Shown: one piece after another, positions 1 through 64,000 of the stretch
Layout of the letters: the number at the start of each line of letters is the position of its first letter
Position numbering within the stretch: the stretch's first letter is position 1
NCBI GenBank assembly: GCA_021399445.1
Contig: JAJTUQ010000003.1
Span: forward strand, 248,001 to 312,000
From: Xylogone sp. PMI_703
Taxonomy: Eukaryota > Ascomycota > Leotiomycetes
Direction: 5' to 3'
DNA: 64,000 bases
Made by a program: the position numbers and the translations under genes
Notes under the pieces: model-generated
Databases searched by the model: none
What the model saw: only the letters and a program-made list of their open reading frames with translations
Told to the model about the DNA's origin: nothing

Positions 1-3000
1 TAATGCAAGCTTGACGCTCTCTTCACGCATGAGTGGGAAATGTCGAAAAGGTCGGGCTAGATATTCCTTGGCTGCACAGATGCGGAACTTATTAGTAAGA
101 ATCAGAATTAAAATCGTTGAACACCCAGATTTATCTTTGACCAGTCAGATTAGAACTACTTTATATAGTCCCCCATTATAAGCTGTGGAGGGCCGCCAAG
201 GAGCGGCAGCAGGATAGATAGACATCGACAGCAGCGGACCCCATAAGACATCTAGCATCAGGACGGCATTCTCCGCAGTCAACATCATGGGCTGGGGCGC
301 CCTGTGCTTTAATCAATGGATACAGGCTGTCAAGCATGCCCCAGAGTATCAAACCAGCAATAATCACTGGAGGTGCCATATATAGTAGGTACTCAATATG
401 GCTTCGCAGATTCTTCACTACATTCCGGACTCTTGGGGCCCTGAGGTGGATATGGCCTAACAAGAGTGCCACTATCCTGGAGGCCATATATAGTGATGAT
501 GAATTCGCTGATGGGAGAGGAGATCAAGAAAACGAGATGGTCATCGGTAGAGAGTAATTAATATCTAGTTTAATCCTGCCATATTAGGTGTATAAAAATA
601 GAAATTCGAAACTGGAATCGAAGTCGAAATATTGCGAATGTAATATTCAAGTTTCAGTTTCCGTACTCCATGTAGCCTATAATAACTAGAATGTCAACGT
701 ACTGCATTATATTGTAGTATACTGTATGCATAAACGATTTTAAATGCTGCAGTCCTTGACTTCTTGTGCAGCTGAGAGCATCAACTGCCCGAGCACGTCA
801 CTATAGGCTGAACCTTTTCCTCGATCATGAAGAGCTCTCAATTCAATGATTATATCACTTTGATTTTCCCAAATGTGAATAGATGAATAATAATAGTTAT
901 TGAAACATCTGCGCCACTTGGATTTTATGCAATTCCTCGTGAGTTTGTGTGATTACTGTATCGTGACTAGTTCACTCCTAGACTCGCACTTTTCCCGACA
1001 TGATATAATCCTCTATATCATCGTGGTAAGACGAGCACACGCGTCACGTGGCTCCCGTGCCTGGCAAGTAGGCATAACTTGCAGCTTTTAGAGCCATAAT
1101 AGTCAACTGCCTTCTTCCGTATTTTATCGGGCCATAGCCTGTGGTTGGTTAGTCATTTAATTGTAGCCACCGCTATTGCATCTCTGTATCACTACGCGGC
1201 TTCAGAGCTTCGCTGTCACAAGCCTTAATCATACGACTAACCTGCTTGCGCTATAAGGAGCATATATTGTAAATTCAGGTGATCCAATGATTCAGTCATT
1301 GTTCTATAAATTTAGAATAACTTGGGCCAAGGTGTGAAACGCTTAGGAATCTTCAGTACACGCCAAGAAATATACCAAAAGTCGAGGCGATTGACCATTG
1401 GAAGGTATTGTCGCAGTAACCGCATGTCAACTGTAGGATTGATGGACCCTGTACCAATATCGGTAGACCCTTACGTGTGCAGTCAGATGGCTATCTCGCG
1501 GGGTACTCGTACAGGTGGGCACTCTTACCCCCGGTACTGCACTGTAAGAATACGGCAGGTATTGCGACAGGGCGTGGCCACATCGAGAGTTGTTCCGTTA
1601 GGCTGGGAGCGGAGTGGGAGCGGACCAACGTACCCGCTGGCCCATCCGTCAGGCGTACATACAGTACTGTACTATGCTACTGGGTACAGTTATATTGCTG
1701 CTACCGTACTTAGGCTACGATAAATGGGGGAGTGGACCTGTCGATGCCTTGCGTAAAACACGCTAGCCAACGGGCCTTCTGGGCGAGGCACAGCACAGTA
1801 CCTCCGCACATCACCAAAACTGCGACCGGTGCTACAGCGATTAAGATCCGTATAGCGCTAGCAACGGGCGGCATATACGCGGAAACACGCGAGAACACGC
1901 GAGAGTCCTGCCATATGAAGTATGAGACACTCCTATTCCGGTATTAAAAATGTGAGATTAATACTTAATAAAAGGCAAGCTCCTCGCTCAGCCCTCTACC
2001 TTGCTAGCGGGTACTGTACTCCACCGCTGTACCTTCGTAGAGGTTATCTGTGCTGTGGGCCTTTCCAGGGTCCCATTTGCCACGGTTACTGGTACTGTGA
2101 TTTGACTCCCAACCACGCGAAAGGTTGTGACAGTGAGCTCTGTGGCATCCAGGTCTGCCAGTGAGCAAGTACGGCTGTAGTGGTAGTTCTCAACGAAAAT
2201 GATGATGAGAACATCAATTTTCCCAATGTCGTTAGTCGGCGCTCCAATTTGCCGTATTCTGCATAATTCACGATCCAGGACTATACGGAGGACTCCAAGA
2301 TGCAGGGTCCTGGCTCCAACACATGCCCAGAGGGTTAGCTAGTAGCTAGGATCTGGAGGATTGCACTGCTCCTTATCTCTCTTCGCCCCGTAAGCGCAGT
2401 AGGGGGTCCCTCCTCTGCGTTCTAAATCTCGTAGCATCTGACTCTTGGCATTCGGCGTGCATTCTCTAGACGCTGCCGCTGTTCACCCCGCACCCAGAGG
2501 CTTGCGACCTGGAACGCCTCTCCCTGCTTAAACAGGACATAAGAAGAGCCGAACCTTCGGGACCGTCCGTCACCAGCCAGATGAGGCGTCCCACAAGATC
2601 TCGGTGGCAGGCGTTCGCCGTGCTGGTCGAAGGGTTGAATCTCCCGCTCCCGATCTCCGTCGATGCAAGAGGCACCACAAGGCGCCGTAGAAGGGAGGAT
2701 GCTGCAGCCAAGTCTTTTGACGCTCACACGCGCGGGCCAACTCCCATTGTCAGCGCCCGTCCGCCCCAGAGCGTCGGAGACACAACGCGCCACCAGATGT
2801 TCTCCCATTGGATGCGGTCCCTTCTAAGCTCAGGATTGCCATTCTGCAATTTTGCCGATTACTGATGATCGCCCTCTGAATGTGAGCGAATGCACGATAC
2901 GTATAGGCGAAGACCGTTGCTGTGGCTTGCTAGCTGGCAATGGGGAGGGTGGCATCAAAACCACAACCACTCCTCTTCCACAGTCCCGAGGTTCCTCTTG

Positions 3001-4546
3001 AGTCGAGATCGAGGGATGAGTGATCCCGTGGACTCCCAGTGGCATCATTACCTATCCCACAAGCCTAGTACTTCCTAACTTCAAGCTAAAGACCGTGGAT
3101 CAAACGTGCAGCCCTCGCCTGAGTACGCAGCTTTGCCTACGGAGTAGCATCTGGCCTTAGCTCATGGAAGCAATCTTATGGACCCGGGAGGCAGCACTGG
3201 GCTCTAAAACGGACTATAGTCATTCGGCGGCAGCCGCCGTGGTTTAGAGTATTTGCGCATTCAGGGACCTACTCTCACCATAGGGTCGGACTTCGAATTC
3301 GGGTAGAAAACAAGGAAATAAGGCTGTGCCCGGACTCCACGCAACCCAAATTGCCAAGGGTTGAATTTTTAGGCTTTTTATCCTTTTGGATCTAAGTGAC
3401 CCTATCCGGCATCTAAGTGCTGGCTTCCAGTGCTCTGGTTGATTACTAACCAGACCAGATTGGGTATTATGGACTTTTTTGCCCCAAGAGGCATTTATCC
3501 ATAGGATTCCACGAAAGTGCACCGACAGAAAAGTGTGGTAATTATATTGCGGCCTGTACCACCAAGTACAGTTTTAGGTTCTTACATGTATGGGTACTGG
3601 ACTTGGTTAGAAGATATTAGAGCTAGCCCTTGGCCCTGGCTCTTCTAGCATCCCCAGCCAATCATGCCGCTATCAATCAGAGGCCTAATCCAGCAAGGGC
3701 TTAGGGGCTTAGTTTTTCGTATTTATCCCAAACACCCCGCAGAACTTCCATGCAGCCCCACACGGTCGGTGCGTGCGGCCTATTGGCTCGGTCACTTGCC
3801 CCCAACCGCGGCGTGGCTGGAGTGCATCAGCTGGGCCAATCACGCCACACCCGCTTCCGCAACGGATGCTGTTATGGCCTCATTCTTCAGGCCGCAACGC
3901 AGTCACTGTACGCACGGCTTGCATCTCACTCCGCCAGGGACTTTGCAACCCATGGACTAATTGGGCATCTGTTGATGCTGAATACGGTTTCTATTGGCGA
4001 ATCAAACCCGAGTCTACGGCTGGTAATTTGATTACTACGTTATTTATGCATACATGTATACATACACATACATGAGACTGGAGGGATGCGCACCAAACTA
4101 AAACCAATCTGATTTTAGGGATCCCATGGTGCTACACCAGATTAAATCAATTGCATCCCCAGCCTGGTCTGAATACCATAATCGAACATTCGGAATGTCT
4201 GCACTGCGGCCTCGTCCGTGTCTCGAACCCCTCTCGCTCCCTTAAATACTGGCTGGCCTCCTCCGCCGTGCTGCTGGGGGCAAGCTGGAGATATCCCTTT
4301 TTGTAGAGTAGCATCTGGCATCTGAATGCCACAGGACCGGTGCAGATGGCTTTGAACCACGCAGCTGGGGAGATGAGAGCGGAGGAGGAGGAGTTCGTGC
4401 GTATGTATACCTGGTGGACGGCGGTCCGCTCAGGGCACAGTAAGTCATCTTTTTGCCACACCACGCAGAGACACACACACACACACACACACACTCTCTC
4501 TCTCTCTTTCTCCTCTCCCCGGGCGCACCTGTTGGTCGAGAACTGA
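1..4546. other. Gene-poor left flank
   Basis: I see no supportable gene here. Open frames of 60 to 130 codons occur on both strands, but none shows a recognisable domain, a conserved motif or a consistent splice pattern. The stretch at about 2.4-2.9 kb is GC-richer and carries overlapping frames on both strands, which is what GC-rich non-coding DNA gives. Short local repeats are present, for example a 10-bp tandem GGGAGCGGAG-like unit near 1604-1623 and doubled GCGAGAACAC near 1880-1905. I find no long terminal repeat or terminal inverted repeat by eye. Confidence 0.5.
4470..4512. repeat. (CA)n-(CT)n compound microsatellite
   Basis: An uninterrupted run of about ten CA units passes directly into about seven CT units and then a pyrimidine-rich tail. 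It lies roughly 180 bp upstream of the bHLH start codon, so it is either in the promoter or 5' leader or in an upstream intron of that gene. Length variation between strains is expected for such a tract. Confidence 0.9.
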
Positions 4547-4687
4547 TTTTCATCCATTGAATTAGTAGATCTAGTTGCCACCCCGAGTCAGCATGAAGAT
4601 CCAGAGATTCGACACCACGACCTCACAAAGCCCGGGCCAGAAGCAACTTACGACAGTCCTGGTCTGCAACACCACACACAACCTTAC

Positions 4688-5299
4688 ATGATCAACCCTC
4701 TATCTTCGGTTGAGTTGCTCTCGGAAGAAGAGCTGAACATCTACAACGACCTGAACTTTGACTTCAACGACCTCCTGAACGGAGAGATCAATGTGGACAT
4801 GATAGACATTGGCAGAGTCATGACGCCTGGCTTCACCCCCGCACCGACCCTGGCGGAGACTCCATGGCCAGAGCGGGGCGGTGAGGAAGAAGAAGAAGAA
4901 GAGGCTGAAGACGAACCAGTCGTCAATATCAAGAGTCCCGTCGCGGACGCCAATGCTGCGGAGCGCGAAATCAAACCACGGCGTCACCACACCGTGGAGA
5001 AGCGCTACCGAGCGAACCTGAACGAGAAGATTGCCTGCCTTGATCGGCTGGTCTCAGGAGAATGCAAAGATGCCATATCAGAGAAGGCTCGAGCCGAAGC
5101 GCTGGCTCAGGCTCAGGCTCAGGCAAATGGCACAGGAAAGCCCAAGGCCTACCGGCAGAACAAGACAGCAGTGCTGTCCAAGGCGATCCAGTACATACAA
5201 GATTTGCAGCAGGACAACACCAAGCTGAGGGACGGCATAGACCTGCTTAGGAAACGAGCGGTAGAGGCGCGAAAGTCCTTGGCCGAGGACGGGTTATAG
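4688..5299 (+). CDS. SREBP-type bHLH transcription factor
   Basis: A 203-aa reading from the first ATG. An acidic N-terminal half has a Glu run at about residues 66-72. A basic helix-loop-helix follows at about 98-190: basic region RRHHTVEKRYRANLNEKI, a long Ala/Gln-rich loop (about 120-155), and helix 2 with AVLSKAIQYIQDLQ followed by a leucine-zipper-like tail. The Tyr in EKRYR is the residue that marks SREBP-class bHLH proteins, which bind both E-boxes and sterol elements. There is no transmembrane segment, so it resembles soluble fungal SREBP-like factors rather than membrane-anchored Sre1/SrbA. The frame stays open upstream to 4547 with plausible coding sequence (EDPEIRHHDL, PGPEATYDSP), so the real start may lie in an upstream exon. 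Direct targets cannot be read from the sequence; CACGTG sites elsewhere in the window are candidates only. Confidence 0.8.
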   Translation: MINPLSSVELLSEEELNIYNDLNFDFNDLLNGEINVDMIDIGRVMTPGFTPAPTLAETPWPERGGEEEEEEEAEDEPVVNIKSPVADANAAEREIKPRRHHTVEKRYRANLNEKIACLDRLVSGECKDAISEKARAEALAQAQAQANGTGKPKAYRQNKTAVLSKAIQYIQDLQQDNTKLRDGIDLLRKRAVEARKSLAEDGL

Positions 5300-5317
5300 C
5301 GTTTTCTTGATGGATAC

Positions 5318-5580
5318 GCACGTATCTATCTTTTTGGATTTTATTTTCATTTTTTCTAATTTTTCTATTTTTATTTTGAGCATTTTCTTTTTTTTTTCTT
5401 CCTAATTTTCTCCTTTGGATTTTTCATTTTTCCTATTCTCTGTTTTTCCTTTGATTCCCTCTTAAACTTATTCTATTTTCTCATTTTGATCTCCCCTGGG
5501 CTATCTGGCTACCTCGATTTTACCTCTCCTTTCGAATTTCCCGGCTCTTAGTTTCCATGTTTCTTTTTCGCGGAAGCCTC
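5318..5580 (+). other. T-rich 3' flank of the bHLH gene
   Basis: Directly after the bHLH stop codon about 250 bases on the plus strand are strongly pyrimidine-biased, with repeated runs of T broken by single C, A or G. It fits a 3' UTR or terminator region. I see no coding potential. Confidence 0.6.
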
Positions 5581-8500
5581 ATGAGCTGAGGGCCGGGCTC
5601 GAATTGCTCCCCTTCTATGCGGGGGAACAAACAGAAGGTTCCACCTATACCGTAGAGCGGTAACGCAATTAACGACCCTGATGCTGCAATGTAATTAGAG
5701 ATGCAATATAAAGACGAACTTGAACGGATGCTTGTACACGTGTTCTTGCTGAAAGAGTGAACGGTTGCATTAGGATCCCAATACTGTAACGCGCTTCAGC
5801 CCAGATGGGGCAATTGGCCTGCCAATGTTGGGTTGCTGCTGGGTTGCTGCTGCTGCTGATGCCCTGGGACGCCCTGCAATCCTCTCTCCATCTATGTGAT
5901 CGCACTCTAGCTACCAGTAGTTTGCCTCGTGCTTCAGCAATCAATCTTGTGGCTCCTGGCTAGTCGTAGTTATGCCTGTCATGCATATTACAGGGGCGTG
6001 TGCCATTTCCCTCGGTCCCACCGGCCGAGGGGATACGCGTATACAATGTAGCCGGCGCCGTCCCAAGTCCGTTTCGAGGCCGTGTCAAGCCTATGGGATG
6101 GCTGCAGCAGCTGGAAGAGCTTCAGCACCGGCACCAATCTGGCGCGAGGAATCGAGGAAGGAATCGATCGCGGGCCCTGGCCGGTGCTTGAGCAATTGGC
6201 AATGCGGACGGTTTCTTGAGCTTCTTGAGCTTCTTTCCCCAGCACTACCAATGTGTATTTGCACTCCTCAGATCCTCCAGCTCGCGATACTGCCAGTCTC
6301 CCAAACTCTGAGGTCGATGTTCTCGCAGTCCTTTCTTTCCCGTCTGATGTCTGTGGGCCCGTTTGGTGCGTGCTCGTGTTCTCCGCCAGCCCCTACGCTG
6401 CTGATGTTACAACACTTCCCTGTATCGCCGCCCGTCCTGTGTGGATCGAATCTCGCGTTATCTAGTTTGGTTCTGTCCTAGCCCGTTTCCCGCACCGCTC
6501 TAGCGCTATTGTTTCCTCGTATGACCCGTTCTTCCTGGCAGGCCTCGCATTCCAAGGCCACTGGGCAGACGTTTCTCGATGCTTGGCCGCAAGCTCACAG
6601 GCACAGCGTGCCCGGCGCAGGCAGCCCCCGGTCTTGATTGCTGTAGGCTGCCAAAGCTCGCCGCGCGGAGGTCGGTGGAGCTGCTTGGCTGGCTGGCTGG
6701 CTGGCTGGGCTCTGATTGCTCTGCGACGTTAGGTGGGTATATTAGAGCGATGACCGGCGACCCGGTGCTGTGGTCTCAGAGAGGGGCAGGCTGCTGGCTC
6801 AACTAGCACCACCAGCCAAGCCGGCCGGCTCACTGGGTCTCGCGCCGAGATGGAAAGTCTAATTTGAGGTTCAACTTGGGCTGCCGGTGGAGAAGATGGC
6901 GAATGCTACCGATACTGCCCAGCGAGGACGGTCGGGGGAAAGTCAGCTGGAGTTGACCTGTACGTGTATACGGTACGTGCTGACCATCTATCCTCCTATG
7001 CTTGAATCAATAGTCAACGGCGCAATTCATCATCGATGGTTTGGGTTCACGTAGGCTCGTCACCACGACGTTCGTCCATCGAGCGCCACCACAACGCTCT
7101 TCTACCCCCAGGGGTGCGGGCTCGGTCTCGCTTTGTATACGGATGAAGGTCTAGGCGTGGGAAGTCGCCTAGTTTATGTCTGCCCGGAAATGCCCCTGGC
7201 CATATACGGAGGCGGATAGGTCCTAAGCAAGACCTGGCCTAGAGTGGGCGTTTGCACCAGAACGCTTGCAACAGCAGTGGCACCACCATTGCCTGCACGT
7301 GCCGCCACGTCCACCATCCGCCCACCGACTTCCGCGTATGGGGAGAAAGGCTCGTGCCGGCAAAGCTTGCCACAGTAGTACCGCTAGTACCAGACGTTAT
7401 GGCACAGCAACATCGATTGAGCCAATGTCACGGGGTTTTCGACTAGGCTCTGTTTCCGGGGAGGACACCTAGGCACTGCCGCGACGGGCCTGGCGTGAGC
7501 GAACTGGGGTTGAGGCAGATGCTCATGGGAATCTGATGAGATTTCTATGCTTACTGTAGAAGAAGATAGAATCTCCTATGCTTATTATTAGTATTTAAGT
7601 CAACCGGTTTGTCCGAGGGTCTGAACTCTAATCTCAGTTACACAGGACTTCGGGATGTCGGTGAAAAGCACCAAGCTGGCTGACCTTCTTCGCGTTGGAC
7701 AGTCGGTTATCAGTAGGAATGGTTAACAGTATTGCTCTTGATTGATGGGATCAGCTAGTTATTATTCTTGTTTTATTTTTTTTTCCCCAATCTTGTAGAT
7801 CATAGACGCTAGAGTGTAATAAAATGAGTATATCGACAGCTAATAAGATAAGTCTCGGCATTATAAGATGATATATTTATGCCTTCATTGATATAGTTTG
7901 AAGCTTATAGACTTGAGCTTGAAAATATCTATTCTGATAAAAACGGTGGATAGAGTGAGTGCGAGTTCGCCAAAAGTTGCTTGCTGATTGATCATCCAAA
8001 CATTGTGCTTGAGATTATATAGAGGGCGGTATGGAAACACGCCCGTAATACTAGTCTGATCTTCCCCTCCTATGCATTACCCAAGCCTGCCGTTGCACAT
8101 ATGATTACGGCCACCCTCCATATTAAGTACGAGTACTAGTACTGAGCTGCTGGTTAGTATCCCCGTGTAAGTCGGACACCATCCTAACTTGAGGCTGTAG
8201 AACTTGTCCGACAACCTCAACAACTGCCCTACTATTGAAGACTTATTTTGGCTTGAAAGCTCTCGCAAATTAGGCACCGGCCTGGTATACTCCTCTCCAC
8301 CATCCAGTCCACCCGGAGTACATAAGACCTGAAATGCTTGTCTCAGCTGCCTTAAACCTGAGCTTCCAACTTCTACAAGATGGCCAAGTTCTGGCAAATA
8401 AGAATCTCTGAATTTTTTGGAATCGGCTGGTTGTCCTCCATGGTCCGTTTAGGCGAAGACCACAATTCCTGGTGGCATCAGGGCATGATACTTGTAATTT

Positions 8501-9691
8501 GTATTCACCTTTATTCTGGCTTTTTTTTTCGCTGCCAGATATTGGGTACGTGGCCTCATGGAGCGCTTTCTTGGCCACCGAAATGATCCCACTCAAGCAG
8601 GCAATATGTGCTGTAAATATACCGAGTATATATCATGCGCGCTACAGCGGGATCCAAATAGACTGGCCCATGGTTTGCTGTCTCGAGACTGCTCTTTGCT
8701 GGCATCAACCTCTAGCGACTGGTGGAATCCTATAACAGATTCTTACATTCATCTTTTCACATTCGCTAGTAGATGGCTGTATGAGGAAGCCGGATTCTGC
8801 TTCTATTGGAAATATAGGAGAGGATTGTTGCGACCATTGTTGTTTCTACACTCTCATGATGTGTTTTTATATGAGAGTCTGACTGATTTTTCAACTTTTC
8901 GTCTGTATGAACATTTGCCAATATTGGAGGTTTTAGAGCAAGAAGTCATCGATTATATTAATCATAGATAGAGCGGTATGTTTTACTTCTGCTTAGAAAG
9001 TTTTCTCTATTGAATAGGTTTAAGCACTCGACATTTGAAAATGTGAAATTAAAAGCAATGCTCCCACATTCACACCTGTCATTTATCGAATGGGATAGGT
9101 TCTTTACCAGTGGCACTTGTGATATCCTTTCAATTATAATAATGGTTTTTTGCTCGAATGCTAAAGCTGATACAAAACCATACTGAATTTATAGGTTATG
9201 AGAGCACTTCTTTAGTTTGAATGACTTGAATATGAATATGTTAACTACTAGGACACAAGAGATAATGCAAGTATCTGAAGATTTAATCCTTGTAAGATTA
9301 TGAAAGTAGAAGTCCAAATCGATAAAAGACGTTGACATAGATACTGGATATTACTTTGAACGTAGAAGCCTTCATTATAATATAATGAAAGCTTTAGGAC
9401 ACAGAAGCAAAATGTTGGAGACAAGACAAAAGGTAGAGGACAGGTATAGGGAGTGAGTCACCGGATTGCCTGAGAAGCCCACGGTTACGAATGATTCCAT
9501 GCTTAATAGATTCATGGCCATACCAGACCTCCACCCATATATAATTATAATGCTGCGTTGCTGAAACAACAACCGGGATAGCCATTATATGTAATATTCA
9601 TTAAGGATCGTTCGTTAATCTTCCCGTTTATATAACACCAGGCGCCTGAAGAAACCAGTTATAGGAGATTAGGTATGTCAGTAGCGGTATC
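5581..9691. other. Intergenic stretch, no supportable gene
   Basis: Frames of 60 to 170 codons occur at about 5.97-6.48, 7.25-7.47 and 8.08-8.97 kb but lack any motif I can place. The minus-strand frames at 8077-8596 and the plus-strand frame at 8558-8971 might be decayed coding DNA, without evidence for a family. Simple repeats include CTG units near 5836-5860 and a GGCT tetranucleotide run at about 6684-6710. From about 7.5 kb rightwards base composition becomes AT-rich. Confidence 0.5.
6684..6710. repeat. GGCT tetranucleotide repeat
   Basis: Five consecutive GGCT units form a short tandem array inside otherwise non-coding, GC-rich DNA. Confidence 0.85.
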
Positions 9692-11542
9692 TCACACTTC
9701 AACGTTGACACTGGTAACCGTAGTTGTGGTTCGGGATTTCAGGCCATCAAGTCCGGCTTGATCGACGTCCATCACAGAGGGCGATATCTCGTCCATAAGA
9801 GAGTAGACTGGAAGATTATGAATCGGCACAAACGCATCTTTTGTCAATCTGGTAGTATATTCTCCAGTAAACACTCCTATTTCGAAAGAATTGACTTTGC
9901 TGCTGCGGTCCCTTGCTTGCAGGCAAGACTGGATCAAGCCATCTAGAGGCAAATACACAAGGCGATCGCATCCGAGCTCGTGGCAGATTTCTTTGGTGGT
10001 TTTAGAATAGGCAATTAGCTTCTCTTTCCTGCTGAGATTAATTCCATAGATGTGGTTATGCCTGGGAGATGTCAGTCTTGTAATGATAAGAAACATAAGG
10101 CCGCGTGTTTGAGGAATCCCACCTGATTGGGGGTGAGCAAGAAGCAAAAAACACCTTCTTTGCTCCGGCATTTCGTGCTATCTTTATGATTTCCCTTGAA
10201 GTTGTTCCTCTTACAATACTATCATCAATGATCAGGATATTTCGGCCTACGAATTCTTCCTCGACTGCGGTAATCTTGCGCCACACCCCGGTTCTGCGTT
10301 GGCTCTGTCCGGGAGTAATGAACGTCCTAAAGACATAGCGATTTTTAACCAAACCTTGCGAGTAAGGCTTGTTCAGGTGCTGAGCAGCTGCGAGTGCACA
10401 TGTATTGCTGGTTTCTGGAACGGGCATGATGACATCAATGTCGTCCAAGCTGTTGCCAAATTCAATTTTGAGGGCTTTAGTAAGAGCAATCCCCATATTT
10501 TGCCGGCTCTTATGAACACTAATTCCATCCATCACACTCTCAGGGCGAGCAAAGTACACATACTCGAAGATATCAGGAGTATAGGATAAGGCTGGACGAA
10601 CTGTTTTCAATAACGGCCTGTCACTCGTCGCAGGAAAGATGACGGCTTGCCCTGTTATCCTATCAGAATGTCTCACTCACAATATACAGGATATGGTATG
10701 CAACTATCCCTAATGGAACTTACCGGGTTCTACATCTCTGATGTTCGTGAAATCTAACTTGTTAAGTGCTACGCTCTCACTACTGAACATATAGTCGATG
10801 GATCCATCCGCGTTCTCTCTCTCTCCGTACACGAGGGGTTTGATGCCGTGCGCATCACGAAATCCTACTAAACCAAGCCCGGAGATCATCATGATGCAGG
10901 CAAAGGAGCCCTCGCACAAGGCGTATAACTCAGCCAAAGCATCAAAAATTGACTTGATCGTAATCGATTTGCGCGTGATGCACTTCTGCATCAGCTCCTC
11001 CATAAAGATGCAGAGCAATAGCTCCGAATCTGAACCGGCATGGAGCAAAGAACTGGCTCCGAGATGTTTTTGTAGGAAATCCGTATTCACGATATTTCCA
11101 TTCTGCAGCAACAATGGTCAGACTCAAACAGAACTTAATTGAGAGGTACTGACGTGGACTAAGTGTATCTCCAGTGGATATTGCCGTGTGAATGGCTGGG
11201 CTTCGGAGCAATGTAGCGATCCTGAAGTGGGATACCTCACTATGGAAATTGACCAAGTCAGACTACACACTACTACATACAGCACCAGACGGACTGATGT
11301 GAATACGTACAGTGCCCTATACCCATGTGCCCATTCAACTCAGCAATTGAGGCGCCTTTCGCCCCAAATACTTCTGTCGTTAAACCAATTCCCTTGTGCT
11401 GGTATGATTGTCCGTACTCGTCTGAAGTAGCAATGCCGGCGGCGTCTTGGCCCCGGTGCTGAAGGATTATTCCAGCTTCCAGTAATTCAGGAGCAGCAGC
11501 ATGTTGCGTATTACCCAACAGCAGGCCATTAATTCCGCACAT
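9692..11542 (-). CDS. Amidophosphoribosyltransferase (PurF/Ade4 family), possible NRPS-linked paralogue
   Basis: Catalyses the first committed purine step: PRPP plus glutamine to phosphoribosylamine. Five exons splice cleanly: 11542-11311, 11239-11154, 11102-10724, 10651-10123 and 10061-9692, giving 531 aa, close to the usual 500-570 aa. Visible motifs are the N-terminal MCGI (the nucleophile Cys2 is exposed after Met removal), LQHRGQDAAGIAT, GHLRYPT, HNGN, DSELLL, the flexible-loop region KNRYVFRTFI and the PRPP-binding ILIIDDSIVRGTTS. All core catalytic motifs are present. Unusual for the family as I recall it: RYPT-SGSLHC-SEAQPF with TRQYPLEIHLVHNGN, where most members have AGSSANSEAQPF and a YVNSPYG-type segment, and VWRKI where VRRKL is usual. 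It starts 911 bp from the NRPS start on the opposite strand. It could be the only housekeeping copy or a cluster-specific second copy; that needs the rest of the genome. Confidence 0.93.
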
Positions 11543-12453
11543 AGTGGCTAAAGAAGGATCGCTGAAGCAGTGTTCAGCAGTAGATTGTCTCGAACAATAA
11601 TTATTACTCAGATTATTTTCCCTGGTGGTAGATGAGCGAGTCGGGGAGTTAACTTCAGCACCATCATGGTAGGCGGGGCCGAAGATCGATTCTATAGCAA
11701 TTAATACTCAACAAATCCGTGATCTATACAAAGCCATGGTTTGAAGGGGCAAACGTCCAGATGAACTGCGCCGGGTCGCATTGTGCTATCCCAGGGCAAG
11801 CAGGGCCTTGCGTGATTGGGTCGCGTCATGTAAGAGTGGGTAGAAACGTTCAAGCGCCCGTTGTCCAGAGAGAGTGGAAGTGAAGGCTTGAAGCTGGCAC
11901 GAGAGAAGGGACGATGGGCCAAAGTGATGGATGATGCCACTGCCCTTACAGCATCGGAAGGGGCCGAAGCCCAACCCGCTCCCCTTCCTGCATGTTGGAG
12001 CATGGCACCTACTGCACCGCATGATGCCACGCTGCCACGCTTGGCTGCCCTGATACCGCATACAGGGGGCTGGCATCTCAGATGTTGCGCTCGGAGATGC
12101 TGGCGAGATTATCCGCGGCGCTCTCATGGCCTAGTAACAGTTCGGTCCTGGCATCATCAGCAGAGTCGCAGAGTGATGCTTCCCCAATGGTCTGTGCCTT
12201 CCTGGCTCAGGAGCTCTTGATGGCTCGCGGTCAAGTATATTTCGTTATAACTGATCTGCTTCTTCGCGGTCGCAGTCCAATAGGTCTTACCGTGTTTCTT
12301 CTCGCCCTCCCCCCAGACTTCTGTCTCCTATTTTCCCATTGCCATTGTATACCAGAGCAGAACACTTCAAGCTGGTTCTTCTCCCGTTCATTACACTCAC
12401 TATCCATCGCCATAACCCGGCGCTCTCATTGTTGCTGCCATCACATCATAATC
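11543..12453. promoter_or_regulatory. Divergent promoter shared by the amidophosphoribosyltransferase and the NRPS
   Basis: The 911 bp between the two start codons hold no convincing gene. An in-frame extension of the NRPS to an ATG at 12082 is open, but its sequence is low-complexity and unlike an NRPS. A CCAAT pentamer lies at 12277-12281, about 175 bp before the NRPS start, and ATTGG (CCAAT on the minus strand) is near 11815. The 14-bp palindromic site at 11954-11967 is listed separately. The arrangement allows both genes to be controlled together. Confidence 0.7.
11954..11967. promoter_or_regulatory. TCGG-N6-CCGA palindrome (UaY/Ppr1-like zinc-cluster site)
   Basis: The sequence is TCGGAAGGGGCCGA: perfect inverted TCGG/CCGA half-sites with six bases between. 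This spacing and flanking base is the form reported for the Zn2Cys6 regulators UaY (purine use, Aspergillus nidulans) and Ppr1 (pyrimidine, yeast). It sits 413 bp upstream of the amidophosphoribosyltransferase start and 487 bp upstream of the NRPS start. The match is seen directly; binding is inference, and an 8-base specification can occur by chance. Confidence 0.45.
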
Positions 12454-13270
12454 ATGTCCTACGAAGAACAGTTTGGCGAGATCCAGGAGTATTCCTCCCC
12501 AATTAACCTGACTGACCAGAAATCCCCCGTTCGAATAGTTACGACTGCCTTAGACGCGGTTGATTCTTCTACAGCTAGTTTGGAGACTTCGCCTCGCTCC
12601 ACTGAGGCGACTGCCCAGCTCGACCTCCCATTGCTCTCCCCAGAGCCTGTCCAGGCCTTCTGTGTTCAACATAGAGTAGCAGTGACCGACCTATGCTTGG
12701 CTGCATGGCTGATGGTTCTCGCTCAAGATGGACATACACAGTCACCTCAGACGGAATATCTAGTTTCCGTCAAGGACATCACTGGTCCTACTATTGACCA
12801 AACCATCACTAATGGAGCTGCCGCACCTCGAGTTTGCCGGGTGCAGCTTCGAGGCAGCGATTCTGCCCTTTGCCTCGTTAAACGTGTATATACTAACAGG
12901 CGTGATTTAGTTGGCAAGGAACTAACCCACAGCAACTCTCAATTTCTTGATCAACATATATTTAGCTTATTGACCTTCAGCCCCAATTCGCCATCAGAAT
13001 TTTATTCAGATGACCCCGATTTCAAGGTAGGTTGAATCCTACCACCAAGTTGTCCTTGGCTAAGACTTTTTGGAGCACGATGTCTGCATCAACTTCACGA
13101 GCACAGGCACCGGGATTGAAGGAATCATGTTTTATCGCACATCATCTCTTACGGATGCGCTTGCCAAATCTCTTGCCCGGAGTTTCGCGCGGAAAGTGGA
13201 AGCCATTATTGATGACCATGAACTTTGCATTGAGGACTTGCAAGCCATGACAAACATTTCACCAGCGGTT
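12454..13270 (+). other. NRPS segment: vestigial N-terminal condensation domain
   Basis: Residues about 60-260 match only the C-terminal half of a condensation domain: AFCVQHRVAVTDLCLAAW aligns with DFCADVGVTLANVFQAAW of C2, and HDVCINF with the YDVVV strand of C3. The N-terminal lobe with the HHxxxDG motif is absent. It runs into a linker (LLSEAALQCGVEAELIEDIYPST) that looks like the post-carrier linker before C4 (KVAAAQCQGVEPKDIEDIYPST), so an A-T pair seems to have been lost between them. Intron 1 (13027-13075) interrupts it at the same place as introns 2 and 3 interrupt C2 and C3. It cannot be catalytic as it stands. Confidence 0.75.
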
Positions 13271-16200
13271 ACGGATACGTCATCATCCGAAATGGGCGAT
13301 GATACAGGTCTTGAAAACTTACTATCGGAAGCAGCTCTCCAATGTGGCGTGGAAGCAGAGTTAATTGAGGATATTTACCCATCTACTCCGCTTCAAGAGG
13401 GACTTATGGCACTTACGGCCAAGCAGCCTGGGCTATATACTGGACAAGCTGCTTTCCGTCTTCCCCCGTCGCTGAATTTAGATGGATTTCGTGCCGCTTG
13501 GGAGCTAGTTGTTCAGGAGCGCGAAATCTTGCGTACTAGACTTGTCAGTCTGGGAAGTCAGGGCACACTACAGGTAGTTCTGGATCAGCCGCTGGTGTGG
13601 GATTCAGGAGAGACTTATGAATCCTATATCAAGATGGTAAAGTCAGAGCCAATGGGTTTTGGTAAACCACTAAGTCGATACGCCATTATCGATTCTTATT
13701 TCATTCTCACCATTCACCACGCTATATATGATGGCTGGTCTTTTCCATTACTCTTCCAAGATGTTGTGATGGCATACACAGAGCATACCATTGTCGACCG
13801 TGTACCATTCCAGTACTTTGTCCAATATCTGCAGGATATGGATCGAGACCAAGCAAGGTCGTACTGGGAGACGCAACTCTCCGGAAGCAGTGGTGTTAAA
13901 TTCCCAAATAGTTCCTTATCTACACAGAATCCTCTCCCACAGAGCAGTTTGACTCGAGAGGTGTCGTTTACATCAGCCCCGGAGACCTTTATGAAAACTT
14001 CACTTATCAGGGCTGCCTGGGCCCTGGTTATTTCAAGGTACACAGATGACGATGATGTCATCTTCGGTGAGACCGTTTCTGGGCGAAATGTCCCTATTCG
14101 GGGGATTGAGGGAATACTTGGAAGCACTGTCGCTACGCTACCCATACGGATCCGCGTGGATAAGGGCGCTTCTATAAAACAATTCTTGCAGAATGTCCAC
14201 GAGCAATCAGTTTCGATGATGCAATTCGAACAGATTGGATTGCAAGAAATCAAAAAATTTAGTTCTGATGCGCGTGACGCTTGCGATTTTCAACATCTCA
14301 TTACAATCAAGCCAGAGGATGAATGGGGTGGCGAATTCAGCAAGCTTGGGATCGAACCCGTCGATATAGAAGTTGAGAATTTTTACAGTTATCCCTTGAT
14401 AATGGAATTTACGCTGCTTCAGACCGGCGTCCGAGTTAAAGCTATCTTTGACAAGAATGTAATTGATTCTCAGCAAATAGCGCGAATACTTAATCAATTC
14501 GAAGCCATTGTAGGCGAGATCCAAGACGGGAATACCACTGTCGGTAGCCTTGGCAAAATCACTGCCCGCGACGTGGAAGAGATCAGCAATTGGAACGCAA
14601 GTCTACCAGAGACTGTTGATGCATGCGTTCATGACCTGATTGTAGAGAAAGCACTCTTACAACCAAGTGCTGAAGCAGTTTGTTCATGGGACGGCAGCTT
14701 TAGCTATAATGAGCTCGACAGCCTCTCAACCAAGCTGGCCCACCGTTTGAGTAGCCTCGGCGTTTCAGCGGAAGAATTTGTTCCCTTCTGTCTGGAAAAG
14801 TCAAAATGGACAGTCGTCACTATCCTGGCAATCATGAAAAGTGGAGGAGTTTGTGTTCCACTCGAGCCGGCGCATCCTCAGCAACGGCACGAGAACATTA
14901 TCAGCCAAATCAATGCTAAGTTGGTCATCATATCGCCTAGGGTATCCGGACAATGCCCTTGGTTGAGTTCCAAAGCATTCATTGTGAATGATTCTGTCTC
15001 GCAGCTTCCGGTTCTTGATAAGCAACTTCCTACGGTGAAGCCAGAGAATGCTGTTTACGTGATATTTACTTCGGGTAGCACTGGAACGCCCAAAGGAGTA
15101 GTCTGGGAGCACAGAACTTTGGCCTCTAGTTGTAAGGCACATGGGGTTGGGCTGAAGTTCATCGATAGATCCAGATTCCTCCAGTTTGCAGCACATGTAT
15201 TTGATGTTAGTGTATCCGAGATTGTCACCGTGCTGGTGCATGGTGGTTGCATATGTATACCATCCGACCAAGAGCGATTAGGGGATATCGGTCGTTTCAT
15301 ACGAGAAAAACAAGTGGATTGGGCATTCCTTACGCCAACTCTCGCCCGTCTAGTTAAGCCTGAAGATGTACCGTGTCTCAAGACACTTGTTCTTGGCGGG
15401 GAATCAATTGGTCAGGATAACGTAGAACGTTGGCGCCCACACCTACAACTCATGATAACTTATGGTCCAGCTGAGTCTTGTATCTATTGCTCATCGAATG
15501 AGGTGTCTGAGGACGGAAAAGCAGAAACGATCGGTAAAGCGGTTGGGTCCAACCACTGGATCACAGATAGCAACGACCCTTCGAAACTTATGCCTATTGG
15601 GGCCGTTGGTGAAATTCTTGTTGAGGGTCCGATTTTAGCACGGGGGTACTTGAATGATGTCAATAAGACAAGCTCCTCTTTTGTCGTCGATCTTCCATGG
15701 GCTCAACCAAATAATGCAGGCCAGAAGCGCCGATTCTACCGAACAGGAGACTTGGGAAAATACAATTGTGATGGATTTATAGACTTCGTTGGGCGAAAAG
15801 ACGGTCAAATTAAACTTCGAGGTCAACGCCTCGAAATGAATGAGGTTGAGCAAAAGTTATCCCGTGTTGAGGAAGTCAAACATGTTGTTGTGGCCTTCCC
15901 AACATCAGGACCATACCACAGAAAGCTTGTGGCAGCGGTGGAGTTGCACCATGAGATGGGTTTCAATGATAACAGTACAACCCTAGAACTCTTCCCTTCT
16001 TCACGGAGTGAACAATCGATATCGTTGTTATCAAAAATCCGCAGGGAGGTTTGGCAAATTCTGCCAGAATACATGATACCAAGTGTCTGGATACCTCTTC
16101 TCAATATCCCCAAAAATACTTCGGGCAAGGTAGACAGATCATATGTGAAGCAATGGATATCTGCAGTTGACTATGATACATCAGCGTTGATATCTGAGCT

Positions 16201-19200
16201 GTCAGTAGAGAAGGATTTCACGCAGCCAAACACTCCATTAGAAAGAGAATTACAGCAGATTTGGGGGGAGATTCTCAATATTCCGTTGAAGCAGATTGGA
16301 ATTGATATGCCATTCCTTAGACTGGGGGGCGATTCTATCAGCGCTATGCAAGTGATGGCAAAGTGTTATGCTAATAACATTGCAATAACGACTCAGCAAA
16401 TTCTTCGACACCAAACGATCGAGAGGCTAGCGTTAGAAGCAAAACCTCTTCAACTCGATCACAATATTACTATAGAAGAAGATTCAATGCCGTTTGAGCT
16501 TTCTCCTATCCAACAACTTCATATAAGGCGGGGATCGGGTGGTGATAACTTCTCTCAGAGCTTCCTGCTTCAGATACATCAGAAGATCTCGCCTCAAAGA
16601 CTCTATGATGCAATTGAGATGCTCGTAGAAAGGCACTCCATGCTCCGTGCCAAGTTCATCCAATCTTCAGAAAGCGAATGGGCTCAGCAGATCATGCCAT
16701 ATACGCGCGGTCTCTTCTCATATAGCACTTCTGAGATTCTGAATGCAAGTGTGGAAGAGCTTGAGCCGTCCATTACTAAGACACAGAGTTGCTTGAATAT
16801 GCGAAATGGCCTCGTATTTGCTGTACATGTATTTATCACACAACAAGGAGATTCGGTTGTCCTATTTACGGCCCACCATCTTGTTATTGACCTGGTTTCC
16901 TGGAGAATCATTTTATCGGAGCTCGAGGAAATACTTAAACATGAAAATGCTTTAACAACAGCGCCCTTATCTTTCCAAACCTGGAGCCGGATGCAGGCCG
17001 ATTATGCCCATGATTCTTTAGCGTCCTTACCACCGTTGGACATTCCTCGAGCCGACTATGATTACTGGGGTATGGTCAATATCCCTAATGTGACCTGCGA
17101 TACAATCGCTTCAACCTTTTCAATTTCTGAAGAGTTAACTTTGAAGCTGTTAGAGTGTAATAAAATATTCAAGACGGAGTTGCTCGATTTATTAATATCT
17201 GCCGTCACATACTCCTTTTCACAGACATTCCAAGATCGATCAATACCTCCCGTTTTCGTTGAAGGTCACGGGAGAGAACCATGGAGTCCGTCCATAGACT
17301 TATCGAGGACCGTTGGCTGGTTTACAACTATATACCCAATCTTTGTTCCAAATATAGCTGGCCTGATTGATACTATACGCCAAGTTAAAGATACTCGAAG
17401 ACGTATCCCTGACAATGGGTGGTCGTACTTCACATCAAGTTTGCTTTGTGCTCCCGCCAAAGAAAGGTTTAGTTATGAGTTCCCATTTGAGATTCTGCTA
17501 AACTATTCTGGCGCTTATCAGCAATTGGAGCGTGAGGATGCACTTTTTAGCTTTCTACCATCAAACGCCATAGGCCTCGATTCATCTCAAATGAACCGGT
17601 TTGAGCTGTTTGACATTGAGGTCACTATGAACAAAGGTGCTTTAGAATTCCTATTCTCCTACAATACCCAAATGAAACACCAAGAAAAAATCCGCCAGTG
17701 GATCGACCAATGTCATGATGTACTTGCGCTGATGGCAGTGGAGCTTGCTTCAATGAAGCCTAGTTTAACGCCGACCGACTTTCCACTTATTACAATGACA
17801 TATGCTGACATTGAGAGGATGACAAATGTATTACTACCAGAAATGGATATTGAAGATGCATACCCTTGTTCCTCTATGCAGGAGGGTATCCTGATGGCTC
17901 AGATCAAGGAACCTGAAAAATACAATGTCCAATTGGTCTTCCAGATCTCCCCTGGCCAGGATCAAAAGGACAGCATTGACGTCCAGAGACTCCAAAGTTC
18001 TTGGCAAGCAGTCGTCAATCGCCACGCAATACTCCGAACCGTGTTTATTGAAGGACTTTGTAATGACGGTGTATTCCAACAAATCGTGCTAAAAACTCAT
18101 AGAGCAGATGTTTACCATATCGAATGCGAACGCAAGGAAGAGCCTATACGTCTTCTGGAAGATCACCCATTCTTTGGTTACAAGGAACATCACCCACCTC
18201 ACCGTCTTGGTATATGCCGAGTGCAATCAGGTGAAGTCTACTGTCGGCTAGATATTAGCCACACCCTTAACGATGGGATGTCCACCAAGGTCATGTTGCG
18301 AGATCTTATAGACATTTATAATGGACGCTCTTTGAGCAGAACGGCACCATCATATGCGGAATATATTTCCTACTGCATCAAAAATCCAATAAGTGCTTCC
18401 ATAGATTATTGGATCAACTATCTCAATGGTGTTAAGCCTTGCCATATTCCTCTGTTGGATGCAGAACCAAGCATTGATCGACAAGTACTAACTATGAATG
18501 TTGAATGCTCAGAAGCTGATACTTTGGTCTTGCGCGACTTTTGTGCTGATGTTGGGGTTACTCTTGCCAATGTCTTTCAAGCAGCGTGGGCTATTGTTCT
18601 GCGCACATATACTGGGGAGGACGATGTGTGCTTCGGTCATGTTTCTTCAGGAAGAGATCTCCTTATACCACACATTCAAGATATAGTTGGGCCTTTTATC
18701 AATATGCTTGTCTGCCGCTCAAACTTGGATAAAGAAAGACAAATTGTCGACGTTATCTGCCAGATGCAAGAAGACCATATTTCAAGTTTAACCCACCAGC
18801 GATGTTCGCTGGCGGCGATACAAAACAAGCTTAAGATCTCTAAAGAAGGTTTGTTTAACACAGGCCTGTCAGTACAGAAGATCACTCAAATGTCGAATTC
18901 AAATCTAAGTGAGGCTTCTGTGGAACAAATAGGAGGCTACGATCCTACAGAGGTAAGTACTTCTGGAATATATCTTTATACTCGGATATTACATGTACAT
19001 TCTTCCTTGACCGCTATCTAACCAACTTCCAGTTTGACATCATGGTAAATGTGGCTGATTCGCCTACACAAGTTGGCATATCATTCAACTACTCGAACAG
19101 AATATCAGAATTGCAAGCTCTGCATATTTCAAAGACCTTTTCAAAGGTACTTTCCTCCATTGTGTCGCGTCCTAGTTCAAAAATCAGCAATGTAGACCCT

Positions 19201-22200
19201 CTAAGCGATTTTGATAAAGCCCAAATCAACAGTTGGCATGAGCAGCTACCGGACTTTTTAACCACTGAAGAGTGTATTCATGAAGCTTTTAGGTGTCGCG
19301 CAGAGTTACATCCAAATGCACCAGCAATATGTTCATGGGATAGAAACCTTACCTACGCAGAGCTAGACGACTTATCCACACGTCTTGCTAACCACCTCGT
19401 GAGTCTTGGCGTCAAGCCTGAGGCTATTGTCATGCTGTCGTTCGAGAAGTCGACCTGGGCAGTTGTTTCCATCCTAGCTGTTCTCAAAGCGGGAGGTTCT
19501 TGCGTGACGCTCGACGCATCGCTTCCGCTGGGTCGTGTCCAGAGCATTCTTCTTGCAACTGAATCTGATATAATGCTCACCTCAGCATCTCAGAGTAATA
19601 TATTCACTGGTCTTTTCAAACATTCTATTTCCATCAATGAAGAATTGGTTTCTTCGCTCCCAAGTCCACTTGCTTCTACTTATGCAGCATCTATATGGCC
19701 AGATGTGCGACCTGATAACATGGCATTCGTCGTCTTTACATCTGGATCCACAGGTACACCTAAAGGTGTTATGCTAGAGCATAGAACTATATGTTTTAGC
19801 GCTAGAAGCCACGCGGAAGCTGAACACGTAGGACCTAGCTCAAGGTACCTCCAGTTTTCTGCTTTTGCTTTTGATGTGTATATATCGGAAATTTTCGTGC
19901 CACTATTATGCGGTGGCTGTGTCTGTATTGCAACGGAGGAAGAGCGAAGAACAGATATAGCTGGTGCAATTACTCGTTTTAGTGTTACTCACGCTACTCT
20001 AACTCCAACAGTTGCCACATTCTTCTCACCAAAAGATGTTCCAACTCTAAAAATGCTAGCACTCGGTGGTGAAGCCATGACTAGGGAGAATGTAGCCACC
20101 TGGGCCGGTCAAGGTCTTCACTGGTTCAATGTTTACGGTCCTTCAGAAACTTCGAATTTTGTGTGCGTAGAACCTGTCCGCACTGCCCAACCTGCCAACC
20201 TTGGACGTGGAGGGATTAAGGTGTGGCTAGTTGATATAAATAATCAGAGCAGATTGTCGCCAATTGGCTGTGTCAGTGAGCTTTACGTTGAAGGCCCAAG
20301 TTTAGCCAGGGGGTATCTGAATGATCCCGACAAGACTAAGGATTCTTTTATTACAAATCCACCATGGTTAGATAGCCCCTGTGGAGGGCCCAACGATCGA
20401 ACTAATAAGGCACGGCGAGTGTATCGAACTGGTGATCTTGTTCAGTACAATCTAGACGGAACTTTCTCTTATATTGGGCGAAAAGACTCGCAGGTCAAAA
20501 TCCGTGGTCAACGCCTTGAAATTGCAGAAGTCGAACATCAATTGCTTGACATAGTCGATGTTAAACATTGCTTTATTGATTATCCTAGGTCTGGACCATG
20601 CTCGAACCGAATTGTAGCTGTTATGACACTGCATGAGTTGTCGAATATTCCGGATCCTTCTATATTGAAGATTGTGACCTCGATGCATACCGGACGAATT
20701 GCTAAGAAAATATCAGCAATTCAAGACTCATTGAGTGATAAACTCCCAGCATGGATGGTGCCAAGTATATGGATCGTTGTTGAAGAATTACCCCTATCAG
20801 TCTCATTGAAATTGGACAGAAGCAGAATAAAGAGTTGGCTGAAGCAAATGAGCGATGAGACGTTCAATACAATATCACGGCTATCTCTAGAGACATCGGT
20901 TGTTCTACCCACAACGCCCTTGGAAAAACAGATCCAACAAATTTGGTGTCAAGTTCTTAATCTACCAGAGACAAAAATTGGTGTACAAACATCATTCCTC
21001 CGAGTAGGTGGCGACTCAATTACAGCAATGCAGGTTATTGCAAAGTGTCGGGCTATTAATATTTCCCTCTCAATATCTGATATCTTGCGGAATTTTACGA
21101 TCTCCCAGCTGGCTGTTAGAGCACAGTCTGTTCAGAGCAATCAACTTAATGTTAAAGAAGAATATAATACGGCGTTCCATCTCTCACCAATCCAGCAAAT
21201 GCATCTCAGCCGTGGTTCTGCAGGCGATAAGTTCTCTCAAAGCATATTCCTCCGCGTGAATGGAGATGTTTCATCTCAGAATATTCAGAATGCTCTTGAG
21301 ATCCTTGTTGAACGGCATTCAATGCTTCGAGCAACTTTTTCGCAGTCTTCCAGTGGAGAATGGACTCAGAAGACCAGGGCCTATTCGCCAGGGCTATTCT
21401 TGTTCAGATGTTCAGAGGTGACAGATTCTAAAGAACTTGGACCTCTTGCGTCTGAAACGCAACGGGGTCTGAACTTCTATAATGGTCCCCTCTTTGCAGC
21501 CCACCTTCTATTCACTTCATCAGAAGGCACCATTCTTTTCTTAGTCGCACACCATCTTGTTATTGATTCGGTTTCGTGGCGCATATTGTTATCGAATTTG
21601 GAAGAATATCTTCAGCGGGGCAATATATCAACTCCACGACCACTACCTTTTCAAAATTGGAGTAAGGTGCAATTTGAGCAAGCAAAGACAATTAACCCTG
21701 CTGATACTTTACCTTTTGATGTTCCTATTCCAAATTATGCATACTGGGGAATGGCAGATCGTTCAAACTTGATATGTGACACAATCTGCAAAACCATTAC
21801 TATCAGCTCAGCGACTACTTCGGCACTTGTGGATGAGTGTAATCGACCTATGAGGACCGAAATCCTAGACTTGTTATTATCTGCGGTTTCTCATTCGTTT
21901 GCGCGTGTATTTACGGATCGTGAGGTTCCGCCGATCTATAACGAAGGGCATGGCAGAGAACCAGGGGATGATTCGATCGATCTCTCACAGACGGTTGGAT
22001 GGTTTACGACTATATATCCTATTGCTATACCAACAAGAAATAATATTGTCGATACTGTTAAAATAGCCAAAGATAACCGCCGTAAGGTACCAAGGAATGG
22101 ATGGAATTACTTCACCTCTTGCACAATGTCGCCAGGAGGGAGCAAAGCTTTTGCTAGCCATTTCCCATTCGAGGTTCTACTGAACTACTCAGGCTCCTAC

Positions 22201-25200
22201 CAGCAACTAGAGCATAAGGAGAGTCTTTTCAGTCAATTTTCAACAGAAATCACAGGTTATGTCTCCGATATTCCACAAATGTCACGTTTCGAATTATTTG
22301 GAATTGAAGCTGTCATTGATAGAGGTTCGCTGCGACTCGATTTCAACTACAACGCTCACATGAAACACCAAAGTCTTATTCAGGAATGGATTAAAGAAAT
22401 TGAAATTGTGTTGGGGGAGATGCCTGCGCAAATGGCTTCCATAGAGCGACAGCTTACGTTAACCGACTTCCCCCTGTTACCATCAATGAGGTACTCCGAT
22501 ATTACAAAGTTGACGACTGAAGTGCTACCTCAGCTGGACATTGACAACATAGATGATATTGAGGACATATACCCCTGCACTCCAATACAAGAAGGTATGC
22601 TTGTATCTCAGATAAAAACACCTGAGAATTACAAAGTCAATAGCCTCTCTCGCGTGGTACCGGCCCCAGGACAGCCAATAATTGACGTGGAAAGACTTCA
22701 AAATGCTTGGCAAGCAGTTGTAAATCGCCATAGCATCCTCAGAACTGTTTTTATCGAAGGTCTCTCTAATGACGGCCTGTTCCAACAAATTGTGCTAAAG
22801 AAGTTTAAAGCAGACTTTTTCCGCCTGAAATGCAACAAGAGTGACGAAGCACTACGAATGCTGCAGGATTACCCCTCAACTGATTATACAGCGCTTCGTC
22901 CATCTCACCGTTTGGGAGTTTGTCAAGTTTCGTCTTCCAGCGACGTTTATTTCAGGCTAGAGATCAGCCATGCCCTGACCGACGCATTCTCCACCAAAAT
23001 AATTGAAAGAGACTTTATCCAGGCTTACGCAAATGCCCTCCCAACCATTCCTGGTCCATTATACTCTGATTATATTTCTTATATTCAAGCTCAAGATATG
23101 AACGTGCCACTGGAGTTCTGGAAGAATAAGTTATCAGGTCTTAAACCATGCCACTTTCCAGTTTCGGATAGAAGCCAAAATCAGCAAATCATCAAGAAGG
23201 AAATAAAGGATATTCAGGTTCCTTTTATTAGTGCCACATCGGTTCATTCCTTCTGCGAAGAACATTCTGTGACACCATCGACGCTTTTCCAAGCTGTCTG
23301 GTCCTTTGTGCTAAAGACATACACTCAGAATAGGTCAATCTGCTTTGGATACGTATCTGCTGGACGTGATCTACCAGTTTTCCAAATTGAGGATACGGTA
23401 GGGCCATTTATTAACATGCTCGTATCTTACACCAAATTCGTTGACACGGATTCGGTAATGAGTGTTTTAAGAAATATACATACAAACTTTGTGGACAGTC
23501 TACCGCACCAGATTTGTTCTCTAGCATCGATCCAACATGAACTAGAGTCAGACGGAACCGCATTGTTCAATACATCAATGTCAATTCAAAGGAGGAGCAA
23601 TTCCATCCTGGATCAGAAGAGTGAATCCGGCATCCAAATTGAATCTCTTGATGGGCAGGACCCCAATGAAGTATATATCCTCTTGTTATGTTTACATATT
23701 TTGCAACTGACTCGCCTCTAGTACGATGTTGTTGTAGGCATTTATGATTCCGATATGGCACTCGATGTTTCAATTCTTTACAACAAGAACTGCTTATCCG
23801 AAAGTTTTGCAACAAGGGTCGCACACACATTTGCGAAAGTCTTGTCTTCTATAATAGCCAGCCCAGATCAGATGGTCAAAGACTTAGATCCTCTAAGTGA
23901 TTATGATAAGTCACAGATCCAGAGCTGGCATTATCCATTACCTGAGGTTGATCAACGGTGTATTCACGAAGCTTTTACCGCGCAAGCGCTAGCTCACCCC
24001 AACAACATCGCTATCTCTTCGTGGGATGGAGAGCTAACTTACGCGGAACTTGAAGACCTCTCAAATAGACTAGGCTACTACCTGTCCACTTTTTGTGGCG
24101 TTAAAGCTGAAGTTATCGTCCCCCTATGCTTTGAAAAATCGATCTGGGCTGTTGTATCAATGCTAGCAGTCCTTAAAGCAGGCGGGGCGTGCGTGAGTTT
24201 CGATATCTCGCATCCTTTCAGTAGAATGCACAATATAATCCAGGAAACAAAAGCACGTGTGATGCTCACTGGGCCAGCTCACTGTGCAAAGTTTGCTGAC
24301 TCCATCGACACACTTATCACTATTGACGAATCCTTTGTTTGTTCCCTTACAGCTTGCAGTGGACCAATTTCATCCGATGTCAAACCCACCAACTTAGCCT
24401 TTATTGTCTTTACTTCTGGAACGACTGGTAAACCAAAAGGAATCATGTTAGAGCACAAAACGGTTTACTTTAGTGCTCGCTGTTTCGAGAAAGTGTGGAA
24501 TATCTCCTCGGATTCCCGTTTCTTCCAATTTTCATCCTTCGCCTTTGACGTATATATAACTGAGATATTCGGGCCCCTTACTTGTGGGGCTTGCGTATGT
24601 ATGCCGTCTGAAGATGAGAGAAAAAACGACCTAGGAGCTACGATTCACAGACTGCAGGCCACTCACTTGATAATTACTCCGACTATAGCTACCGTTTTAC
24701 AGCCACACGAAGTGCCAAGTGTTCAGTATATGGGCCTTGGCGGTGAAGCATTGTCAAGAGAGAATCTTCTTACATGGGCAGACAAAGTCAACCTCATCAG
24801 TACATATGGGCCTTCGGAGACGTCAAACTGGGTCTCAGCACATGTGATGACAACTGCAGCAGAAAATCCCACGAACCTTGGGCGCGGTATTGATACTCAC
24901 TGTTGGATTGTAGATCCGGAAAACAGAGACCGGCTGGTTCCTATTGGTTGTATCGGTGAGCTCTATGTTTCAGGCCCTTCATTGTCTCGCGGATACATAA
25001 ACGATCCTATCAAAACAGAAGAAGCTTTTGGAATGTGTCCACCGTGGGCGGTAGATACTGAAGGTACACAATCTCGACGAGTTTACCGTACTGGCGATCT
25101 AGTCTGCTATAACTCGGATGGCACGTTTAACCATATGGGTCGGGGTGACTCTCAGCTTAAGATTCGTGGGCAGCGCGTCGAGCTCACTGAAATCGAGCAT

Positions 25201-28200
25201 CACCTACTCAACGCTCCAGACACCAAATACAGCATAGTCCATGTCCCAACATCAGGTCCATTTGCAGGCCGGCTCGCAGCCGTCATGGTGCTTCATAAAT
25301 TTGCTGATTTAGAGGCTCCTCAGCCTCTAAGAGTCCTATCTTCGGGCTTTAAAGAGCAGATTTCGATAGCAATGTCGTCAATACATGACTATATCGTCGA
25401 AAGATTACCAGCTTGGATGGTGCCAGAAGTGTGGATTATAGTTGAAGACCTTCCGCTTTCTATATCAGGCAAACTAGATAGAAGTTCCATACGAAACTGG
25501 GTTGCAGATATGGATAAGGAGACTTTCCAACAAGTATCTCAGCACTTTGTTGACGCCACAATCCTCCCGCCAGAAACACCCGAAGAAAAGGAGCTGCAGC
25601 AGATGTGGAGCGAAATTCTGGGAGTCAGTTCCGAGAGTATAGGAACAAACAGTTCATTCTTGCGACTAGGGGGTGATTCAATTGGTGCCATGAAGCTAGT
25701 AGCTGTCGTACGTCGTCGGACATCTTGGGCTCTCAGCGTGGCCGATATATTTCGGCATCCGACACTCTCTGCCATGGCTGCATCCGCTATTTCCGCTACT
25801 CCAGCTTCACAGGTGATTAGTACAACCGAAAATATCGCGCCATATACATTGATCGATGGATGTGATGATATTGATTCCTTGTGCAAGGTTGCTGCTGCCC
25901 AGTGCCAGGGAGTTGAGCCTAAGGATATCGAGGATATCTATCCCTCAACGACCTTACAAGAAGGCCTTCTCGCTCTATCAGCTAAGCAACCAGGAACCTA
26001 CGTGGCTAGGTATGCATTTACCCTTCCTGCGCACTTGGACATAGATCGATTCAGATCTGCTTGGGATCATGTTTTCCGGCTCTATCCAATCCTTCGCACA
26101 AGGTTTATAACTACCGAGTCATTCGGTACTCTCCAGGTGGTGACAAATCATCGAATGGTTTGGTACTCTTCTAAGTCAGAAATATCTATGGAGGAGTACA
26201 TAAAGCAAGACAAAGAAAGTCCTATGTCATTCGGGGCACAGCTGAGCCGATTTGCGATTGTCAATGGCCACTTCGTTATCACAGCTCACCACGCAGTCTA
26301 CGACGGTTGGTCACTGCCATCCCTGATGGACGACGTAGCCAAGATATATCGTGGTATCGCACTACCAGATCGACCGCCATTCAAAAACTTTATTAGTTAT
26401 ATTCGAGGAATCAAAAAATCTGCCGCTGAGGAATACTGGACCAAGCAACTTGATGGTGCAAAATCAACTATGTTTCCAAAACTCCCTTCTCAATCATATC
26501 AGCCGCTTGGTAACTCGTCCATTGTGCATGAAATTTACCTACCTCCGAAGGAGAGTAGCAACATTACCGCGTCTACAGTCATTAGAGCCGCATGGGCTCT
26601 GGTGGTTGCTCGCTATAGCGACGAGCGTGATGTCACCTTTGGTGTCACTGTCTCAGGTCGCAGTGCTCCTGTAGAGGGGATTGCTGATATGATAGGAACC
26701 ACAATCGCTACTGTTCCTGTGCGAGTCAACCTGGACGAAATATCCGGCATCTCTGTCTCTCATTTCCTAGAGTGGATCCAGCATCAGTGGTTTGACATGA
26801 TTCCATTTGAACAAGTCGGGCTGCAAGAAATTGGAAAGCTGAGCCCAGAGGCGAGAGCTGCGTGCCGTTTCCAGAATCGTCTAATCATCCAACCGCAAGG
26901 CGGAAATGACAGTGAGTTTGAATCCATGGGAATTCGAAGTGTCGACACGGATGGGGAGAATTTCCATACCTATGCCATCACTCTAGACTGTGCTCTGCTT
27001 TCTACGGGTGTTAAGGTTACTGCTGTCTTCGATGAATCTGTGGTGAACAGTCAACAGATGGCCAGGATTCTGAATCAGTTTGAGAGTGTTATTCGGGAGC
27101 TCCAAAATGATAACGCTACAATCGATAACATTGTTAGAATCTCAGCTCAAGATCGACAAGAAATTGACAGCTGGCATGAGCCTGTGCCACCAGCAATTGA
27201 GGAATGTATACACGAGGCATTCACTCGCCAGGTTTTGGCTCAACCAGACGCTCCCGCTATATGCTCCTGGGATGGAGAGCTTACTTACACAGAACTTGAC
27301 GACCTATCAACGCGGTTAGCATCTGAGCTTGTTCGTCAAGGCATCACATCCGAAAACGTGGTTCCACTTTGTTTTGACAAATCATTGCTAGTCATCATTT
27401 CAATGCTCGCGGTTCTCAAGGCCGGTGGCGCTTGTATGACATTGGATACTTCTCACCCTGTTGGCCGTATGAAAGATATGTGTCGTGAAGTCCAGCCGCG
27501 TGTTATACTCACCTCCCCCGAATATTCTGAACGTTGGCTATCTGGCGACAGCGAGGTGATTATAGTAGATGAGCAATATCTCAAATCCCTCCCCAGTCAT
27601 GTAGGTCCAGTATGCACCACCGTCCAGCCTGACCATCTAGCTTTCCTTATTTTTACCTCCGGATCTACAGGAAAGCCAAAGGGAGTTATGCTGGAACACA
27701 AGTCAGTGCGTACCAGTGCACATAATGCCGCCAGACTTTTCAATGTGGGACCATCTTCACGCGGTCTACAATTTTCAGCATTTGCATTCGATGTTTACAT
27801 CTACGATATATTTACCGCGCTGATGCACGGAGCCTGCGTCTGTGTCCCATCTGAAGAAGAGAGGAGAAGTAGTTCAGGATTATCTGGCGCCATAAACAAG
27901 CTTCAGGCCAGTTATGTTTATCTTACCCCAACTGTGGCTACATGGTTTGGACCAGATGACGTGCCCACGATTAAGCAAGTCGCCTTTGGTGGTGAACCTC
28001 TAACACAAGAGAATGTATCCGTATGGGCTAGTAAGGTCCGCATTGTCAACGTCTACGGGCCTTCCGAAACTTCAAATTGGGTTAGCTATAAAGTTGTGCA
28101 CCCAGATACCAAACAACCCGGCAATATCGGATCGGGTCCTTATACTAATACATGGCTTGTCGACCCACACAATTCTAGTCAGCTAGCTCCAATTGGGTGT

Positions 28201-30705
28201 GTTGGGGAAATATATGTTGAGAGCCCTACGGTTTCTCGTGGTTACTTTAACGATCCTGTTAGGACTAAAGAATCTTTCATTATCAATCCTCCATGGGTAG
28301 AAATTCAGTCAGGCCAACGACGAATGTACCGGACAGGGGACCATGCTTGTTACAACTCCGACGGAACATTCTATTTTGTGGGACGTACAGACTCTCAACT
28401 TAAAATACGAGGCCAGAGACTAGAACTCGGCGAAATACAACATCATGTAGTTGAGTCAAAGGGTATACGACACGGCTTTGTTGATTTCCCGAAATCCGGA
28501 CCCTGTGCTGGTAAGCTCATTGCGGTTATATCACTCAGTGAGTTTTCAACTGCGAGCTCAACAGCTCTCCGGCTTCTTTCAGCAGAGCGAAAGGATCGTG
28601 CATCAGAAATAATATCAAACGTCTGTGATTACATTGCTGATAGACTTCCGGCATGGATGATACCGACGGTATGGGCAGTGGTGGAAGCACTCCCAATGTC
28701 GGCATCCGGCAAATTGGATCGCGCACGATTAAGGAGCTGGACTTCCGAGATGAGTACTGAAATATTTGGCCTAATATCACATTTGTTTGTGCAATCCTTA
28801 GTTACAGAGCCCAGGACACCCACTGAGAGACTTCTCCAACAAATATGGGGTTCTGTATTGGAGGTCAAGCCGGAGAATATAGGGAGCAACAGTTCCTTCT
28901 TACGGCTTGGCGGTGACTCTATTAGTGCCATGAGACTCGTTTCCCAGTGTCATAAGAATAATCTCTACATAACAGCTTATGATATCCTCCGGGGCCATAC
29001 AATCTCAGAACTTGCTGCCAAATTGGACACCATGGAGAATGAACAGAGTCTTAGGGATGCCTATACTACGAAGGCTTCACCAAATGTCTTCCCTAAGGCT
29101 CTCATCGATACAATCCAAGCACAGACACGACAAGAAACTCCTGCGATAGCTCAGATCTCTGTGGCTTCCGATTTCCAAGTTGCATCTTTTACCCAGCAAA
29201 TACTTCAACAGCATGGAAACCTCAACTATTACATATTCGATATTGAAGGGCCACTCGATGTTAAGCACTTGAGATCTTGCTGTCAACTCCTACTAGAAAA
29301 GCACTCCATATTACGGAGCGTTTTCGTAGCGCACGAAAGAAGAATTTACCAAGCTGTCTTAGAGGGTATGCCAGTTAACTTTTCTCTCTTGCAAGGAAGC
29401 AAAGAGGCGTGCTACTCTATCATCAAAGAAGACCAGCAGATCGAATTCTGCCTTGGAGATATCCTTACTGCCTTCATGTTAGTTGAGGAGACCCCGAATC
29501 GACATTCACTCATAGTTCGGCTGGCACACGCCGTATACGATGGTATCTCCATTTCTAAAGTATTCCTTGACCTCCAAGAAGTATATGCTGGACGTGCAAT
29601 GTCAGAGTACACTGATTTCTCGCTATATCGTCAGTTTAAGGATTCTGTATCACAAGAGAGCCAACAATATTGGCTCAGTTACCTCCAGGGAGCGAAGATG
29701 ACAAAATTTCTTTCACGACCAAGGCCCTCGTATAAGGACTTCACCAATAGCTCGGTCCATCGGATGATAACTATGGCACCCTTGTCACAGAACGGTATTA
29801 CCACAGCGAATATTATTAAAGGTGCTTGGGCATTGTGCTTGGCCCAATTATCAGGAGAATCCGACGTCGTGTTTGGAGAACTTGTGAACGGCCGTAGCGT
29901 GCCCGTAGCCGGTATTGACAATATGATTGGTGTTACTCTTAGTAACATCCCCGTCAGGGTGCAGCTTGACCAGTCCATGACTGTTTTGGATTTCCTCCAG
30001 AAAATTCAGGAGAGGCAGCTTGAGAGTATGCCTTTTGAATCGTTTGGCTTTAATGAAATTGTGGAACAATGCACTGAGTGGCCGCAATGGACTCAGCTCG
30101 GCTCAATCATTACGCACGACAATCTTGCTGCCCCTCATACGTCTTTCTCTACTTCAGATTGCCAATGGAATCTACGAGAAGTAAACGGCAACGGAAATGA
30201 CGAAGCGGATATCGGTATCACATCGACTATTGACGGCGACAAGCTGTCTATCTCCATTGGGTTTTGCGACCGCCTACTCTCTAATGAATTTATGAACGAC
30301 GTGCTCGATCAGCTCTGCTATCTCATCCAATTCTTCGCAAACTATCCACTAGATAACTTGCCTGATTATTCTTCGCCCGTTTTCAGCGAACGTATACCTT
30401 TACCACACTCCCAGGGCTTCCTACCGAAAAAACTTACTGCAGCCACACGCTCGGATGACGCCACCTTGACCGTGGTACGACAGATCTGGAACTCCGTTCT
30501 CTGCGATGAAAAACGGACATTTAGTCTTGAAGCTATTACTGAGGATACACCATTCTATAACGTATGGGGAAAGCTCATCGCAGCCGCTCAGTTCAGTTTC
30601 GCCTACCGACAGAAGGGGTTTAAAATTAGCATGGAGGAAATTATCGACCACCCTACTATTCGCACACAAGTGGACTTGTGCATTGAAAAATCTCTCCAGG
30701 GCTAA
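12454..30705 (+). CDS. Tetramodular non-ribosomal peptide synthetase with two epimerisation domains and a terminal condensation domain
   Basis: Four exons (12454-13026, 13076-18952, 19033-23670, 23722-30705) give one frame of about 6023 aa. The start at 12454 is the first ATG after the promoter with a good context. Domain order by residue: vestigial C (about 60-260), C1 (288; HHAIYDG at 404), A1 (727-1207), T1 (Ser1278), E1 (HHLVID, 1458), C2 (1782; SHTLNDG), A2 (2249-2743), T2 (Ser2812), E2 (His2990), C3 (3326; SHALTDA), A3 (3796-4281), T3 (Ser4349), C4 (4432; HHAVYDG), A4 (4876-5358), T4 (Ser5429), terminal C (5517; AHAVYDG, His5632) and a T-like domain with Leu at the Ser position (5981). 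There is no thioesterase or reductase. In fungi a terminal C domain usually releases by macrocyclisation, so a tetrapeptide D-aa1, D-aa2, L-aa3, L-aa4, probably cyclic, is predicted. Substrates are not assigned. Confidence 0.95.
13340..17790 (+). other. NRPS module 1: C1-A1-T1-E1
   Basis: C1 has an intact IHHAIYDGWS motif although there is no upstream carrier domain to feed it, so it may be unused or accept an external acyl group. A1 has FTSGSTGTPKG, YGPAES, YRTGDLG and SGKVDR. The ten specificity positions, read by alignment to GrsA numbering, are D-V-S-F-V-G-T-I-Y-K. T1 carries GGDSI. E1 shows SPIQQLHI, AHHLVIDLVSW, EGHGREP and VGWFT, so residue 1 should be handed on as D. Confidence 0.85.
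17790..22490 (+). other. NRPS module 2: C2-A2-T2-E2
   Basis: C2 follows an E domain and has SHTLNDGMS, as expected for a D-donor condensation domain. Intron 2 (18953-19032) lies in its C-terminal lobe. A2 reads D-V-S-T-A-G-V-N-F-K at the specificity positions. Its last core motif is VSLKLDR rather than SGKLDR: the catalytic Lys is kept but the Gly before it is Leu. T2 carries GGDSI and E2 has AHHLVIDSVSW plus EGHGREP. E1-C2 and E2-C3 are closely similar to each other, pointing to module duplication. Confidence 0.85.
22490..25830 (+). other. NRPS module 3: C3-A3-T3
   Basis: C3 has SHALTDAFS, with Ala in place of the usual Gly after the catalytic Asp. It accepts from the E2-epimerised carrier. 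Intron 3 (23671-23721) lies at the same point as intron 2 in C2. A3 has FTSGTTGKPKG, and its specificity positions read D-V-T-I-G-G-T-N-W-K. T3 carries GGDSI. There is no E domain, so residue 3 should stay L. Confidence 0.85.
25850..29030 (+). other. NRPS module 4: C4-A4-T4
   Basis: C4 has AHHAVYDGWS and resembles C1 along its length rather than C2 or C3, which fits an LCL-type domain accepting from a non-epimerised donor. A4 has FTSGSTGKPKG, and its specificity positions read D-V-Y-Y-A-G-V-N-W-K, close to A2 at the last five. T4 carries GGDSI. The A3 and A4 sequences are strongly alike around A4-A5 (SETSNWVS in both). Confidence 0.85.
29080..30705 (+). other. NRPS terminal unit: release-type C domain and Ser-less T-like domain
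   Basis: The last condensation domain keeps an AHAVYDG catalytic motif with no following A domain, the arrangement of fungal macrocyclising terminal C domains. After it, residues about 5940-6015 have the length and flanks of a carrier domain (TVVRQIWNSVL, then FKISMEEIIDHPTIRTQVDL). The core reads FYNVWGKLIAAAQF where FF-LGGDSI-A-Q is expected, so Leu5981 replaces the Ser that would carry phosphopantetheine. It cannot be charged and is probably structural or a relic. Confidence 0.8.
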
Positions 30706-31778
30706 ATATTGTAACCGGCGTATCGGATGGTTAAGGAAGGAGAATGGCGCAGAAAAGAATTCCTGTTTATGATTTATTGTCAGAATGGCTAAGTTATAGT
30801 TACTTATCGAGTTGTATCATAATTATTTTATAACATTCTCAATTTTTGTACAGAACCAATTCTTCTTTAGACTTTACAGTACTCCAATAGTGACACCAAT
30901 ATTACCGATTACTACAACCCTTTAGAAGCTTCTAGCTTCCTACCAGTCATGAAAGTCGACCGATCTGCTCTCACCTTTTGACCACTAACAGCTTGGAACT
31001 TCAACACCGTCAATAACTACTGTAACAGGAGACCAGCCTATCTACACAAGTGAATTGTCGGCAGTGAGCATTTCAATATCATTTTACGCTCTCAGTATTA
31101 AAGACTTCCATACATTATCACATCAGCGTAATTACGTAACCTTTTTTTATGTGGAAGATTACGTTAGAAGGTCATGGCAAACAATGTAAGATCATATAAC
31201 CGAATTCAATATGACTATTGAACTACCTGCTATATAGTGGCCAAGTATGGCCATTCATATACATAAATATTCGCTCTAATATCGGAGTCTGATATGGCCA
31301 ATAGGGCTACTATGGACTTACTTTTAGATTTCGATGCCAACAGATTACATCCGGTGACACAATACTCATAGATGCATAAGTATGTTTGCTTGGATCTCAG
31401 AAATTCGAGTATATTTGAAATTTGATCTTGTACACGCCTTCTAATGAGTGAAGTATAAGAAAACGACAATAATGAAAAGCAATCTAGCTCCGCGTATAAG
31501 ATATCGTTAGGTTAGTCTAAGACTCCCCCACTTCCCACTTGTACTAACGGCCACACGGTACTACCTAGTAGTAGCATCTATCTGAGAAAGTTCCGAGAAG
31601 ATACAATTATGAATCTAACATTGTTCTATTGACTCGTAATTGTAGTTTCATAGAATCGTCGTGAAGTTTCCCCTCCTTCATCCACCCGAGCTCACCCAGA
31701 CACAATGGTAGAGTTTCCGTATTTACCCTTTTATTAGTAGAATGTCAGTATTGTAAACCGACTATACCAAATTACATA
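30706..31778. other. AT-rich intergenic stretch after the NRPS
   Basis: No gene supported. Only short frames (under 90 codons) without motifs are seen. A possible last exon of the SnoaL-like gene, reading GKYGNSTIVSG on the minus strand near 31698-31730 after an acceptor-like ACTAATAAAAG, cannot be confirmed. Confidence 0.5.
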
Positions 31779-32292
31779 TTACAGAATAAAAACAGAGCTC
31801 ACAAATACTTCTAAGCTCCTGTTGTATATTCTCCATGACTGGCCATCAAAGAGCATCTGGTCAACAAATGCCTGGTAATTGGTATAAATTTCACCCTCCC
31901 TGTTACCGTGACCAAAGAATGTGGCGATAGCATGTGGGGCAGCCGGGGTGTGGCTCAGGCCTATTAAGTTTGCAGACTTGGCTTCCAAGATGATGCATTG
32001 TGGTATAGCTTTGTGCCATCCGATTTGAGGAGAGACTCTCGATGAAGGCGGGTATACCTACCGTTGGTGGAGACGGAAATCCGGCGGAAGAGTAATCGAC
32101 GGTAACATTGGAAGTAAAGATATTGTAAAAGAGTCCATAATCGGGACCATCAACACCTAGTGGATAGGTATTGACTACGTTCTTAATTCTAGTGATTGCA
32201 GTTGCCTGATCTTGTTCGACAGCTAATTGAGCTGATATCCAAGGAAGATGGACAATCATTGATGCTATAGCGAAACTTCTATAGAGAATCAT
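31779..32292 (-). pseudogene. Frameshifted SnoaL/NTF2-like secreted protein gene
   Basis: The first part (32292 down to about 31960) encodes a signal peptide ending near WISAQ and the first half of a SnoaL-like fold: AITRIKNVVNTYPLGVDGPDY, FTSNVTVDYSSAGF, MAQSYTTMHHLGSQ. The second half, AIATFFGHGNREGEIYTNYQAFVD and SWRIYNRSLE, is in another frame (31988-31779). The overlap around 31940-31990 offers no intron longer than about 17 nt that would join them, so a one-base indel is the simplest reading. The last codons may come from a further exon. Families of this fold include cyclases and many secreted fungal proteins of unknown role; position next to the NRPS does not prove a link. Confidence 0.6.
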
Positions 32293-33712
32293 TGTTTGCT
32301 AAATCCTAAATTCCGTTCTGAGTTGGTATATTATAATTAACAAGATATCTACAAGAGCAGAAGGGCAGAGATCCCAACTTATAACCCCGCCTTCGCCTCG
32401 AGCCCTTGATTGGGATCTAGGTGATAGACATTACTGACCCCAAAGTCATCTCTAGCTTCCTTCAGTCCTCTTATGCAATGCTACATCTTGGCTTTCCCCG
32501 TCATACAGTTGCCGACACCTTTATCATTGTTTTCTCATTTTCATTCATTATTGTACATTCTATTATCATTAACATAGAGGTTCACTTCCTTTCATTACAT
32601 TATTTGAAATATAAAGAATTAACTTATTATACAAATATCAACTATATCTATATATCTACATGTATTTAATGAAAGTCGCATAGTAAATATAGTTCAGGTT
32701 CTATTATAGCCATTTTAAGCGTCTAAGTAATTCTGATTAATTGCTTTAGCCTTCATTACAATGTCATTTGTCCGTTAGGTAGCGTTATCTCCAGGTCAGG
32801 TCCCCCACCCCCTCCGTGTTGTCCCTTAAATTGTAGCTTCATTCTAGCCAATGAGAATGAAACGGTAAGCAATTTACATACCAATCCTGGTTCTCTGACG
32901 TATTAATCTCCACCTTAGAAATAGTCCATTACACGCCGCCAGAAAGCGTCTTCAAGGGGTCTAACATCCTAAATTATGCTGAGCAAAATGTCTATTCGGA
33001 AGAATATGTTCCAGTTGACAGCTCTATTTGGCCTATTGCCTTGACCGGCTCATAGCTTTTTGATATTTTGTAGGGACTCAGCTATATTCGCGATTGATTA
33101 GAAAAGCACTACCTCGACCTCCAGATGACAACGGAAACTGAGGATCCTGTTATCGTTCAATGGGAGAGTTCATTATTGGCCAAGCAAAAAGAGGGGCTAG
33201 CATTGGTTACAACATGATTATAGTGCTTGCGTATGGGCTCAAGTCAGTTAAGTACGCTGATCTTTGTGTTTTTTTTGGTGCATACGATGATGGAACGTTG
33301 AAATACTTTGCACCCCCAGGTGTCAAAGGAACAGTCTCAATACCGATCTGAGATATATAATCCATGAACACCAATCACCTTCCTCGGTATATTTGGGAAA
33401 TCCTACTCAAGAACCTCTTTCCGACTTCCACATTGAGCCTCCGCGGCTCGACGCAATTGCCTGGTGCCTCCGCAAAATCCTAGAATCTTTGGCTGTTATT
33501 GGAAGTATGGTGGATACTTTAACGAATTGAAGGTCCCGGTTATCCACAAAGGTGCTTCCTCTTTCGAAAGATTGAAAACAATATTACAATGTTCTCTCTA
33601 TTTACAAATGCATTTATTACAATTTTATAAAATTTTGCATGTAGAATTCTTGCCTTTTAAAAAATATTGTCTAGCTATTTCCTCTTATTGAATTTTTCCT
33701 GTACATAGATCT
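32293..33712. other. Intergenic stretch, no supportable gene
   Basis: Strongly AT-rich from about 32.5 to 32.8 kb. Plus-strand frames at 33160-33351 and 33464-33691 have no motif I recognise, and neither has a credible promoter or splice partner. Confidence 0.5.
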
Positions 33713-35363
33713 CTAAAGGCATTGCGAATACCACTCACTTGAATAGGTGCCTAGGGAAAGCAATTAGCATTACAGGAACAGACTGAACAAATTAGATAAC
33801 TTACAAGTAGAGCCCGAAGTACAACATGTTGGACCCGTGTAACCGGAGCCTCCACATTGCCCATATTTCGTAGCGCAAGCACTATTACTGGAAGTTGTAG
33901 TAGTTGCTCTGGAGCTTGTTGCAGTTGTTCTGATACTGGTTGTCATGGTGCTTCCTGACGATGCTCCAGCCCCATTTCCATTCAAAAGCGGAGTTATAGC
34001 GGCTACCCCAGGGAAGAAACTGGTTGGAATTGCTGTCGGAATTGCAATAGAAACAGACAGACCAAGTCCTGAGGGCAAGTCGCCGCTCATTTTAGGACCA
34101 TTATACCCAGTTGGTGCGCTCGAGATAGTGTTCGTGGTGCTGTACGAGCCTCCAGAGCCGGATCTCAAACAATATCCAGATCCGTAGGCACTTTCACAAA
34201 TGTACTTCATATTTGCGTTAGTATCAGTCCACATGTTGATATTTGAGAGCGATATTCCACTGCAAGGAGCAGTGTCAGCACAGACAAGGTTGATAGGAGC
34301 TCGCTTTGGATCCACAATTGTGCCTTGCCAGTTACTGAACGTCAAACTGGATAACTGAACGCCGTTTCCGGGTTGAAGGTCCAGGTCAGTCCAATATTCA
34401 TTAATGTCAAGAGCATAAGCAGTTGAGTGACCAATGAAGTTGGTAAATGAACAATCCCTCACGTAACCATCACCACCGTTTGATTTAATCATCAACATCT
34501 GATTGGACTGCCAGGTGTACACATTATTATACTTGACACTTGAAATAGCAGTTCCTGTGCCCAGAGAGCCAATTGCACATCCTCCTGACCAATTACAATA
34601 GATATTTTCAATGAGGACATTGGTCGAAGGGTTTTTGATTGTTACACACTCATCCTTGTTCGTAACTTCGATATCGTGGTACCAGAGATTTGTGCCCGAC
34701 GTGTCAATGCCGTCCAGGCCACCTCTATTTCCTCCCCGGATGACAAGGTTATAGACTTCGCCATTAGAACAATTATCTATAATCAGGTGGAATGCTGGAG
34801 AGTCAACAAGTTTAAGATCATGGACAGAGAAATGATTCACTTTAATGAGTCGGATAAGGCGTGGCCCATAGGTATTCTGGGAATGGAACACATAGCCGTA
34901 TCCTTGTATAGCGCCGCGAGAGCTCAGTGAGAATAATTCGAAATCACTTGTATTTTCCACGACAATCATATGTCCCCCTGCTGTTCCAGTTCTGTAAATG
35001 GTTCCATCAAGCTGCAGAGCCCATCCCGATCCTCCATTCAGAGTCTGCCAAGTCGACATGGCATAATCGCCGCTTGGAATCCATACTGCTCGTGGTCAGA
35101 CTGGCTCTTTTTCCAGTTAAGAGATGACATTGTGGCGCACCTATGCCACCAGTTTTACACGCAGCAAACGCCGAAGCAAGTGCCGGTCCAAGATCCGTTG
35201 ACTTATCTGCCTTAGCGCCATAATTCAAAACATTGCAAATCTTCTTCGAAGCCTTGCTTGCTGTAGAGGTAGTTGGCCCTACTGAGCCGCTTAGTTGACC
35301 GGAGCATGGGGCGGATAGAAGCGCTACAGTTGTAACTATAGATACTATGCGAAGGAGCCTCAT
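33713..35363 (-). CDS. Rhamnogalacturonase-like GH28 hydrolase with C-terminal CBM1
   Basis: A secreted pectin-backbone hydrolase acting outside the cell. Exons 35363-35141, 35085-33805 and 33750-33713 give 513 aa. The N-terminus [22 protein letters not shown] is a signal peptide. The beta-helix carries [24 protein letters not shown] and [11 protein letters not shown], where a D-E pair takes the place of the DD of polygalacturonases, as in rhamnogalacturonases, and [14 protein letters not shown] Ser/Thr-rich linker (about residues 440-475) leads to a CBM1 starting [19 protein letters not shown]. The last 54-nt intron falls inside the CBM1; splicing restores its end as [10 protein letters not shown]. 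The next gene on the same strand is also CBM1-bearing, so the pair may act together on plant cell walls. The substrate assignment is by motif only. Confidence 0.9.
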
Positions 35364-35927
35364 GTTGACGGCTTGACATATATAGTTGGTGCATGTAATC
35401 AGTACACCTTTCTTCGATTTTGAGCAGCCATAGAGAGATTAGTCTAGATTCTTATAGACGTCCATGCTTTATTTAGACCTGTTATGGGGACTCTATAGTA
35501 TAATAGCCTTGGTTTAATTGAGGATCGCAGTGATTGGCCCACTCTCACGAGCGGCTTCAATCCCGCGAACCCGTGTCAGTTTCTTTGAAATTCGTCAAGC
35601 CTAAAATGAAGGAGCTCCTGGTCCCACTCAATGACAGTGGTCAGCAGGTTCCATACTGGGATCGGCTAATATGAGTTTAATTTATTGGCATCTGAGTTAC
35701 GGATAGTTGTTCCTTTCGTCAACCAATAGTTTGCTGTGGGGTAATGGAGGGCCAGACCCTCGGAATCTCGACCTCCGGTCGCTGCTAATTGAAAATGCTA
35801 ATTAATTATGGTCTCGTACTATATGCAGCCCATCTCACTGTGGAACAGTCAAGCTGGAGTTGTGATCTTTAATCTCAATGTCCCGAAGCAGGCGGCTCCA
35901 TCAAATCCACCAATCAACTTATTTTCC
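35364..35927. other. Intergenic region between the two CBM1 genes
   Basis: Promoter of the GH28 gene and 3' flank of the CE16-like gene, 564 bp. I see no gene or strong motif. Confidence 0.5.
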
Positions 35928-37198
35928 TCAGAACCCTATCGAGCCTGCTACTCCTTGCGCAACGAGATCCTGTATAGCAACGCCGGGATTCTGCGAGCTA
36001 TACCACAGACACGTATTGCCATATTCATTTACGCACGTTGCATCTTGTGCGCCGTATGTGTCTGGAGATGCAATTGCATGATTGAATACCCCCGCAGTAT
36101 CGAAAAGTTTAGCATTCACATCCCTATTTCCTCTCCTAAAGCTAACCAGCGCTTGAGCTAGTAGTTGATTATACTGCAATACCGCTGCTGCTTCCCTCTG
36201 TGCTGCTTCTGTACCTCGAGACCTCGCAAATGGAGTTTTGCTAATCGGGGGGACAGTAAGAAAGACGAAGTTCCGCGCACCAGCATCGTACAAGATCTGC
36301 ACTTCTTGGAAATAACGCCTTATCACCGACTGGGCCACTGAATTCCAATCTGATTTTGTATAACCATTTTCAACATCGTTGCTGCCAATCCAGATCGCAA
36401 AAAGCGAGTTAGAGGAAGTCCATGGTGCATAAGCAGGGGTTGGAGTGAGGTAGTGGCTGAAAACTGCTACTTGATCCACTAGTGATGGGACATTTGCCAG
36501 GGAGCCGACCAAAGAATTATCAACAGTAGCTCCATGGACTGCAAGGTTGTATGAATATGTGAGAGTATGATTATACTTCGATACCAAATGGCCGATCCAA
36601 TTGGCACCACCCGAAGTGGTTTCTCCTGGGAAAGTCGGATTTCCGAGCGGGTTTGAAGAGGATGGTTTAGACCTTGTGATTGAGAATCCTGTCGCTGTGT
36701 AATTGTCCCCACTAGATCAGATTCTTGTAAGCATCTCCTATATACTCATTGCAGTCCAACTCACAAGGATATGAGGTATCTGTACGACTTTGAAGCCGAA
36801 GAGGCCGATGCGCTAGACGGAGTCTTGAAGAGTGTCTTTGAAGGGGTAGATAGGCTACTTGTGGGGCTTGGACTTGGTAATGGAGGCGGTGTGGTGAGTC
36901 TTATTGTTTCCGTTGTCCTTTTTAAGAGGTCTGGTATACACTGGCCTGAGTATTGTTAGATGTGTCCGCCGTATGGTATACGCATTACATACTAAACCCC
37001 AGATTTCGCACGACACAGTACGCTCCGCTTTCACAAGCTGTTGGGCCGCTCCAATCTAGTCATGTGTATTTAGTAAGGTATAGATCTAATAAGACGCGTG
37101 GTCAATGTACCAATCCCGCCGCATTGTCCCCATACCGTCTGCTGGGCGTAAAGAGTTGGTATTAGTATTGCGACAGAGAATAAAAATAGCAAAATCAT
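35928..37198 (-). CDS. CBM1-CE16 (GDSL-like) esterase homologue with apparently lost catalytic triad
   Basis: Four exons (37198-37111, 37055-36993, 36945-36765, 36711-35928) give 371 aa. Exon 1 encodes a signal peptide (MILLFLFSVAILIPTLYAQ) and the start of a CBM1, VWGQCGGI; splicing completes it as DWSGPTACESGAYC and NLGFSQCIP. A Pro/Ser/Thr linker follows, then a carbohydrate-esterase-16-type domain: YLISFGDNYTATGF, GGANWIGHL, NLAVHGATVDN, IWIGSNDVENGY. The nucleophile Ser of the GDSY motif is Asn, and the C-terminal segment reads LWYSSQNPGVAIQDL where active members have a W-D-x-x-HPT-x-x-x-H-like pattern. Both reading frame and splice sites are intact, so this looks like a maintained pseudoenzyme or a recently inactivated gene rather than a shredded one. 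The cellulose-binding module appears functional. Confidence 0.88.
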
Positions 37199-37831
37199 GG
37201 CTCAGTTATTTCCCTGCAGTTTTCTGAACCTCCGACATGAACTTAGTAAGTTAGTATACTTCAACTAACTTTGAATGTTTTAACGATGTGAGGCCATGTG
37301 TCAAGTTTTCGCTTTACATAGGTGATACCCCGTTTGAATTTAACACGCATTATCCATTTAGCCAAATTATTTCGCCCATCCTTGTTGACACTCCTTACGG
37401 CCTATGCCAGGCGTCAAGAAGCAGCTTCGCAAAATTAATGAAAAATTCCTCGTACGAGACTCCGCTCGAAAACTTTATTTCTTCTAGGAAAGCTATCTCC
37501 ATTAACACTCTACCGGTACATGTCAGTGGCTAATCTCAACCACACATCACCCTTTCAATCTATGCAGAGATAGCTTGTGCAGCCAAAATTGCGATTAAAA
37601 TATTTACTTTCCTCGTTATTTTCATAAGTCAAACAGAAAAGCAGATTTCTAGTCTATTATAAATCAACCATCACATCTCTGATACGTATGTGAAGTGAGT
37701 TAACTTTAGTCAGTCATAGTTCGACGATAATATATTTAGATATAATATAGAAACGATCAAAAGAGCTTAACACATTTTATAGAAGCTGGTAAATTCTTCG
37801 ATAACATAACATTTTCTTAAAGTTTAATGGT
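37199..37831. other. Intergenic region
   Basis: 633 bp containing the promoter of the CE16-like gene and the 3' flank of the aldehyde dehydrogenase. AT-rich, no gene seen. Confidence 0.5.
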
Positions 37832-39371
37832 CTATACCGCCATGTTAATAGCAATTGATTTTGTCTCCAAGTATCCCATGATGCCATAGTTTCCTCCAAC
37901 TCTACCTAACCCGCTGCCTTTCATACCACCAAAGGGACCGTTTTGGCCAGTTGTTGGAAAGCCATTGACTGTAATGATTCCAGCCTCCAGTTTACGAGAG
38001 ACCCTCAATGCCCGGGCCCCATTTGTAGTGAATACTGTGGCTGCAAGCCCATATGCTGTATCATTGGCAAGATCGATGGCTTCCTCCTCTGTTTCAAATG
38101 TCTTGACAACTATAACTGGCCCGAAGATCTCGTGCTTCCAGATATAGGCTGCGGGCTGTGCGTCGACAAAAATAGCTGGTGTGATGAACTGTCCAACATC
38201 CCCCTTACGCTCGCCTCCAACCAATAGTGTGGCCCCTTCTTTACTACGCTCTATTCCATTCAAGACGATCTTCATGTTTGTCAAGTTTGCCAGTGGCCCT
38301 ACCATATTGGATGGGTCCAAGGGACTTGTTCCAATATTCTCAGCAGTCTTCTCAAATAGATCCTTTGCTGCTTTGACAAACTTCTCACTAATGCTTCTAT
38401 GGACTATGATTCTGGTAGGGCATATACATGTCTGGCCAGTCAGACGCAGGGCGCCTCCTGCGGTACTCTCGATTGCATTCTCGAGATTAGCATCATCAAA
38501 GACAATCGCAGGTGCATTTCCTCCTAGTTCTAGGATCACTTTCTTCAAGTTGCTCTTCGCAGCAAGTTCCATGACCTTGTGTCCTGTTGGAGCAGATCCA
38601 GTGAAGTTGACGAGTCGAATCTTCATATGGGAAGCCAACAGGGCGCCAGTCTCACCAGCACCAGACACGAAGTTAACCACTCCAGGCGGGAAACCTGCTT
38701 CCTCTATGAGCCCGGCAATTGTAAGAGCTGAGAATGGTGCTAGCTCGGAGGCTTTATATACGACGACATTTCCACCGGCACAAGCGTATCCTACGACATG
38801 GGCAATATAGAGAGGAGTAGCATTCCATGGAGAAATAGCAGCACAAACGCCGAAGGGAACATGTTCGACAATCTATCAACCCATTAATATATGCTATGCA
38901 GGAGCAGAGGGGACATGGATTATCGATCTGAGAACCCCAACATACGCTATAGTACCCTGCTGGGTCATCTTTAAAACTTTCTCCAGGGATCTTGTCCGCC
39001 CACCCGGCTGCATATCTTAATGTACTGACTGAGCCCGGTAGTAAACCGTAACTCAAAATTGAAATGGGAGTTCCCATAGACAACGACTCGATCTTAGATA
39101 TCTCTGCTCCCTTAGCCTCTAGTAGATCGGCGAGCTTAAGGATGCACTTGGCCCGCTGAGCTCCAGTATAGCTGCCCCATTCTCCCTTTAACGCTGCTTC
39201 GGCTGCAGCAACAGCATCATCGATATCTTGCTCGCCCGCTACTTGAATATCCCCAATGTGGGTATCATCTGTTGGGTTGATGACCGGAAGAGTCTTGCCT
39301 GACTTAGCGTCGACAAATTTGTTGTTGATGAAGAGACGAGGCTCCAATTTGAGATCACTGTACTGAGACAT
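37832..39371 (-). CDS. NAD(P)-dependent aldehyde dehydrogenase
   Basis: Oxidises an aldehyde to the acid. Two exons (39371-38946 and 38872-37832; 74-nt intron with GTATGT donor) give 488 aa, the normal family length. Seen are LFINNKFVDAKSGKTLPVINPT at the N-terminus, FTGSAPTGHKVM in the nucleotide-binding fold, LELGGNAPAIV with the general base Glu at about residue 257, GQTCICPTR with the nucleophile Cys at about 291, and EIFGPVI near the end. The oxyanion-region motif is SPWNATPLY rather than the common PWNFP, as in some aromatic-aldehyde enzymes. There is no targeting signal. The substrate is not predictable; a role in NRPS product chemistry is possible but unsupported. Confidence 0.92.
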
Positions 39372-41058
39372 AGTGGCTGTGTCTAGGTGTTGGCCTCAGT
39401 TAGTTGCAAAGGTCTTTGGGCGGCTGGGCTGGGACCTGGGTGCTCTATATGCTCTCAACGGCATGCAGCCACAGCGACACGATACGAATTAGTGATACGC
39501 ACTACTCGCCACCTCAATCTTATTGCTGGTTGGTACTGGAGCAACAATAAGCACTAATGGCGCTGCATTGTGGATGAAGTTCCATTGGAGTCACTTCATA
39601 GAACTGCTCCATGCTGGACAATCACATGAGAGTGCTTTAAACCAACTGCAGGAATCAAGCACCACGACTCACCGCATTTTATAAAGTAGTTGGATATCTG
39701 TCCCTGCCTAGGGCACTAGTGCACTTGCCATAATTTGGCGACCTGAAGGACTTGGCATAATTCATTCCGTTCCAGTAGTCCTTGAGAATCCTCCGAATTA
39801 GATACTACTTGATCATCTATTATTTCTACTCTGGGCATTCAAACTACTGGTGAGCTCTGGTGTAGGACTTTCAGTGTTGCACTGCGGCCAAATGATAGGG
39901 AATCAATGGAGTCCATATGCAACAAACCGTCACTCAATGCTCTCAACAGTCAGCTTCAGCCAAGCTCGCCCAAGTAGGTATCGGTATCTATCCGTAGTCC
40001 AAGATGGTCACCAACCATCCCATTGGTTCAGCAATCTCTGTGGGGACAGCGACGACTCGTATAGAAACGAGTGGTGTCCGCCTAGTAATAGATGCCCTTA
40101 ACGTCTCAGAGCACTCGAGCGAGCATTGGATGCCGTAGCGCTGTACTGTGCTTGTTGGCCAAATAATAATGGACATGCACCAGACACCACGTCAAACAAG
40201 GGATCCATCAGCATACCAGATACAATACTCCGTAGTCATTACTCGGTGCCGTATACTGTACATAGGAAGAAGCCATCGGGATACCATGCTGTCCAGTTGA
40301 GGCGGCAGATCCGATCAATAACAAAAAAAACTGGCGTGCACCATAGTTAATGATTTGAGGGGCGAGACATGCAGAAATTCTTATTATCTAACCCGCCGTG
40401 CTCTTCTTGTAGCTACAATACTGTACAGAGCCCTCCCCCGTGCTGTCCAGTATTATGCCTACTCCGTAGAAAACCTTATAATCCAACACCTCATTGTTAA
40501 CTAGCCAACTCGCTGTAGAGAATTACAGGGGGTCGGACATAACGGCAGCAGCCCCGTTGGAGGCTTGGCAAGACCACCTCCACACGTGCCAAACTTATGC
40601 AATTTGTGCCTACCGGTATTAGCTTATTACTCCGGTTGCATAAAAGCGCTTACAGAATCACGTGCAGTTAACGGCCATACTCTACGAGTCCCAAGTTGAG
40701 GGGTGCTACTAGCCTTGCTTGTGTGGTAAGGTTAGAGCCACCAAATGCCAGTTCCAGGTTAGCCCAACTTAATTTCTTCATCTCCCTTAACACAGTAACA
40801 ATAATCAGTGAGAGTCTGTCTCTGTGCGGTAGATGACTGAAGGCATCGGATGTGCTCAAATGATAACTGGCCCACTGCCGAGCCAATAATCAAGCCTCAT
40901 CCAACGTGTCAGCACTCAACATTGGCAACACCGATCTTCCTCCTCACCACGAACAGATTTATGGAAAGGGCTTGCTCCCCAAGGGCAACCTAGTTGGCCT
41001 CTACACCGATCCTTCTCACCCTGTTACTTTGATAGCCGTCCTTCCCATCTCTCCCACC
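39372..41058. other. Intergenic stretch, no supportable gene
   Basis: Contains the promoter of the aldehyde dehydrogenase and of the membrane protein. Frames at 39850-40350 lack motifs. The open frame continuing upstream of 41059 starts at a GTG (40906) and is better read as 5' leader. Confidence 0.5.
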
Positions 41059-42405
41059 ATGGCCTCCACCACCAAGTCGCCACCTGCAGTCTCAGTTAAC
41101 ACCCGTGGAGTAGTTGTTGTATCACTCTGCATCGTTGCTGGGGCATATGGGCTTCATGGCATAGGATGGACTGGCGGCATGATTCACATGCTTCAATCCA
41201 TCATTCACGACCCCGCCAGCAACTTCCCTAACTCGGAAACCCTCTTGCGCAGGAGGTTCACAGGCATTGCGCCCCTTGATGTACTTCTCATGAATCTCGG
41301 CCCCTTCTTTGGGCCAGTGGTTGACAGGAGCTGGCCACCTCTGACCATCTTTAGCTTTTTTATGTTTGGCCAGTTTGGCGTGGGTTGGTCACTCATGGTA
41401 CTGGAAAGCTTACGCGGGGCAAATAAGGGGCTGGCCTTGAGCTTGTAAGTGTGAGCTTTCTCATACGATTCGCCGTTTACTGCACTAGACACACTTCGTA
41501 GTGTTTTCCGATTCCCCTATCTTCTTGCTATCATCGTTCTATGTGACAGAAATCTTTGTAATATGCGCACTAAATGGTCCACTAGTATTGGCGTATTCGG
41601 TCTCCTCATTCAGACCGGGGGATATGCTCTGATTTCCCCGATCTGGTTTTTGCTGTATATCACCACCTCCCCACTCGCCAAATCTCCCGCTAGATCACAG
41701 TCGACCACTTCTCTACGAGTACCTCTTTCCAGCCTCGCGGCTCTCCCAGTCTCACTAGTAATCGGTTACATATTCCCATCCCTCCTCGTCATGCTGCCCA
41801 GCCCATCTATAGTCAGTATAGATACACGGCAGAAACTGATCGCAGCGTGGCAACCGTTCCCAATTTACACAATAATATTAATGGGTATCTTCTCAACCTT
41901 CATCTCCCCTACCACAACTGCATCACCAGGAGTATCAGCAACATACTTGAGCACTGCAAACAAAGTTTACACGTTTATCATCAGCTTTGCAGTCATAACC
42001 AATCTGTTAGCTTTGCTGGTCACCATTCTCCCGGCTGATATTATCTCCACAGTCTCTCCAGCTATTGCCTCCTCCATCACCAATTCACCGGTTCCTATAT
42101 CCTTCTTTACCATCTACCTCCCTCGTCCACTACTCCCCTCGTGGAAAGCTGTCAACCTAGCTGACGCAGTGCATACTTTCCTCCACGTTGACACTTATGC
42201 CTCAGCATTTGCGGCTCTTGCTTGGGCTCTCATCCTCCGCTCTAGAACGATTACAGATAAACAGATATCTGGAATCGATCTGAGATTCATGGTAAGACTG
42301 TTAGTTTGGATTATGCTGGCAGGGCCGTTTGGTGCAATTGCAGTTCTAATGTGGGAGAGAGAAGGATGGTTAGCCGAAATGGAAAAGGCCAAAGGTGGAA
42401 TATAA
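41059..42405 (+). CDS. Polytopic membrane protein of unknown function
   Basis: Two exons (41059-41444 and 41502-42405; 57-nt intron) give 429 aa. The start was chosen because CCCACCATGGCC is a strong eukaryotic context. About nine hydrophobic segments are visible, for example VVVVSLCIVAGAYGL, TIFSFFMFGQFGVGWSLMV, VFGLLIQTGGYALISPIWF, SLVIGYIFPSLLVML, TFIISFAVITNLLALLV and LVWIMLAGPFGAIAVLM. No transporter signature (MFS, ABC) is present. It has the look of the poorly characterised integral membrane proteins often found beside fungal secondary-metabolite genes, but I cannot name a family. Confidence 0.8.
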
Positions 42406-44671
42406 AAAGGACTGTAGGCGATTACCCACTGTTGTTTCAAAGCGTTTCTTTTATCGTGCTATATAAGCAATGATCATCGAAAATGTTACTTTGGGAAAGT
42501 TCCAAATCTGAGCCGGAAGCTTTACCGTATTTTCTGAGATACGTATCCCTCTAATAGCAGTTCGTTTCAGATATAATCAGTGGCATATTCAGTCGCCTTT
42601 GGTCCGTCGTCTCATTCTAGGGGAGCAAGCCGGTGTGATTTTGTATGTTTTGGTGACAAAAGTCGACAATAACGCAGACAATGCACTATCCAAAGTATCC
42701 CATGTAAAATAATGCCCCATTCCGAGAGCTCGAATTTCGATCCTATGCTGGTCCCATGCAATGCTAGTCGTGTCTGCATTGACTGCCTCCTTTCACCAGT
42801 CCTGTTCCATTCATATGGTCCGCTATTAACGTGAAAATAGAGTAGCTCCTTCTACAGGCATGAAGTCTGAAAGAAAATTGTTAAAAGTTGGCAAATGTAG
42901 TATTGTATGCTGCAAACTTCAATGGTGAAAATGCCCGTTCATCCAGAATTTCAACGCCGATTGCGCTTGACGTATTCCTATTCCATAAGAATTAAGAAAC
43001 CATATGTATGCTGATTGTAATTTGTTGGCGGTGATGTTGAAAGGCGTTAGAATTGAGTACAGCGGGATAGAGATAGTTGTATCATTAGCATCAGGACTAC
43101 ATAATTGTGGTTTTACTTCAATAACTAGATAGTTGAGGTTACAAATTCCGACTTCCCTATTACCCTCATTATGTGCACTGATCATGTAAGACAAAACATA
43201 TGAGAGTACCAAATCCGAGATTCATAAGAGTCACAGTGACACTTCCAAGGCCTGTTCAGCCAGTTTTAGAAGCTTTGTTCCAGTCGACTCTGTATCACTA
43301 TCTCTTATGACTCAAGTAGCAAGGTCTCGAAATATCTTGAAATTAGTCAATAACTTCAATCATATGTTCACACATCAGCGGGATAGCAATAGAGTTAAGA
43401 TGGTATTGTAAGTGCTTTATACTACCATAGATAATGATGAAAGTTGGTTCTTCATACCGTTTATTAGCCTCATAATAAACCTTGTATGTCAGGAGATTAA
43501 AATGCAGATTATGTATCTCTTAAATATGTCCGGTTAATGATCCAGAAAGATAGCAAAGATTATCAATAAAAATGAAGTGCATAACAACTAGCTCTTGGGC
43601 CATTCCAAACTCCCCTAACTATAAAGACAATAGCAGCCTCCAAGTTATGTCCCGGGGAGCAGGCTGGACATCATACAGGCAATTCAGTCCCACCGCAAAA
43701 TTACCGTCTAATCTGAAAATTACATCCCCACTCGAGGTTGTTGATTGGCAACCTATGTACAGCTCTGCTTTTTCAGTCCTATATCCTTATAATAGGTGAT
43801 TAAAGTACCAATACTTTAGTGGTGAATTGGTGGTACCAAAAGCGTGAACAATGCAGAGTCCGTACCAGTTCTGTCAGATACGTGGTATCTTATTTCTGTG
43901 AATAAGCTACCTGCCCATGTTCGAGAGACCAAGTACTCCGGAGCTTCAGATGGCTGGAAACCTATGTAGAGTGGCGGTCACGGAATAATTCGTCGGTAAC
44001 TACTTATGACCCTGAAACTGAAGGTCGAAAACAGTTCCCTTTCCTGCCGTCGGGCCTTCTGCCCGAGATTAATGCCGGGAACTTGCACATAACAAGATCT
44101 TAATATATGGTAGAGAGGCGGACCCCGGGCACAGCCATATGCGCACCAATCCCATCTCATATACAAGTTTATTAAGAATACGACTCCCGCATTGTAATCC
44201 GAGACTGCAATTGAGGCATTCAATGACAGCACACTATCTTCTCCTCCATGTGACGCTACGGCACTATGTACAATCATAGGTACTAGGTAGTCGTCGGAAT
44301 GCTGGACCGATATCCCACATATTATAGGCACACGACAATTAATTGTATTGTTTATCCTATGATGAAACTATAGCTCCCACCTATAGTCAAGCTTGTACTA
44401 ATTGGCTGGAACATAATATATCCGTCACATTTTGGACTATATGGAATAGATATTGCTCAGCGTGGTTAGATCACCATACAGCCGTTCAGGTGTTGGAAGT
44501 GAAGATCACGTGTAATGGCGCACGTGATCTTTGCATCAACAAATGTCTTGAGAAAAGCAGTCATGCCGCCAGCTATAATGTACCCTCTTATATGCTTAAT
44601 TTTGATGCACAGTACGTGTTTCTATAGTCCGGATGACCGATCGACAGCCAGCCATTTTTCGGCTTGGACAC
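42406..44671. other. Intergenic stretch with an E-box inverted repeat
   Basis: 2.3 kb, mostly AT-rich, with no convincing gene. The only structure I note is the inverted repeat at 44502-44531, listed separately. Confidence 0.5.
44502..44531. repeat. Perfect 11-bp inverted repeat with two CACGTG E-boxes
   Basis: Arms AAGATCACGTG (44502-44512) and CACGTGATCTT (44521-44531) are perfect reverse complements around an 8-base spacer. Each arm contains a palindromic CACGTG. It lies about 140 bp beyond the stop codon of the GST-like gene. It could be a hairpin/terminator in that gene's transcript or a paired bHLH site. Confidence 0.85.
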
Positions 44672-45376
44672 CTAAGGTATAAGTCTGCCATGGCCTCCTA
44701 GGCCTCCTTGCCTGAAAGCTTCTAATTTCCAACATTCTTCTACAATCCCCTTTATAGTTGGCCATTTCTCAAGTTCAATTCCAACTCTTAGTCCCCCTTG
44801 TACAGCAGGGATGAGAAACACATCGGCAAGAGTGACTCCATTTCCAACGCTATACTTTCCCTCGCGACTATTCAATCTTGCACGTTCTACAAAAGATTCA
44901 TACACTCCTAATCCCCTCTCTATAACATACTTTGCCCAGATTTCTCCATTGCCCCCAAATTCGGATATAATCTTCTTCCGTATTCGGCCGTTCTGTGGGG
45001 GTTGTATATCGCAAGCCACCAGACTCACAAGCTCCATTACTTTTGCCCTTTCCTTCCAGTCCACTATCGAAGGCAGTAACGGTGGGTCGGGAAAATGAGA
45101 TTCCAAGAAATCTATAATTGCAGGTGATTGAGTGATTGTATGCGTCTTCCTAGTGCCATTTTGGAGTGCGGTTGGTGATTCGATGACAAGTGAAGGAACA
45201 CTGCCATTGGGATTGATGCGCAGATAATCAGGGGACAGGTGCTGCGAATCAGCAATGCTGATGTTATGATATACTAGAGGGATAGATTTCAGGTGCGCTG
45301 CGATCCGAATGCGTGCACTGCAGCCAGAGAGTGGTGCGGTATAAAGATGAAGTATCCTGTTTCCAAGAGAAGGCAT
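44672..45376 (-). CDS. Glutathione S-transferase, zeta/maleylacetoacetate isomerase-like
   Basis: A single 234-aa exon. The N-terminal thioredoxin-like domain has LHLYTAPLSGCSARIRIAAHLKSI, where the S-x-CSxRxRIA pattern matches the SSCSxRVRIA active-site motif of zeta GSTs (maleylacetoacetate isomerases), although one of the paired Ser is Gly. GSVPSLVIES and TQSPAIIDFLESHFPDPPLLP form the glutathione-binding part. The all-helical second domain follows, with ACDIQPPQN and GNGVTLADVFLIPAV. The enzyme isomerises maleylacetoacetate in Phe/Tyr breakdown; substrate here is inference. It may be functionally connected with the maleylacetate-reductase-like gene 16 kb to the right, but the distance makes this weak. 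Confidence 0.88.
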   Translation of the reverse strand: MPSLGNRILHLYTAPLSGCSARIRIAAHLKSIPLVYHNISIADSQHLSPDYLRINPNGSVPSLVIESPTALQNGTRKTHTITQSPAIIDFLESHFPDPPLLPSIVDWKERAKVMELVSLVACDIQPPQNGRIRKKIISEFGGNGEIWAKYVIERGLGVYESFVERARLNSREGKYSVGNGVTLADVFLIPAVQGGLRVGIELEKWPTIKGIVEECWKLEAFRQGGLGGHGRLIP

Positions 45377-46889
45377 GATTTCAGGTTCCCGTTATATGCG
45401 AGATCTTGCCACGATATCCGCGAGCCCGGCGTACGGTATTAACTAGTTATGACTTGCAGGACACTCTGGTGGGTCTTGATTGATTAACTCTTTGTATGCA
45501 AAATGCATTGCGCAATCACAGTACAAGATTAGGAAGCATTTTAAAGCCTCACCATCTCAAAGTTAAGCTTTCTTTGGAGACGGATATTAGTAATCTACCC
45601 CGCATAACCAGTTAACAGGGTTACAGTAGTTCGGCGATTAGACGACCAGAGAATAATAGAATATCATTCTTATATCATCGAAGGGTTGCCAAGGTGGATA
45701 CTTAGGAGCCTCGATTCTCAAATATATCTCAAATTATTTTTTGTATTCACAATGTTACTCTTACCGTCTTTCTTAAAAAGAAGACCATAGTATATGACTT
45801 TTTGAGGCTTGACATTCTCTACTATCTAAGCTTAAACAAGGGATACAACGATCTATCACGCTTCTAATACCACCATTATCGTCGAAGCGCTTCATCAAGA
45901 AAAGCTTTCCCGACATTTCAGGCTAGAGAAAAATATATCACAAGAATCGAAGCTGATCATAATAATCAGAGTAACCAGTTATACCGATACGGCTCAGATG
46001 CAAAAAAGTCAGGTAGCAGCCATGCTTCAGAAGCATTTGTGCCAGCACATGAACGCCAGGATGAATATATTAGGAATGTATGTTTTTGGAACATACAATA
46101 AATCTCAGAGCTCTACTATAGATCGTATCTCATTCTTAGGTCAAGCATACCATACCGCATTGCTTGCCGTGCTAAAGTTAAGCCGCGAGCTCTCTTCGCG
46201 CCAGTCTTGACAGTCATGTTATGCCCCCGGATAATATGCAATTTCGGCCTCTTTGGAATCAATGTATGCTGCCAGACCGTCTGTGTTAGTCATGGATTTG
46301 TGACTATTTTGGACGACTGTTGTCAGCTGAGAAGAATATAGAAATACTAGTAGCAAAACGGTACCATAATGCCATGTGCTATTGATATTGACTGTCTCTT
46401 CATCTAAAATTGTCGGGTCAGCCCGCTAGGGAGCGCACAACGCATGGGTCAGCTCTCGCGTGTGTCCCGTGGTTTACCAAAATACCACATTTACTGTATT
46501 TTCGCGCAAACCGTAAAACTCGGTAATTTGCTTTTACGCCTGCTTGACATGACGTGGACTAAAAATAGATGGTAATATCTCTAGCATGATTCCAAATCTT
46601 CTTGGCATTATGGTGCTTACTTTAGTACCCCGACACCAGCCCGCACAAACAAGGGCCCCGGCCAGCGACGCCTTATTCAACCAAGCATGGGGCTTAGAGC
46701 CCCTTCCCAGGTCTATTTCTAGTGCTTACAGCTGTTAGTCGCTTGGAGATAACTCACACACAGCAATGTTATAACTACTAATTGACTTGGGCTCTGGAAG
46801 CTGCGCCGTCATTTGTTTGTGTCCTTGATCATCTTTCACTCTCTAATCTATTGCTCGGCAACCTCACAACTCATCAGATCGCGTTGACA
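45377..46889. other. Intergenic stretch, no supportable gene
   Basis: 1.5 kb between two divergently placed genes, AT-rich. The short frame at 45998-46210 has no recognisable content. Confidence 0.5.
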
Positions 46890-47859
46890 ATGGCGGGAAA
46901 CCGGTTCGCGAAAAGGATGGCCTTCTCAGGAAAGGCTGTGCCATTCACTCCTGGGCTGCGAATAACAGCTTTCGTTATTCGGGGGCTGCAATTTGTTGCC
47001 TCCATCGTTTCTGCTGGTATTCTGTCCTACTTCATCTGGAAGCTGAGGGAAGTCCATCTCAGTGTGCCATGGAGTTTCTGCATTGTAAGTTGAGCAGTTA
47101 TCATGGATTTTTTATATCCCTCCAATTCGGGAGTCTAACCACAGGCTACGATAGGAACTTGCAGTTGCCATCATCTCGATCCTGGTCCTGTTCATCATGG
47201 CGATTAAGAGCTTTCCAAACACACCATCTCCCTATTACAACCTCATCTCCAACGGTATCCTCACTGGCCTCTGGGCGCTGGCGCTCGGTGTGCTTCTAGG
47301 GACAACAAAGATCACGATGTTGAAGGCGTGTAGCTGGGATACTTGGCATAACGATATTGGCATGTCGGTGTGTCACCTATACAAGGCTCTCTTTGCCTTT
47401 CAAGTTAGCTCGCTGTGAGTGGCCCCCAGTACAGATGACTTACGACCGAAATAAAGAAAACTTGCTAATATCCTTTCAAGGGGCTTAACCATCATCGCCG
47501 TTGTATTCGACTTCTTCACTTTCCGGACGTACTCTGCATCTGGCGCCTACATCAGGACGGAGAACCCCAAATTTGCTGGCGTTCAAGGTGATGACAGCGA
47601 GTATCGCGGCCTGACCGCTCCTTCGATGGCCTCATCCGCCCCATACTCCCAAGCCTCGTTCAGATCACCACATACCCCAGATGATAGATCCCCTGGCTTC
47701 CCCAATACTCCCCAGAATGCTGCTTACGATGAGGACATTACTACAACCCACCTAATGGCGCCGCATGCGGGGGTCGAGAGAGCTAGATATTACGCATCGC
47801 CACAGCCCAGTCCTCCCCCGGACAGCAAGAGAAATTCGATGGGCTATGGATCATCTTAA
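46890..47859 (+). CDS. MARVEL-domain four-helix membrane protein
   Basis: Three exons (46890-47084, 47155-47414, 47481-47859) give 277 aa. Four hydrophobic helices are visible: ITAFVIRGLQFVASIVSAGIL, ELAVAIISILVLFIMAI, NGILTGLWALALGVLLG and FAFQVSSLGLTIIAVVFDFFTF. A cytoplasmic tail of about 120 residues follows, rich in Ser, Pro and Tyr. This is the layout of fungal MARVEL/eisosome-associated Nce102-like proteins, which organise plasma-membrane domains. No link to neighbouring genes is evident. Confidence in the splice sites is high because each join restores a helix. Confidence 0.85.
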
Positions 47860-49906
47860 TCGCCCATGACTGTAAGGAGCCGGTGGGACATAGAAAGCGG
47901 GTCAGTTCATGGTTATGGCGTATTTGGGGGCACAGGGTTGAGACATCGTGTACAATTGAATCTGAGCTTGAGCGGGAAAATTTGTTTCATCATATTTCAT
48001 ACTCAGTCGACAAAGGCGCAGCATATTTTTGGGTGGTGATGGTAATATTTTTTCCTTTCTAGGCTTCCTAAGATGATACACATAGAGTTCGATACACATG
48101 TATGCTAAGATTTAATGTCTTCACGAGACCATCATACGTTCCAACAGAAAGAGTGCTCGTTTCATGTCAGTGTCTATATGCCGGGAATACAAACCACGAA
48201 TTATTGCTGGATTGTACATGGTATAGAACTCATGAGCCACACGATAGTGGAAAAGACCGCGAATTCACCTTAGAGGGGCATTGCAAACCTTGAACTACTC
48301 ACTATCTCCCGTACTGGGTTTCGATTGGGTCGCACCACATTACCTTACTTGTACTACGCGTACCTCCGAATGTGAGTGAAGTGGGCGCCAGCCCAGCCTC
48401 GGTCCATACTACATATGGAAAATTATCTCGCACCCCAGGGGCAAACGCACTAGTGCAATCACCGTTAGTCAGGTAAGCTTATTCTAGCTTATACGAGCTT
48501 CGTCTGAAGGAGACTTAGTTGGATGAACGCATGGTATTGAATACTTTCATACAGGCCCTATTAAACCCCCGCCCCACATGTGCGCACTATTACTTGAAGA
48601 GGAACTTATCCATACAATTCCATGGCGGAGCACAGACATCAAATGGGGGTTTAATTGGGCTTGTAGTAAAGTATCTTTTTCTCGAACTTGTAGATCGGCT
48701 CTTACCAATCGGCTGCCATTTTCAGCTCAAAATACTCACGGGCTGAGTAACTATCCCACATCACTACACAATGCAAGAATAGTTGCCTCAACACACTCGA
48801 CGCCTAACCAATGAGCGCCCCCTTGGTCCGCTATCAAGCAAGACCACATAGGATAGTTCTCAAGCTGATGTTGGGATCTTTCTCCGATGATCTCGCCCCC
48901 AAATAAATACACGGTACAGTATAAGCGTTAGCCCAAAACATTGACCAGTGGTGATTGTACAATCTTCATATGACTTATTAGCTGATGAGGACTTGAACAC
49001 TTGGTTCCTCAGACCGTGAGCGAAAGCTTACATATTAGGTAATACTCAATCCTGGACTGCACAGAGTTGCTTCATTTATGCATCCGACCAATCATCCCTG
49101 CTCTTTCGCTCGCTCTTAGCTACCGAGACTGCACTTATGCACTGCAGGGTTCGATGTGGAGGTACCAGGTACCCGTATCGTAATTAATTAATGCTAAGCT
49201 TCATGCTCACCGCTTTCCCATCCAGGTACTGTACCCATGCCCAAAGGCGGTGAAAGCTACCGTAAGCTAGATGCATTCCTCTCAACAATTACCACAAAGA
49301 GATGCAAGGTTAAACTGATTTGGTGTGCTAATAACTTTGGATGAAGGAGCCATTCCATCCGATCATCAAGTCAACCTCCTTCAGCTTGTTGAGATTTGCT
49401 AATATTCATGATTCCCCCTTGCTTTGTTTCCAGGAATAAGGTAAATTATTTAAACGAGCAAAATTTATTTAAAATATAATACAATTATTGAAGGCAAAAA
49501 TTTTGTTCTTGTAATTTTATTTAGAACAACTCACTTAAAGCAAACAAGAAGGTTAACTGTGAAGACAATGTATTATATATACGGTCTATAGATAGGGTAT
49601 TGAATATGAAAGTCTTGAGATGCCCTTCTAGCAAATTACCAGTGCCTCAATGTAAGCTCCAGAGCAAGAAAAAGCCCATCCTCCCACCAATTGACATGCT
49701 TATTGCGTACATAAGGTAATTCATGACATTAACTAATACAAAGCCAGAGGGGGTTTGTCCGCTGAAAAACACCGAAAGCCCAAAAAAAGACAAAAAAAAG
49801 TCTACCAAAACACTCCCGTCTAAACACCTTTCATGCAAATGCTGATACTCATAAAGGAATCTCTCGTGTGCGCTTAATCAATCGCGTGGGCGTATTGAGA
49901 TGTAAA
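47860..49906. other. Intergenic stretch, no supportable gene
   Basis: 2.0 kb. Short frames at 48.1-48.8 kb are without motifs. AT-rich from 49.4 kb on. Confidence 0.5.
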
Positions 49907-50714
49907 TTAGTTGGAGATGCCCCTCATGATGTAGGCAGCAGTAGCGCGCTTGCCACTATAGTAAATAGTTAGAATCGACTCGAGATTTTATCTTTTGCGG
50001 AAGTAAAACTTACGTCAATGGGATGTTGCACTTCTGCAGGCATTCCTCAACACCATTGGCAACATTGGCTGGGATGAGAGTTCGGAAGCTGTCCAATTCA
50101 GCACCGTTGATGGACAGGTCACCACCCAGGGCAGCCTTGATAAGATCATCCTCAAGACCGAAGAAGGTCTGTGCGACTTGTTGGACACCGGGGTCCTCAG
50201 ATGGGAAGGCAGCGACGAAGACAGCTGGCTCACAGTCGGGGTTGAACTCGGTGTGCATGGCACCTTGAGGGAAGACAGTCATCTGGAACTTGTTAAGCTC
50301 GTGAGATCTGTGTGCGGCACCGTTCTCGGGAGTAACGCTGCCAATCAAGCGACCCTGGACGACAATGTTCATCTCAGCTGCACGTGGATGAGTGTGGGGA
50401 GTGTTGAAACCACAGGGACCGATGAAGCCCAAGGTCATGGAGCCGCTGGTGCCAATCAAGGCTGGGAAGGTGTCACGGTCAGCCTTGACCGTCTTTCCAC
50501 CGGCGCCAGTGACGATGCCAGGGTGGGTAATGTTGAAGTCGAAGACGAATTCCTCGGGTGCGAGAAGGTTGAGTCGGTCAACCGCAGTACCAGCAAGCTC
50601 GAGTTGCTCTTGGATGCTCAAGGTGCTTGGGGCGGCGGTATCACGTTGAACTGGACCGGCGAAAACACCGGCGGCCAAAGCCAAAGCAGCAGAAGAGACA
50701 GCAGTGAAATGCAT
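49907..50714 (-). CDS. Secreted cupin, spherulin-1A/germin-like
   Basis: Two exons (50714-50014 and 49955-49907; 58-nt intron) give 249 aa. The start MHFTAVSSAALALAAGVFAG is a signal peptide; the frame stays open a further 27 codons upstream but only with Gln/Asn/His-rich leader-like sequence. The beta-barrel carries GFNTPHTHPRAAEMNIVVQGRL, with the His/His/Glu metal-ligand set of cupin motif 1, and GAMHTEFNPDCEPAVFVAAF as motif 2. The final exon adds TGKRATAAYIMRGISN. Germin-like fungal cupins are abundant stress and development proteins; enzymatic activity is not assignable. The coding region is GC-richer and more codon-biased than its neighbours, suggesting strong expression. Confidence 0.9.
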
Positions 50715-53371
50715 TGTGAGAAGTGTGAAGAAAGTGATTGTTTGGTGGTGGTGGTTGTTGGTTGGTTGTTGGTAGTGAAGGATGTTTTGAAACAAAGACT
50801 AGAGATGCGAGGGGATGGAAGCTTATTATAAGTAGCTGTTGAGGCTGAAAGGATTAATTATTAAGTTGTTGGTTGTAGTGGAGTATCTGGGGTTGTTTGG
50901 ATGGATGGTGAAGTGGTGTTCATTCGGCAGAATACGCCGCGGTCTATATAGAAAGATCCGCCAGGGCTTGGCCAAGATGGGAACTATTTACGGTCGTGAA
51001 TAAACTTTTCCTGATTCCAAACGTTGTACCGCAGCCTCAAGGAGCTTACCTCAGAGCTTAGAGTCCTTCAACTCCACCGAGGGGATGATGCTTGTCTGCG
51101 AGACTCACAGCCCTGGGGGCCTGATGTTGCGCTTCGAAGGACCCTTGGGCACCAGCCTCCATCGTTCGCTGTGGCCAGGGTCGTCCATATTTAGTGTGTG
51201 GTAAAACGTTGGTATTTCAATCAATCCAGCCAGTCAGAGAGGGCAGAGGAGCGTAAATCGCCGCTAACGCCAATTATGGCAGCTTAGCAAGCGACGCTAG
51301 AGACCAGTTGAGGATAGTGGCGGCCGGCGGACAGCGTATGCCCGTGGCACGGACTTCGTCAAATTTCCACAGCCGCAACGCCATCCTGACGCCTGAGGCC
51401 ACAAAAGCAGCCACGGTGCGGCCGCTGTTGGGTGCATCGAGCCACATTGCGATGTTGACTAAACCACGCTCGCTCTTAACTAAACGCAGGTCTAATAATA
51501 CCAGCCAATCATGGGCGGCGCAGAGACGAGCAACGTGGTAGACCGCGCCAACTGGCGCCTTTCACGAGCAACAGCTACTGTGGTAATTTCCCTTGCTGAC
51601 ATCTAGCGACGCTATCATGGGCATCGTGAGCTTGGCTCTGCCGTTGCCTCGAACTTATTTTCCCTCTTCAGAGATAGTCACGGCAGGGTGCATCCCCATC
51701 GTGGCCAAAAGTGGAAAACAGTCGGGCAAAGGGATGAAGAGTTAGACAACAGAGAGTGTGGTACAACTCGTACAGTACAGTACAGCAGTATGGTACAATA
51801 ATAATCCAGATGAACATGTGGAAGCCAGGGAGGTTGATCGCCTGTGCGCGCACATACGGTACTCTGATCTGCACATGGGGCAGGTGGCCCTACGGATATG
51901 GAGATTGCAGTGTGTTAACACCGTACCGCAAGACCCCGAGTTCATCTCTGGCCACGAGAACGAACAAATGAGCAATTACTCTTTGATACTGTACTGTGCT
52001 GTACAGTGCCGTTGTGTATTACTCGGTAGCATAAAAGAGTACGAAGGTACATTCAGCTTTCTGTTGCATAACGCGGGCGTGTGGCGCATGTAGCCCTGTG
52101 GCAGCCAGCGGGCTCCCCGCGTGGCATCCGTTTATTGGCACCTTGATTGCATTGCTCTCTCTCTTCGTCAAGCTGCTCACTCCATACAAATACAGTAATA
52201 ATGCGGTTCAGTACAATGCAGTAATACCATGCAGTGCTATTCCCGACACCATACAGCCGCGGTGTTGCCTTGGGCAGAGAGAGATCAGAAATATGAGCAA
52301 ATAGAAAAACCGTGGCCAACGGATCGCTGCAGCCAGATTCAATTTGTCCGCACTTGCATCTGATATCCCGCTGACTGTGTTGTTCACGGCCCATTCGTCT
52401 TGGCAACTCTCCTATTCCAGACACTTACAGTAAAAGCCAATGAACAAAGCTGCTAAAAGTACTCCATAAGCACTTTAGAGAATGGAGAGAAAAAATTTTT
52501 TGTCTTTGGAGACTAATTTAAGTCTCTCGTCAGCGTCTGTGCGGAAAGGCAAGACCGTACCATCGTCGAGGTTCGGCCGAAGACCAGCTTTTCCCGAATT
52601 CGGCCTCGCGCTGACGTTCGGGGCCGCAATTTCCACTCTCGTGAATGTGTCGCGCAGCTGACAAAGCCACTGGGTCTTCTCTAGGACGAAAACGGTATTT
52701 ATTATCGCGCTGTATTGCGCTGTCCGCTCAGCGCCGATGGGCCCATAATTATTAACCTTGATCTTGGTATGGGTTATTCTGGGCATGGCAAGGCTGGCAC
52801 CCGCAAAGACCCTCGATGCCGGATTTGGCAGGCAAAATCCCAGGCTTTTGCGATAACTGCCCAAAAGAGCCGTTTCTTACTGTATCCAGAACCCAGAATG
52901 ATTGGGTTTGTTCACGGGAGCGCACAATCGCACCGAAAATGGTATTGATCATGGCTCTCCAACGACACCCGTGATTTCGTAGAATAGACCCCAGATCACC
53001 CTTTTTTCAGTACTGTAGATGACCATCCACTTATCGATTTTTAGCGGCATTTTGTCTTTTAATTGGTTCTAACGATGCATCGCGTGTACACTGTACGTGC
53101 AGGGTTATATGGCTGATTCATCTACCAAAATAGAGTGTACGATTCTACCGTAGTAATAGTAATGGCAAGGTAGGAATCTCTAGACCTACAAAGAGCCTTT
53201 GGATACATGTACGGAATACTTCGTATTAGCTAATAAATCACCGTCGTCCAACATAATTCCCGGTGCACCGGCTCACTCCTTTACTAAATCTTCAGTTTTA
53301 CTAATACTACCGCTTTATATAAATTATTTTTCAATTTTGATGCTTTACTATACAAAGATATGACTCAGTAA
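50715..53371. other. Large intergenic region, GTAC-rich in part
   Basis: 2.7 kb. It includes the cupin promoter (50.7-51.0 kb, TGGTTGT-like repeats in the leader). At 51.76-52.05 and 52.18-52.26 kb GTAC/CAGTAC units recur many times (TCGTACAGTACAGTACAG, ACTGTACTGTGCTGTACAG), giving many small palindromes. No gene is supported; overlapping frames on both strands reflect composition. Confidence 0.5.
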
Positions 53372-55231
53372 TCAGTATAACTTAGCGGCGGGAATGATCC
53401 CATTTGCCAACCCTTTATCAATCATTTCAGAAACATCCCGGAGAAGTTTACCGATCTCATATATGTCATTTTTATTACTATCCAGAAATACCTTGGATAT
53501 GACGGCACCCATAACATTAGCCAAGAACTGTCCCCCGTTGAATCTGGACTTTAAAATATGCAGAAGGTTCATAAGTACATGTGTTTCCTGAATTTCTGCG
53601 GCTGGGTCCTCAAGATTTGTGGGATTGCGTAAGAATACCATTTTAACAGCGATTGGAAATGTTATCCATGCCCCACTGCTTTATATGAGTCCCGTGATTA
53701 TTTGAATCATGACAGTATTTTATTACTTACATTCCTAGTGGTAGATGATTGGAGTCAGAATTATATGCTAACTTCTCTATACTCTTTGCGACTTGCGAAG
53801 TTGCGTCTTTGACATTCCGTAGAGCCCATTCGGAAAATTTGTCATCTATAATGCAAGATGGTGAAAAACTAAGTGAGGTATACGGGAGAAATAGCATGGC
53901 CACTACTGAGCTGTATCGTGCCCTGATTAGACTCCTCACTAATTTGGCATGTTAATAAGTGAACTTACCTGTAATATATCTTTGTCATCTGGCACGGCAT
54001 GTTATAGGAGTTGATCATATCATCTGATGTCTGTTCCAGTGATGCCTCAAATCGTTTGTTACACTTTTCAAGTTCGAAGTGAAATGAAATAACATCTTGC
54101 AGCTCTAAATGTCTGGTGCTGCCCTCAGAATCAGGGGAGTTGACCGTATATATTCGTTGTTCATGGAACTTTGAAATTCTTGCCATGAGCTGGCTAAGCT
54201 CACATTGAGCAATAAAGTTGATAATATGCTGGCACTTGCAGGATTTATCCACAAACTGAGGATACAAAGCTTCAATTCCGAAGTCATCCTCTGATGGCAG
54301 AGAGCAATTGGGTACATCCTTATGAAGGCGATGAAATCTACGCAGCCCTAAGGCAATCAGTCTGTCGCGGATTAAGCATGACCACCAGATTAATTTTCGC
54401 CGGCCGGGGGAAGCCAATGGGTTATCATCCTGCTGCTTATGCAGACACACAACAATGGCATGTTTGAAAGCCTGATCTACCCAGTAGCTATTCATTTGTC
54501 CTTCTGAGCCGTACGGACTCCAATATGAAAGCAATATAGCGGCGCGTGCGAGAATAATTGGCGATTCATCCTGAGATGCATGATACGTTGCCTATAAATG
54601 AGTCAGAAAATTAGTTGATTGAATGGCTCGAATTATACCTTTGCAATTTTAAAGAGTGATCCATGGCATTGATAGGTTGAAGAATAACTTGTTGTCCGAA
54701 TTTGCTGGTCGTTCAGATGCTGGTGAATCTATTGTCAAATAAAAAATCACACATCTAATAAATCAGTTTCCCACTTACCAATGATGTAGCGAACATTATA
54801 GCCTGGAATTCTAATAAGCTGACAGCTTTGAGGAATGATGCGTCATCTTCGTTGGAAAAATAGTACTTATAGAATTCGACTTCATCGAAGATTGGACACA
54901 CCGAATGTATGTATTTAAAATATAGAATGACAAGACAATCACGGAGTGGTTTTGGAGGGATCTGATCAGCTAGGGAAGGACTTGTAAGCTGGCTTTCGAT
55001 CTCTCTCCAATAATCCCAGTACCAGTTAGCGAGATACTTCCATGATCCTAGGGGATCATCACGGGGTTCATATGCAGAGTTATTAGGCGTCCACTCCAGG
55101 AGCTCCTTCTCAAAATCTTCACTAGTAGATCTAGATATATCAGGCACACTGCTATCACTCTTCTTAACCCAGTCTCTGGAGTCACTAATCGTCTTATCCC
55201 CCATGATTGGTGGTCGAGCCCTCCCTTTCAT
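53372..55231 (-). CDS. Fungal_trans-domain regulator-like protein without visible zinc cluster
   Basis: Five exons (55231-54779, 54728-54639, 54591-53969, 53922-53731, 53675-53372) give 553 aa. The middle homology region of fungal Zn2Cys6 factors is clear: CLVILYFKYIHSVCPIFDEVEFYKYY, LEFQAIMFATSL, AAILLSYWSPYGSEGQMNSYWVDQAFKHAIV, RRKLIWWSCLIRDRLIALGLRR, then YYRARYSSVVAMLFLPYTS after the 46-nt fourth-exon join. It resembles cutinase-factor-type regulators. No C-x2-C-x6-C DNA-binding cluster is found in exon 1 or in about 500 bp upstream, so it either lacks a DNA-binding domain, uses a distant exon, or is N-terminally truncated. It may regulate the catabolic genes to its right. Confidence 0.8.
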
Positions 55232-56572
55232 TGGGATTCTAAACAGGAGGCATGGCAGTTCAATGCTGAATGAGCCATCCGAGGAGGGGGGTTCTCCGTG
55301 AAGGAATGTGTAATGCCGGGGTATATTATAGGTACTCTTACAAATGAACTAATCACGGGCTAGAAGGGAGTATTCAGGAATTGTACTTAAAAGACAAAAC
55401 ATCCATTTGCTCAATTGAGTCGCCTATCGAAAATACCACGCTAGTATCTAATTATGGTCTCTAGATAAACACCCACGCATGGGTCGAGACCTCAGTAAAC
55501 ATTTCTAGACTAATCGAAGCTCGTATATCCTCGCCAAGACGGCGATGGTCTTTACAGGTACTGTGTGGTACAGACTATAAGTAAGGCAAAAAGCGATGCT
55601 GGAGTGCAAGGGTTCTGAACTCTAGTGCCTATTTATCATTAAATTACACAAAGCTACTATTGGCAATATCGGAACCCTGGTGAAATGGGATATTGGGAAT
55701 CGGGGCACTCAGGTAATTGTTGGTTAGTAACAGTGGCGCCCACAAAGTTTCGAAGGAGGGATCGAGGAAGCTAGTGCAAATTACAAAGCAAGAAATGATT
55801 GGTTTCAAGAACTGACTATTTTCACATTTTACCTTCCGTTATCTCAGCATAGCTATGAATGGAACCTGTGTTGCTAAATTATGAGGCGTGTTATTAATTT
55901 GTGTTGTGTGGTATTCATCTGGATTTTGTACTAAAGGGTAGAGCGCGGAGAAACGGCAGAGTCGGATCATGTTCGACAACGCTTTTAAATGATCGTCTTT
56001 TACAATACGCTCACTATGTTTGTAGTGGGTCAATAATAGTGAATGTAATTTCTAATATCGGACATTTTCATCTCTCTCACGTAAATGTTCTTCAAATTTG
56101 GAAGATTTCCGCCTCCTCTTGGGGAATGTGGGTTTACTACTCTCCCACCTACTCACAGTACGTAACGTATACGTACGGGTGAATCGGTGGTTTGGTAGTT
56201 GCATGGTGAATATATTGAGTGGGTGCGGGTGGAGGAGTAGTATACTCCCCCTTCCCGATTGGGACTAGTGCTAAGTACACGTGACTGGATCCCAACAGGG
56301 AACATCTTCGTTAACCTCGGCCTTTGATATTTGGCCCACACATCTTCCGCTCAATCCGCCGAAACCAGATTGGATTCTAAATAGATAGAAAGAGTGAATT
56401 ATTCTCATTGGCTTTCTCCAGCAGGCTGGTACCACACATTCGTTTCTTACGAGTATATAAAGGGCCTCGAAGAGAACGCACAGCCAGAGCTCATCGACCA
56501 TCTGAGGAAACTGTCCCCAACTACCTAGTCTTTAATCACCCTTTATTTTAAATTTAATTATCTAATATATCT
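55232..56572. promoter_or_regulatory. Divergent promoter region between the regulator-like gene and the MMSDH gene
   Basis: 1.34 kb without a supportable gene, lying between genes transcribed away from each other. It contains a CACGTG E-box at 56278-56283 within CACGTGACTG, a 10-mer found again at 60369-60378 upstream of the SDR gene. A TATATAA-like element is at about 56453-56460, near the expected distance for the MMSDH transcript. Confidence 0.5.
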
Positions 56573-58328
56573 ATGAGTGGAAACGGTACTGGGGCTAAGG
56601 TGGACAGCGCGTCTATCTTTGCTGGCTCATCAAAGGACAACTATCCGACCTCGCACGATGCAAAGCCGCCAACCACTTCTCCAATTTTCATCGATAATCA
56701 GTTTCTGGAGTCTAAAGCTTCTACCTGGTTTGATGTTCATGACCCTGCAACAAACAATTTGGTAACACGTGTACCTCAATGTACGAATGCAGAACTCAAA
56801 GCCGCAGTAGCAAGTGCAGAGAAAGCCTTTCCAGGATGGAAGTCAACTAGTCTGCTACGCCGCCAACAGGCTATGTTCAAATATACAGCCCTAATTCGTG
56901 AACATTGGGACCGTCTTGCAGCAAGCATAACTCTTGAGCAGGGAAAACCCTTTGCGGATGCTAAAGGAGATGTGTTAAGGGGATTTGCAAGTCGCCGAGA
57001 CTACTTGTGGAATCACCACACAGATGACCGGTGAAGTTCTGGAGGTGAGCGACAATATGGAAACAAGATTCTACCGTGAAGCTCTCGGCGTGGTAGCCGC
57101 CGTTTGCCCATTCAGTAAGTAGTCCCGTTAATACTACAGGTAGTGGGAACTGTTAGGTTCTTATGAAGTCGAGTTAACATTTGTAGATTTTCCGGCTATG
57201 ATTCCATTGTGGTGTATTCCGATTGCAGTTATAACAGGAAACTGCATCATCGTCAAGCCATCAGAACGCGATCCCACAGCTGTACTAATTCTTGCAGAAT
57301 TAGCTGTGAAAGCAGGTTTTCCTCCTGGAGTCATTAGTGTTATCCATGGCGGGCCTCTTACAGTTGATTTCATAATTGATGAACCTGCTATTAAGGCAGT
57401 CAGTTTTGTTGGGAGCAATCGAGCTGGAGAGTACATCTATAACCGTTGCTCTGAACGAGGCAAACGGGTGCAGGCCAATTTAGGAGCTAAAAATCACGCC
57501 ACTGTCCTTCCAGACTGCAATAAGGATCACTTTGTTAGTGCAATTACTGGAGCCGCATTTGAGGCTGCTGGTGAAAGATGTATGGCACTTAGTACTTTGA
57601 TCTTGGTTGGTGAAACACAGGAATGGCTTGGAGATCTTGTTAATCAAGCCGAAACTCTCAACCTGAATGCTGGTTTTGAAGCTGGCGCTGATTTAGGTCC
57701 TGTGATCACACCTCAAAGTAAAGCTAGAATTGAGTCAATCATTGCAAGTGCCGAAGCGGAAGGTGCAACTATCCTTCTAGATGGGAGAGGAGTGAAGCCG
57801 GCAAAGTATCCAAATGGTAACTGGGCCAGTCAAAATCCATATTACATTATTTAACACTAGTGTCTTTATAAATTAATAAACTAACAAACTTGTAATGTTT
57901 AATAGGTCGGACCAACAATTATTACGAATGTAACACCAAAAATGCGTTGCTATAAGGAAGAGATATTTGGTCCTGTCCTCGTTTGTCTTAATGCATTGAG
58001 CCTCGATGAAGCAATTTCAATTATAAACAGAAATGAGTATGGTAACGGCGCATGTATTTTCACAAGATCTGGGTCTAGTGCACTCCGATTTCAACGAAAA
58101 ATTGAGCCAGGCCAGGTGGGTATAAATGTTCCTATTCCAGTACCCTTGCCTATGTTCAGTTTCACTGGAAATAAAAAGTCGATGGCAGGAGGCGGAGCAA
58201 ATTATTTTTACGGAAAGTCAGGTTTACAATTCTATACGCAACAAAAAACCGTTACTAGTTTATGGAGAGGAGAAGACGTTCTTTCTACCGAAGAACATTC
58301 CCGTGCTGCCAATATGTCATCGCTATGA
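56573..58328 (+). pseudogene. Methylmalonate-semialdehyde dehydrogenase gene with a one-base insertion
   Basis: CoA-acylating aldehyde dehydrogenase of valine and pyrimidine breakdown. Segments 56573-57114, 57187-57824 and 57906-58328 carry the family motifs MTGEVLEVSDNMETR, CPFNFPAMIPLW, GERCMALST (nucleophile Cys), KEEIFGPVL and [15 protein letters not shown]. After GDVLRG the frame is broken. Dropping one T of the TTT at 56984-56986 would continue with LQVAETTCGITTQ, exactly what the family expects, and the total then becomes 534 codons. The intron after NGNW begins GCCAGT, a GC donor. Either this is a recent pseudogene or the assembly has an error at a T run. As it stands translation stops at 57034 after 153 codons. 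There is no obvious mitochondrial presequence. Confidence 0.85.
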
Positions 58329-58857
58329 TGTTTTAGATACGTATATCAATATCATGTTATAATTTTCAAGAAAAAAAAACAATAGATGAATAGATGCCAA
58401 ATACACATATATATGGCTATCCTTGGTAATATCAGCAAAATCCTCGCGGTAGATTGTAAGATAGCAACCTTGCTTTTAAAAAAAGCTTTAAAATTTCAAG
58501 GTCATTTAAGACTAGATATATCCATATGTACAATATTGTAGGGCATGACTATTTTAAAAAGATGTATATATGCTTTTTGAATAAGCCATGTAGGTATGAC
58601 CATCATGGCGTCATGACTTTGGCTTCGGTATCATAATGGAAAATGACATCTATAGGCAGATTGATGTTGGCCGTTCGCTTTAATTTAATGGACATTCCTC
58701 TCCCAAGACAAACCTTGGTCAACACAGAAGAGGTTGGTTTAATTTTACCCAGGTTTTGAACATGTTGTAGTACTCAAGTCATTTGTCATTTGGTTTATTG
58801 TTCTTGAAATTTCATTTATCCAGAAATTACCATTATAGAGACCTCCATATTATCCGA
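58329..58857. other. Convergent intergenic region
   Basis: 529 bp between two converging genes, AT-rich, with poly-A runs near 58370 consistent with 3' ends. No gene seen. Confidence 0.5.
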
Positions 58858-59824
58858 TCAGATATGATCGCTGATGCTAGAAGTATTATGACTATCAAAT
58901 GAAGTATCATCCATTCCCTTAATACCTAGAAGACCTGTGACTACCGTTGTTCCACCATCGATTGGAAGAACAACTCCAGTAACCCACCTTGCCAAATCAC
59001 TAGCTAGAAATCTCACAGCAGCACCAACATCCCACCCATTACCCTCGGCTTTTAAAAGAGTTCGTTCTTTTCTAGCATGGCGTTCTGCTTGGCTTATGCT
59101 TTGTTCCCCTTGATACATCATCGGCGTGAAAACCATTCCTATACGAAACTGGTAATCAGTCATAATCAACACAGCATCGAGAATAACTTCAAAACTGCTT
59201 ACCGGGGCATATGCAATTCACACGAACTCGATCCGACGCATGGTTTGCTGCCATTGCTCGGGTCATATTGATAATAGCCCCTTTACTGGTCGGGTACATA
59301 ATATTTGGAGTTCCCCCGAACAAGCCTGCAATACTGCTCATGTTTATGATGCATCCAGACCACTGACCCTCATTCTTCGCCATTGCTGGAATAGTGTATT
59401 TAGCCATTTGTACCATGCTAGCGACATTAATTTCAAGACCCTTCATGAAGGCTGCCATATCTACTTCAACAGCTGTCCCTTTCGCGCCGGTAACGCCAAC
59501 ATTATTAACCAAAATATCGATGCGACCGTATTTGTTGATGGTCAAATCAATGATGCGCTTGCAATCGTCTGCTTTGGTTATATCTGCCGTGACAGCTATT
59601 CCGGTACCAATTCCGTCCTTTTCGATCAAAGTAACAGTCTCTTGAGCGAGTTCGCCATTCAAATCAACACAGACAACTGAGCAACCGTCCTCAGCTAGAA
59701 GAATGGCAGACGCTCTTCCAATGCCAATGCCACCCTCCAATGCACCGGCTCCAGTTACAATAGCCACTCGCTCCTTGAGAGAACGGTTCGGCCGAGCAGG
59801 TATTGGTACATCAATAATTGCCAT
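58858..59824 (-). CDS. Short-chain dehydrogenase/reductase (SDR)
   Basis: Two exons (59824-59203 and 59138-58858; 64-nt intron) give 300 aa. Classical SDR features are AIVTGAGALEGGIGIGRASA (extended Gly-rich cofactor loop), VDLNG with an acidic residue after beta-2, which favours NAD over NADP, NNVG, and NMSSIAG with the catalytic Ser. YPTSK supplies the catalytic Tyr and Lys. The exon join restores CPGMVFTPMM, and the C-terminus has RWVTGVVLPIDGG. Substrate is unknown. Its upstream region carries the CACGTG palindrome at 60358-60374. Confidence 0.92.
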
Positions 59825-61137
59825 TGTCGGTTACAGTTGGGCTATATTTACCGCCTTGAAACCAAGTATATGGGGGGGAGCCAATAACGTGAGATATACG
59901 GAGAAGGTAGATGAAAGATAAAATTGGAAAAGGAAAAGGAAAAGGGTTGAACTTTTTATCACTTACACCAAAGTTTACACAAATATTTACACGAAGTTTA
60001 TTGGACAAGTTTCCACGTCTAGATAATAAGGAACTAACCGCTTGATCTCATATTATGCGCAGATTTAGATATTCATCCTATGATGCAGTATATCTCAGTA
60101 CTTTTCCACATATCCAATAAGTTAGGCGATTCATAATCCGTAAGTTGTTAAACGCCAATGGTAAAACCCAGTTTAGCCAAGTCGCCTTCTCGGATTTATT
60201 CTGATTTTCTCTTTGTGGAAGGACTTATCGGTACGTTTAAACACGCGTTATGGTACGTGATAACATAATATGTTTGTCATTCTAAGTAAGGGTAAACGAC
60301 CAGTAGTAATAGGAGCTGAATCGCCTCCGATACCTAAAAGGGACTAGACGATATGAGCACGTGAAATTCACGTGACTGAACATATATTCTCTTCAAATGT
60401 TCGAAATATGTAAATAAGTGATTATTTAGGTTAAACACAACACAGCATTGCACTGATACCTGGAGTGCTGTAACTGAAGCCTATCTATCCCCTTGGCTCG
60501 TGAAAATGAAGTCAATTATGCAAAAATATACAATAAAATAAGCCAGACTTTATATGCAAAATGCCTTAGAACATTTTAGGTAAATATCGTTAACGAAATT
60601 AGAGTAAGACTAACCCAATCAGACGTGATTCTCACTTGCATAACTGCGGGTGCAACTGCATAATTGACTCTATTTCTACCAGCCAAGGGGATATAACCTA
60701 TATTATTCGCAATTGGTTTGAGGTATAAGAATAACAGTAGGAAATTAGCTACTGTATTCCCCGGACTTGAAATCTAATTTATAATTACAATTCAATTAGT
60801 TGAGTAATTACAGGCTGAATACTCCGTATGGGTCGCATTCGCTTGGACTTATGTCTATCCAGTGCCACCCACTATAGTCTGTATCAAATTTTATTAAAGA
60901 TCAAATAATCGCTTGTAGTAGTGTGATGCTCCAATATTATTCTAATATCCTATTATCATTACAACCTTGGGACAGTATACGTTTTGGCTCTTTGCAAGTG
61001 GCAATGTATCTCTTATATCCTTTGTTGAAGGCTAAATATATTATGAACGCTCGGATAGATCCTAGTAGGCGCGTCTAACTTTGACGTTTTACAGTGGCAG
61101 CTTTGTCATAGCCATGTGGTATGAACAAAAGCTTGTA
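59825..61137. promoter_or_regulatory. SDR promoter region
   Basis: 1.3 kb between the SDR start and the end of the alcohol dehydrogenase gene, both on the minus strand. AT-rich, no gene. A polypurine patch on the plus strand (AAAGGAAAAGGAAAAGG) lies at about 59930-59945, so the SDR leader is pyrimidine-rich on its own strand. Confidence 0.5.
60358..60374. promoter_or_regulatory. Double E-box quasi-palindrome upstream of the SDR gene
   Basis: CACGTGAAATTCACGTG has 8-bp arms (CACGTGAA / TTCACGTG) around a single A, giving two overlapping-range CACGTG sites on a 17-bp element. It lies about 535 bp upstream of the SDR start. The right half extends into CACGTGACTG, which recurs at 56278. CACGTG is the core bHLH site. 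Confidence 0.6.
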
Positions 61138-62642
61138 TTATTCTGCCATCTTCAAGATCTCAAGCACCTGCTCTGGAGAGATTAGAGGAATAGGATTTGT
61201 CCGACACCATGGATCTTCTAGACTTCGAACGGCCAAGATACTCAACTTCTCTTCACCTTCCACCCCAACTTCTTTTAGGGACCTTGGAACACCGTACTCG
61301 CGGAATAGGCCGTCAAGTAAGTCACCAAGGTCGTTATCCGACGTAATACTGCGCTTTGATAACGTCTCGCGGATATATCCATCCGACCATAAAGCATCAA
61401 ATGCAAGCTGTTGGCGTTTCCAATTGACTTTAGAGTTGTACTTCATGACGGACGGAGAAAGTACGCAGGATGTGACTCCTGTATAGAGCATGACGTTAGT
61501 ACGAGCTTGCTGGCGATATTCGGGAATAATAGAAGGTACCATGTGCCACATTCATGGTTCCAAGCTGATGCCCGATGGCGTGGGATCCTCCCAAGTGTAT
61601 TCCTCGACATAGTCCTGGTGCAAATCTTAGAAAACCTTAAATCTATTTGAAAAGTAGGGGCGGTGGAGATACCATCCATTGCATAATTTGAACCTAGTTG
61701 AGTCTCAAATCGGGCTTCCTTGTCCATGGGATCCTTCCTTAGCTTTAAAAGACCCCTGGCCACCAAGACTAGTCCTTTCTTTGCAGCCTCGTCTGTTTCC
61801 GGGTCAATTTTGCTCAGACTGGCCAGTAATTCGACACAGTGATCTATGGAACGAACTCCAGAACTCATCCATACCCATTCTGGTGAATTTTGGGCTACTT
61901 CAGGGTCTAAAATGACCACATCAGCTGCTAAAGACTGTAATATAAATATCTTCTTCACCCCATCTAGTGGGTTTATGCCTCCAGCATAAGGCGAAAACTC
62001 CCCAGCAGACAATGTTGTTGGAACGTTAATCATACTAAATGTTGGTGGGTTGACATCAGTTGGATCTGTTGAGGACTTGTAGTCTATATCGTGTTGCATG
62101 GCCGCTTTGAGCTTTGCACTCATTGCATCGAGGCCTTCCAGATTATGGATGTTGTTCGCAAGGGCAAGAGCAGCCAGCTTCACTCCGTCGGTGATAGAAC
62201 CCCCGCCTAATAGTATCAGCTTTCGTTCGGCGAGCTCCCTTTGAAACTATAACGCAGCGACTGTGACTTACCAATCGTCACAACAAGATCAGCATGACAT
62301 TCATCTCTATTTCCAAGGATGAGTTTAATTTACACGATTACAGGGCCCCTGCAAAACTTACATCTGTTGTGCCAAAGCAAGAACCTGGTTCCATGGTGTG
62401 TGACTGGGAAATCCTACGCGAGAGCCTACTAGTTTTGACCCCAATGCTTCAACAAGTTTGGACAAGCTGCCTGTGCTTTTCTCAAGTGATGCAGAAATAA
62501 CTGCAAACACTCGCTCTTTCTCCAGTCTCTGGACGTGCTTGGCAACAAGCTCGGGAAATGGCAACCCATATGAGACAAGACCCCCTTTTCTCCAGGGAAA
62601 GGTAGGCCGTGTAACTTCCTGTAAGTAGTTTCTTTGGCTCAT
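61138..62642 (-). CDS. Iron-type alcohol dehydrogenase, maleylacetate reductase-like
   Basis: Five exons (62642-62362, 62306-62272, 62206-61673, 61614-61540, 61478-61138) give 421 aa. The 35-nt second exon is fixed by the family motif it completes: ADLVVTIGGGSITDGVKLA, the nucleotide-binding loop. Further on are INVPTTLSAGEF, GVRSIDHCVELL, where Arg replaces the Asp metal ligand of classical iron alcohol dehydrogenases as in the maleylacetate reductase branch, LGGSHAIGHQLGTMNVAHG, and TSCVLSPSVMKYN. The last intron has a perfect TACTAAC branch site. It probably reduces maleylacetate or a related keto-acid in aromatic breakdown, but this is by similarity of motifs only. Confidence 0.9.
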
Positions 62643-63229
62643 GTTTGTAGTTTAATTGTACCGTAGAACGTTCTAATTTCCTGGGTCTTCATAGTCGTAA
62701 GGAAACAATCTTTGTAGTGTTGGTTTATTTGTTGTGTTCTCTGCCCGAGTCACAGCTTAACAGTGAGCTACAGTCGCTAATCAGTTCCCCACTAACGAGG
62801 TAGAGATTCCTCCTCCTCTCCTCCCGCCCGCAAATCCCAAAGAGGTTTGGGTTATGTGAAGTCCAAGACGGCGTCTTGGAAGAAGCCACTTCACTGGTAC
62901 GGCATAGCACCATCCTCTGCTCTGGACTCCGGCCCTTGTGGAGATATCCTAGTCGCCTTTTTTTTAGGCGTGAGGTTTAGTATCCCCGTATGTGGAGTTA
63001 GGAATGTGGAGTTAGGACTAATCTGTCTATGGTGTTGGCAGAGAATGGAATGGTTTTACACAGCTATGTCCGGTCCTCATAAATTAAACCGAGGTAAACA
63101 CGAACAAAGAAATCAACAAATGTCCGACATGAGTATGAGGCAGATAGAAGAGGTATAGCTAGTCTTTAATACACCAATGTAATCAAAACTTCTTGGTATT
63201 GCAGATTTCCACAACATTGGATCACTACT
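62643..63229. promoter_or_regulatory. Divergent promoter between the alcohol dehydrogenase and the hydrolase
   Basis: 587 bp between two start codons facing away. A possible 5' UTR intron of the hydrolase ends at GTATTGCAG, 63204, with a GTATAG donor near 63156. The sequence GGAATGTGGAGTTAGGA-like is directly doubled at about 62990-63017. No gene is seen. Confidence 0.5.
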
Positions 63230-64000
63230 ATGGCAGAATACACGCATATTCCAAATCTAGCCAGCCTGTCTACAGCAGATCCAGAACTCAAAGAGGTATG
63301 CCGCGAATTTGGGTATATCTTTCACAAACTGATCTGTGTTCTGCCAGTTCTTGGACAAGAATCCCTTACCGGTTATAGATTATTCTAATCTTAATGACTT
63401 TACCAGCTACTATCTCAAGCACGGCCGAGAGGCGATAATGGCTTTGGGGAAGCCTCCTCCGGGCGTCACTATCACGGAGCTACAGTATTCCACCCGAGAT
63501 GGTGCTCAGAATCGAGCCAAGCTATTTCAACCGGAGACTCAGACAAAAGATGGTAGTCCTCTTGTGGTGATGATCCATGGCGGTGGATTCTGCCTTGGAG
63601 CACCTGAGGGCGAGGAACAGACTTGTCGGAATTTCGTGCTGGCGTTCGGTGCAACATGTGTTGCCATCTCGTATCGTCTAGCCCCTAAATATCCATACCC
63701 ATATGCACCGAATGACTGTTGGGACGCGCTTCAGTGGTGTGCAGCTAACGCGAAATCTTGGGGGGCAGACCCATCAGCTGGCTTCTGTGTTGGCGGAACC
63801 AGCGCTGGGGGTAACCTCGCTGCAATACTCGCGCATAAGGCAAGAGATTTGAAGCTCTCTCCGCCGTTAACTGGTCAATACCTAGCTATTCCCATGATTT
63901 GTCCTGAAAGCAAAATCCCTGAAGCATACCGACCGTGGTTGCTCTCTTACAGACAAAACGAACATGCCCCGTTTCTACCAAAAGCGGCGATTGATATGTT
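63230..64000 (+). CDS. Alpha/beta-hydrolase fold-3 esterase (HSL family), truncated by the window edge
   Basis: Exon 1 is 63230-63295 (MAEYTHIPNLASLSTADPEL) and exon 2 starts at 63348 and runs to the edge; 52-nt intron. The oxyanion motif VMIHGGGFCLG, the YRLAPKYPYPYAPND segment and the nucleophile elbow GGTSAGGNLAA are present, all typical of hormone-sensitive-lipase-like carboxylesterases. The Asp and His of the triad would lie beyond 64000. The substrate is likely a short-chain ester or lactone. It is divergent from the maleylacetate reductase-like gene and may belong to the same pathway. Confidence 0.9.

Follow-up and report, generated by a model that had tools for sequence, protein, structure and literature searches.

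A diverged amidophosphoribosyltransferase gene lies head to head with a nonribosomal peptide synthetase gene in Xylogone sp. PMI_703

Introduction

Why does a gene for the first committed step of purine synthesis stand beside a gene for a large nonribosomal peptide synthetase (NRPS) in a filamentous fungus? The question is raised by a window of 64,000 nucleotides, i.e. the whole stretch of DNA analysed here (C19:248001-312000), from the assembly of Xylogone sp. PMI_703, which comprises 50.1 Mb in 25 contigs. NCBI taxonomy places Xylogone in Leotiomycetes incertae sedis. An extra housekeeping enzyme beside biosynthetic genes has a well-known precedent: a copy of IMP dehydrogenase accompanies the mycophenolic acid cluster. 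A sequence-only reading of the window had offered two explanations for the pair, namely that the enzyme is a self-resistance copy protecting the producer from its own peptide, or that it couples peptide production to the purine or PRPP state.

Results

Arrangement of the pair

The ADE4-type gene and the NRPS gene lie head to head on opposite strands with an ATG-to-ATG gap of 911 bp, as the sequence-only reading had stated. The intergenic region (11543..12453, 911 bp, assigned to neither strand) contains both 5' ends and is a putative shared promoter region. None of 8 regulatory patterns counted in this gap was enriched, and the site TGACTC, which we take to be of the Bas1/Gcn4 type, is absent from it. 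The pair is located about 258 kb from a contig end. No telomere repeats were found in the first 600 bases of the contig, and plasmid records gave no match, as expected for a fungus. So far the pairing is known from the genome of Xylogone sp. PMI_703 alone.

In the genome 83 condensation-domain matches (82 above cut-off) were obtained and grouped into 24 loci, so that chance neighbours of NRPS genes do exist. The odds of a given gene standing head to head with an NRPS start are about 0.2%, a post hoc figure that assumes a gene number of about 15,000. It is quite possible, and we place it second among the explanations and below an even likelihood, that an old accessory isozyme of some Leotiomycetes with an unrelated role of its own, for instance under particular conditions, has come to lie by chance beside a lineage-specific NRPS. 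The 24 loci and the absence of enrichment for any pattern in the gap (0/8) speak for such a coincidence, whereas the head-to-head spacing of only 911 bp speaks against it.

The amidophosphoribosyltransferase of the window

The ADE4-type gene (9692..11542, minus strand) has by predicted splicing 5 exons (11542-11311, 11239-11154, 11102-10724, 10651-10123 and 10061-9692) and codes for 531 aa; its introns are of the GT-AG type in 4/4 cases. The deposited protein P0001, "amidophosphoribosyltransferase [Xylogone sp. PMI_703]", corresponds to it with 100% identity over 100% of the length. The glutaminase and PRTase domains of the PurF/ADE4 family are present with their catalytic residues, and the NCBIfam purF equivalog model is passed with 368.9 bits at a cut-off of 350. 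All three proteins of clade A, which unites the window copy with its two close relatives (see below), retain the glutaminase residues C1, R73, N101, G102 and D127 (E. coli numbering, Cys1) as well as the DDS motif; K326 and R328 are unchanged in the window copy as well. Feedback sites apart, the catalytic and functional roles of these residues are those that we presume. The window copy is probably a working, though strongly altered, PRPP amidotransferase. A pseudogene was considered separately and rejected given the open frame, the GT-AG introns and the catalytic residues kept in three species.

Compared with the ADE4 protein of Pseudogymnoascus, divergence of the window copy is largest in the glutaminase domain (49.3% identity) and the C-terminal part (32.9%) and smallest in the PRTase core (61.4%). 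Strong divergence of the two former parts, the core being less affected, would fit an enzyme that has left purine synthesis and converts glutamine and PRPP, or another sugar phosphate, into a building block of the peptide. Such new chemistry appears very improbable, however, given the unchanged DDS motif, K326, R328 and glutaminase catalytic residues, the passed purF equivalog model and the lack of a recognised follow-on enzyme nearby.

A second ADE4 gene in the same genome

A sole ADE4 gene, lying at this locus in relatives that lack the NRPS, would have spoken against the sequence-only reading. The first half of this does not hold: we found exactly one more ADE4 gene, elsewhere on the same contig. 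Two protein searches, using the window enzyme and the Pseudogymnoascus ADE4 as queries, and three pattern searches covering two motifs all returned the same 2 loci in 50.1 Mb, the window gene and C19:4884163-4886533. A third motif pattern, with two mismatches allowed, gave 15 matches including both ADE4 loci, its reversed control 11. The second gene codes for 563 aa in 13 exons and is identical to the deposited P0241. Among 9 chosen ORFs in about 20 kb around it, Pfam identified aminotransferase (two ORFs), DUF7165, F-box and short-chain dehydrogenase domains, and no biosynthetic cluster was recognised.

The second copy is nearest to Sordariomycete proteins (82% identity to Cordyceps sp. RAO-2017, among the best 120 of 7999 matches) and nests among them in a 69-row tree. 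Ahead of its NGN motif it carries V and not H. The query from Pseudogymnoascus, a member of the Leotiomycetes with the H type, detected no H-type Xylogone copy besides the window gene. Claussenomyces, which also belongs to the Leotiomycetes, has a V-type ADE4, so that several origins come into question for the Sordariomycete-like second copy: it may go back to transfer, to replacement or to an old patchy paralogue. Two ADE4 proteins each with V before NGN were found in Cordyceps sp. RAO-2017 (P0242/P0266) and Paramyrothecium foliicola (P0254/P0309), i.e. ADE4 duplication recurs in Sordariomycetes.

Over residues 1-490 of the window protein, the two Xylogone copies share 48.0% identity. None of the 4 introns of the window gene shares its alignment column with any of the 12 introns in the second copy; the nearest pair lies 4 columns apart in the same phase. 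We therefore rejected a recent duplication of the second ADE4 as the origin of the window copy.

Close relatives of the window copy

Among the best 120 of 7961 homologues, only Bisporella sp. PMI_857 (71% identity over 100% of the query) and Halenospora varia (75% over 90%), both Helotiales, provided close relatives of the window copy; the remaining matches listed were 46-53% identical. A phylogeny, as suggested in the sequence-only reading, set these three proteins, termed clade A, off from housekeeping ADE4 with an SH-aLRT of 100 and a stem of 2.06 changes per column (3 of 69 rows). The tree was obtained by a quick method from 69 of 238 ADE4 proteins that were hand-picked for named species, and we do not trust the placement of the long clade A branch within it. 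The proteins came from two homologue lists (best 120 of 7961 and best 120 of 7999, 118/120 of the latter being new) that contain no ordinary ADE4 of Bisporella or Halenospora. The clade A gene is located on a contig of 2,758,670 bp in Halenospora varia and of 83,310 bp in Bisporella sp. PMI_857.

Changes at otherwise constant positions

To describe the divergence of clade A, the 238 ADE4 proteins were aligned together with E. coli PurF. From this alignment we selected the 93 columns with a constancy of at least 98.5% in the 235 proteins that do not belong to clade A. All three clade A proteins deviate at 12/93 of these columns, by 11 substitutions and one gap, while the single members deviate at 13, 15 and 18 of the 93. 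The changes, which include G95E, R188K, R347W and D408N (E. coli numbering, Cys1), lie mostly in the glutaminase domain, where both G95E and the gap, a residue lost at N123, are found; one, R347W, sits in the loop after the KNRYV motif.

Selecting columns without clade A biases its count upwards. Since clade A had been left out, five hand-picked control groups were likewise excluded before the columns were chosen. Deviations common to all members then amounted to 1/94 for the Orbilia group (5 proteins), 0/93 for yeasts (5), 1/95 for a Lipomyces-like group (3), 0/93 for Pezizales (3) and 0/93 for three close relatives of the second Xylogone copy. E. coli PurF deviates at 8/93 columns; the second Xylogone copy, which is itself among the 235 proteins, shows 0 deviations.

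Divergence from the housekeeping clade together with intact catalytic residues, as seen in the window copy, is what is looked for in a target copy, and judged from the alignment, this pattern of changes suits an altered, working target copy. Constant residues were hit while catalytic ones were kept, beyond what an ordinary isozyme seems to need, which argues against a mere chance neighbour.

Feedback sites

For PurF, residues whose change confers feedback resistance are named in PMC4223553, E304, K326 and P410 among them. In the numbering used here, E304 of that source corresponds to a T column, one residue off, and we took the neighbouring E to be meant. All three clade A proteins retain this glutamate, which belongs to the PETS motif, and K326 and R328 are kept as well. 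At the P410 position clade A has S, the other homologues A (221) or T (12); wild-type B. subtilis likewise has S at the position of E. coli P410. The clade A substitution D408N lies near this known feedback site. The equivalents of B. subtilis K305, R307 and S347 are kept in clade A by a hand count on the alignment. A feedback-insensitive isozyme arising through known sites was rejected, none of them being in the resistant state.

A second enzyme might nevertheless serve supply or regulation by boosting the flux of purines or phosphoribosylamine when the NRPS is on, given the ATP demand of adenylation or the need for a precursor. The divergent layout permits joint expression, and the S at the P410 position and D408N near the feedback site would fit. 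On the other side, the resistance sites named in PMC4223553 are not in the resistant state in clade A, and the scanned stretches yielded no recognisable purine-tailoring gene, so that we regard this role as improbable. Likewise, the proposed coupling to the purine or PRPP state gained no support: the feedback residues are not of the resistant kind, and TGACTC is missing from the 911-bp gap.

The nonribosomal peptide synthetase

The NRPS gene (12454..30705, plus strand) is tetramodular according to Pfam domains, predicted splicing and motif order and codes in 4 exons for 6023 aa. It starts with the ATG at 12454, and once its introns (13027-13075, 18953-19032 and 23671-23721) are spliced out it has no internal stop. 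An in-frame stop at 23719-23721 could have been taken for a broken gene; we rejected this since it falls within the 51-bp intron.

The deposited model P0121 (4098 aa) begins at residue 1926 of the 6023-aa protein. Its start follows the condensation-domain core motif at 1919, so that it is probably truncated at the start. It misses the first 1925 residues of an open, spliceable gene (window 12454-18310).

The domain order comprises a partial C-like start, followed by C-A-T-E, C-A-T-E, C-A-T, C-A-T, CT and a last carrier-like stretch without the carrier serine. The partial start was read by eye, and the E domains, the CT domain and the last carrier were named by motif and not by a dedicated model. 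In particular, we read the motif HHLVIDLVSW of the first E-type domain as epimerase-like and the motif AHAVYDGIS of the C-like terminal domain as CT-like. The sequence-only reading had described a cyclopeptide-type NRPS; multimodular C-A-T organisation with a terminal C-like domain was indeed found, cyclisation itself being predicted only. The domain order predicts a product of four residues, two of them D, that is released by the CT-like domain; it would be a small and probably macrocyclic peptide.

Another large NRPS, a 7,634-aa open frame, is encoded on the same contig at C19:150457-172903, about 85 kb left of the ADE4 gene.

Surroundings of the pair

In six frames of positions 1-9690 the only Pfam match was a bHLH-domain ORF (4547..5296, plus strand), a candidate member of a cluster; the adjoining 4.4 kb or so to the left of ADE4 (window 5300-9690) are free of Pfam matches in six frames. 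On the other side, the six frames of 30706-35507 contain a SnoaL-like stretch (about 31969-32205, minus strand) and a gene that combines GH28 with CBM1. In six frames of 1-9690 and 30706-35507, Pfam showed neither a classical tailoring gene nor a transporter gene. Companion genes for tailoring, transport or regulation, which are common beside an NRPS though not strictly required, were accordingly not established here, and the lack of further classical cluster genes recognised by Pfam directly beside the pair adds to the case for a coincidental arrangement.

Selected ORFs further right encode a GDSL lipase, aldehyde dehydrogenases, a glutathione S-transferase and a cupin, as well as a fungal transcription-factor domain and dehydrogenases. 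Outside the window to the left, 9 of 10 ORFs gave matches that include an HD-domain protein, a type I phosphodiesterase/nucleotide pyrophosphatase, transporters and zinc-cluster-type regulators. The HD-domain ORF and the type I phosphodiesterase/nucleotide pyrophosphatase ORF lie in tandem at C19:243324-245254, about 12 kb left of ADE4, and are possible nucleotide-related neighbours.

Relatives of the synthetase and co-occurrence with clade A

Relatives were sought with the part 18913-30702 of the NRPS, considering among the best 120 of 1491 matches proteins of about 2160-6880 aa as candidates. No orthologue outside Xylogone was found within this range. Among the matches listed, the 14 best other proteins reach 34.6-39.7% identity in their best long alignments. 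The five top-scoring of these come from Aspergillus and Penicillium and are in register from residue 1780 or so onwards at about 36%; two of them, P0186 and P0202 from Aspergillus, are named nonribosomal peptide synthetase 8. P0186 resembles the window NRPS in its end, C-A-T-E, C-A-T, C-A-T and a C-like terminal domain, with a register over about 4300 aa, and differs in being 36.6% identical and in starting with A-T, C-A-T instead of C-A-T-E. Among the best 120 of 7961 ADE4 homologues no clade A protein from Aspergillus occurs.

For the two other clade A species, no row named Bisporella occurs among the best 120 NRPS matches, many of which are nameless, and Halenospora varia has one NRPS among the matches listed, P0196. 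It lies on a 17,647-bp contig, other than that of its clade A ADE4, lacks the first module and is cut at the start. P0196 ranked first or second for 11/11 single-domain queries among the 119 other proteins listed; next came Phlyctema vagabunda P0123, first or second in 7/11 domain queries, with identities of 37-51%. P0196 is, however, collinear with P0123 (52.5% over 5141 aa), and the module order of both differs from that of the window NRPS. Despite its domain ranks, P0196 was therefore rejected as the orthologous NRPS.

Taken at the level of protein sequence, the comparison leans against an ADE4-NRPS linkage in other species, though such a linkage may exist. Clade A occurs in two further species without a detected orthologue of the window NRPS among the matches listed, and for this reason chance adjacency gains weight.

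Discussion

Xylogone sp. PMI_703 has two intact ADE4 copies, and the one adjacent to the NRPS gene is diverged with its catalytic residues retained. Adjacency, copy number and substitution pattern lead us to favour self-protection, tentatively, only narrowly ahead of chance adjacency and with less than even confidence: the window copy would be a stand-in target that shields the producer from an inhibitor made with this NRPS. The altered ADE4 and the orphan NRPS would form a divergent unit of two genes. The NRPS, alone or with other genes, would make an inhibitor of the ordinary ADE4 (C19:4884163-4886533), and the producer would rely on the window copy, with its changes at positions that are constant elsewhere, to sustain the first step of purine synthesis. 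Three points of this scheme are inferred: ADE4 as the target of the product, insensitivity through the altered residues, and joint expression of both genes. The narrower version, in which PRPP amidotransferase is inhibited by the finished NRPS peptide itself and clade A protects the producer by being insensitive, seems rather unlikely.

Of the self-resistance copy proposed from the sequence, one part stood: the genome has a second ADE4, and the copy in the window has diverged with its catalytic residues kept; linkage and co-inheritance have so far found no support among the best 120 of 1491 NRPS matches. Against self-protection we counted the absence of an NRPS orthologue from the matches listed, the unchanged feedback positions and the classical cluster genes that went unrecognised. 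On balance, an altered target copy that still works and a neighbour by chance agree with the facts about equally well. We regard the pair as a promising lead, short of demonstrated resistance.

If the pair is functional, the target of an uncharacterised peptide would have been named from its sequence alone, and the way would open towards a natural inhibitor of the enzyme at the first committed step of purine synthesis. In that case the twelve changes specific to clade A would provide a short set of candidate sites for insensitivity, in an enzyme that is well studied. If the adjacency is due to chance, clade A is still an unusual ADE4 present in three species, in which positions constant in fungi are more altered than in the E. 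coli enzyme and the catalytic residues are intact.

How does the pair compare with known systems? The window copy shares with housekeeping fungal ADE4 the domain order, the catalytic residues and membership in the purF equivalog, and differs from it by the 12 clade-specific changes at constant columns and by having no intron position in common with the second Xylogone copy. Like the fungal NRPSs of the HC-toxin and fungisporin type, which make cyclic peptides and end in a CT domain, the window NRPS has four A domains, epimerase-type domains and a C-like terminal domain; unlike them, it has its epimerase-type domains after modules 1 and 2 and a full C domain before the first A.

A fungal cluster of an NRPS with a PRPP amidotransferase was not found among the titles and abstract openings consulted in the open-licence PMC literature. 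Fungal clusters that carry target copies are well documented, in line with the sequence-only reading; examples are the acetolactate synthase PtsB (PMC12616698) and a proteasome beta6 subunit with fellutamide (PMC10734572). The Xylogone pair agrees with such clusters in that an extra housekeeping enzyme lies beside a core gene, the other copy being elsewhere. It differs in that the target would be PRPP amidotransferase, one genome is involved, classical cluster genes were unrecognised and the case consists of genes only. A further parallel is the adenylosuccinate synthetase homologue reported in Hypoxylon clusters in PMC12616698. These clusters, as described there, concern another purine step and contain a PKS-NRPS with several tailoring genes; in common with the Xylogone pair, they have a homologue of a purine-pathway enzyme beside fungal biosynthetic genes.
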